A DNA stretch of 32,965 nt from the IMG/VR virus record IMGVR_UViG_3300030106_004540, positions 1 to 32,965 of that record; one strand, written 5' to 3'. Source of the DNA: a virus. The notes beneath the pieces are model-generated. The model saw only the letters and a list, made by a program, of their open reading frames with translations. It was not told the origin of the DNA and made no database searches. Positions 1 through 32,965 of this stretch are shown in pieces. Every line of letters begins with the position of its first letter. Position 1 is the stretch's first letter. The translations under genes and the position numbers were made by a program.

Positions 1-3000
1 AATACTTTTGGTAAAACACTCAAGGATGATTTTGGTAATGTGGTCGGTTTACAACTAGATGAAGAGTCATCAGATAAGGTAAATTACGGTAAGGTATCCC
101 ACACGTTTAAAGTCCCATTCAAGAAAAATCGTGTAACAAATTTAGATAGTATTTTACAATTTAGGGTGGAGTCTGGCCAATGGTTTATATCAGATATTTC
201 TTTAAGACCAGCGCTCGACACAGGCTTTTCGCCTGATAATGTTAAGGTAAGGGTTCCAATACCAACAAACACACAAAGGCCAGATAAGTTCCAATTCATA
301 TTACAATATTATGATGTTGATAATAACGAAGCAGAAGAGGTTACGTTAGTTGATGATGTAGATATTGAAGGACAGTCACTTCTTATACAAGGCGATGATA
401 ATTTAGTAAAAGGAACTGTTACCATAGGTAATGTGCAAGGTGAGGGTGTAGAGATAAAAGGAGGTAACTCGGCGTTTATTAGGGCAGTTGGGTATACAGG
501 TTTCAAAGACGCATCGGCTGGGACAGGTGGAGGATTCTTTTTATGGAGTGGTTCGGTAGCGCCAGGTGGTGAAACACAAGATACATATAACGGAGCAGGT
601 TTAGAGATACATGATGGTAATACAGGTGATGATGAATCATTTTTCAAATTTAGAACTGATGACGCTGATAATGATAATAGTAGTTCGTTTGACTTAAAAA
701 CATCAAGATTTTTCTTAGGTGGTGGAGGTCAATTTATAAGTGGTAGTCTTGGTAATATAGAAATATCTTCAAGTAATTTTCATCTACAGAATGATGGTGA
801 CGTTGTGATGCAGGGTACTATTACAGCAGAGGCTGGTGGTACTATAGGTGGGTTTAACATCAATGCAAACGAGTTACAATCAGACTCAGGTCTTCTAATC
901 CTCAGAGGTAACAACGGAAAAATAACTGGCTCCCAAGTATTATTTACAGGTGGTAAAATCGGTGGTTTTAGTTTAGGTAGTGAAACTATAACAGGTGGTA
1001 ATTTGGTTCTCGATGCAGATGGGACAATTAGGTCTTCTGATTTTGTAGAGAACGAAGCGGGTAGTGGTTTCAGATTAACAGCCGCTAATGGTGGTATGTT
1101 AGAGGTTGAAAGTGCTAGAATAAGGGGAACTTTAAAAACAACAACATTTGAAAAGGAGACCGTAAACGCCGTTGGTGGACAACTTTACATAGCTAACTCT
1201 ACGGTCTTAACTGGTTCTGTAATAAATCCGAATGGTATTCATACATCTACACAAACTACAATGTCAGTTGAGAACGCCTCTGGTTTTGTAAATGGAGAAA
1301 TAGCTATAATCAAAAAGGTAAGTCCAACTGGTTTCTCAACCGAATATCTTTTAATCAACAGCGCATCAAGAAATGACCCAAGTAGTGATGTGGACGCATC
1401 AGGTAATTTATTTGTGACTCGTGGTTTTGGTAGTGGGGTAAGTGGTATAAGTGGTTCGTTAGGGGACACACCTGGCGCAGCTCAATCATATAGTGGTTCA
1501 CAGGTAATCGTATCAACAGGTAGATTGAATACTGGTTTCATGAGATTAAACGCTAATCCAAATGATATATCCACACCATTTATGGATATTGTCGAGAGGA
1601 CAGGTAGTGGGATATATGACGTAGAATTAAAAACTAGATTGGGTGATTTGAGCGGTGTGGCTGGAACGAGAAATATCCCAAGTGGTTTCGAGGGTTTTGG
1701 ACTGATGACCGAGACCGCATTTTTATCAGGTTCGAATATTAAGTTGGAAGCACCAAGATTTTTATTAGGGGATTTGAATTCAACTTTTGTGAGTGGTTCT
1801 AATAGTAATTTACAAATAAGTTCTTCTAAGTTTCATTTAAAAGAAAATGGTGATGTTATACTGAATGATATCACTGCATCTAACGCTAATGTTACTGGTA
1901 AAATTACTGCTACAAGTGGAAAAATTGCAGAGTTCAATATTCAATCCGATAGTGCTACATCTGCATCATTAAGAACGAATACAGGTACATCACTAATTTT
2001 TGCAGGTACGAATACATTCGGTGCATCTGGTGTTCATATTGCAACTGATGATTCATTTACTAATCCAAGATTTTTTGTTGGTAAAGGAACAGGTGCAAAT
2101 ATTAAATTTGATGACGGTAATTTGACCGTAAGTTCAAGTAATTTTATCATTGATAACTCAGGAAATATCACGTTAGATGGTGTAGTTAAGGCTGGTGCTA
2201 TAGGTAATCGTGCTGTAACTATAACCTCTAGTAATCTTGCACAATATGTGTCTAGTAATGTTTTATACTTAGATGGTTCCCAAGGTGGTGATGCAGCAAC
2301 GTTTGCTCGTTTTAATGTTGCCGCAGAAATCAAACAAATAGTTGTAAATGATAGTGGTGAGTTTGATTCAGCAAATGTGATTCTTGAGGATGCGGCAAAT
2401 GGTTTGGTAATAGCGACCACAGGTGGTTCTGGTAATAATGCAATCGGTATTGATAGTACAAGTGCTTTTGCACCAGAGAATAGTAGAGGTAGTAATAAAC
2501 TTCTTGTAGGTGCAAGATTAGGTTCTGGTACAAGAGTGTTATTAACAAGAAGTGCGAGTGATTGGAAGGTTCATTCTCTTGAAAGAGAATCAAAGGGTAA
2601 TGAAGGATTTATAAAACGTTCAGCCCAATTAGTCCTACCAACAGGTTCTGCCACATATCCAGCACTTAGTTTTGGAACGACTAACGAGTTTCATAACGGT
2701 TTTTATATGTCAACTAACAATATTCGTGTAGTCACAAACAATAGTGATAATTTTGTATTCACAAGTGATGGTGGATTTAGAACACCAAACGGAAGTGAGG
2801 ATGCACCAGCTTTTCAATTTGGTAGTACCGATGATGGTTTTTATCACCTAACAAGTGGTGATGCAGGAATAAACGTTCTTGTAAACAATGTACAGGAGTT
2901 TTTATTTGCTGATGGTGGTGGTTTTCATGCCGATGGTGATATCACTGCTTTCTCAACTACCACAGACTCAGATATCAGACTTAAAGAAAATATAAAACCT

Positions 3001-3282
3001 TTAGAAAACAATTTAGAAAAAATATTACAACTAAAACCATCCTCATTTAGATGGAAAATTCAAGATAGAGAAAACGATATAGGATTGATAGCACAAGATG
3101 TAGAAAAAGTAATACCAGAGTTGGTAAAAGAAAAATCCTCAATAGGAAAAACAAAAGAACTTCTTGATGGTGATAAACATAAAACAGTTGATTATTCAAA
3201 ACTGACAACATTTTTGATAGGTGCGGTACAAGACCAACAAAAACAGATTGATGAACTAAAGAAAAAACTTGAGGAACTATAA
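1..3282 (+). CDS. Tail fibre/tailspike with C-terminal S74 chaperone domain (5' end outside window)
   Basis: The frame is open from base 1; the first usable start in the window is GTG at 40, without a clear ribosome-binding site, so the true start probably lies upstream. The body (1093 codons visible) is rich in Gly, Ser, Thr and Asn with recurring beta-structured segments such as ISSSNFHLQNDGDV and ISSSKFHLKENGDV, each followed by GTI- or GKI-type turns, as in trimeric fibres. The last ~104 residues form a peptidase S74 intramolecular chaperone: SDIRLKENI, then GLIAQDVEKVIPELV, VDYSKLTTFLIGAV and a terminal coiled coil. In this family the domain drives trimerisation and then cuts itself off at the Ser of the S-D-x-R-L-K motif, here at base 2968. 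It would act in host recognition. The stop shares one base with the next ATG. Which fibre this is (long, short or baseplate-linked) is not visible. Confidence 0.85.
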   Translation, partial: NTFGKTLKDDFGNVVGLQLDEESSDKVNYGKVSHTFKVPFKKNRVTNLDSILQFRVESGQWFISDISLRPALDTGFSPDNVKVRVPIPTNTQRPDKFQFILQYYDVDNNEAEEVTLVDDVDIEGQSLLIQGDDNLVKGTVTIGNVQGEGVEIKGGNSAFIRAVGYTGFKDASAGTGGGFFLWSGSVAPGGETQDTYNGAGLEIHDGNTGDDESFFKFRTDDADNDNSSSFDLKTSRFFLGGGGQFISGSLGNIEISSSNFHLQNDGDVVMQGTITAEAGGTIGGFNINANELQSDSGLLILRGNNGKITGSQVLFTGGKIGGFSLGSETITGGNLVLDADGTIRSSDFVENEAGSGFRLTAANGGMLEVESARIRGTLKTTTFEKETVNAVGGQLYIANSTVLTGSVINPNGIHTSTQTTMSVENASGFVNGEIAIIKKVSPTGFSTEYLLINSASRNDPSSDVDASGNLFVTRGFGSGVSGISGSLGDTPGAAQSYSGSQVIVSTGRLNTGFMRLNANPNDISTPFMDIVERTGSGIYDVELKTRLGDLSGVAGTRNIPSGFEGFGLMTETAFLSGSNIKLEAPRFLLGDLNSTFVSGSNSNLQISSSKFHLKENGDVILNDITASNANVTGKITATSGKIAEFNIQSDSATSASLRTNTGTSLIFAGTNTFGASGVHIATDDSFTNPRFFVGKGTGANIKFDDGNLTVSSSNFIIDNSGNITLDGVVKAGAIGNRAVTITSSNLAQYVSSNVLYLDGSQGGDAATFARFNVAAEIKQIVVNDSGEFDSANVILEDAANGLVIATTGGSGNNAIGIDSTSAFAPENSRGSNKLLVGARLGSGTRVLLTRSASDWKVHSLERESKGNEGFIKRSAQLVLPTGSATYPALSFGTTNEFHNGFYMSTNNIRVVTNNSDNFVFTSDGGFRTPNGSEDAPAFQFGSTDDGFYHLTSGDAGINVLVNNVQEFLFADGGGFHADGDITAFSTTTDSDIRLKENIKPLENNLEKILQLKPSSFRWKIQDRENDIGLIAQDVEKVIPELVKEKSSIGKTKELLDGDKHKTVDYSKLTTFLIGAVQDQQKQIDELKKKLEEL

Positions 3283-6200
3283 TGGCATTACCATCCTCAG
3301 GACAAATATCATTAGAGGCGATAGCAAATAATAATAGTTCAGCCAGCTTATCTAACCTTTCACTACAAGCAGAATCTCAAAGATTTGCAAGTGCATCGGT
3401 TGTGGGTGACGTGGATGGTAATGGTACGGGAGGTCAAGCAGCGGATAGGGAAGCATTAAGAGTAGCACCTCATGCATTATCTGAATTTTATGATGCCAAT
3501 TTTCCAAGTTCCATTATAACTGGTATCACGTTTACTACAGATGGTAGTGATACGAATACGGTGGACGGTGAAGATTTAGACGTAACTTTTACAACTAATG
3601 GAACAAGCGGAACATATACGGTAAGAATAATTGACTCAAGTGGTAATATAGATTTATCAGGTACAAGGAGTGGGGCTGGTACTGTAACTTTTACAAATCT
3701 ACAAATTACTGATGATACTTACAGAGCACAGGTCGAACTAAACACCTTTAATGTTGTGAACGACGATGCGACCTTTAGTCATCATGATGCTATAGGTACA
3801 ATAACTATCACAGACCCGAGTGATACGACCACTGCTAATGACTCCGCAACAACAGCTATAGAACATCAAATATCAATCACAAATGATAACGCATTCAACG
3901 ATATAAATTGGACATTTGCTAAATCTTCTGGCGATGGTAGTGCCCCTTCAAACATAACAAATTCAAGTGATAGGTCACCAAGCGTGAATTATACGGGTGC
4001 TGGTGTGTTCACCATAGATTGTAGGGTGGATGGAACACCATCACAGGCAAGAAACTCATCCACCGCAGCACAAGTAACACATAGGATAGATTATGCAAAA
4101 GCAGTCACGGTGAATAATCCGAACAGTCTAAACGAGGCATCAACGATTACTGCTTTGGGACAACATCAAGGTTTTAGTAGTGGTATTGATGTTGATTTAA
4201 TACAAGCATCAGACAATAGTGTTTTATTAAGTAATGATGATACCACAGATTCAAGGGTTTCAATAACTAACTACACTAAAACTTTTACCGCACCAGCAAG
4301 GACTGATTCAACCCTATCGGTTAAGGTTACAGCTTTCGATGGTAGTGATTCAGCAACGTCAAACGCATTCAATATTTATCCACTCATAAGCCAACAATTT
4401 GATTCGAACGATTTATCATTCGGTGCATCGGCGGTTGAGGTGAATCAAAATGTTACGTTAGATGTAGCTAATGATGTTACCGATAACATCGTTGGTTATC
4501 AATGGTCAAACCAAGGTGATGGTAACATGACTGTCCAATCTGGTAATGCTAGTGCTGGTGATACGGATGGTACTTCTGATGATAGTGTATCCATAATAGA
4601 TTTAACCGACCAATCACATCCGACCGTTCGTTTTGATGATGTTGAACAAAACAAGACAATCAGACTCACTCTTTTTGGTAGGACAAGTCAGACCGCTACT
4701 GCGGAAAAAAACATAGACGTTGAGTTAGCTGATGCAATTAGTATTGATAGTATATCCGATACAAACGGGACAAATGCTATAACACTCTCAGGTAATCATA
4801 GCGGATTTGAGAATGGTGTAACAACAGGTCTAGTGACCTCAGATAGTACAACATCGTTCATAGCTGGTAAGTCAGCAGAGGAGACAACAAATCCTGATTC
4901 AAGATTTACACAACGTAGTTTTAGTGAGAGCATCACACCAGCTGACCAAACAACGACACAAACCTTACAAGGTAGGGTTGTTGCAGATGTGGATGGTGAT
5001 AGTGCGAATACGAGCACCTTTAATTATTTTCCAGAAATAAGAAGTAATAGGAATACAATCAATCCTGATATAACGACAATATTCTCAACTACAAATAATA
5101 CGAAACAAAATTTGACATCCCCTATAAGTTGTTCTTTCAACACACCAGGAACTGCGACTGATAATGTCACGAGTAGACAATATTCCACCGATGGTTTGTC
5201 AGGCCACACGTTTGCAAATAGTAATGCTACATCTCACTCCGCCGCAACAACGACGTTTGGTGGTGGAACTCAAGTTGGTAGTGCGACGGTAAAATTAGAT
5301 ATAGCTGGTAATTCAAATCAAACTTCTGTTTCTACACAGGCTATAACCGTAAATTTTTCCAAAGAGGTCACACCTACTGGATTACAAGAGGGTTCCGATA
5401 GGGGTTTCAATCAACAGCTTGGTGTTCAATATACAGTTCAAGGTTTCACAGCTACTAGAATTGATGGTGAGTTATATGATACGGATGATTTGGACACAAA
5501 AATAGGTTCAACCGCAATCTTTGAAAACGGTGTATCATTCGGAGCTGCACAAACTTTAACGAGCACAAATACAACAAATATAAATCCTGAGACTGATTTT
5601 AGTATTGGTTCGCCAGCTCAAGCCACCGGCGAAGATGGATTTAAAATAAAACTTATAGGTAAGGATTCAGGTGGAACGATACAAGCCACAGCGTTCACAA
5701 ACGCTTTTCAATTATTCCCACAAGCGACTGACACAATAAATACTCAAACACTACTTGGAGCTGAAATCGGATATCCAACATTATTGGATGCGGCGGATAC
5801 GACACCAGAGGGAACAAATACGACAGAGACGGTTCATCTGATTGGCACTATCGCCGATAGTAGAACATTATTTACAAGTGCAACACTCGCAACTGCTTTT
5901 GACGGAGACCCATTAAATGATAATACACGTCAACACTATAGTAATGCTAATAACGTATTTGTAGTTAATGATTCTGGTGTGGTGTCAAGTTTTAGAAGTA
6001 GAACTCCTAACCAACCAACCATCGCATCAAGCTCATTTACGGATGATAGTATATTGATAAGAGTTTCAGCGAATACAGAGGTGACAAGAACTTTTACAAC
6101 GAGTATCACGCCAAGTGGTGGTAGTACAACAACCGCTAATCATACGGTAAGTTCACAAGCATCGAGTCATACACAGGATATTACGTTTAGTAGTTTAGAT

Positions 6201-6809
6201 GGAAATAAATCACACGCTATTTTTGTTACACCAAAAAACAATGATAAGACAGGCACACAATCAAGCACATCAAATATTACGACTGCAGCTGTGGTGAGAA
6301 CACTCTCTGTCGATGATTCAGCAACAGCTGATACAACAATGAAATTTGTTGGTACTTCATTCTCTGGTTTTTCAGCTCTTAATAAATTTTCAGACTTATT
6401 TAGGATAGTCGTCGGTAACGCGGTCTCAAATGACTCGGTAGAGATAACCGCTACCGCCACGAATGAAAATCTGACTGATATTTCTGTCACTATGGCGGCT
6501 AATAAGAGTGGTGCATCCACGTCACCATTCGATACGAGTGATGGAAGCACAGCTGGCACAAGTGCTACTGAATCAGGTGGTATAACCACAAGTAGTGCAC
6601 GGACAATAACATTCACTGGTTTGAGTGCAGGAAGTAATGGATTTAATGTAAGACTCAAAGCAACACACGATGGAAACAATAACAATGCATTTGCTGTACA
6701 AGAAAAGGATATAACAATAACAGCCGTTGTTAAGGATTCTGGTGGTAGCACGGTAGTTGCGTCCACTACAATGCACACCGCGAAAGTAACTCATCAACCA
6801 ACCGCTTAA
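3282..6809 (+). CDS. Large beta-rich virion protein, probable tail fibre or adhesin
   Basis: A 1175-residue protein starting one base inside the upstream stop (TAATG). It opens with LPSSGQISLEAIANNN, a type of N-terminus common on phage structural proteins that attach to the tail. The rest is low in Cys, very rich in Thr, Ser, Asn and Asp, and made of repeated beta-sandwich-like stretches, for example the Ig- or fibronectin-III-like segment containing TSITPSGGSTTT and VTPKNNDKTGT near residues 930-1000. No transmembrane segment, enzyme motif or S74 domain is seen. Its place after an S74 fibre and before the lysin suggests an exposed receptor-binding or decorating protein of the tail. Family identity is not recognised; the structural role is inferred from composition and position. 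Confidence 0.65.
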   Translation: MALPSSGQISLEAIANNNSSASLSNLSLQAESQRFASASVVGDVDGNGTGGQAADREALRVAPHALSEFYDANFPSSIITGITFTTDGSDTNTVDGEDLDVTFTTNGTSGTYTVRIIDSSGNIDLSGTRSGAGTVTFTNLQITDDTYRAQVELNTFNVVNDDATFSHHDAIGTITITDPSDTTTANDSATTAIEHQISITNDNAFNDINWTFAKSSGDGSAPSNITNSSDRSPSVNYTGAGVFTIDCRVDGTPSQARNSSTAAQVTHRIDYAKAVTVNNPNSLNEASTITALGQHQGFSSGIDVDLIQASDNSVLLSNDDTTDSRVSITNYTKTFTAPARTDSTLSVKVTAFDGSDSATSNAFNIYPLISQQFDSNDLSFGASAVEVNQNVTLDVANDVTDNIVGYQWSNQGDGNMTVQSGNASAGDTDGTSDDSVSIIDLTDQSHPTVRFDDVEQNKTIRLTLFGRTSQTATAEKNIDVELADAISIDSISDTNGTNAITLSGNHSGFENGVTTGLVTSDSTTSFIAGKSAEETTNPDSRFTQRSFSESITPADQTTTQTLQGRVVADVDGDSANTSTFNYFPEIRSNRNTINPDITTIFSTTNNTKQNLTSPISCSFNTPGTATDNVTSRQYSTDGLSGHTFANSNATSHSAATTTFGGGTQVGSATVKLDIAGNSNQTSVSTQAITVNFSKEVTPTGLQEGSDRGFNQQLGVQYTVQGFTATRIDGELYDTDDLDTKIGSTAIFENGVSFGAAQTLTSTNTTNINPETDFSIGSPAQATGEDGFKIKLIGKDSGGTIQATAFTNAFQLFPQATDTINTQTLLGAEIGYPTLLDAADTTPEGTNTTETVHLIGTIADSRTLFTSATLATAFDGDPLNDNTRQHYSNANNVFVVNDSGVVSSFRSRTPNQPTIASSSFTDDSILIRVSANTEVTRTFTTSITPSGGSTTTANHTVSSQASSHTQDITFSSLDGNKSHAIFVTPKNNDKTGTQSSTSNITTAAVVRTLSVDDSATADTTMKFVGTSFSGFSALNKFSDLFRIVVGNAVSNDSVEITATATNENLTDISVTMAANKSGASTSPFDTSDGSTAGTSATESGGITTSSARTITFTGLSAGSNGFNVRLKATHDGNNNNAFAVQEKDITITAVVKDSGGSTVVASTTMHTAKVTHQPTA

Positions 6810-6831
6810 TATGTGAAAAAAAACTAAAAAG

Positions 6832-6840
6832 ATATTTATT
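6832..6840 (+). promoter_or_regulatory. Recurring ATATTTAT motif, possible late promoter element
   Basis: ATATTTATT lies in the short gap before the lysin gene. Closely matching 9-mers sit at 15764, 21372, 22287, 25271 and 29510, also in gaps before genes. This copy is 64 bases upstream of the SD-supported ATG at 6896. The reverse complement resembles the T4 late consensus TATAAATA, but it would face the wrong way, so the function is uncertain. Confidence 0.3.
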
Positions 6841-6895
6841 AATGAATATATACAACATTTTTGATTTTATAATAAAGTTATTAGGGAGCAAACCT

Positions 6896-7393
6896 ATGAA
6901 AACAGACAAAGTTCTAACAACATTCGATGAGATTATTCAGATTACCCTTGACCATGAGGGTGGATATGTTCACGACCCAACCGATTTAGGTGGGGAGACC
7001 AACTATGGTATAGCAAAAAGATTCTATCCTGATGTTGATATAAAAAATCTTACCGAGGATGGTGCTAAAGATATTTATAGAAAAGATTATTGGGACAAAA
7101 ATAAGGTGGACGAATTACCTGATGAACTAAAACATATATTCTTTGATATGTGTGTGAATCAAGGTAGGGGTACTGCGGTAAAAATATTACAACGAGCTAT
7201 CAACGGTAAAGGTGGTGATTTAACAGTTGACGGTGGATTCGGGCCAGGCACAAAAGGTGCTTTGGCTAAATACAAACCCTCCACCGATAGGGTTCGTTGT
7301 TATCGTCTCAAACATTATTATGATTTAGTAAACAAGAAACCAGAACAAGAGAGATTCATATACGGATGGTATAAGAGAGCTCTTTCAGTTTAG
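6896..7393 (+). CDS. Endolysin, GH108 N-acetylmuramidase with peptidoglycan-binding domain
   Basis: A 165-residue lysozyme that would hydrolyse peptidoglycan at lysis, or during entry if virion-bound. The family signature is clear: LDHEGGYVHDPTDLGGETNYGI, read here in two parts as LDHEGGYVHD and LGGETNYGI; the Glu of EGGY is the GH108 catalytic acid. A second half with FFDMCVNQGRGTAVKILQ and VDGGFGPGTKGAL matches the companion peptidoglycan-binding domain. I chose ATG 6896 because AGGGAG (6883-6888) lies 7 bases upstream. An in-frame ATG at 6842 would add 18 residues including a hydrophobic stretch (IYNIFDFIIKLLG) but has no ribosome-binding site. No signal peptide is seen with the chosen start, so export would need a holin, which is not evident nearby. 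Confidence 0.85.
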   Translation: MKTDKVLTTFDEIIQITLDHEGGYVHDPTDLGGETNYGIAKRFYPDVDIKNLTEDGAKDIYRKDYWDKNKVDELPDELKHIFFDMCVNQGRGTAVKILQRAINGKGGDLTVDGGFGPGTKGALAKYKPSTDRVRCYRLKHYYDLVNKKPEQERFIYGWYKRALSV

Positions 7394-7403
7394 GAGAAAG
7401 TAA

Positions 7404-7685
7404 ATGGCAACCCGAACACAAACAAGCGGTATAAGCGGAAGAAGTAAAACGAACAACGTTGATAATGCTAAGTTTAGCAGGATTCGTACAACCACGACGG
7501 AGGAATTAGAATTCACAGGTTCTTTATCAGGCACAAGTGGATTCATTGTTGAATCAGCTGGTAGCTCTGTGATAACTCCGACTAACGGACAGGCAGTAGC
7601 CGCTTCGGCTTTTGAGGTTAAAACACTATTTGAGATAGGCGTATCTAAAGTTAGCGGTAGCGGAACAGTTCACGTAATATTCTAA
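7404..7685 (+). CDS. Small virion-associated protein of unknown function
   Basis: A 93-residue protein rich in Thr, Ser and Gly, with AGGAG at 7392-7396 overlapping the lysin stop. The N-terminus is basic and polar (MATRTQTSGISGRSKTNN); the rest is predicted beta-rich (ELEFTGSLSGTSGFIVE, KVSGSGTVHVIF) without Cys, membrane segments or known motifs. Composition resembles small fibre-associated or decoration proteins. It sits between the lysin and the giant multi-enzyme gene, one base from the latter. No function can be assigned; a structural role is a guess from composition and context. Confidence 0.6.
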   Translation: MATRTQTSGISGRSKTNNVDNAKFSRIRTTTTEELEFTGSLSGTSGFIVESAGSSVITPTNGQAVAASAFEVKTLFEIGVSKVSGSGTVHVIF

Positions 7686-7686
7686 T

Positions 7687-10600
7687 ATGAACAAACTCAC
7701 AAGATGGTTGGTAGAGACTATACTAGCCGAGGCACCAAGAGTCCCAAGAAAAAAGGGACAACATCGAGGTTCCAAATCTCATTCCGATTTATACACGGAC
7801 GAAAATCCAAAAGGAACCATCAAGGGTCTTAAATTTGCTACGGTAAAAGACGCTGAGGCATCAGTGCGTAAAATTAAGTCGAGTGGTCGTTCTCATGCGC
7901 ACAAGATACAAGCCGCTGTGGCTATGGAACAGAGGGCTCGTGAGATGGGAAAGAAATCCCAAGCGGCTGTTTATCGTACATACATAAATAAGATGAAAAA
8001 GAAGACCAAGAAGAAGAATGAGGATATCAACATTCCTGTTAAAATAGGTGATACCATTCTTACAGGAAGATTCAAGAATAAAAAGGTTGTGGTAAAATCA
8101 ATTGATAAAGATGAGCATGGGATGCCAACTATTAACGGTAAAAAGATTACGACATTCAGAGTAATGAAAGAGGGTATAAACGACCCTGGTATATTTAAGG
8201 CTGTATTTTTAGCAGGAGGGCCAGGTAGTGGTAAAACCTACGTAGCAAAAGGATTGTTTGGAATACCAGATAGGATAAATGTATCTCAGACTGGTATGAA
8301 AATGATTAATCAAGATAAGGAACTTAAGTTCTTATTGAAAAAGTTTGGATTTGGCACAGACTTGGATAAGATGCCAGATGAGGTATTCGATGATTTAACA
8401 GGACCTGGTGGAAGTGGATTACGAAAGTTCGCAAAAGAACTTAATAAACAAAGATTGAAGTTATATGTTAAAGGTAGATTAGGTGTTATCGTAGATGGCA
8501 CAGGTCACGACTTCAATAAGATAGCATCCCAAAAAGCAGAATTAGAAGATTTAGGTTACGATACTTATATGGTTTTTGTAAATACTTCTTTAGATGTAGC
8601 ACAAAAGCGTAATCAAGAAAGGGATAGGGTTTTACCAAAAAAGATTGTTAGTGATTCTTGGAAGGATGTCCAAGCCAACCTCGGAAAGTTTCAATCACTT
8701 TTCAGAGGTAACTTTCTTATAGTTGATAATTCAAAGTTTTTAGATGAGGAAGCCGCACAGAAAAAGTTTGAGACTTTAGTAAAAAAAGGAATAAATAATT
8801 TTGTTAAAAAACCTATTAAGAATAAGAATGCAAAGAGTTGGATGAGAAAAGAAAAACTCTTAAGAAAACAAGGTATAAAAGAGGCATTCGCAGTCAGAGG
8901 TAATAAGATAGAAAAATTCATCACTGGTAAAAATCTTAAACATCAAGGTAAAAGGTATAAAGAGATAGAGTTTGAAGTTATTAAAGTAGATAATCCTAAA
9001 GAATTAGTTACACTCAGAATTTTAGCACCTAAAAAATTATTTGGACAAGAGGTACCTGTTAGGTTTCGAACACTTAGAAGAGGGCCTTTTCTAAAAACAG
9101 ATACAAGTAAAACAGAGACCTTTAGTTTTGACGGAACAATCCCATCACCAAGTAGAAAACTCGTCAAGAAGATGAAAAAAAAAGGACATAGCTCAGTCCC
9201 TTATGGCAGCGGTTACGAAAAAATAAAAGAACAAAAACAGATAAAAAAAGTAGTTGGTATATATGGTGGTAGATTTCAACCATTTGGCCCACATCACAAA
9301 AAAACTTACGAGTGGTTAAAGTCAAGGGTAGATGATGCTTATATAACCACATCAAATATCAAACAACCACCAAGACATCCAATGAACTTTAAGGAAAAAG
9401 TTCGTCATATGGTAAAGATGGGTATTCCTAAGAATCGTATAATTCAAGAAAAATCACCCTACGTAGCAAAGAACGTTTTAAAAAAATATGATAAGGATAC
9501 CACCGCCGTTGTTTACATATTTGGTGCAAAAGATGCAGGTAGATTGAAGGGTGGAAAGTATTTTCAAGATTACAAAAAGAATAAGAATGACTTAAAGGGT
9601 TATGAAGAAAACGGGTACGTTCTTACAGCACCACATCAATCGGTGAAAGTAGCTGGTAACGAGGTTAGTGGTACAGTAATGAGACAATTGTTAGGTTCAC
9701 CTAATTACGAAGACGATAGAAAAAAATTGTTTAAACAAGCTTTTGGATATTTTGATAAAGGTATCTATGATATGATGACTAATAAATTCAAAAAATTATT
9801 CGAGAGCATCGATACCTTTTTGATAAGAAATAAATTATCTGAATTATTATCAGAAGCAAGTAACACCGTACTATCACCTACCGATGATGGGCCGCCGACA
9901 TTTCATAGGGGATTTGATGACTATAAAAAGTATTCGAAACAATGGTTAGATGATATGTACGCTGGACAAGGTTGGGAGGTAATTAATTATATCTTATCAA
10001 AGCATGCTATTAATCCAGATTATGATTATACATTAAGTTATAGCACGGTTCCTGCTGTAGCATACGGACACACTCAGAGCGGTGATTATGGTTCGAGATT
10101 TGGTGTAGATGACCCAATCGAATCTTATAAATCTTATATTAACGATGTGGTTCTAAGAAACTTGGGTTATGAATTGATAAAATGGATGGGAATAACCGCT
10201 GACGGTAAATCCGTAACTGGCGTGGAAGTAGAGACACCTGTTGTTGGTGGGGTTGGTAAAGATAATGTGGCAAACACAGAGTTAGAAAAATTAGATTTAA
10301 AAGAGGAAGTTCAATTAATAATAGAGGGTGGTGCGTACGGACATATGAATCACCCATTCGATGATAAAAATCTTAAGTTTTCGGATTTAAAACAGATAAT
10401 TATTTATGGATTAGGTGGGAAACTAGATAGGGAGGACAACGTTACGGAAAAATTAGACGGACAAAACCTAATGATTTCGTGGGTTAATGGTAAATTGGTT
10501 ACTGCTAGAAATAAAGGTCAATTAAAAAATTATGGTTCAACGGCTATGGATACAGCCGGAGTTGCCGCGAAGTTTGCAGGTAGGGGTGATATCAAAAAAG

Positions 10601-11547
10601 CCTTTGTATTTGCTATGAGAGATTTAAGTAAAGCAGTTGGTAAATTGACTGATAAACAAAAAGATAAAGTTTTCGGTAATGGTAAAAGGTGGATGAACTT
10701 AGAGGTTATATATCCAGCATCTGCTAACGTAATAGATTATGATAAATCAGAGATTATCTTTCATGGCACTTTAGAGTATGATGAAAGTGGTAGAGCTATA
10801 GGTCAACCAAAAGATTCTGCTCGTATGTTAGCTGGAATGATAAAACAGGTAAATCAAAATATACAAAAACAATTTAAAATCGGAAAACCGTTATTTTTAA
10901 ATGTCCCAAAATCACAAAATTTTGGCACAAAGAAAAAAACATATTTGGCTAGGTTGGATAAACTTAAAAGACAATATGCCTTAAAAGATAATGATACCCT
11001 ATCATTATATCATCAAAAATTTTGGGAAGAGTTTATATTCAATGCATCTAAACAATATCGTTATAAGATACCGAATCGTATTTTGGTAAACTTGACCAAA
11101 AGGTGGGCTTTTTTAGATAAATCATATTCAGTTCAACAAATGAGAAAAGACATAGATAATGAAAAGTTCTTAGAATGGGCTTTATCATTTGATAAGACCG
11201 ACCACAAAAAATATATCAAAGATAATATGAAACCGTTTGAGGTTTTGTTTTTTGAGGTAGGAGCCGAAATACTTAAGAATATTAGTGGGTTTTTAGTTGC
11301 CTCACCAAAAAAAGCTGTCCAAAAAATTAGAAGAGATGTGATAAATGCAATTAAGACTGTAAGAGGTGGTGGGGATATTAAAAAAATAGAGACGCTAAAA
11401 CATCAACTTAGTAAATTAGAAAAGATTGGGGGACTCTCATCAATCGTACCAACCGAGGGTATTGTATTTAAATATAAAGGGAAGACTTACAAATTTACAG
11501 GCGCATTTGCACCAGTAAATCAAATATTAGGATTATTAAATTTTTAG
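7687..11547 (+). CDS. Multi-domain DUF5872 / P-loop kinase / NMNAT-like / RNA-ligase-like protein with capsid-targeting N-terminus
   Basis: A 1286-residue protein. Residues 1-15 (MNKLTRWLVETILAE, then A16) resemble a T4 capsid-targeting peptide cut after Glu. About 22-113 matches my memory of DUF5872 (HSDLYTDENPKGTIKGL, SHAHKIQAAVAMEQRA). About 114-160 is a small beta module (VKIGDTILTGRFKNKKVVV). About 170-375 is a zeta-toxin/polynucleotide-kinase-like P-loop kinase: Walker A GGPGSGKT at 177-184, D270 in VIVDGTG, lid RNQERDR. About 520-700 is an NMNAT-like nucleotidyltransferase: GIYGGRFQPFGPHH at 524-537 and VSGTVMR at 660-666. About 724-880 is unrecognised. About 881-1286 is RNA-ligase-like: KLDG with K922 as nucleophile, LEVIYP near 1005, EGIVFKY at 1257 and K1269 in YKFTG. 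Candidate gp21 sites fall in linkers: IKE399-A, LSE723-A and IIE880-G. Substrates are unknown; RNA repair or NAD metabolism are the leading options. Confidence 0.8.
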   Translation: MNKLTRWLVETILAEAPRVPRKKGQHRGSKSHSDLYTDENPKGTIKGLKFATVKDAEASVRKIKSSGRSHAHKIQAAVAMEQRAREMGKKSQAAVYRTYINKMKKKTKKKNEDINIPVKIGDTILTGRFKNKKVVVKSIDKDEHGMPTINGKKITTFRVMKEGINDPGIFKAVFLAGGPGSGKTYVAKGLFGIPDRINVSQTGMKMINQDKELKFLLKKFGFGTDLDKMPDEVFDDLTGPGGSGLRKFAKELNKQRLKLYVKGRLGVIVDGTGHDFNKIASQKAELEDLGYDTYMVFVNTSLDVAQKRNQERDRVLPKKIVSDSWKDVQANLGKFQSLFRGNFLIVDNSKFLDEEAAQKKFETLVKKGINNFVKKPIKNKNAKSWMRKEKLLRKQGIKEAFAVRGNKIEKFITGKNLKHQGKRYKEIEFEVIKVDNPKELVTLRILAPKKLFGQEVPVRFRTLRRGPFLKTDTSKTETFSFDGTIPSPSRKLVKKMKKKGHSSVPYGSGYEKIKEQKQIKKVVGIYGGRFQPFGPHHKKTYEWLKSRVDDAYITTSNIKQPPRHPMNFKEKVRHMVKMGIPKNRIIQEKSPYVAKNVLKKYDKDTTAVVYIFGAKDAGRLKGGKYFQDYKKNKNDLKGYEENGYVLTAPHQSVKVAGNEVSGTVMRQLLGSPNYEDDRKKLFKQAFGYFDKGIYDMMTNKFKKLFESIDTFLIRNKLSELLSEASNTVLSPTDDGPPTFHRGFDDYKKYSKQWLDDMYAGQGWEVINYILSKHAINPDYDYTLSYSTVPAVAYGHTQSGDYGSRFGVDDPIESYKSYINDVVLRNLGYELIKWMGITADGKSVTGVEVETPVVGGVGKDNVANTELEKLDLKEEVQLIIEGGAYGHMNHPFDDKNLKFSDLKQIIIYGLGGKLDREDNVTEKLDGQNLMISWVNGKLVTARNKGQLKNYGSTAMDTAGVAAKFAGRGDIKKAFVFAMRDLSKAVGKLTDKQKDKVFGNGKRWMNLEVIYPASANVIDYDKSEIIFHGTLEYDESGRAIGQPKDSARMLAGMIKQVNQNIQKQFKIGKPLFLNVPKSQNFGTKKKTYLARLDKLKRQYALKDNDTLSLYHQKFWEEFIFNASKQYRYKIPNRILVNLTKRWAFLDKSYSVQQMRKDIDNEKFLEWALSFDKTDHKKYIKDNMKPFEVLFFEVGAEILKNISGFLVASPKKAVQKIRRDVINAIKTVRGGGDIKKIETLKHQLSKLEKIGGLSSIVPTEGIVFKYKGKTYKFTGAFAPVNQILGLLNF

Positions 11548-11555
11548 AGGTTATT

Positions 11556-12077
11556 ATGGCAAGAAGTAAAGAAGAAGTAAGACAAAATAATGCTTTACGT
11601 GCTATCTTAAGAGATGAAGCACCTGAAAAAAGAATTATGGTCGGTTTCGATAAAAAAACAGAAACGAGTGGAGACCAGATAGATAGATTATCTGATATTA
11701 TGAAAGAGGCTAGAATGCCTTGGTTTTGTCCGAGTTGTAAAAAAGTTATGAAAAAAAGGTTAGATAATAAGATGTGGCTTTTATACAATCATTGTTTTGA
11801 CTGTCAGATAAAAGAAGAGCATAAAATGAGGGTCGATGGGACTTACGACGAATGGATAAAAAGTAAAGAAAAAGAGAACAAGATAGCATGGATTCAAGAA
11901 CAAAAAGAATCGATTGAGGCATGGAGAAATCAGAAAGCACCATCCGTATATAATCAGATAAATCCAGACGGACAACAACTGGCTAAAGAAAAGTGGCTGA
12001 ATGATAGTACAGAATTAAATAAAAAAGCAGATGAAGCCTTAGAATACCTAAGTAAGATGGAGGAAGAACTAACATAA
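11556..12077 (+). CDS. Zinc-ribbon protein upstream of terminase
   Basis: A 173-residue protein with AGAGG just upstream of its ATG. Residues ~57-85 hold a CPSC ... CFDC pair (FCPSCKKVMKKRLDNK, then NHCFDCQIKEE), a four-Cys zinc ribbon. The N-terminus (MARSKEEVRQNNALRAILRDE) is helical and basic. The C-terminal half is charged, helical and probably coiled. It is followed directly by a 92-aa gene and then the large terminase. In T4 the small terminase gp16 lies just before gp17, so this or the next gene may supply DNA recognition for packaging, but neither shows a recognisable gp16 sequence. I recall similar zinc-ribbon proteins in marine T4-like phages but cannot confirm a family. Confidence 0.65.
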   Translation: MARSKEEVRQNNALRAILRDEAPEKRIMVGFDKKTETSGDQIDRLSDIMKEARMPWFCPSCKKVMKKRLDNKMWLLYNHCFDCQIKEEHKMRVDGTYDEWIKSKEKENKIAWIQEQKESIEAWRNQKAPSVYNQINPDGQQLAKEKWLNDSTELNKKADEALEYLSKMEEELT

Positions 12078-12356
12078 ATGTTAGAGCACAATAAATCCTA
12101 CGTAATAAGTGGAGAAAAAATACTCAAGTTATTAGAATTGATTGAGGACTTGAGAGATATTGCAGGTGACTATGCGCACGAGACTGGAAGTGGATATGAA
12201 ATCGAGGATGATTTCGAGAAATTAATTGAGGAAGTCTTGAAATCTGATATTTTTTCGGAGATAGACCTTTGTCAAGTAACAGGTCAGTATACCTTAAATG
12301 ATATAATGGAAAGGGTTGGATTAAAATATTCAACAAATAGTAATGGACAGAAATAA
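12078..12356 (+). CDS. Small acidic protein before terminase, unknown function
   Basis: A 92-residue acidic, helical protein starting on the base after the upstream stop and overlapping the terminase start by 14 bases, so translation is probably coupled on both sides. Visible segments: YVISGEKILKLLELIEDLRD, IEDDFEKLIEEVLKSDIFSE and TLNDIMERVGLKY. No metal site, membrane segment or catalytic motif is present. Position immediately before gp17 makes it a candidate small terminase subunit or packaging accessory, though it is shorter than T4 gp16 (about 164 aa). Function unknown. Confidence 0.6.
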   Translation: MLEHNKSYVISGEKILKLLELIEDLRDIAGDYAHETGSGYEIEDDFEKLIEEVLKSDIFSEIDLCQVTGQYTLNDIMERVGLKYSTNSNGQK

Positions 12357-13926
12357 AAAGGGTCAATTAAAAAGTGTGATAAAGCAGGAGTACGTGAAAT
12401 GTGCTGCCGACCCGGTATATTTCTTAAAAAAGTATTGTGTGATACAACATCCTATAAAAGGTAAGATACCATTTCATTTATATGATTTTCAAGAAAAAAC
12501 AGTTAGTGATTTGGTCACAAATAGATTAAACATAATTTTAAAAGCTAGACAATTAGGTATATCAACTTTAACAGCTGGATACTCTTTATGGATGATGACA
12601 TTTCATCAAGATAAAAATATATTAGTCATAGCTACTAAACAAGAGGTAGCTAAGAACTTGGTAACAAAAGTAAGGGTTATGCATGCTAATTTACCAAGTT
12701 GGTTAAAACAAACTTGCGTTGAGGACAATAAACTTAGTCTAAGATATAATAATGGTTCACAAATAAAAGCGGTATCAAGTGGGGAAGATAGTGGTCGTTC
12801 AGAAGCTCTATCATTATTGATATTGGATGAGGCAGCGTTCATAGAAAAGATTGATGGTATATGGGCAGCGGCATCACAGACCTTATCAACTGGTGGACAA
12901 TGTATAGCTTTATCAACCCCTAATGGTGTTGGTAATTGGTTTCATAGAACGTGGATGGACGCAATGGATGGGTTGAACGATTTTAATTTTACCAAGTTAC
13001 ATTGGACTGCACATCCTGATAGGGGTGAGGATTGGAGAAAAGAGCAGGATAAACTGTTAGGCCCATCGATGGCGGCGCAAGAATGTGATTGTGACTTTAT
13101 TACATCTGGTCAATCCGTGGTTGATGGACTTATCTTAGAGGAATATAGGCAGAAACATTTACAAGAACCAATCGAAAAAAGAGGTGTTGATTCTAATGTT
13201 TGGATATGGGAACCACCAAATTACACGAAAGATTACATAGTGTGCGCGGATGTTAGTAGAGGAGACTCAACGGACTATTCAGCATTCCACATTTTAGATG
13301 TTGAGAGTTTAGAACAAGTGGCTGAGTATAAAGGTAGAATGTCAACAAGAGATTATGGTAATTTACTTGTGAATATATCCACCGAATATAATAATGCATT
13401 ACTTGTTATTGAGAATAACAACATTGGTTGGGCAACTATTCAACAAGTGATTGATAGGGGATATGAAAATCTATTCTATATGAGTAAGGATTTACAAGTT
13501 GTTGATGTTCACAGACAGGTCAACAATAAAATAAATAGAGCGGAAAAAGGATTAGTTCCTGGCTTTACACTTACATCAAAGACAAGACCCTTAGTAATAG
13601 CTAAATTAGAGGAGTTTTTTAGGGAAAAATCCGTAATAGTTCGCTCTCAGCGATTAATTGACGAGTTGTTTGTATTTATATATAATGGAAGTAGAGCCGA
13701 GGCTATGAGAGGATATAATGATGACTTAGTCATGTCGTTATCAATGGGTCTTTGGATAAGAGAGACAGCCCTAAGACTAAGAGCAGAAGGTATAGAATTA
13801 CAAAAAACAGCAATAACAAATATAAATTCACATAAAGGAATTTATACAAACGAAATCCAAAAGAATGATTCTTGGACTATGAAAGTCAACAAACAACAAG
13901 AATCATTAGAGTGGTTAATTAAGTGA
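12343..13926 (+). CDS. 17: Terminase large subunit, T4 gp17-like
   Basis: A 527-residue packaging motor: an ATPase that pumps DNA through the portal and a nuclease that cuts genome units. ATPase motifs: Walker-A-like KARQLGIST at 67-75 (T4 has SRQLGKT), Walker B LLILDEAAF at 158-166 with D162/E163, and the coupling motif STPNG at 191-195. The RNase-H-like nuclease shows VCADVSRGDSTDYSAF with D303, LLVIENNN with E357, and NDDLV at 459-463. Length is near that of T4 gp17 (610 aa) without its extended N-terminus. The ATG lies within the preceding gene, implying coupled translation. The portal gene follows 8 bases later. T4 has gp18 and gp19 between gp17 and gp20; they are absent here. Confidence 0.95.
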   Translation: MDRNKKGQLKSVIKQEYVKCAADPVYFLKKYCVIQHPIKGKIPFHLYDFQEKTVSDLVTNRLNIILKARQLGISTLTAGYSLWMMTFHQDKNILVIATKQEVAKNLVTKVRVMHANLPSWLKQTCVEDNKLSLRYNNGSQIKAVSSGEDSGRSEALSLLILDEAAFIEKIDGIWAAASQTLSTGGQCIALSTPNGVGNWFHRTWMDAMDGLNDFNFTKLHWTAHPDRGEDWRKEQDKLLGPSMAAQECDCDFITSGQSVVDGLILEEYRQKHLQEPIEKRGVDSNVWIWEPPNYTKDYIVCADVSRGDSTDYSAFHILDVESLEQVAEYKGRMSTRDYGNLLVNISTEYNNALLVIENNNIGWATIQQVIDRGYENLFYMSKDLQVVDVHRQVNNKINRAEKGLVPGFTLTSKTRPLVIAKLEEFFREKSVIVRSQRLIDELFVFIYNGSRAEAMRGYNDDLVMSLSMGLWIRETALRLRAEGIELQKTAITNINSHKGIYTNEIQKNDSWTMKVNKQQESLEWLIK

Positions 13927-13934
13927 GGTAAAAA

Positions 13935-15749
13935 ATGGCAGATACAAGTTTATTTGCAAGACTACAAAGATTATTTTCTACAAATGTAATTGTAAGAAAT
14001 GTTGGTGGTAAACAACTAAGAGTGGCTGATACAAGTAGGACACAAGCATATTCTCGTAGTAATTTAGTGGATAGATATCAAAAAATATATGCTGGTGCAG
14101 GTCTAAGTGGGTATTCCGATAGTCTTACCACAAAATCAATGAGATTAAATTTGTTTCAAGATTATGAGGCGATGGATGCTGATGCAATAATATCATCAGC
14201 GCTAGACATTTACTCTGATGAATCAACAATGAAATCCGAGTATGGTGAAGTATTAACCATAAATTCGAGTAATGACCAAATTAAAAAAATCCTCCATAAT
14301 CTTTTTTACGATATATTGAATATAGAATTCAATTTATGGCCTTGGATAAGAAATATGTGTAAGTATGGGGATTTCTTTTTGAAGCTAGAAATAGATGAAA
14401 AATATGGTATAACAAATGTTATACCTTTACCTGTATATGATGTTACGAGATTAGAGGGTTTAGACCCGGAGAATCCTGAGTTTGTCAAGTTTGTAATAGA
14501 AGCAGATAGTCAACCATCTCGATATAAAAAACAAAATTCCTCAACAAAAGAAGAATTAGAAAACTTTCAGGTGGCTCACTTTAGGTTACTCTCCGATTCA
14601 AATTATCTACCTTATGGTAAATCACAGATTGAGGGTGGTAGAAAAATATATAAACAATTAACACTTATGGAAGATGCCATGTTAATTCATCGTATCATGA
14701 GAGCGCCAGAAAAAAGAGTGTTCAAGTTAGATATCGGTAACATACCACCTGCCGAGGTTGACAATTATATGCAACAGGTTATAAACAAAATGAAAAAAAC
14801 ACCTATTATTGATGAGACGACAGGTGATTATAACCTACGATATAATATGCAAAACATCACAGAGGATTTTTTCTTACCCGTTCGTGGTGGAGATAGTGGT
14901 ACGAGTATTGATTCATTACCTGGTCTTACATATGAGGCGACTGAGGATATAGAGTATTTAAAAAATAAATTATTATCATCACTTAGAATACCAAAAGCAT
15001 TTTTAGGATTTGAGGAAAATGTAGGTTCCAAAGCAACTTTAGCGGCAGAAGACGTAAGATTTGCCAGAACAATCGAGAGAATACAAAGAATATCTGTAAG
15101 TGAATTGACTAAGATAGCTATCGTACATTTATACGCACAAGGATATCAAGATAGTGATTTAATTGACTTCGATTTAAAACTAACGAGTCCGTCTACAATT
15201 TATGAACAAGAAAAGATAGAGTTGTGGGATTCAAAGACAAGATTAGCATCATCAATGTTACAGGATGGTTTATTATCATCGGAATGGATATACAAAAATA
15301 TATTTAATTTTACCGATGATGAAATAAAAGAAGAAGACAAGGGTATTGTTGATGATTATAAACAAAAGTTTAGACGTTCTCAGATTGAAAATGAGGGTAA
15401 TGACCCACAAGAGAGTGGTGAAGCACAAGGGACTCCATCAGATATGGCGATGGGTAGAACAGGTCACGAGTTAGATGATAAGGGCGGAGCACCTGAGGGT
15501 GGTTTCGAGGGCGCAGGTAGACCAAAAGAGATACCAAAGTATGGTAAAGATGGTAGCGCAAGAGGTCGTGACCCTTTAGGAAATGTGGATAGGAAAAACG
15601 CCACAAAATCAAATAGGACTTTAGCATTAGCCCACTTTGATAAACTTAAAAAATCTATGAAGTTAGATAATGAGACTAAAATTTTAAATGAGACAACTGA
15701 ATTAGAAAAGGAATATATTGACGAAGTTGATTCACTTACAAATGAATAA
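13935..15749 (+). CDS. 20: Portal vertex protein, T4 gp20-like
   Basis: A 604-residue protein with GAGGT upstream of the ATG, directly after the terminase. It would form the dodecameric ring at the unique head vertex: nucleation point of head assembly, DNA channel, and docking site for terminase and then the neck. Supporting segments are typical of T4-like portals: LFQDYEAMDADAIISSALDI near residue 80, WPWIRNMCKYGDFFLKLEI near 135, PLPVYDVTRLEG, MEDAMLIHRIMRAPEKRVF near 250, and LLSSLRIPKAFLGFEE near 350 followed by an ATLAAEDVRFARTIERIQ helix. The C-terminal ~100 residues are polar and Gly-rich. A possible promoter motif and the prohead core genes follow. Confidence 0.93.
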   Translation: MADTSLFARLQRLFSTNVIVRNVGGKQLRVADTSRTQAYSRSNLVDRYQKIYAGAGLSGYSDSLTTKSMRLNLFQDYEAMDADAIISSALDIYSDESTMKSEYGEVLTINSSNDQIKKILHNLFYDILNIEFNLWPWIRNMCKYGDFFLKLEIDEKYGITNVIPLPVYDVTRLEGLDPENPEFVKFVIEADSQPSRYKKQNSSTKEELENFQVAHFRLLSDSNYLPYGKSQIEGGRKIYKQLTLMEDAMLIHRIMRAPEKRVFKLDIGNIPPAEVDNYMQQVINKMKKTPIIDETTGDYNLRYNMQNITEDFFLPVRGGDSGTSIDSLPGLTYEATEDIEYLKNKLLSSLRIPKAFLGFEENVGSKATLAAEDVRFARTIERIQRISVSELTKIAIVHLYAQGYQDSDLIDFDLKLTSPSTIYEQEKIELWDSKTRLASSMLQDGLLSSEWIYKNIFNFTDDEIKEEDKGIVDDYKQKFRRSQIENEGNDPQESGEAQGTPSDMAMGRTGHELDDKGGAPEGGFEGAGRPKEIPKYGKDGSARGRDPLGNVDRKNATKSNRTLALAHFDKLKKSMKLDNETKILNETTELEKEYIDEVDSLTNE

Positions 15750-15763
15750 AATCACTTTACTTT

Positions 15764-15772
15764 ATATTTATA
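15764..15772 (+). promoter_or_regulatory. Recurring ATATTTATA motif before prohead core operon
   Basis: ATATTTATA in the 59-base gap after the portal gene, 37 bases before the SD-supported start at 15809. Same 9-mer as at 21372, 22287 and 29510. A promoter for the core-gene block (15809-21371) is plausible; orientation relative to the known T4 consensus is a problem. Confidence 0.35.
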
Positions 15773-15808
15773 ATTAACCATATATATACAAAAATGGAGC
15801 TTTTTACA

Positions 15809-16684
15809 ATGGGTAAAAAATTAAAGCATTCTAAAATAAAAAATACTGGCATTCTTTACGAATTACTTACTAGACAAATCACCGTCGATGTTTTGAATGG
15901 AAAAGATTCTGAGGCAGTATCGATAGTAAAAGAAGCATTCAACCAAAACACTTGTTTAGGTAGAGAGCTACAATTATATAAGCTTTTAACAGAAAAAAAT
16001 TATAAATCTGAAAGTAAAGCAAATCATTTATTAGAGATAGTGGTTAATAATAGAAAAAGAATCTCTAACGCTAAAATCAAAAATGAAAAGTATAATCTTA
16101 TCAAGAAAATCAACGAAACTTTTAATACAAAAGATTTCTTTAGTGGTAGAATAGCAAATTATAAACTATTAGCCTCCATTTATAATGTTTTCCAAAGTGA
16201 GTCATCACGAGAAGAGTATAATGCTGAACAGTTTTTAAACTCAAAATTTACCGTATTAGAGCATATAACTAACAAAAATATGAGCAAAGATGATAAACAA
16301 AACCAAATTATAAAAGAATACAGTAAAAATGATAAGGATTTGAGGTTATTAACTTATAAAATTTTGGTTGATAAATTTAATAAAAAATATAAGTCTTTGG
16401 ATGAAGCACAAAAAGGGCTCTTAAAAAATTATATCAATAATATCAGTAATACAAATCAAATGAGAGAGTTTGTAAATGAGGAAGTAGATTCCGTAAAAAA
16501 GGAATTACAATATCATCTACCAAAAGTAAAGGATAAAGTCACAAAAATTAAATTGTATGAAGCTATAAAACAGATAGTGAATTTGACTAAGGGTAGGGTA
16601 ATACAAGAAAAGCAAGTTTTAAATTTGATGAGATATTATGAGTTAGTCAAGGAGATAAAAAATGTCCACAGCGGAAAAAATTAA
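15809..16684 (+). CDS. Conserved helical prohead-region protein between portal and protease
   Basis: About 291 residues, basic, Lys/Asn-rich and almost entirely helical. The start at 15809 (MGKKLKHSKIKNTGILYELL) is preferred because TGGAG (15795-15799) lies 9 bases upstream; the in-frame ATG at 15794 overlaps that site and has none of its own. Segments such as KIKNTGILYELLTRQITVDVL and KYNLIKKINETFNTKDFFSG look like a protein I recall from marine T4-like phages next to gp20, but no function is established to my knowledge. In T4 this position holds the core proteins gp67 and gp68, so a role in the prohead core or portal initiation complex is plausible. The 3' end overlaps the next start by 23 bases. 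Confidence 0.7.
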   Translation: MGKKLKHSKIKNTGILYELLTRQITVDVLNGKDSEAVSIVKEAFNQNTCLGRELQLYKLLTEKNYKSESKANHLLEIVVNNRKRISNAKIKNEKYNLIKKINETFNTKDFFSGRIANYKLLASIYNVFQSESSREEYNAEQFLNSKFTVLEHITNKNMSKDDKQNQIIKEYSKNDKDLRLLTYKILVDKFNKKYKSLDEAQKGLLKNYINNISNTNQMREFVNEEVDSVKKELQYHLPKVKDKVTKIKLYEAIKQIVNLTKGRVIQEKQVLNLMRYYELVKEIKNVHSGKN

Positions 16685-17486
16685 AGAGATTATAAGACGC
16701 CTCATTCGTAAGGAAATTGAAGAGGCATCAATGACAGGTAATCTCGATGGTGGAGAGGGCCCACCGAAAACCCCTTATGCTTTTCAAACAAAACCTAAAT
16801 CAAAGAAAGATAAAAAGAAAGAAAAAGCAATAACGACCGCTGGTGGTTATTCTAAAGTAGATGAAACTAAATTTCATGTTAAGGTGGATGGTTTAGGTGA
16901 TGTTATAGTTAATGCTGGTTCTAAGGGTGAAGCTAAAATGGTGGTTGGAAAACAACTGAAGAACCGTAAAGATATCGTAAGTGTAACGAGAGTTCAGACA
17001 AGTAAAGCTAAACAGATTGATAAAAAATTAGAGAATGTGAATGAGGTTTCATTGAATCCATTAATTTTCTCTCCAGGTTGGGAAAAAAACTTCAAAGGAT
17101 ATAACGAAAAAGAATTAAAAGTAATTGTTAAACTTGTTAATATGAGTAATGGTATCGCACCCGTCATAAAAATGTCAAAGAAAAAAGATTTCAAGTCATT
17201 TATTAAAAAAGCAGCACAAAAAGGATTACATGAATCATTAAATGAAGGACAGTATCACAATTATCGTAATGATGATACTATGACCCCAAAACAGAAAATT
17301 GGTTTATCAATGAGAGAGGTTCGTGATAAATTGAATGAGCTCGATAAACTTGTAAAGATAAATGTAAGACTTAAAAACGAATTAAACGTGGATTCTAAAA
17401 CCTATTGGAAAAGAACCCACGTTGCCATGAAAAAAATTAGTGAGAGATTGGTCAAATTAGCCAACAAAGTTGGACAACTATACTAA
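16662..17486 (+). CDS. Putative prohead core/internal protein with gp21-type cleavage motifs
   Basis: A 274-residue basic protein with AAGGAG (16649-16654) 7 bases before its ATG, inside the end of the previous gene. The N-terminus is an amphipathic helix ending in IEE21-A22 (KIKEIIRRLIRKEIEEA), the layout of a T4 capsid-targeting peptide. It continues with a Gly/Pro-rich stretch (MTGNLDGGEGPPKTPYAF), a Lys-rich linker, a small alpha/beta segment (KFHVKVDGLGDVIVNAGSKG) and further internal sites: VNE-V near 130, LHE-S and LNE-G near 190-195. The gp21-like protease is encoded next. This supports a core or internal protein cut into pieces during head maturation. No enzymatic motif is seen. Function is inferred from motif and position. 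Confidence 0.7.
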   Translation: MSTAEKIKEIIRRLIRKEIEEASMTGNLDGGEGPPKTPYAFQTKPKSKKDKKKEKAITTAGGYSKVDETKFHVKVDGLGDVIVNAGSKGEAKMVVGKQLKNRKDIVSVTRVQTSKAKQIDKKLENVNEVSLNPLIFSPGWEKNFKGYNEKELKVIVKLVNMSNGIAPVIKMSKKKDFKSFIKKAAQKGLHESLNEGQYHNYRNDDTMTPKQKIGLSMREVRDKLNELDKLVKINVRLKNELNVDSKTYWKRTHVAMKKISERLVKLANKVGQLY

Positions 17487-17497
17487 AGGAGTTAGGT

Positions 17498-18109
17498 GTG
17501 AATAAGCAACTAATAGTAGATTATCTACCATTTGAAATAGAACCAGACCAAATTAACGAATCCATAAAAGAAAATAATGGAAAGTTAATAGTCAAGGGTG
17601 TATTACAAAGGGCTGAATCTAAAAATCAGAACGGAAGAGTATACCCAAAAGATATTTTGATGAGAGAAGCTAAAAAGTATACTGAGGAATTTATAGACCA
17701 AAGAAGAGCCATGGGTGAGTTAGACCATCCAGAGTCTTCAGTAGTAAATCTACAGAACGTCTCCCATAACGTAAAGAAGATGCATTTTGAAGGTGATAAC
17801 CTAATGGGCGAGGTAGAGGTGTTAGGCACACCAAGTGGTAATATATTAAAAGAATTATTTAAATCGGGTATTAAGTTAGGTATATCCTCAAGAGGTATGG
17901 GTTCGGTTGAGACCGTAAATGAGAATGGACACGAGGCCCAAGAGGTACAACCTGATTTTGAACTTATAGCTTTTGATTTTGTTTCAAATCCATCAACACA
18001 CGGTGCTTTTATGTATCCTGTAAATGAAGGAGTCGAAAAAAAAGAGGGACGAACTTGCGGTGACTATTGTAAGGTTGAGACAATCATCAACGATATAATG
18101 AGGGGTTAG
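17498..18109 (+). CDS. 21: Prohead core protease, T4 gp21-like
   Basis: A 203-residue protease that would sit in the prohead core and cleave scaffold, capsid and internal proteins after Glu. It starts at GTG 17498 with AAGGAG at 17486-17491. Signatures of T4 gp21: GVLQRAESKNQNGRVYPK near 34-51, MGELDHPES at 72-80 supplying the catalytic His77, and KLGISSRGMGSVE at 126-138 supplying the catalytic Ser (130/131). Length is close to T4 gp21 (212 aa). Two motifs suggest self-processing: INE21-S near the N-terminus and VNE177-G near the C-terminus. The latter matches the repeated VNE motifs in neighbouring genes. The next ATG abuts the stop codon. Confidence 0.92.
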   Translation: MNKQLIVDYLPFEIEPDQINESIKENNGKLIVKGVLQRAESKNQNGRVYPKDILMREAKKYTEEFIDQRRAMGELDHPESSVVNLQNVSHNVKKMHFEGDNLMGEVEVLGTPSGNILKELFKSGIKLGISSRGMGSVETVNENGHEAQEVQPDFELIAFDFVSNPSTHGAFMYPVNEGVEKKEGRTCGDYCKVETIINDIMRG

Positions 18110-18391
18110 ATGAAAGACTCTATAAAAATGTGGAGAAAGTGGAGAGATTGGCGACTCGAAGAGGATAAAATACCGATGGGTTTTGCTGGTTACAAAAACT
18201 ATTTTGATATTATAGAAAAAGCCATAGATAAGGTAGAAAGAAATTTTAAAACACTAATCAAAGATTTAGCTCGTGATAAAGATGGTGATTATAAAAAAGA
18301 GGTCACAGAACTTCAACGTCTATATAAAAGAAACTTAATAGAACTTAAAATAAAGTTTGCCGACTTTAAGAGAAAAAACACCGATGATTAA
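18110..18391 (+). CDS. Small basic helical protein, unknown function
   Basis: A 93-residue basic protein starting directly after the protease stop and overlapping the next gene by 8 bases (ATGATTAA). The N-terminus is unusually Trp-rich (KMWRKWRDWRLEEDK), with LEE-D as a weak candidate cleavage site; the rest is helical with probable coiled coil (IIEKAIDKVERNFKTLIKDL). No known family is recognised. Being the first gene after gp21 in a coupled series suggests expression with head-core proteins. Function unknown. Confidence 0.6.
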   Translation: MKDSIKMWRKWRDWRLEEDKIPMGFAGYKNYFDIIEKAIDKVERNFKTLIKDLARDKDGDYKKEVTELQRLYKRNLIELKIKFADFKRKNTDD

Positions 18392-18701
18392 ACTTAAAAA
18401 AATATTATCGGAGGCATATGTTTGGGATAGGAAGTTTGGAGAACCTTTACCAACCTTAAAAACAATTATGGGTAAAGTAGAAGAGGGGCCAGAAGAACAG
18501 AGACCAGCTGATAAAGAGGTGCAAAGAATTGTAAAGGCTGAAGCTAAACTGCGTGAGAGAATGCTTAAGTTAGAACAGATTTTTTTAAGAGATGCACGAC
18601 CTGAGAATGTAAAATTAGCTAAAGATATCAAAAAAGTTTACAAAGACACGGTTACAAAGTTTATGAGAGAGATGATTAAACTAAGAAAGAAATTAAAATG
18701 A
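18384..18701 (+). CDS. Putative internal head protein with capsid-targeting-like peptide (paralogue of next gene)
   Basis: 105 residues from ATG 18384, overlapping the previous stop by 8 bases; an upstream TTG at 18357 would hide the conserved N-terminus and is not preferred. It begins MIKLKKILSE-A, close in design to the T4 internal-protein leader MKTYQEFIAE-A cut by gp21 after Glu10. Right after it comes YVWDRKFGEPLPTL, shared with the next gene (YWTGRKFGEALPTL), so the two are paralogous at their N-termini. The remainder is a highly charged helix (RIVKAEAKLRERMLKLEQIF) likely to coil. No enzyme motif. Inferred to be a core component or a packaged internal protein. Confidence 0.7.
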   Translation: MIKLKKILSEAYVWDRKFGEPLPTLKTIMGKVEEGPEEQRPADKEVQRIVKAEAKLRERMLKLEQIFLRDARPENVKLAKDIKKVYKDTVTKFMREMIKLRKKLK

Positions 18702-19378
18702 TTAAGTTAAAAAACATAATGAACGAAAATTATTGGACTGGTCGTAAGTTTGGTGAAGCATTACCGACCTTAAGATTAGAACAAGATGAGCCGGAACATT
18801 TCGGTGGTGGTGAAAACATAAAGATTTTAGATTATCAGACAAAACACTTTGATATATGTCGTTCGGCCGTAATACTTTATCAAAGATTAGTAAAAGATGT
18901 CGATAACACCGATGCACAAGAATTAATCTTAAGCTCAGCAAAACAACTTGACCACCTTTTCGAAATGGAAAAACAGGTTGTTAGGGGTGAGGAGTTAGAC
19001 CATGACCCAATTGATATGAGTGTTGAGATTGTAAACATTGTATCTTATCAGTTAGGTCGTATTGGTGGTATGATTAATGATGACTTTGAGAGAGATACAA
19101 ACTTTCTTAAACTACACGTGATGGAAATCATAAACAGAAAAGATAGTATTAAGATAGCTGATAAACAAGAAGAAGAACCTGTTGATGAAAACTTAAACTC
19201 TCATGAGAAAATGCTTTCTAAAGCATTTAAAACGACAGACAAGACAGAAATAAAAGGTATCGATAGATTAATCGGTATGTCTCAGATTGGTGATGTCCTA
19301 AAGATGCAAAAAAGGAATCCAAAAAATTTTAAAAAAATGATAAATAGAATCGGAAAAATGGGTGACATCAGTAAGTAA
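18698..19378 (+). CDS. Putative internal head protein, paralogous N-terminus
   Basis: 226 residues, start overlapping the preceding stop (ATGA). N-terminus MIKLKNIMNE-N matches the capsid-targeting layout with Asn rather than Ala after the cut, followed by YWTGRKFGEALPTL shared with the gene before. The middle is mostly helical (KHFDICRSAVILYQRLVKD, AKQLDHLFEMEKQVV), the C-terminal part basic (MQKRNPKNFKKMINRIGKM). No catalytic motif is recognised. The end overlaps the DUF3008-like gene by 17 bases. Likely made with the prohead core; whether it is injected is unknown. Confidence 0.7.
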   Translation: MIKLKNIMNENYWTGRKFGEALPTLRLEQDEPEHFGGGENIKILDYQTKHFDICRSAVILYQRLVKDVDNTDAQELILSSAKQLDHLFEMEKQVVRGEELDHDPIDMSVEIVNIVSYQLGRIGGMINDDFERDTNFLKLHVMEIINRKDSIKIADKQEEEPVDENLNSHEKMLSKAFKTTDKTEIKGIDRLIGMSQIGDVLKMQKRNPKNFKKMINRIGKMGDISK

Positions 19379-20357
19379 AGCACAACAAAGATTTATGGGA
19401 TTGGTTCACGCTTACAAAAAGGGTGAGGTTCCAGCTAGTAAAGTCAGTCAGGCAGTAAAGGACGCAGCCAAATCAATGAAGAAGAAGTCTACTAAAAAAA
19501 TGGCTTCCACAAAACATAAGGGTCTACCTAATAAGGTAAGAAGTGAGAACATGAATGAGGATGGACATACAGACGTAGCATCAGCTGAGAGAAAACTCAA
19601 ACTGATTATGAAAGATGCTATGGATACACTCAATGCTTTACGTAGTTTATCTAACGAGGACTCACTACCAAGTTGGTGGACTGATAAGATTACACTAGCT
19701 AAAGATTATGTTGGTAAGTCTCGTGATTACATTATGAATCCAGCTGAATCCGTAAATGAAGAATCAAAAACAATAAAATCTATTCAGAATCTAGCAGATA
19801 AAAATAAGTATGGTACTGTATCAGGAACTAGGATGAATGGTAAGACTGCTAGAGAGATTATAGCTATTTATAATCATCCAAAGATGAAAAGTTTTCGTGG
19901 TAAAATGGATAAACTAAAATCACATGAACTAATGGATTTGACTATTCGTTTACCAAAAATATTAGGTATCAAGGTTGAATCCGTAAATGAAAAAACTATA
20001 TCTATCGGTGGTGAAGATTTAATGAAATACTTGATGAAAAGGTTTAAGATGAGTAAGAGTCAAGCAATCGCTTCAATGAAAAAACACAAAATGGATATGT
20101 CTTTTCTAAAAAAAGAATCCGTAAATGAGGCCGTAGAACCAAGAGGTAATATAAAAAAAGTTCTTGATGTGGCAAAAAACAAACAAGCTAAAAAGATTGG
20201 TGGTACTCTTGTAGATGGAACTACTGCAAATATGATGACTCAAGTTTGGAATAAGGTAAACGACTCAAGTAAAGAAAAAATGAATAAGATGAATACAAAA
20301 CAACTTATCAATTTAATTCTAAGAATGTGGAAAGCAATGGGGACACCAAGAGTATGA
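19362..20357 (+). CDS. DUF3008-like protein with repeated ESVNE linkers, possible prohead polyprotein
   Basis: 331 residues from GTG 19362, inside the previous gene's end. Residues ~4-60 (SKAQQRFMGLVHAYKKGEVP, ... STKHKGLPNKV) fit DUF3008 as I remember it, a small basic domain of unknown function. The rest is divided by near-identical linkers: ENMNE-D near 66, then ESVNE-E, ESVNE-K and ESVNE-A, with the 13-mer AATCCGTAAATGA repeated at 19747, 19979 and 20117. Segments between them are small, basic and helical, including KMSKSQAIASMKKHKMDMS and a last module ending TKQLINLILRMWKAMG. The Glu-ended linkers, also found in gp21's own C-terminus (VNE-G), suggest cleavage into about five small proteins. 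Functions of the pieces are unknown; small nucleic-acid-binding domains are one possibility. Confidence 0.7.
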   Translation: MTSVSKAQQRFMGLVHAYKKGEVPASKVSQAVKDAAKSMKKKSTKKMASTKHKGLPNKVRSENMNEDGHTDVASAERKLKLIMKDAMDTLNALRSLSNEDSLPSWWTDKITLAKDYVGKSRDYIMNPAESVNEESKTIKSIQNLADKNKYGTVSGTRMNGKTAREIIAIYNHPKMKSFRGKMDKLKSHELMDLTIRLPKILGIKVESVNEKTISIGGEDLMKYLMKRFKMSKSQAIASMKKHKMDMSFLKKESVNEAVEPRGNIKKVLDVAKNKQAKKIGGTLVDGTTANMMTQVWNKVNDSSKEKMNKMNTKQLINLILRMWKAMGTPRV

Positions 20358-20644
20358 TTAAATTAAAAAATATATTATCAGAAGCAAAAGAGTTACCACA
20401 AAAAGATATTGATTTCATAGCAAGAATGACTGACCAAAATAATCATAATACTGCAAGGCTTCAGTTAGCTCAACTAATGAGAAACAGAAAATTAGAGAAG
20501 GGTTACCGAGCAATTGAGACTTTAGCCAATATGTTTAATCAAATGAATGAATTGATGAAAGCTAGAGAAAAATTAGACAAGATGTTATTTACACAAGCTA
20601 AAAGAATGTATAGTAATTATGATGATATCTATGGAGCTTTTTAG
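20354..20644 (+). CDS. Putative internal head protein with MIKLKNILSE leader
   Basis: 96 residues from ATG 20354, which overlaps the previous stop (ATGA); an upstream in-frame start at 20327 would bury the leader. N-terminus MIKLKNILSE-A is a near copy of that at 18384 and ends in a gp21-type site. The mature part is helical and basic (KDIDFIARMTDQNNHNTARL, RAIETLANMFNQMNELMKA) ending YSNYDDIYGAF. No family recognised. The coupled position in the run from 18384 to 21371 and the shared leader suggest the same destination, the head interior. Confidence 0.7.
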   Translation: MIKLKNILSEAKELPQKDIDFIARMTDQNNHNTARLQLAQLMRNRKLEKGYRAIETLANMFNQMNELMKAREKLDKMLFTQAKRMYSNYDDIYGAF

Positions 20645-21030
20645 TGATTAAATTAAAAGACCTATTGTCAGAAGAATTGAACCATCCCGTGTATGGAAGT
20701 CATAAAACAAACTTTCTTGTGAAGAGACCATTTGACGTTTTTATTAAGACTGGTCGCTTGGAACCTACAGGTATGTATTCAACACCTGGACCTGGTGGTA
20801 GTAAAGAGCTTTTTAGAGATAAGGGTATGAAAGTAAAAGTAAAAAAAGGGATGCAGATTAGTAATTTACCAGGCGGTATTTTTCTAATAGATAGACAAAG
20901 AAAAAAAGCTTTTGAAATTATCCATCAAAAAGGCGGAACAGGCAGAAAAAATTATTTACAAAAGGTAGCACTTGCTGATATAGAAAACTATGTGGATTAC
21001 GTCACGTGGAAAAATTGGTTAAAGAGATAA
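20644..21030 (+). CDS. Putative internal head protein with KLKDLLSE leader
   Basis: 128 residues from GTG 20644, sharing one base with the previous TAG. Leader MIKLKDLLSE-E repeats the pattern, with Glu after the cut. The body differs from its neighbours: a compact alpha/beta fold seems likely, with VYGSHKTNFLVKRPFDVFIK, a Gly/Pro loop (TGMYSTPGPGGSKELF), a KVKVKKGM strand and a C-terminal helix (ADIENYVDYVTWKNWLK). No known domain is recognised. If the leader works as in T4 internal proteins, this is a good candidate for a folded effector delivered with the genome; that is inference. Confidence 0.7.
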   Translation: MIKLKDLLSEELNHPVYGSHKTNFLVKRPFDVFIKTGRLEPTGMYSTPGPGGSKELFRDKGMKVKVKKGMQISNLPGGIFLIDRQRKKAFEIIHQKGGTGRKNYLQKVALADIENYVDYVTWKNWLKR

Positions 21031-21371
21031 TGAAAAATAAAACATCATATAAAAGACTAATGGAGATAAGTGAAGCTCCTTTAGACTCACCATCTCAGTT
21101 ACCATTCAGTTCAATAGAGGCACGAAGACTTGCTGAAAAGGATGTGATAAAGATTGGTAAGATTATTGGTAAGGCATCAGCACAAGCAATTAGGGTAATG
21201 ATGGATGGTGTTAAAGCAGGTGGATACGATGCTTTAGATTTACAGAGAGCTATAATGAGTGGGCCAGCTAAAAGGGCTGGTACAGGTCAAATAGAATTAA
21301 TGAGAACCCTTTGGAATAGGGTGAGGGATGGATTTCGTAGATATATGAAACGTGGAAAACTTAGAAACTAA
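21030..21371 (+). CDS. Putative internal head protein, leader ending ISE-A
   Basis: 113 residues from ATG 21030 (TAATG overlap with the previous stop, AAGAG upstream); the alternative GTG at 21006 is less likely. Leader MKNKTSYKRLMEISE-A is the one most like the T4 IPIII leader (MKTYQEFIAE-A). The mature part is helical, rich in Ala/Gly/Ile (IKIGKIIGKASAQAIRVMMD) with a strongly basic C-terminus (VRDGFRRYMKRGKLRN) suited to binding nucleic acid or packing with DNA. No family recognised. It ends the coupled run; a candidate promoter motif follows immediately. Confidence 0.7.
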   Translation: MKNKTSYKRLMEISEAPLDSPSQLPFSSIEARRLAEKDVIKIGKIIGKASAQAIRVMMDGVKAGGYDALDLQRAIMSGPAKRAGTGQIELMRTLWNRVRDGFRRYMKRGKLRN

Positions 21372-21380
21372 ATATTTATA
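21372..21380 (+). promoter_or_regulatory. Recurring ATATTTATA motif
   Basis: ATATTTATA starts on the base after the stop of the preceding gene and 29 bases before ATG 21401. It is followed by TTTG, giving TATATTTG. One of six such motifs in gaps; promoter role inferred. Confidence 0.35.
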
Positions 21381-21400
21381 TTTGAATTAAGGAAACTATC

Positions 21401-22069
21401 ATGAAAAAGAAAAGTTTATTCAAAGAACATTTTAACACGGTAATAGGTGGTGTTGTGTCACAAAAACCTTTTGCTACTAACATGAGTTTAACAAATTTAG
21501 TTAAAGAAAAGTATGGTAATGTTGAGGAAGAAAAAGTTGACGTAAAAGGTTTGACTAATGAGTTATCAAGTTTTGGTAGTTTGGGTGAGACAATTTTCGG
21601 TAAATCAAACATTAAAAGTGTGGCGGAAAAGTTAAGCTGGATTGCTAGTCAAGCTAAGAATCACACATTGAGTGAGACCGAAGATTGGTTTGACAAGATT
21701 ACCGTAAATCGTAATATGAAAGAGTTAACAAATCTTTCAAAATCATTCACAAAAATATCTAATGAAGCTAATTCTTTACAACAAAGAATGGGAGCTTTAT
21801 ATGAGGACATGGGTAATATTCTTGGAAGATATTATGACATGAGTGAGGGTCATGTAGATGGTCATGACACAGACGATGATATGACACCTGAAAAAGAAGA
21901 TGATAGTGAGACTAAATTTACAATCGAACAAGGTGATTATGATGAATTTTTTAAATCAGCTATGAAAAAGTTTGGTATAAAATCACCAGCTGACTTAGAT
22001 GATGATGAAAAGAAAAAGTTTTTTAACTATGTCGATGCAAATTATAAAGCAGAGAAAGAAACAGATTAG
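21401..22069 (+). CDS. Acidic helical head-morphogenesis-region protein, unknown function
   Basis: 222 residues with AAGGA at 21389-21393. The N-terminal half is mixed (SLFKEHFNTVIGGVVSQKPF), the middle a coiled-coil helix (NLSKSFTKISNEANSLQQRM), followed by an Asp/Glu-rich region (HDTDDDMTPEKEDDSE) and a small conserved-looking C-terminal helix pair (MKKFGIKSPADLDDDEKKK). No leader ending in a gp21 site is visible. The acidic segment and place before the scaffold suggest a scaffold- or core-associated protein, perhaps analogous to T4 gp67/gp68, but this is not provable from sequence. It is 8 bases upstream of the bS21 gene. Confidence 0.65.
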   Translation: MKKKSLFKEHFNTVIGGVVSQKPFATNMSLTNLVKEKYGNVEEEKVDVKGLTNELSSFGSLGETIFGKSNIKSVAEKLSWIASQAKNHTLSETEDWFDKITVNRNMKELTNLSKSFTKISNEANSLQQRMGALYEDMGNILGRYYDMSEGHVDGHDTDDDMTPEKEDDSETKFTIEQGDYDEFFKSAMKKFGIKSPADLDDDEKKKFFNYVDANYKAEKETD

Positions 22070-22077
22070 AGGTAAAA

Positions 22078-22266
22078 TTGTTATACGTAAAACTCCGTAG
22101 AGGACAGTCTATAGATAGGGCTCTTAGTATTTTAAAGAAAAAAGTCAAAGAGTCAAAGTTAATGTTAGAGCTAAAAGAAAGAGAACATTATACAAAACCA
22201 TCGGCTAAAAAAAGATTAGCACGGGCAAAATCAAAAATAAGACACAAAAAAAGTCTCAAAGGTTAA
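22078..22266 (+). CDS. rpsU: Phage-encoded ribosomal protein bS21 homologue
   Basis: 62 residues from TTG 22078, with AGAGG just upstream. The whole sequence follows the bS21 pattern: a short strand (LYVKLRRGQS), then SIDRALSILKKKVKES, then LELKEREHYTKPSAKKR and a basic tail (LARAKSKIRHKKSLKG). Cellular bS21 is a small-subunit protein near the mRNA exit/anti-Shine-Dalgarno region that aids initiation. Phage bS21 copies are known from environmental phages and are thought to join host ribosomes and favour phage messages. Length fits the family (about 60-70 aa). Its place between head-assembly genes and directly upstream of a structured leader of the scaffold gene is notable. A TTG start and possible attenuated 3' end suggest controlled expression. 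Confidence 0.85.
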   Translation: MLYVKLRRGQSIDRALSILKKKVKESKLMLELKEREHYTKPSAKKRLARAKSKIRHKKSLKG

Positions 22267-22278
22267 CACTTTTTTTTT
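22246..22278 (+). terminator. Weak terminator-like A/T hairpin after bS21
   Basis: AAAAAAAGT (22246-22254) pairs with ACTTTTTTT (22268-22276) around a 13-base loop that contains the bS21 stop, followed by two more T. Nine pairs but almost all A-T, so termination would be weak or partial. Confidence 0.3.
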
Positions 22279-22286
22279 GTAACTAT

Positions 22287-22295
22287 ATATTTATA
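22287..22295 (+). promoter_or_regulatory. Recurring ATATTTATA motif upstream of scaffold leader
   Basis: ATATTTATA within TATATATTTATATATA, 18 bases before the first hairpin of the scaffold leader. If it is a -10-like element, the transcript would begin close to the foot of that hairpin. Confidence 0.35.
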
Positions 22296-22312
22296 TATAC
22301 AAAAAAAATAAA

Positions 22313-22415
22313 TACACTACGAACACCCGTTCATCATGTAGTGTAACCGAAGAAATTCACATTATAGTTCCCAATAACTATATTAATTCCAACTAATGAT
22401 TATTTATTTAATCAT
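22313..22415 (+). promoter_or_regulatory. Structured 5' leader of scaffold gene: three consecutive stem-loops
   Basis: Three perfect hairpins in the gap before the scaffold gene. H1: TACACTAC (22313-22320) with GTAGTGTA (22338-22345), plus inner GAAC/GTTC (22321-22324, 22329-22332), loop ACCC and a 5-base bulge ATCAT. H2: TATAGTT (22363-22369) with AACTATA (22376-22382), loop CCCAAT. H3: ATGATTA (22396-22402) with TAATCAT (22409-22415), loop TTTATT, ending on the base before the AGGAG ribosome site (22416-22420). None is followed by a T run, so these look like leader structure rather than terminators: mRNA stabilising, translational control, or a protein-binding site. Confidence 0.55.
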
Positions 22416-22427
22416 AGGAGAAAAGTA

Positions 22428-23537
22428 ATGGATGATTTACTAAAAGAAGCCATTGCGGATGCAAAAGCAGTTCGTGAAACAGCTCTTGAAAATGCTAAGA
22501 TTGCATTAGAGGAAGCTTTTACACCTCGTTTACAATCCATGTTATCAAAAAAGATTCAATCTGAAATTGATGTTGAAGAAGGCGCTCATGAAGATGAAGA
22601 AGAAGATGTCGATGAAAGAATGCATGATGAAGAAGAAGATGACGTAGATGAAAAGATGAGACTAAAAGCTGACGATGAAGACCCAACTGATAAAGATTCT
22701 AACGAAGCAATGCATGATGAAGATGAGGATGACGTAGAAGAAAGAATGCACGGTGAAGAAGAGGATGATGAAGTTGAGGAGAGAATGCATGATGAGGATG
22801 ATGATGAAGTTGAAGAAGGCGCACATGAGGAAGATGAAGATGATGTTGATGAGGAACTCGACCTTGAAAGCGTTCTAAAAGAACTTGAAGCAGACTTAGA
22901 TGAAGACGTTGAAGAAGGCGCTCATGAAGATGAAGAAGAAGAAAAAGTTGATGAAAATGATGTTTCTTCAGGTATCGGAGCAGGTGACAACAAAGTCGAC
23001 AAAAAAGCTGGTGATTCAACTGACATCGGTAACGCAGACAAAGCTAAGTTTACGGAATCAGCTGATGAGTTAGACGAAGACATTGACCTTGATGAAGTGT
23101 TAAAAGCTTTAACAGAGGAAGATGAAGAAGAAGTCGCTGAAGAAGTTGATGAAGTCAAACAGCTACAATCTGAGTTAGATGAGCATCGCGAAGTTGTCAA
23201 GTATCTACGTGGCAAATTAAATGAAGTTAACTTGCTTAATGCAAAATTATTATTCACAAACAAACTTTTCCGTGGATTTGGTTTATCCAATGAGCAGAAG
23301 ATGAAAGTTGTGGAAACTTTTGATAGAGCAGCTAACTTAAGAGAGGTAAAATTAGTTTACTCAACATTAGTTGAGTCTTTTCAGACTAAGAAACCTCAAG
23401 AAATCAAAGAATCCAAGGGTTCAGCTTCAAAAGCTGTAGCTTCAACAAAATCTGAAAAACAAGAAATTATTTCTGAAGGTTCAGAGTTGAGAGACAGATT
23501 TAAGAAGTTAGCCGGGATTACTAAATTTAACAGTTAA
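22428..23537 (+). CDS. 22: Prohead scaffold/core protein, T4 gp22-like
   Basis: 369 residues; AGGAG at 22416-22420, 7 bases before ATG. It would form the temporary core around which the capsid assembles. N-terminus MDDLLKE-A carries a gp21-type site, then a helix (DAKAVRETALENAKIALEEAF). Residues ~48-184 are an extreme Asp/Glu region built from repeats such as MHDEEEDDVDEKM and GAHEDEEEE. The C-terminal third is the conserved part: ELDEHREVVKYLRGKLNEV, KLLFTNKLFRGFGLSNEQKM, VVETFDRAANLREVKLVYST, then IISE-GSELRDRFKKLAGI, another site. T4 gp22 is fully degraded by gp21, fitting these sites. Identification rests on position before gp23, composition and the C-terminal region. The acidic repeat is longer than in T4 gp22 (269 aa). 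Confidence 0.88.
   Translation: MDDLLKEAIADAKAVRETALENAKIALEEAFTPRLQSMLSKKIQSEIDVEEGAHEDEEEDVDERMHDEEEDDVDEKMRLKADDEDPTDKDSNEAMHDEDEDDVEERMHGEEEDDEVEERMHDEDDDEVEEGAHEEDEDDVDEELDLESVLKELEADLDEDVEEGAHEDEEEEKVDENDVSSGIGAGDNKVDKKAGDSTDIGNADKAKFTESADELDEDIDLDEVLKALTEEDEEEVAEEVDEVKQLQSELDEHREVVKYLRGKLNEVNLLNAKLLFTNKLFRGFGLSNEQKMKVVETFDRAANLREVKLVYSTLVESFQTKKPQEIKESKGSASKAVASTKSEKQEIISEGSELRDRFKKLAGITKFNS
22572..22946 (+). repeat. Degenerate acidic coding repeats in scaffold gene
   Basis: Imperfect repeats of roughly 40-60 bases encode units of the form (G/R/A)-(A/M)-H-(D/E/G)-(D/E)n-V-(D/E)-E. The string GTTGAAGAAGGCGCTCATGA occurs at both ends of the region (about 22572 and 22909). Each unit carries one His in an acidic run. 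Confidence 0.7.
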
Positions 23538-23538
23538 C

Positions 23539-23559
23539 ATATTTCATTTGGAGAAATAT
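23539..23559 (+). promoter_or_regulatory. Hairpin presenting the major-capsid ribosome-binding site in its loop
   Basis: ATATTTC (23539-23545) pairs with GAAATAT (23553-23559); the loop ATTTGGA leads into the GGAG site (23550-23553), and ATG follows at 23561. The stem starts one base after the scaffold stop. A seven-pair, A/T-rich stem, so modest strength. Confidence 0.4.
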
Positions 23560-23560
23560 A

Positions 23561-25204
23561 ATGTCAAATAAATTAGGCACTATCGAAAAGTTGATGGATG
23601 GATATAATCCAGTCCGTCAACGAATGGAAGAAACTAAAGGTCTAGTCAAAAAGTGGGAATCCACAGGACTTTTAGAAGGACTCCAAGATGAGCAGAGAAC
23701 TCATGGTATGGCAGTGCTACTTGAGAACCAAGCACGTCAGTTAATTGACGAAGCATCTCAAGCAGGAACCAATAGTGATTCAGAACAATGGTCAGGCGTT
23801 GCTTTACCATTGGTCAGAAAAATCTTTGGTGAGCTAGCCGCACAAGAGTTCGTTTCTGTTCAGCCAATGAACCTACCATCAGGTCTTATTTTCTATCTTG
23901 ATTTCAAGTATGGAAGTGCACAAGGTGGATTTACAAGTGGTAACGATGTATTCGGTCTCACTTCAGGTTCTGGCGACCCAACATCTGGACTATATGGTGC
24001 AGGTCGTTTCGCTTACTCAGCAAATGATACAGCATCAGCAGCTCAGTCAAAAGCAGCATCTGCAGCAGATGGTAACTATGCTACTGGTTCAGTAACTTTC
24101 GACGATATCGACTTTGAACCAGACCTATCCGCATCAATGGCGGCAGGTCCTGATGCTGATAATGGATTAATGAAAGTTGTAGTTTCTACAGCAGCTTTAA
24201 GTGGTTTCGACCCTGAAGGTGTTAGAGCATTCAACATTTCTGGTTCGAACTTTGATGAGTTCTTCCCAGCACATACAAAATTGAATGCAGCTGAAACTGA
24301 AATAACATTTATCGTTAGAAAAGACAGAGCTCAAACACTTGTTGGTAACGTCGTGGTTGATTATCATAAGCAACCAACCGATACATCAAGAGGTGACTTT
24401 GAAGCTACTGCTAGTGGTACAGGCGCAGAATCAGATGCAGGTATACCTGAAATCGATATAGCGATGCGTTCAATTCCTATTGTCGCTAAGACAAGAAAGT
24501 TGAAAGCTGTATGGACACCTGAGTTGGCGCAAGACCTCAATGCATACCATAGTGTAGACGCTGAAGCAGAATTGACTGCTTTACTATCTGAGTACGTATC
24601 AATGGAAATTGATTTAGAAATCTTAGATATGTTAAGAAGCAATGCAACTGCTAAGACAGAAAACTATTCTGCAAAGGTTGGATTTGAGTTTAACTCGGCT
24701 ACAAGCCTGTTTGAAGAAACTTCAGCAAACTCAAATGCATACACAAAAGGTGAGTGGTTCCAGACTCTTGGTAACAAGATACAGTCTGTTTCCAACGCAA
24801 TTCATCAAAAGACCCTACGTGGTGGAGCTAACTTCATCGTTGTAAGTCCTGAAACTGCTACTATCTTAGAATCAATTCCTGGATATGCAACAACTTCAGA
24901 TGGCGATTCAGCTGGTGGAAACTACGCTATGGGTGTTCAGAGAGCTGGTCTCTTGAATAACAGATATACTGTTTACAAGAACCCATATCAGTTCGAGAAC
25001 GTAATCCTTGTTGGTTTCAGAGGTTCAAACTTCTTAGAAACTGGCGCGGTGTACGCACCTTACGTCCCAATGATTATGACACCATTAGTATACGACCCAA
25101 CCAACTTTACTCCACGTAAAGGTGTGATGACTCGTTACGCTAAGAAGATGGTACGTCCTGAATTCTACGGATTAGTAAGAATAGCAGATATTGATAAAGT
25201 CTAA
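23561..25204 (+). CDS. 23: Major capsid protein, T4 gp23-like
   Basis: 547 residues (T4 gp23: 521) forming the head hexamers, HK97 fold by family. N-terminal propeptide ends LIDE64-A65, almost exactly where T4 gp23 is cut by gp21 (FLTE65-A66). The mature start is followed by WSGVALPLVRKIFGELAAQE and VSVQPMNLPSGLIFYLDFKYG (T4: VQPMNSPTGQVF), the strongest match. Later parts: DIAMRSIPIVAKTRKLKAVW, TPELAQDLNAYHSVDAEAEL, FIVVSPETATILESI, and the C-terminal TPLVYDPTNFTPRKGVMTRY with KKMVRPEFYGLVRIADI. Codons look more optimised than in neighbours (more GTC, AAC and TTC), as expected for the most abundant virion protein. A strong terminator follows. No separate gp24 vertex gene is seen. Confidence 0.96.
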   Translation: MSNKLGTIEKLMDGYNPVRQRMEETKGLVKKWESTGLLEGLQDEQRTHGMAVLLENQARQLIDEASQAGTNSDSEQWSGVALPLVRKIFGELAAQEFVSVQPMNLPSGLIFYLDFKYGSAQGGFTSGNDVFGLTSGSGDPTSGLYGAGRFAYSANDTASAAQSKAASAADGNYATGSVTFDDIDFEPDLSASMAAGPDADNGLMKVVVSTAALSGFDPEGVRAFNISGSNFDEFFPAHTKLNAAETEITFIVRKDRAQTLVGNVVVDYHKQPTDTSRGDFEATASGTGAESDAGIPEIDIAMRSIPIVAKTRKLKAVWTPELAQDLNAYHSVDAEAELTALLSEYVSMEIDLEILDMLRSNATAKTENYSAKVGFEFNSATSLFEETSANSNAYTKGEWFQTLGNKIQSVSNAIHQKTLRGGANFIVVSPETATILESIPGYATTSDGDSAGGNYAMGVQRAGLLNNRYTVYKNPYQFENVILVGFRGSNFLETGAVYAPYVPMIMTPLVYDPTNFTPRKGVMTRYAKKMVRPEFYGLVRIADIDKV

Positions 25205-25231
25205 ATTTAGACCTTTACATATCATGTAACT

Positions 25232-25261
25232 AAAAGGGGAGGCTTATGTCTCCCCTTTTTT
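25232..25261 (+). terminator. Rho-independent terminator after major capsid gene
   Basis: AAAAGGGGAG (25232-25241) pairs perfectly with CTCCCCTTTT (25250-25259), loop GCTTATGT, and the arm runs into TTTTTT (25256-25261). A ten-pair stem with six G-C pairs plus a T run, 28 bases after the gp23 stop. It is the only strong terminator in the window. Confidence 0.9.
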
Positions 25262-25270
25262 GTTTGGGTT

Positions 25271-25279
25271 ATATTTATT
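25271..25279 (+). promoter_or_regulatory. Recurring ATATTTATT motif before neck genes
   Basis: ATATTTATT 10 bases after the gp23 terminator and 40 bases before ATG 25311. A new promoter is expected here because transcription should end at the terminator, which makes this the best-supported copy of the motif. Confidence 0.45.
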
Positions 25280-25310
25280 AATGAATAATAGTATTTATTT
25301 GGAGATTTAA

Positions 25311-26465
25311 ATGGCTCAACAACCAATATGGCCAGGTAGTGGTTCGGCGGTAAGTGGCTCAACACCATTCGGGTTTTACGATGAAGATTCTGATTTTCAA
25401 ACGGAGGCACCTCAATTCGCAACTTGGTGTGCCAGAAGATTAGGTTATCCGATAATGTCCGTAGAATTACAAGACGTTCAATTTTATGCCTGTTTAGAGG
25501 AAAGTGTTTCTGAATATTCAGCGCAGGTAAACCAATTTAATATCGTAGATAATCTTTTAACATTAAGAGGACAACCAACAGGCTCTAATTTTACACATAA
25601 GAGGGTAACCCCTACTTTTGGTAACACAGTTAGATTAGCGGAGGAGTATGGTACAGAAGCTAGAGTGGGTGGAAATACCGATGTTAAAAAAGGGTCTATC
25701 TCTGTGACAAGTGGTTCACAAGAATATGACCTAAATGCACTTTATGCTAATGTATCAGAGAGCGGTCAGGCCATAGAGATAAAAAGAGTTTATTACGAGG
25801 CTACCCCAGCAATCCAAAGATATTTTGACCCATATGCAACTACTGGCTATGGTACAATAAACTTAGTGCAGGGTTTTGGTTTTGGTGATTATTCACCCGC
25901 GGTGTCGTTCACATTGATGCCTATATTTGAGGATTTACTCAGAGTTCAAGCAATTGAGATGAATGACCAAATACGTAAATCAGCATATTCTTTCACATTA
26001 ACAAATAATAAAATAAGAGTTTTTCCAGACCCGGATAAAAATAGAACATTATATTTTGATTACGTTGTTAGGTCTGATAGAGACGACCCACTAAAAACAG
26101 AAATGAGCGGTTCATCAGATGTCGTATCAGATTACTCAAATGTACAATACGATAATATGCAGTTCACACATATCAACGATGTGGGAAAACAATGGATAAG
26201 AAAGTACGGATTTGCCTTAACAAAAGAATTACTTGGTATAATAAGGTCAAAATATGGAACCGTACCAATACCAAACGCTGATACTACTTTGGATGGTGAT
26301 ACTCTCCGTAGTGAGGCGGCGGCTGAAAAAGAGGGATTAATCACACAATTGCGAGAGATACTTGAACAGACAAGTAGAAAAGCTCTATTAGAAGCCGATA
26401 AGGATGAAGCCGAATTTTTACAAGAGAAGTTACAAAAAGTACCTTACCCAATTTATATAGGATAA
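25311..26465 (+). CDS. 13: Neck protein, T4 gp13-like (head completion)
   Basis: 384 residues, TTGGAG upstream of ATG. First gene after the capsid terminator and probably first of a new transcript. The N-terminal part (TEAPQFATWCARRLGYPIMS, VELQDVQFYACLEESVSEYS) and the C-terminal part (VGKQWIRKYGFALTKELLGI, IRSKYGTVPIPNADTTLDGD) followed by a charged helix (KEGLITQLREILEQTSRKAL) fit the divergent gp13 neck proteins of T4-like phages as I recall them. It would bind the portal after packaging and close the head. Followed 4 bases later by the gp14-like and then the gp15-like gene, the T4 order 13-14-15. Similarity to T4 gp13 itself is weak, so the name rests on pattern plus order. Confidence 0.72.
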   Translation: MAQQPIWPGSGSAVSGSTPFGFYDEDSDFQTEAPQFATWCARRLGYPIMSVELQDVQFYACLEESVSEYSAQVNQFNIVDNLLTLRGQPTGSNFTHKRVTPTFGNTVRLAEEYGTEARVGGNTDVKKGSISVTSGSQEYDLNALYANVSESGQAIEIKRVYYEATPAIQRYFDPYATTGYGTINLVQGFGFGDYSPAVSFTLMPIFEDLLRVQAIEMNDQIRKSAYSFTLTNNKIRVFPDPDKNRTLYFDYVVRSDRDDPLKTEMSGSSDVVSDYSNVQYDNMQFTHINDVGKQWIRKYGFALTKELLGIIRSKYGTVPIPNADTTLDGDTLRSEAAAEKEGLITQLREILEQTSRKALLEADKDEAEFLQEKLQKVPYPIYIG

Positions 26466-26469
26466 TCAA

Positions 26470-26961
26470 ATGGCACAACGTTTTTACTCACAGTTGGATT
26501 TGGATACATTCGACAGATTCAATCGAGAACTTGTTGGTGATGTTGTTAACGAAAAAGATGGTATAATATTTCAACAGGTTGTCGTTTATAAAATATCAGT
26601 AAAGGACACAAGGACAAATGTGTATGGTGAGACTGTGGGAGGAAAGGTATTTAAATCTGGAGTTCAAATAGCATCCTTAGTTGATGCGGAAGACCAAACA
26701 ACTAACACCGATGAGTTTGGGCCAGATAGAGTGCAGAATGTTTCTTTCTCATTTTTGAGAAAAACTTTACGAGACATCGAATTTGTTGTTGATGTTGGTG
26801 ATATCGTAAATTGGAACGAGGGTTTTTGGGAAATAACATCGAAGAATGAAAATCAGTTAATTGGTGGTCAGACCGATGCTAATTACATACACTCGGTGGT
26901 ATGTAGCGCTTACTTAACAAGACTATCACATCTTAACATTGAGAGAGTGAGAAGTGTATAA
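26470..26961 (+). CDS. 14: Neck protein, probable T4 gp14-like
   Basis: 163 residues, starting 4 bases after the gp13-like gene and sharing one base with the next start. Beta-rich core: GIIFQQVVVYKISVKDTRTN, FSFLRKTLRDIEFVVDVGDI, VNWNEGFWEITSKNENQLIG. The VGDIVxWN-FWEI pattern resembles the part of T4 gp14 that reads EGDLIYFP then LFEINWVE. T4 gp14 is longer (256 aa). It would join gp13 in the collar that receives the tail. Assignment comes mainly from the 13-14-15 order and this short resemblance; a generic head-tail connector is the alternative. Confidence 0.6.
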   Translation: MAQRFYSQLDLDTFDRFNRELVGDVVNEKDGIIFQQVVVYKISVKDTRTNVYGETVGGKVFKSGVQIASLVDAEDQTTNTDEFGPDRVQNVSFSFLRKTLRDIEFVVDVGDIVNWNEGFWEITSKNENQLIGGQTDANYIHSVVCSAYLTRLSHLNIERVRSV

Positions 26962-28649
26962 TGCCAACGACTAAACCATTACCAAGAAAAAAAAGAGTTT
27001 TAAATAGAGGTTTTTTATATTCAAGAAAAAAAGATGATGTTAAGAATCCAGAGGTCACCCTTTTAGATATAGATAGCGCCATCACTTTTTATTTTGACAA
27101 TGTTATTAAGCCGTCCGTTGAGGATAACGGTGAAAATATTAAAGTTCCAATAATGTACGCATCACCAGAACGTTGGAGCGCTATTCAAAAAAATGGTTTT
27201 ATGAGAGACAAGAAAGACCAAATCATAACTCCAGTCATAGTTTATAAAAGAACATCCATTGACAAGGATGATACTTTACCTCAAGATAAGTTAGACGCTA
27301 ACAACCCAAATTTATTTTATACTTTCGAAAAGAAATTTTCACAGGAAAATAGATACGATAATTTTGCTATACAAATAGGTAATCAACCAAGTAGAGAATA
27401 TTATAATGTAACCGTGCCGGACTATGTAACCGTCTCTTATGATTTTATTGTTTGGACAACCTATATCGAACAAATGAATAAAATATTAGAGAGAATCGTT
27501 TACTCTGATGGGGCTTATTGGGGTGAACCTGATAGAATGAGATTTCGTTCCGTGGTTGATAGTATAACAGATGCGACCGAGGTAAGTGATGCCGAAAGAT
27601 TGGTTCGTTCAAACTTTTCTGTGACTTTGAAAGGTTACTTATTACCAAAGGCTAATTTCGACCATAGGTCTACAACACAAAAATATTTATCACCTAAAAG
27701 GGTTGTATTCGGTTCCGAGGTCGATACAAAGGTTGATAAGGTGACAGGTAAGGCAGGACAATTTGTGGAGGGTGTTGTTGACGCAGCAACATCATTACCG
27801 CCAGGCTCTGAAACTACCGATTTAGGTATTACTACTACAAATACCTTAACTTTATCACAAGGCACGGGTGTTACAATATCACCTAACAATCTAAGTTTTG
27901 ATGGTGGTAGTACAAGCATTGCTACATTCGCCATCGGTCAGGCCGTAGCAACAACAAGTGATGTTGTTTTTAATTCTGTATCGGCTAGTTCGGTAATATT
28001 AGGAGATACAAGGATTGAGAATTCATCAATCACATCAAATAATTTATCGTTAACAGGCTCACTAACAAATACCGGCGATTTAACTGTAAACGGAAACGCT
28101 ACAATCGCTGGTACAATCACGGCACAAGAATTAAAGACTGTTTTTGTATCAGCCTCAATTGTTTTTAGTAGTGGTTCGACAAAGTTTGGGGATGACACAG
28201 CTGACACTCATAATTTTACAGGCAGTTTAGCAACAACAGGTTCTTTAATTCTAAACCAATATACGGTAAATGAGGTATCCAATGATACATCCCTAACCGA
28301 TGGAAGTTCCACAGCCCTAATTACAGAAAATGCGGCTAAAACTTTTGTGGATAATTCAACAGATACACAACAATCTTTTTTAAGAAAACAATTTGTTAAG
28401 ACCTCATCATCAATTACAATACCGGCGACGGCTAGTTTTAGTGCGGTAACCGCTTCAGCACCTGATGGTCTTACCGCCGTGTCTGAAAATGATTTTGTTT
28501 TCTTTATAAACGGACAATACATGGAACATGATGCGATAGAGATACAACAAGCCGCATCAAATTTTTTATTAAAAGTAAATAATGATAGCATTGGATATGA
28601 TTTAGAGGCGGATGATGAGATATTAGCGGTCGGAAAATTTAACAGTTAG
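26961..28649 (+). CDS. 15: gp15-like tail-sheath terminator fused to a fibre-like C-terminal region
   Basis: 562 residues against 272 for T4 gp15, which caps the tail tube and sheath and binds the neck. Residues ~1-250 look like gp15: KVPIMYASPERW at 61-72 (T4: VPITYASKEHF), VTVSYDFIVWTTYIEQMNKI at 156-175 (T4: IYELSIFTRYEDDMFQIV) and SNFSVTLKGYLLP near 218-229. After a linker, residues ~290-562 are fibre-like: TLTLSQGTGVTISPNNLSF, then SLTGSLTNTGDLTVNGNATI, and a closing domain GYDLEADDEILAVGKFNS. The closing ~250 residues are paralogous to the next gene. Such an extension would hang a fibre or whisker at the head-tail joint. The frame is continuous, so this is a fusion, not a frameshift. 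Confidence 0.72.
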   Translation: MPTTKPLPRKKRVLNRGFLYSRKKDDVKNPEVTLLDIDSAITFYFDNVIKPSVEDNGENIKVPIMYASPERWSAIQKNGFMRDKKDQIITPVIVYKRTSIDKDDTLPQDKLDANNPNLFYTFEKKFSQENRYDNFAIQIGNQPSREYYNVTVPDYVTVSYDFIVWTTYIEQMNKILERIVYSDGAYWGEPDRMRFRSVVDSITDATEVSDAERLVRSNFSVTLKGYLLPKANFDHRSTTQKYLSPKRVVFGSEVDTKVDKVTGKAGQFVEGVVDAATSLPPGSETTDLGITTTNTLTLSQGTGVTISPNNLSFDGGSTSIATFAIGQAVATTSDVVFNSVSASSVILGDTRIENSSITSNNLSLTGSLTNTGDLTVNGNATIAGTITAQELKTVFVSASIVFSSGSTKFGDDTADTHNFTGSLATTGSLILNQYTVNEVSNDTSLTDGSSTALITENAAKTFVDNSTDTQQSFLRKQFVKTSSSITIPATASFSAVTASAPDGLTAVSENDFVFFINGQYMEHDAIEIQQAASNFLLKVNNDSIGYDLEADDEILAVGKFNS

Positions 28650-28658
28650 GTTTTTATA

Positions 28659-29483
28659 ATGGCTCGTTTTATTTTAAAGCAACCGATTAGATTTAATGAT
28701 GGTGTTGGTTTTTCAATAACCAACGGAAACGAAGATATAGTTCTAAGGGATAATGTTACCGTTACTTTTAATATAGGACAGGATGTATCGACGGATTCGG
28801 ATGTTAGTTTTGATGATGTAACAATCCCTCTAATCGATATTAACGATTCAACATTAAGGATAGCAGACCAATCAATATCAGGCAGTTTATCCGTAACAGG
28901 TGACCTAACAATATCCTCAAATTTAGTTGGATTACAGAGCGCCACCGTAAATGGTATATTGACCGCTGGTGATTTTAAAACAGAGCTTAGTCAATCAATC
29001 ACAATATTTGAAAGTGGTTCAACCGCTTTTGGGGATACCTTAGACGATATTCATAATCTTACTGGTAGTTTAAATACAAGTGGTTCAATCGTTCTGAATG
29101 GTCTTTCTTTCAATGAAATATCTAATACGATTGTTGATGGAGCGGCTACTGCGATTGTGACAGAAAATGCCTTGAAGAATTATGTCACGGAACAGACTGA
29201 TGATTTTCAAAATTATTTAAGAAAAAGTTTTGCACACACGGGAAGCTTTGTGAATGCTACAACACAAAGTTTCACAGCGGTGACGGCTTCATCCCCAACA
29301 GGTTTATCCGCAACATCGGTTGAGGATTTTATGTTTTTCAACAACGGAGCTTTTATGGAGACCGACGCATTATCAATCAAACAAAGCGGTAACTCGATGT
29401 TTTTATTTGTGAATACCGACTCAATCGGATATGATATAAATAATGATGATGAAATTGTAGCTTTTGGTAAATTTAATTCATAA
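28659..29483 (+). CDS. Fibre-like virion protein, paralogue of the gp15 C-terminal region
   Basis: 274 residues, TTAGG 8 bases before ATG. It starts MARFILKQPIRFNDGVGFSI, then repeats the layout of the gp15 extension: FNIGQDVSTDSDVSFDDV, SGSLSVTGDLTISSN, SGSTAFGDTLDDIHNLTGSL, VTENALKNYV, FLRK-like NYLRKSFAHTGSF, FTAVTASSPTGLSA and the end GYDINNDDEIVAFGKFNS. The C-terminal ~230 residues can be aligned by eye along their length with the preceding protein. No enzyme motif. It is probably a partner or second copy of a collar or tail fibre element that arose by duplication; exact virion position unknown. Confidence 0.7.
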   Translation: MARFILKQPIRFNDGVGFSITNGNEDIVLRDNVTVTFNIGQDVSTDSDVSFDDVTIPLIDINDSTLRIADQSISGSLSVTGDLTISSNLVGLQSATVNGILTAGDFKTELSQSITIFESGSTAFGDTLDDIHNLTGSLNTSGSIVLNGLSFNEISNTIVDGAATAIVTENALKNYVTEQTDDFQNYLRKSFAHTGSFVNATTQSFTAVTASSPTGLSATSVEDFMFFNNGAFMETDALSIKQSGNSMFLFVNTDSIGYDINNDDEIVAFGKFNS

Positions 29484-29509
29484 CACCACATTGGATTTAC
29501 CATTGTTAG

Positions 29510-29518
29510 ATATTTATA
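29510..29518 (+). promoter_or_regulatory. Recurring ATATTTATA motif
   Basis: ATATTTATA only 3 bases before ATG 29522. If it were a -10 element, the next ORF would be nearly leaderless or would use a later start; it may instead serve the long fibre gene at 29781. Confidence 0.25.
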
Positions 29519-29521
29519 GGT

Positions 29522-29815
29522 ATGAGAAAAAGACATTGGAAAAATAGAAAGAATCGTCCGTGTCCTGACTGTGGGAAGATGTTAACCTACACTCGTAAAG
29601 ATTCTTTCGATAGAGCGGTTGGTAATAATAGTGTTTGTAAATCTTGTGCACAACAAGATAGAAAATTTACATTAGAGACTATAGAAAAAATGAAACAACC
29701 AAAAACGGTTGAACATAAAAAGAATATTTCTAAATCAATTACAAATTGGTGGGAAGATAGAAAACAACAAGAAGTAGAGTATGGCTTTATTAGACAGCAA
29801 ACAACTAAATCCTAA
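29522..29815 (+). CDS. Small zinc-ribbon protein with NUMOD3-like motif, possible homing-endonuclease remnant
   Basis: 97 basic residues without a clear ribosome-binding site. CPDC at 14-17 and CKSC at 39-42 form a four-Cys zinc ribbon; after it FTLETIEKMKQPKTVEHKKN and ISKSITNWWEDRK resemble a NUMOD3 DNA-binding motif (pattern SxETxxKM...S/T-x-E-x-K-x-x-I-S). Such pairs normally sit in GIY-YIG or HNH homing endonucleases, but no nuclease motif is present. It lies in a gap between two fibre genes and overlaps the next by 35 bases, as an inserted mobile remnant might. Alternatives: a small late transcription or DNA-binding regulator. The reading as a real gene is moderately supported by the Cys spacing. 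Confidence 0.55.
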   Translation: MRKRHWKNRKNRPCPDCGKMLTYTRKDSFDRAVGNNSVCKSCAQQDRKFTLETIEKMKQPKTVEHKKNISKSITNWWEDRKQQEVEYGFIRQQTTKS

Positions 29816-32800
29816 ATTAACAGGCTCATTTATACTGTCTGGTTCAACTCAGACACTTATAGGTAGTTCTGACTTTCAAGGTAGTGTGACCGCTAGTGGT
29901 GATATTAGCGGTTCAGCAACCTCAACTGGTTCATTTGGTCAATTAGAAATTGGTAATGGTGGTGATATTGTATTAACCGAAGACCAAAGAATATTTTTTG
30001 AAGCAGATAAAGCAACTTTTATAGAATCACACGCCTCAGATACATTTAGAGTAGTTGTTAATAATCGTCAAATGTTTTTGTTAGATGAAGATACTGGAAA
30101 TAGAGCAGTATTTGGTAATGGAACTAAAGTTTTTATAGGTGAAAACAATAATTTCACACCACAAGCATCATTACATATTGCAGGAGATATATTTTTAAGT
30201 GGTTCAAATGGTAATGTAACTGCAAGTGGAAACATCAGTTCAAGCGCAACAATAACTTCTGAAAATTCGATTGTTAAGAATGACTTAACGGTTGGTGGTA
30301 ATTTAGATATTGCTGATACAATATTTCACACAGGAGATTCAAATACAAAGATAAGATTTCCTGATGTTGATACGATTAGTTTTCATACTTCTGGTGAAGA
30401 AAGATTAAGAATTTCCGCAGGTGGACATATAACTGCAAGTGGAGATATTAGTTCAAGCGCTACTATAACAGCAAATGAATTTAATGGAATTTTCAATGGT
30501 GCATTATCAAGTTCAGCACAAATAGCTGCTGACATTAGTGGTTCATTATCCACAGCAGCAGTTGTCGGATTAGGAGCAAACATATTATCAGGTTCTGCTC
30601 AAATATCCGCTGATATTAGTGGTTCATTTACACCAGCAAGTGCAAGTTTTTCAACAAGAGTTACAACAGCAGAATCAGAATTAGGTAATACATTATTATC
30701 AAGTTCTGCACAAATAGCTGATGATGTTAGTGGTTCTTTATCTACCGCAGCAATCGTTGGATTGGGAGCAAACTTAGTATCAGCTTCCGCAATGGTTGAC
30801 CACGACTCTACAACAAATTTTGTAGCAAACGAACACATTAATCACACAAGTGTAACTTTTACAGCAGGAGATGGTTTAACTGGTGGTGGAACTATCGCAT
30901 CTAATAGAACTTTTGCAGTCGGAGCAGGGACTGGTGTTTCAGTAAACACAAATGATGTGGCAATTGGTCAAGATGTGGCGACAACAGCAAATGTTAAATT
31001 TAATCACATCACAGGAAGTGGTAATATAAGTGGTAGTTTAGGTAATGTATTAGGATTTAAATCAGGTTCTTTCCAAGCATTAGATGCGTTAGCATTTTCT
31101 GGCTCGGTTCAACAAGCAACACAAGCCATAATCAATCACGATAGTTTAGCAGGTTTTGTTTCAGATGAACACATTGACCATAGTGGAGTTACAATAACCG
31201 CAGGTGCAGGACTGACTGGTGGTGGAACAATAGAGTCCACAAGGACATTAGCAGTTGGCGCTGGAACAGGTGTTACGGTAAACGCTAATGATGTAGCGAT
31301 TGGTCAGGCAGTTGCAACTGATTCAGATGTAGAATTCGCATCCGTAACGACAACAGGAAATATTACCGCACAAGGTGATGTTATAGCACAAAATTATATA
31401 GTAAGTTCATCAGTAACTCATATGACTTCATCAGTAAGAAGTGGTTCAACAAGGTCAGGTGATACACCAGCTGATGACACACACTTCTTTACAGGTTCAG
31501 TATTCATAAGTGGTAGTTCAACAGATATAACAAACACAATGACCGCTTCGTTAGCGAGTGTATTTTTACAAAACAACGGACATATCAGTAGTAGTTTAGG
31601 AACTATAAAAGGATTTAGTGCGATTGACGGAACTACAATTACAGGAACAACATTTACAGGAACAACATTTACAGGTGTTTCTGGTTCATTTAGTGAAAAC
31701 TTAGGTGTAAACACAACCACGCCAGCAGAGGCATTAGAAGTTGTCGGAAGTATAAGTTCAAGCGCTAGTGGTTCATTTTTAAATGTAGATGTTACGGATA
31801 ATGTAGGAATTACAGGTGTCTTAACATTACCTAATATTGCCAATGTATCAGCGTCAATTGCATCAGCAGTCGCTGGTGGTGATGATTTAGGTAATCATAC
31901 AGCAACACAAGATTTAGATATGGACGGAAATGATATATTTGATGTCCAACATATAAGTTCAAGTGGAAATATTAGTGGTAGTTTAGGAGACATTTTAGGA
32001 TACAAATCAGGTTCGTTCCAACAATTAGACGCAGGTGTTGTATCAGCGTCATCAGTTCAAGCGACAAACTTAACAGGATTAGTTGGAACAGCGACACAAG
32101 GGACAATAGACCACGACTCATTAGCTAACTTTGTAGCAAACGAGCATGTAGACCATAGTGGTGTAACTATTACCGCAGGAGCAGGTTTGACGGGTGGTGG
32201 AACAATCGCCTCAACAAGAACTCTTGCAGTTGGAGCAGGAACTGGTGTTACAGTTAATGCAAATGATGTCGCTATTGGACAGGCGGTTGCCACAACTTCC
32301 AATGTAAAATTTAACCATATCACTGGAAGTGGTAATTTAAGTGGTAGTTTGGGTAATGTATTAGGGTTTAATTCTGGTAGTTTCCAAGCATTAGATGCTT
32401 TGGCATTCTCTGGTTCAATCCAACAAGCGACTCAAGCTTTTATTGACCACGATAGTTTAGCGAGTTTTGTAGCAGATGAACACGTTGCACACGGAGATGT
32501 AACGATTACAGCAGGAGCAGGTTTAACTGGTGGTGGAACTATTGCATCCACAAGAACACTTGCGGTTGGTGCAGGAACAGGTGTTACGGTGAACGCTAAT
32601 GATGTTGCAATTGGACAAGATGTAGCAACGACTGCAAATGTTAAGTTCAATCATATAACAGGTAGTGGAAATATTAGTGGTAGTTTAGGGAATATTTTAG
32701 GATTTAATTCTGGTAGTTTCCAAGCCATTGACGCATTAGCTCTATCAGGTTCAGTTCAACAAGCCACACAAGCATTGATAAATCACGATAGTTTAGCAGG

Positions 32801-32965
32801 TTTTGTATCAGATGAACACATTGACCACACAGGAGTTTCAATTACAGCAGGAGACGGATTAACAGGTGGTGGAACGATAGCTGCTAATAGAACTATAAAT
32901 GTAGTGGGTGGAGACGGAATTACTGCAAACGCAAATGATATTGCGATTACAGCAGCTCAAACAAC
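29781..32965 (+). CDS. Long repetitive tail fibre protein (3' end outside window)
   Basis: Open from ATG 29781 (MALLDSKQLNPKLTGSFILS) to the right edge without a stop: 1061 complete codons. Weak ribosome-binding site, start inside the preceding ORF. Composition is Gly/Ser/Thr/Ala-rich with the fibre-type strings TASGDISGSATSTGSFGQL and ITASGDISSSATITANEF. Two SSAQIAADISGSLSTAA-type modules occur near 30500 and 30700, then five copies of a 112-residue unit (HDSLAxFVxxEH ... GLTGGGTIAS ... VNANDVAIGQ ... GSGNISGSLGN ... QALDALAFSGS). No S74 domain is reached. It would be an extended trimeric fibre for host binding. Whether the end carries a chaperone or adhesin tip is outside this window. Confidence 0.85.
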   Translation, partial: MALLDSKQLNPKLTGSFILSGSTQTLIGSSDFQGSVTASGDISGSATSTGSFGQLEIGNGGDIVLTEDQRIFFEADKATFIESHASDTFRVVVNNRQMFLLDEDTGNRAVFGNGTKVFIGENNNFTPQASLHIAGDIFLSGSNGNVTASGNISSSATITSENSIVKNDLTVGGNLDIADTIFHTGDSNTKIRFPDVDTISFHTSGEERLRISAGGHITASGDISSSATITANEFNGIFNGALSSSAQIAADISGSLSTAAVVGLGANILSGSAQISADISGSFTPASASFSTRVTTAESELGNTLLSSSAQIADDVSGSLSTAAIVGLGANLVSASAMVDHDSTTNFVANEHINHTSVTFTAGDGLTGGGTIASNRTFAVGAGTGVSVNTNDVAIGQDVATTANVKFNHITGSGNISGSLGNVLGFKSGSFQALDALAFSGSVQQATQAIINHDSLAGFVSDEHIDHSGVTITAGAGLTGGGTIESTRTLAVGAGTGVTVNANDVAIGQAVATDSDVEFASVTTTGNITAQGDVIAQNYIVSSSVTHMTSSVRSGSTRSGDTPADDTHFFTGSVFISGSSTDITNTMTASLASVFLQNNGHISSSLGTIKGFSAIDGTTITGTTFTGTTFTGVSGSFSENLGVNTTTPAEALEVVGSISSSASGSFLNVDVTDNVGITGVLTLPNIANVSASIASAVAGGDDLGNHTATQDLDMDGNDIFDVQHISSSGNISGSLGDILGYKSGSFQQLDAGVVSASSVQATNLTGLVGTATQGTIDHDSLANFVANEHVDHSGVTITAGAGLTGGGTIASTRTLAVGAGTGVTVNANDVAIGQAVATTSNVKFNHITGSGNLSGSLGNVLGFNSGSFQALDALAFSGSIQQATQAFIDHDSLASFVADEHVAHGDVTITAGAGLTGGGTIASTRTLAVGAGTGVTVNANDVAIGQDVATTANVKFNHITGSGNISGSLGNILGFNSGSFQAIDALALSGSVQQATQALINHDSLAGFVSDEHIDHTGVSITAGDGLTGGGTIAANRTINVVGGDGITANANDIAITAAQT
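30801..32965 (+). repeat. 336-bp (112-aa) coding repeats in the long fibre gene
   Basis: Units begin at 30801, 31137, 32112, 32448 and 32784, each with CACGA; spacing is exactly 336 bases for 30801-31137, 32112-32448 and 32448-32784. The second unit is split: its first half runs to about 31340, and its second-half sequence (SSGNISGSLGDILGYKSGSF) returns near 31950, leaving about 640 bases of different fibre sequence inside. The fifth unit is cut by the window end. Confidence 0.85.

Follow-up and report, generated by a model that had tools for sequence, protein, structure and literature searches.

The window we analyzed is a 32,965 nt stretch of viral DNA (positions 1 to 32,965 of IMG/VR record IMGVR_UViG_3300030106_004540) in which a single ORF combines several enzyme-like domains, and the question is whether its product works as one giant enzyme, as the initial annotation had it, or is the precursor of several proteins. 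The parts themselves were confirmed: the 1286-aa ORF has a P-loop kinase, a HIGH/NMNAT-like domain, a KxDG ligase-like domain and an N-terminal leader ending in LAE|A (the bar marks the predicted cut). The claim of one giant enzyme was not supported. Because there are internal phi-x-E sites at the module borders and the modules are permuted in relatives, the sequence comparisons suggest instead a precursor that gives rise to about six products (Table 1). We think that the ORF probably encodes a polyprotein of head cargo, cut by the prohead protease of this T4-like marine phage. No tRNA or Rfam match was found when we scanned the window.

Table 1. Features of the window that bear on the predicted polyprotein.
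Feature	Residues	Coordinates	Strand	Remarks
Predicted polyprotein ORF, 1286 aa	1-1286	7687..11547	+	ATG to TAG
Capsid-targeting-type leader MNKLTRWLVETILAE|	1-15	7687..7731	+	leader pattern in relatives
Predicted product 1, basic M1 (APRVPRKKG..., phrog_727-like) and KOW-like M2	16-162	7732..8172	+	
Predicted product 2, P-loop polynucleotide-kinase-like	163-399	8173..8883	+	Pfam AAA_33/Zeta_toxin; Foldseek 4gp6
Predicted product 3, basic M4 and short '...SVPYGSGYEKIKE' element	400-515	8884..9231	+	
Predicted product 4, NMNAT/cytidylyltransferase-like	516-706	9232..9804	+	PF01467, phrog_395, PDB NMNATs
Predicted excised 17-aa linker	707-723	9805..9855	+	flanked by LFE|S and LSE|A
Predicted product 5, acidic module D4	724-880	9856..10326	+	
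Predicted product 6, covalent-nucleotidyltransferase/RNA-ligase-like	881-1286	10327..11544	+	motifs invariant in relatives
Terminase large subunit and T4-type portal		12343..15749	+	just downstream of ORF; late head-gene context
gp21-type prohead protease (peptidase S77), predicted processing enzyme		17498..18109	+	Pfam S77 4e-28; phrog_207 6e-55
gp23-type major capsid protein		23561..25204	+	LIDE|A site at residue 64

Leader and protease

In T4 the prohead protease is gp21, whose cuts follow L/I-x-E; a leader of 10 aa is enough for packaging into the head (PMC9026906). The leader of the ORF, MNKLTRWLVETILAE followed by A, is short, N-terminal and ends in the gp21 motif phi-x-E, as T4-type capsid-targeting leaders do. 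The same pattern ends the leader in all 31 distinct complete N-termini of its relatives, so the capsid-targeting-type leader that had been proposed for residues 1-15 passed its sequence-level test of conservation, and the active-site variation that would have spoken against the proposal was not seen either, with the motif residues of the kinase and the ligase conserved.

The second mark of a T4-type system is the protease. The genome encodes one of the gp21 type (S77) in the same gene block as the ORF, with the H85 and S140 of T4 conserved, and the LIDE|A site of gp23 serves as an internal reference for its specificity.

Predicted cleavage sites and module exchange

The N-terminus is not unique, as LAE|A is one of about seven phi-x-E-type junctions along the chain. 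All six phi-x-E|[AGS] motifs of the ORF are outside the domain bodies, with none in 1012 domain residues. In 51 family sequences, which share ancestry, so that site and context counts are not independent events, we counted 13 such motifs in domain bodies where 57 were expected, and 150 in linkers where 46 were expected. Homology breakpoints were at most 6 aa from a site in 23% of cases, compared to 7.7% under circular shifting, where 1000 shifts reached at most 11.8%. In the relatives, modules are permuted, lost, inserted or found as stand-alone genes with their own leaders of about 10 aa, and they break at the Glu. This shuffling is strong support for the predicted cut points. The motifs at the domain borders are kept independently of context, with the exception of the ligase of one clade. 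A scan of genome contigs yielded just six MAG contigs.

The start of the kinase module has E at P1 in 89 of 89 contexts and phi-x-E|G/A in 38 of 38 divergent ones, many of which are stand-alone genes (for example MIKLMDILLE|G and MKTFHELQE|G; the leaders are MIPFILKE|G in HTVC008M and MKTFAELQE|G in Melnitz).

Chance motifs are rejected at the family level by the breakpoints, the module-start contexts and the body and linker counts. For the window ORF alone, the excess of [ILM]xE[AGS] is only mildly high (6 compared to 1.9 expected, p about 0.01), and p is 0.11 when V and F are also accepted at P3. Two junctions of the window ORF are poor matches to the motif: KNE|D between M1 and M2, which has no hydrophobic P3, and IKE|Q at the start of the NMNAT-like module (515|516), which is the least certain cut point.

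These distributions also bear on two other explanations for the chain. It could be a conventional polyvalent protein that loses nothing but its leader and is packaged and active as a single multidomain molecule. Polyvalent proteins have several domains, are large and are embedded in the virion (PMC5512222, PMC9503650), and multidomain chaining alone could explain the fusion. However, sites that are rarer inside domains and commoner between them, breakpoints that coincide with sites, and a Glu that precedes the kinase in every context and the Ntn Cys of relatives (see below) just as regularly all speak against an uncut chain. In addition, Pfam scans of the ORF found no embedded peptidase domain, and we consider this explanation improbable. 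We give even less credence to the ORF product being a core or scaffold protein whose domains are vestigial and which the protease degrades to empty the head; this seems very improbable to us. T4 gp22, gp67 and gp68 are fragmented and mostly leave the head (PMC9026906), but here the catalytic motifs of the kinase, NMNAT-like and ligase-like modules are invariant and the sites avoid domain interiors. There is also another ORF (22428-23537), acidic and rich in sites, immediately before gp23, in the position expected of the scaffold gene.

Some relatives have an Ntn-hydrolase module, which was recognized by Pfam AAT (4e-6) in one member only and had no PDB sequence match. Its candidate nucleophile Cys is right after the Glu (E|C) in 50 of 50 contexts, and phi-x-E|Cys is found in 14 of 14 divergent contexts. 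Since the Cys directly follows phi-x-E, a cut would free the N-terminal nucleophile of the module. Self-processing is frequent among Ntn hydrolases and there is a PurF propeptide with a Glu-Cys end, so in the Ntn-carrying relatives this Glu could serve autocatalytic processing instead of the prohead protease. We find this unlikely, as the same phi-x-E is present before the unrelated kinase, ligase and M1 modules, none of which is self-processing.

Enzyme-like modules

Kinase. The kinase module directly follows VMKE|G and has GGPGSGKT at residues 177-184. Its best Pfam match is Zeta_toxin (E 4.5e-7 to 1e-8), with AAA_33 at E 2.6e-6 and phrog_505 at 1e-5. In the structure comparison of this module (the initial annotation had suggested structure prediction by domain), Foldseek ranked the Clostridium thermocellum polynucleotide kinase (CthPnkp, 4gp6) first at E 4e-7, and the fold, the Walker A motif and this closest match agree with a Pnkp kinase domain. 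The epsilon/zeta structures 1gvn and 3q8x were also matched (E 4e-6 to 1e-5). Together with the Pfam match, they leave some room for a zeta-toxin-type kinase that acts on UDP-sugars or cell-wall precursors and not on RNA, and peptidoglycan precursors have been proposed as the target of MuF-fused zeta kinases (PMC5512222). We judge this rather unlikely because CthPnkp fits better (target TM of 0.72, compared to 0.46-0.49 for zeta) and a ligase-like module shares the chain.

NMNAT-like module. GGRFQPF (527-533) and VSGTVMR (660-666) are both within a Pfam CTP_transf_like match (9.5e-5). The module as a whole matches PF01467 (6.6e-6), phrog_395 (2.7e-6) and profiles of the archaeal NMNATs 1f9a and 4yp5 (6e-5 to 3e-4). 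The earlier analogy to NadR, which also has a kinase and an NMNAT-like domain on one chain, turned out to be weak. NadR pairs an NMNAT with HxGH and a ribosylnicotinamide kinase, whereas this motif is GPHH, with the first His replaced, and the kinase is closest to Pnkp, with no NadR in its first 50 structural matches by Foldseek. Also unlike NadR, the modules of the ORF family are not obligatorily linked: in several relatives the kinase and NMNAT are in separate genes or are not adjacent. NAD salvage, in which kinase and NMNAT would act as NadR does to restore NAD after NAD-depleting defences, would be a different function for the polyprotein and not an argument against it. The NMNAT matches, the kinase on the same chain and the NAD synthesis enzymes known in phages (PMC9503650) speak for it, yet with these differences from NadR we hold it to be quite unlikely, and it is less supported than RNA-end repair.

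Ligase-like module. This module starts after IIE|G and has KLDG at 922-925 and EGIVFKY at 1257-1263. It has the motifs of RNA ligases of the Rnl1/Rnl2 type (KxDG, III/IIIa, EGxV and the motif V lysine); K922, D924, G925, R941, E1006, E1257 and K1269 are invariant in 17 diverse relatives, and the ligase-like motifs in 39 relatives. The ligase call rests on these motifs because the Pfam RNA_ligase match is only sub-threshold (E 0.039). The AlphaFold model had a pLDDT of 70, its best Foldseek match, with T4 Rnl1 ranked first, was at E 0.2, and an hhalign comparison to T4 Rnl2 was not significant (E 0.27). Unlike T4 Rnl1, the module has a long helical insert of about 220 aa, and a PDB sequence-profile search gave no significant match. 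The ligase starts with a Glu site in 13 of 17 cases, and a stand-alone homologue in one relative (L086) has its own leader. One clade has LLLM|GG or LLLC|GG with no Glu before the ligase, and therefore ligase release would not be universal.

Remaining modules. The M4 product is preceded by GIKE|A, and M4 and the short element that follows it are separately moving units in relatives. D4 had no Pfam or PHROG match, and its model was poor (pLDDT below 50). We looked for a known fold or family for D4 and M1 and found none.

Virion proteins of relatives

Mass-spectrometric studies of virions detected related cytidylyltransferases of cyanophages (PMC10665884, PMC3037559). One of the virion-detected proteins, the S-CREM2 cytidylyltransferase ORF154, has the leader MKNFSSFLTE|A and belongs to phrog_395, and another, S-CREM2 ORF137, is phrog_727-related and encoded just upstream of terL. 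The virion-detected S-SM1 cytidylyltransferase T4-GC190 is, like the S-CREM2 proteins, a distant relative. In S-CREM2 the leader is no clean divider of detected and undetected proteins, as it is missing from several detected hypothetical proteins, and motifs occur by chance in a few proteins that were not detected. In Atu_ph07, gp53 is inside the virion-gene cluster (CDS 31-76).

Proposed mechanism and comparison with known systems

The domains, the sites, the exchange of modules at them, the protease gene and the leader pattern are read directly from sequence; from these we infer the cutting, packaging, injection and enzymatic function of the cargo. A single N-terminal capsid-targeting leader would bring the whole chain into the prohead core, where the phage's own S77 protease would make about seven cuts, each after phi-x-E. 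The expected products are the basic M1-M2 peptide, the polynucleotide-kinase-like enzyme, M4, the NMNAT/cytidylyltransferase-like enzyme, D4 and the ligase-like enzyme, which would remain in the head and be injected with the DNA. When host defence nucleases break RNA such as tRNA, the kinase and ligase may then heal and seal it, and the nucleotidyltransferase may act on some nucleotide substrate. Early RNA-end repair is our best functional guess because the kinase is polynucleotide-kinase-like, which suggests this function weakly; we regard an RNA-repair role for the kinase and ligase cargo as possible but somewhat doubtful.

The T4 internal proteins IPI-III and Alt have much in common with the ORF: a short phi-x-E leader (MKTYQEFIAE|A in IPII/IPIII, compared to LAE|A here), late head-gene context, a gp21-type protease and mostly basic cargo. 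However, T4 has one cargo and one leader per gene, whereas the ORF has many enzymes behind one leader with internal sites. T4 Pnkp/Rnl1 and bacterial Pnkp/Rnl repair systems are similar in that the ORF brings polynucleotide-kinase-like and KxDG ligase-like modules together in one phage, but no 3'-phosphatase was detected in the chain, and the ORF product is predicted to be packaged in the head.

Polyvalent proteins (Iyer et al. 2017, PMC5512222) are large, modular, shuffled multi-effectors thought to enter with the DNA, and the ORF family likewise consists of multidomain effector chains with shuffled modules. The analogy to polyproteins has already been drawn for them (PMC5512222). Their domain set is different, and they were proposed to be cut by embedded peptidases, while the ORF appears to depend on the prohead protease acting in trans. 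The ejection proteins of phiKZ and SPN3US are also head-packaged proteins that a gp21 relative cuts after Glu (S/A-x-E), sometimes at several sites; in the part of that work available to us, the extra sites are in propeptides and multi-enzyme release from one precursor is not described (PMC5694885). Our search of openly accessible literature found no description of a multi-enzyme precursor cut by a T4-type prohead protease.

Taken together, we think it likely that in marine T4-like phages the prohead protease also serves to process polyproteins: one leader would import a recombinable string of enzymes, the maturation cut would set them free in the head, and in some members it would also activate an enzyme, since it exposes the N-terminal Cys of the Ntn hydrolase. 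The result would be an injected anti-defence kit timed by maturation, with modules swapped at the cut sites. If this is true, bacterial viruses put the proteolysis of capsid maturation to a second use, the release of proteins from a polyprotein, and it would be clear how one targeting signal is enough for T4-like phages to load many different effectors. With the phi-x-E junction as a simple sequence criterion, head-injected proteins can be sought and "hypothetical" giant ORFs of marine phages parsed. The junction also predicts exact N-termini to look for in virion proteomes, of which some are already available. The cargo proteins would then be candidate early anti-defence or host-takeover enzymes of abundant marine viruses.

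Module composition and genome setting

The 1286-aa ORF (7687-11547, + strand) lies upstream of the terminase gene, with two small ORFs between, and the window also contains a block of T4-type late genes, namely a gp17-type terminase, a gp20 portal, an S77 prohead protease and a gp23 capsid protein. The IMG/VR virus record is 35,949 bases long, and the window is its positions 1-32965. The closest named relatives of the terminase are Microcystis phage Mel-JY01 (55%) and Flavobacterium phage immuto (53%). A very long ORF of at least 1061 aa (29781-32963, +) continues past the window end.

The initial annotation had placed kinase, NMNAT-like and ligase-like motifs in the 1286-aa ORF, and we found them at the positions it gave. 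An AlphaFold model of residues 163-880 had Clostridium thermocellum polynucleotide kinase as its top match (E 4e-7, target TM 0.72). Zeta toxins were also significant among its matches, and a less likely alternative is that the kinase acts in zeta fashion on cell-wall precursors. The NMNAT-like (NMN) module matches phrog_395 at 2.7e-6 and conserves SGTxxR, with GPHH in place of the archaeal enzyme's HKGH. In the ligase-like module the covalent-nucleotidyltransferase motifs are invariant and a long helical insert precedes EGIVF; profile and fold comparison gave no significant match, T4 Rnl1 and Rnl2 being merely top-ranked. Modules M1, M2 and M4 are small and basic, and D4 is acidic. The predicted function is less certain than the polyprotein reading given below; since one chain holds both a Pnkp-like kinase and a domain resembling a ligase, we favor heal-and-seal RNA repair. 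NadR-like NAD salvage is disfavored, as the kinase type and the altered NMN-module motif count against it.

Features of the window and of related loci (slash, predicted cut point)
Feature	Location	Description
Kinase module	residues 163-399	P-loop kinase
NMN module	residues 516-706	HIGH-type nucleotidyltransferase
Ligase-like module	residues 881-1286	covalent-nucleotidyltransferase motifs
Hydrophobic-x-E site	Glu 15	LAE/A
Hydrophobic-x-E site	Glu 162	MKE/G
Hydrophobic-x-E site	Glu 399	IKE/A
Hydrophobic-x-E site	Glu 706	LFE/S
Hydrophobic-x-E site	Glu 723	LSE/A
Hydrophobic-x-E site	Glu 880	IIE/G
Peptidase S77	window 17498-18109	T4 His85 and Ser140 conserved
Four small ORFs	window 18357-18701, 18698-19378, 20327-20644, 20644-21030 (+)	leaders MIKLKKILSE, MIKLKNIMNE, MIKLKNILSE, MIKLKDLLSE
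DUF3008 protein	window 19362-20357 (+)	331 aa
Ntn-hydrolase-like (AAT/C45) module	loci L030, L038-L042, L077, L190-L222	Cys right after hydrophobic-x-E in every copy examined

Predicted cleavage sites

T4 gp21 recognizes a short L/I-X-E motif and cuts C-terminal to its Glu, and the first ten residues of a protein are enough to bring it into the head (PMC9026906). The window capsid protein has LIDE/A at residue 64, the counterpart of LTE/A at 65 in T4 gp23. Hydrophobic-x-E followed by Ala, Gly or Ser occurs six times in the 1286-aa ORF, always between recognizable domains and never in the 1012 domain-interior residues; for this ORF alone, the count (6 against 1.9 expected, p ~0.01) is only suggestive.

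Module shuffling in relatives

Our IMG/VR scan gave 80 loci with relatives of the ORF. Complete chains run from ~900 to 1660 aa and are built from the same modules in differing order. M1, first in the window chain, is behind the kinase in L017, L018 and L029, while the kinase, internal in the window, is first in L031 and L036 and its own gene in L069, L070, L073 and L077. Upstream of the module starts the sequence is unrelated, yet there is usually a Glu before the start and a hydrophobic residue two positions earlier. This held at the kinase start in 16/16 divergent contexts of a first set. A second search, anchored on the kinase and partly overlapping that set, gave 38/38 divergent contexts and, for the Glu, 89/89 in total. 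Many of these kinases are stand-alone genes whose entire N-terminus is a T4-like leader (MIKLMDILLE/G, MKTFHELQE/G, MIVKTFEQFITE/G), including those of the cultured phages HTVC008M (MIPFILKE/G) and Melnitz (MKTFAELQE/G).

The ligase start has Glu with an upstream hydrophobic residue in 13/17 cases, and Glu is lost in one clade (LLLM/GG). That clade (L030, L036, L066, L067, L071, L074) has Met for Glu (ELLLM/GGAYGHM), which suggests that the ligase and the preceding module stay joined.

Of the BLAST breakpoints between family members, which are independent of our module starts, 23% fell no more than 6 aa from a site; for circularly shifted positions the figure was 7.7%. Domain bodies held fewer motifs than composition predicts (13 against 57), and linkers held more (150 against 46). 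Because the relatives share ancestry, these counts are not independent and the p-values are not to be read at face value, but the trend agrees across different modules and settings.

Several relatives have one more module that the window lacks, of which one member matches Pfam AAT (an Ntn-hydrolase family) at 4e-6. Ntn hydrolases require their nucleophile at the N-terminus. The first residue of this module is Cys, directly after Glu in 50/50 cases, with hydrophobic-x-E in 14/14 divergent contexts; one of these, encoded as its own gene in Chryseobacterium phage MA9V-2 (L095:5965-6789), reads MTSADNNAFINE/C. With a cut after Glu, the nucleophile would become N-terminal. For this module alone, self-processing is an alternative explanation.

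Virion evidence and other candidates

Published mass spectrometry detected the cytidylyltransferase ORF154 and also ORF137 in virions of cyanophage S-CREM2, and the cytidylyltransferase T4-GC190 in S-SM1 virions (PMC10665884, PMC3037559). ORF154 begins MKNFSSFLTE/A and belongs to phrog_395, the family matched by the NMN module; ORF137 is phrog_727-related and immediately upstream of terL. Other S-CREM2 virion proteins lack a leader of this type. Since both phages are distant relatives, these detections support the class and not the 1286-aa protein itself.

Four neighboring small ORFs in the window have near-identical leaders followed by unrelated sequence, and each probably encodes a separate capsid-targeted internal protein. 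The DUF3008 protein, with four VNE or MNE junctions between segments of ~40-100 aa, may likewise be a polyprotein, of smaller size, whose modules are packaged into the head. A ~285-aa module (L061:506-1357, L081:434-1303, L054, L069; EPKFxSVHxxSSF...VFHVGxAE...LSTFTxVDKGEKLAKG) had no match in Pfam or isolate phages and by eye recalls ADP-ribosyltransferases. Agrobacterium phage Atu_ph07 (L084) has adjacent gp53 and gp54, with leaders MKWNDLNE/A and MRWEQLNE/N, in a gene cluster that encodes many virion proteins; gp53 has a region that looks ADP-ribosyltransferase-like by eye, then EVTE/G, then the window ORF's kinase module. The largest candidate polyprotein we saw is a 1956-aa chain (L177:1-5868) with ~20 hydrophobic-x-E sites, a kinase module and DUF5661.

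Interpretation

The best-supported reading, drawn from comparative anatomy, is that the 1286-aa ORF encodes a polyprotein, which one leader would import and the prohead protease would cut into about six products (predicted ~17, 27, 13, 22, 17.5 and 46 kDa) to be injected with the DNA. None of the open-access papers searched described a prohead protease that frees several enzymes from one precursor; for phiKZ-type heads multiple cuts are reported, in propeptides (PMC5694885). Iyer et al. already made the polyprotein analogy for polyvalent proteins, for which they proposed release by embedded peptidases (PMC5512222); Pfam scans found no such peptidase in the 1286-aa ORF. Its product would work like these polyvalent proteins and like several T4 internal proteins joined end to end.

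Follow-up and report, generated by a model that had tools for sequence, protein, structure and literature searches.

The window, a 32,965-nt stretch of viral DNA that makes up most of a 35.9-kb viral record (IMGVR_UViG_3300030106_004540), encodes a genuine bS21 ribosomal protein under purifying selection at 22078–22266, within the head operon of a phage that, judged by its genes, is a T4-like myovirus. Two aspects of its phage group, both read from sequence, are new here. Relatives that carry bS21 concentrate predicted Shine-Dalgarno sequences (SDs) near the capsid gene and behind a candidate late-promoter box while those lacking bS21 have few, and residue 54 of the encoded protein is aliphatic by alignment in the window's group, compared with tyrosine in Bacteroidia. 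We lean towards the reading that a functional phage bS21 would enter the 30S subunit late in infection and change which mRNAs initiate well. The genes concerned are:

12343–13926, + strand: terminase large subunit (TerL), PHROG 2
13935–15749, + strand: portal protein, PHROG 213
17498–18109, + strand: prohead (head maturation) protease, PHROG 207
21401–22069, + strand: 222-aa gene preceding bS21, weak match to PHROG 28651
22069–22073, + strand: SD of bS21 (GAGGT), overlapping the TAG stop of the upstream gene (22067–22069)
22078–22266, + strand: phage bS21 gene, TTG start, 62 aa, Ile at residue 54
22428–23537, + strand: acidic scaffold-like protein in the prohead core position, before Gp23 like T4 gene 22
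23561–25204, + strand: major capsid protein (MCP) Gp23, Pfam PF07068 at 259 bits, PHROG 138

The initial annotation had read the 62-aa ORF as bS21 along its length and named an HMM search that missed bS21 as grounds for rejection. Pfam, NCBIfam and PHROG all agree with this reading. PF01165 matches residues 4–55 (E 4e-12, 46.1 bits; Pfam cut-off 27 bits) and the NCBIfam equivalog TIGR00030 scores 41.8 bits (cut-off 28.95 bits), so that both curated bS21 cut-offs are exceeded over nearly the full length, while PHROG 21469 ‘ribosomal protein S21’ covers residues 1–61. The predicted structure has three helices (pLDDT 80.6), and 10 of its 11 PDB matches, with weak E-values, are bS21 chains or organellar equivalents; the model thus indicates, with modest confidence, that the helical bS21 fold is present. 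The proposed TTG start also held, as close relatives start bS21 at the same codon, TTG or GTG. Together with a dN/dS of 0.03–0.08 between the window and its nearest four relatives, this shared start argues that the ORF is a real gene; in a second trio of loci the ratio is 0.09–0.12. Only 8 nt separate the stop of the 222-aa gene from the bS21 start and the SD overlaps that stop, so translation of bS21 is probably coupled to that of its upstream neighbor. By identity this is an ordinary gene for a phage: among ribosomal proteins encoded in phage genomes, bS21 is reported to be the most frequent (PMC6375957, PMC9976891).

Assignment to the T4-like (Gp23) phages follows from the Gp23 capsid, the T4-type portal and the prohead protease; a head-tail adaptor was also identified in the window. 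bS21 lies between the core genes and the scaffold/capsid pair, as had been claimed, with TerL, portal and protease on its 5′ side and scaffold and MCP on its 3′ side. The scaffold-like gene has an SD of its own (AGGAG at 22416–22420), and its product matched no family in Pfam, NCBIfam or PHROG. Inside the same operon, 19362–20357 encodes a protein whose N-terminal part matches DUF3008 (37.9 bits). The nearest named MCPs are those of Microcystis phage Mel-JY01 (56% identity), the huge phage LR756508 (54%) and Flavobacterium phage immuto (50%), and the capsid of Rhodothermus phage RM378 matches at 37%. We refer to the group as far-T4, a name from the literature around RM378.

Among related MCP loci with at least 2.8 kb of upstream sequence, 48 of 60 carry bS21, all on the + strand and in the same region, mostly about 1.1–1.6 kb or 2.4–2.7 kb before the MCP gene. 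It is present in Mel-JY01 and LR756508 and was not found in immuto. Of more distant T4-like phages HTVC008M has it, and T4, RM378, P-SSM2 and KVP40 do not. On the MCP tree its presence needs four changes, compared with an average of 12.1 in shuffles, none of 500 of which was as low. Eleven bS21-lacking records were searched over their full length and gave no match; in incomplete contigs a missing bS21 does not count as absence. That bS21 might be a neutral passenger, acquired from a host and without function during infection, fits its absence from some clades and nothing else that we saw, and the low dN/dS among the nearest relatives and the constant position in these 48 loci make it very improbable.

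The arrangement is already recorded in an isolate, and the role has already been proposed. In Mel-JY01 (PP395634) the annotation places bS21 between the prohead protease and capsid genes, with all three on one strand, as in the window; this phage differs in that its bS21 gene stands about 1.4 kb ahead of the gene in the scaffold position and encodes an N-terminal extension and Lys54, and in Bacteroidota-type promoters upstream of several genes. The head genes of immuto (NC_055915) follow a similar order and its scaffold leader is related, but this phage is without bS21 and almost without SDs. HTVC008M, like the window phage, is T4-like and encodes a bS21, which has been shown to enter ribosomes (Mizuno 2019, PMC6375957); its MCP, however, is only distantly related (173 bits versus 792–1046 in the window's group), its bS21 lies about 16 kb from the MCP gene, and it is without a late SD bias. 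In the freshwater Bacteroidetes myoviruses of Chen 2022 (PMC9723584) bS21 is near TerL, portal, prohead protease and MCP as here, but on the reverse strand, whereas in the window's group it shares the strand of the head genes. Both the location near head genes and a late takeover of ribosomes have thus been published (Chen 2022, PMC9723584; Mizuno 2019, PMC6375957). That bS21 may favor synthesis of the abundant virion proteins, as Chen 2022 proposed, is plausible for the window as well.

Two boxes and an intergenic leader bear on when these genes may be expressed:

21373–21380, + strand: TATTTATA box, candidate late promoter of the 21401 gene and bS21
22288–22295, + strand: TATTTATA box, candidate late promoter for scaffold and capsid
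22288–22427, + strand: structured leader, a predicted two-hairpin RNA between bS21 and scaffold
22313–22345, + strand: leader hairpin 1, with an 8-bp outer stem, an inner stem and a 3′ bulge; compensatory changes in 6 of 8 outer pairs
22363–22382, + strand: leader hairpin 2, with a 7-bp stem and hexaloop CCCAAU; the group's common form is NNNAAU

In all eight far-T4 genomes and contigs analyzed (8/8), with and without bS21, no 7-mer is more over-represented ahead of genes than TATTTAT, and the full box built on this core, TATTTATA, is about 3- to 14-fold enriched there. Such enrichment is seen in far-T4 contigs G001–G014, immuto and Mel-JY01. T4, HTVC008M and P-SSM2 show TATAAATA instead, which is the established late promoter of T4 and of which TATTTATA is the reverse complement. 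We infer that TATTTATA acts as a late promoter, although in the window alone the signal is weak (8 occurrences on both strands versus 4.2 expected). The first box ends 20 nt before the 222-aa gene, and its position suggests a late two-gene transcript that ends with bS21, followed by a second one, for scaffold and capsid, that would start at the 22288 box. The late expression foreseen by the initial annotation therefore has indirect support, from the box about 20 nt before the preceding gene and from comparable genes: Chen 2022 measured late transcription of phage bS21 genes, together with head genes (PMC9723584).

The adjoining leader is indeed structured, as had been noted, with the bS21–scaffold interval folding 5 s.d. 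better than shuffles (z −5). In a sequence-only alignment of 32 leaders, 99.4% of cells in the two helices are paired and both partners have changed in 11 of 15 pairs; the score for covariation is 0.342, whereas shuffles give 0.119 and slid structures no more than 0.099. A covariance model gave one strong match in the window and 32 matches at E ≤1 among 51 sources, several of them individually weak (E 0.01–1) and, of their sources, only the window used in building the model. All lie on the + strand, and those whose position was checked fall at the scaffold leader, in phages without bS21 too. The implied link between leader and bS21 found no support: the leader precedes the scaffold gene in four loci without bS21 (L105, L106, L116 and L094) and in immuto, and is kept where bS21 is about 1.4 kb distant. 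Since phages without bS21 have it too, the leader follows the scaffold gene and not bS21, and we rejected it as a bS21 operator. For the same reason it is highly unlikely that phage bS21 acts outside the ribosome or regulates itself, for example by binding the leader hairpins, even though the leader lies immediately downstream and is strongly conserved. The leader is a candidate new regulatory RNA independent of bS21; it may be a 5′ stabilizer of the mRNA for the capsid, or else an operator through which the scaffold protein controls its own synthesis. No Rfam family matched it at the gathering threshold. The freshwater-2 RNA (RF02980) resembles it in having a hairpin followed by an SD and start codon, but at 18.8 bits (threshold 49.9, E 1.1) the match is no sign of kinship. 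The conserved two-hairpin leader also stands before the prohead scaffold gene of locus L027.

SDs were scored at the first ATGs of long ORFs against a background of internal ATGs, with gene starts called mechanically. In bS21-bearing phages they are far above this background, and their mean frequency across MCP loci is 0.65 with bS21 (n = 48) and 0.25 without (n = 12); the window stands at 0.53. Within long bS21-bearing contigs, 119 of 215 genes (0.55) within 15 kb of the MCP have an SD compared with 155 of 516 (0.30) at distances above 25 kb (stratified odds ratio 2.98, p 5e-10, which overstates the evidence because the contigs are related); the window was left out of this test as its record stops short of the distant genes. 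Genes behind a TATTTAT box in bS21-bearing phages have SDs in 91 of 152 cases (60%) versus 80 of 278 (29%) for other genes (p 4e-10, inflated by kinship), and relatives lacking bS21 show a trend at a far lower level (6/43, 14%, versus 3/88, 3%; p 0.058). What is observed is a conserved same-strand bS21 in the head operon of a large T4-like group, with SDs concentrated on late and structural genes where bS21 occurs. For single genes the difference between loci with and without bS21 is not significant, neither for the scaffold (38/45 versus 6/10) nor for the MCP (25/50 versus 4/13), and on the MCP tree the association comprises about 3–4 independent changes, too few for significance. There are exceptions in both directions: LR756508 (L026) has bS21 in its head region and no SDs on long ORFs, and locus L073 has SDs and no bS21 in its contig. 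We found no earlier report of the association in the open-licence literature.

Under the reading that we favor, phage bS21 would enter the 30S subunit in the late phase, replacing or joining host bS21, and, sitting next to the 3′ end of 16S rRNA, would alter the initiation preference. The bias would be towards SD-bearing late phage mRNAs, a direction suggested by the lack in phage bS21 of Tyr54, which in Bacteroidia aids sequestering of the anti-SD. By analogy with published systems, we infer that the window's bS21 is incorporated into ribosomes and transcribed late. The bS21 of HTVC008M enters E. coli 70S ribosomes, but ribosomes containing it made only ~5% of the GFP in an E. coli system (PMC6375957). 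The Tyr54 side of the argument comes from Flavobacterium johnsoniae, where this bS21 residue stacks against the tail of 16S rRNA and so contributes to hiding the anti-SD; when bS21 carries Y54A or has lost its C terminus, Flavobacterium ribosomes become 3- to 5-fold better at translating strong-SD mRNAs (PMC9976891). All 61 phage bS21 of Chen 2022 have an aromatic residue 54, from which it was inferred that phage bS21 may work like the host's and keep the anti-SD blocked (PMC9723584). By this residue the window's bS21 is not of the Bacteroidia type that sequesters the anti-SD: its residue 54 aligns as Ile, and its group has mostly Leu, Met, Val or Ala. The Mel-JY01 group has Arg or Lys there, and just four loci of the set have Tyr (L130, L136, L110 and L128). 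The mechanism suggested here thus differs from the published inference. One form of it, in which a late bS21 swap in anti-SD-hiding hosts exposes the anti-SD so that ribosomes read SDs and favor SD-bearing late phage mRNAs, we regard as rather unlikely. The group offers a testable answer, with a bS21 without the anti-SD-blocking residue and SD-bearing late genes in the same phages and both lacking in related clades; if right, this would amount to a virus switching the rule by which ribosomes choose start sites. Two contigs with Tyr54, G004 (L110) and G012 (L136), share the late SD bias, which residue 54 by itself therefore cannot account for.

SD use may instead simply follow the host, with bS21 phages in SD-using hosts and the others in non-SD Bacteroidota; late genes would be SD-rich since they are the most expressed, and bS21 would replenish or replace the host protein with SD preference unchanged. 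We consider this possible, at somewhat less than even chances. It accords with immuto, almost SD-less and infecting Flavobacterium, and with several bS21-bearing contigs that use SDs away from capsid genes too. A residue other than Tyr at 54 is moreover usual outside Bacteroidia (Lys in E. coli), so this residue matters only if the host is a Bacteroidota. T4, HTVC008M and P-SSM2, however, are without a near-capsid SD bias (39/104 near versus 131/380 far when pooled with RM378), and Mel-JY01 has bS21 and SDs, yet its Bacteroidota-type promoters suggest a non-SD host.

Naming the host from bS21 itself, as had been suggested, failed: the protein is short and resembles bS21 of the E. coli and Bacteroidota types to much the same degree, and scanning genomes with the bS21 alignment turned up no relative. 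An MCP search of genomes gave 13 matches, nearly all in metagenome-assembled or uncultured bins, with four contigs in two Flavobacteriales bins and the others in Maricaulis, Woesebacteria, Pelagibacter and an archaeal bin; as a pointer to the host these are no more than suggestive. Searching 395 genomes from a single class and 398 from a single phylum returned only MCP cases already known. Hints of a Bacteroidota host thus come from immuto's host, the Flavobacteriales bins (where binning is weak) and the Mel-JY01 promoters, and none from the window's own contig. A relaxed scan for Bacteroidota promoters, positive in many contigs, was dropped because in a control the late box TATATTTA proved to be a one-mismatch match; after this control only Mel-JY01 remained strong, and contig G005 kept three to four sites. 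Mel-JY01 has eleven to twelve TTG-N17-22-TAnnTTTG sites versus ~0.5 expected, a promoter type of Bacteroidota. Its recorded host, the cyanobacterium Microcystis, may be worth rechecking. Examples of these promoters stand before the genes at 53795, 83440, 129083 and 147281. Genes behind them also carry short SDs (7/11), which counts against the reading that we favor. One Flavobacteriales bin, the NAT55 MAG (NZWA01), contains three different far-T4 contigs (L371, L377 and L380), and both of its bS21 matches sit on two of these phage contigs.
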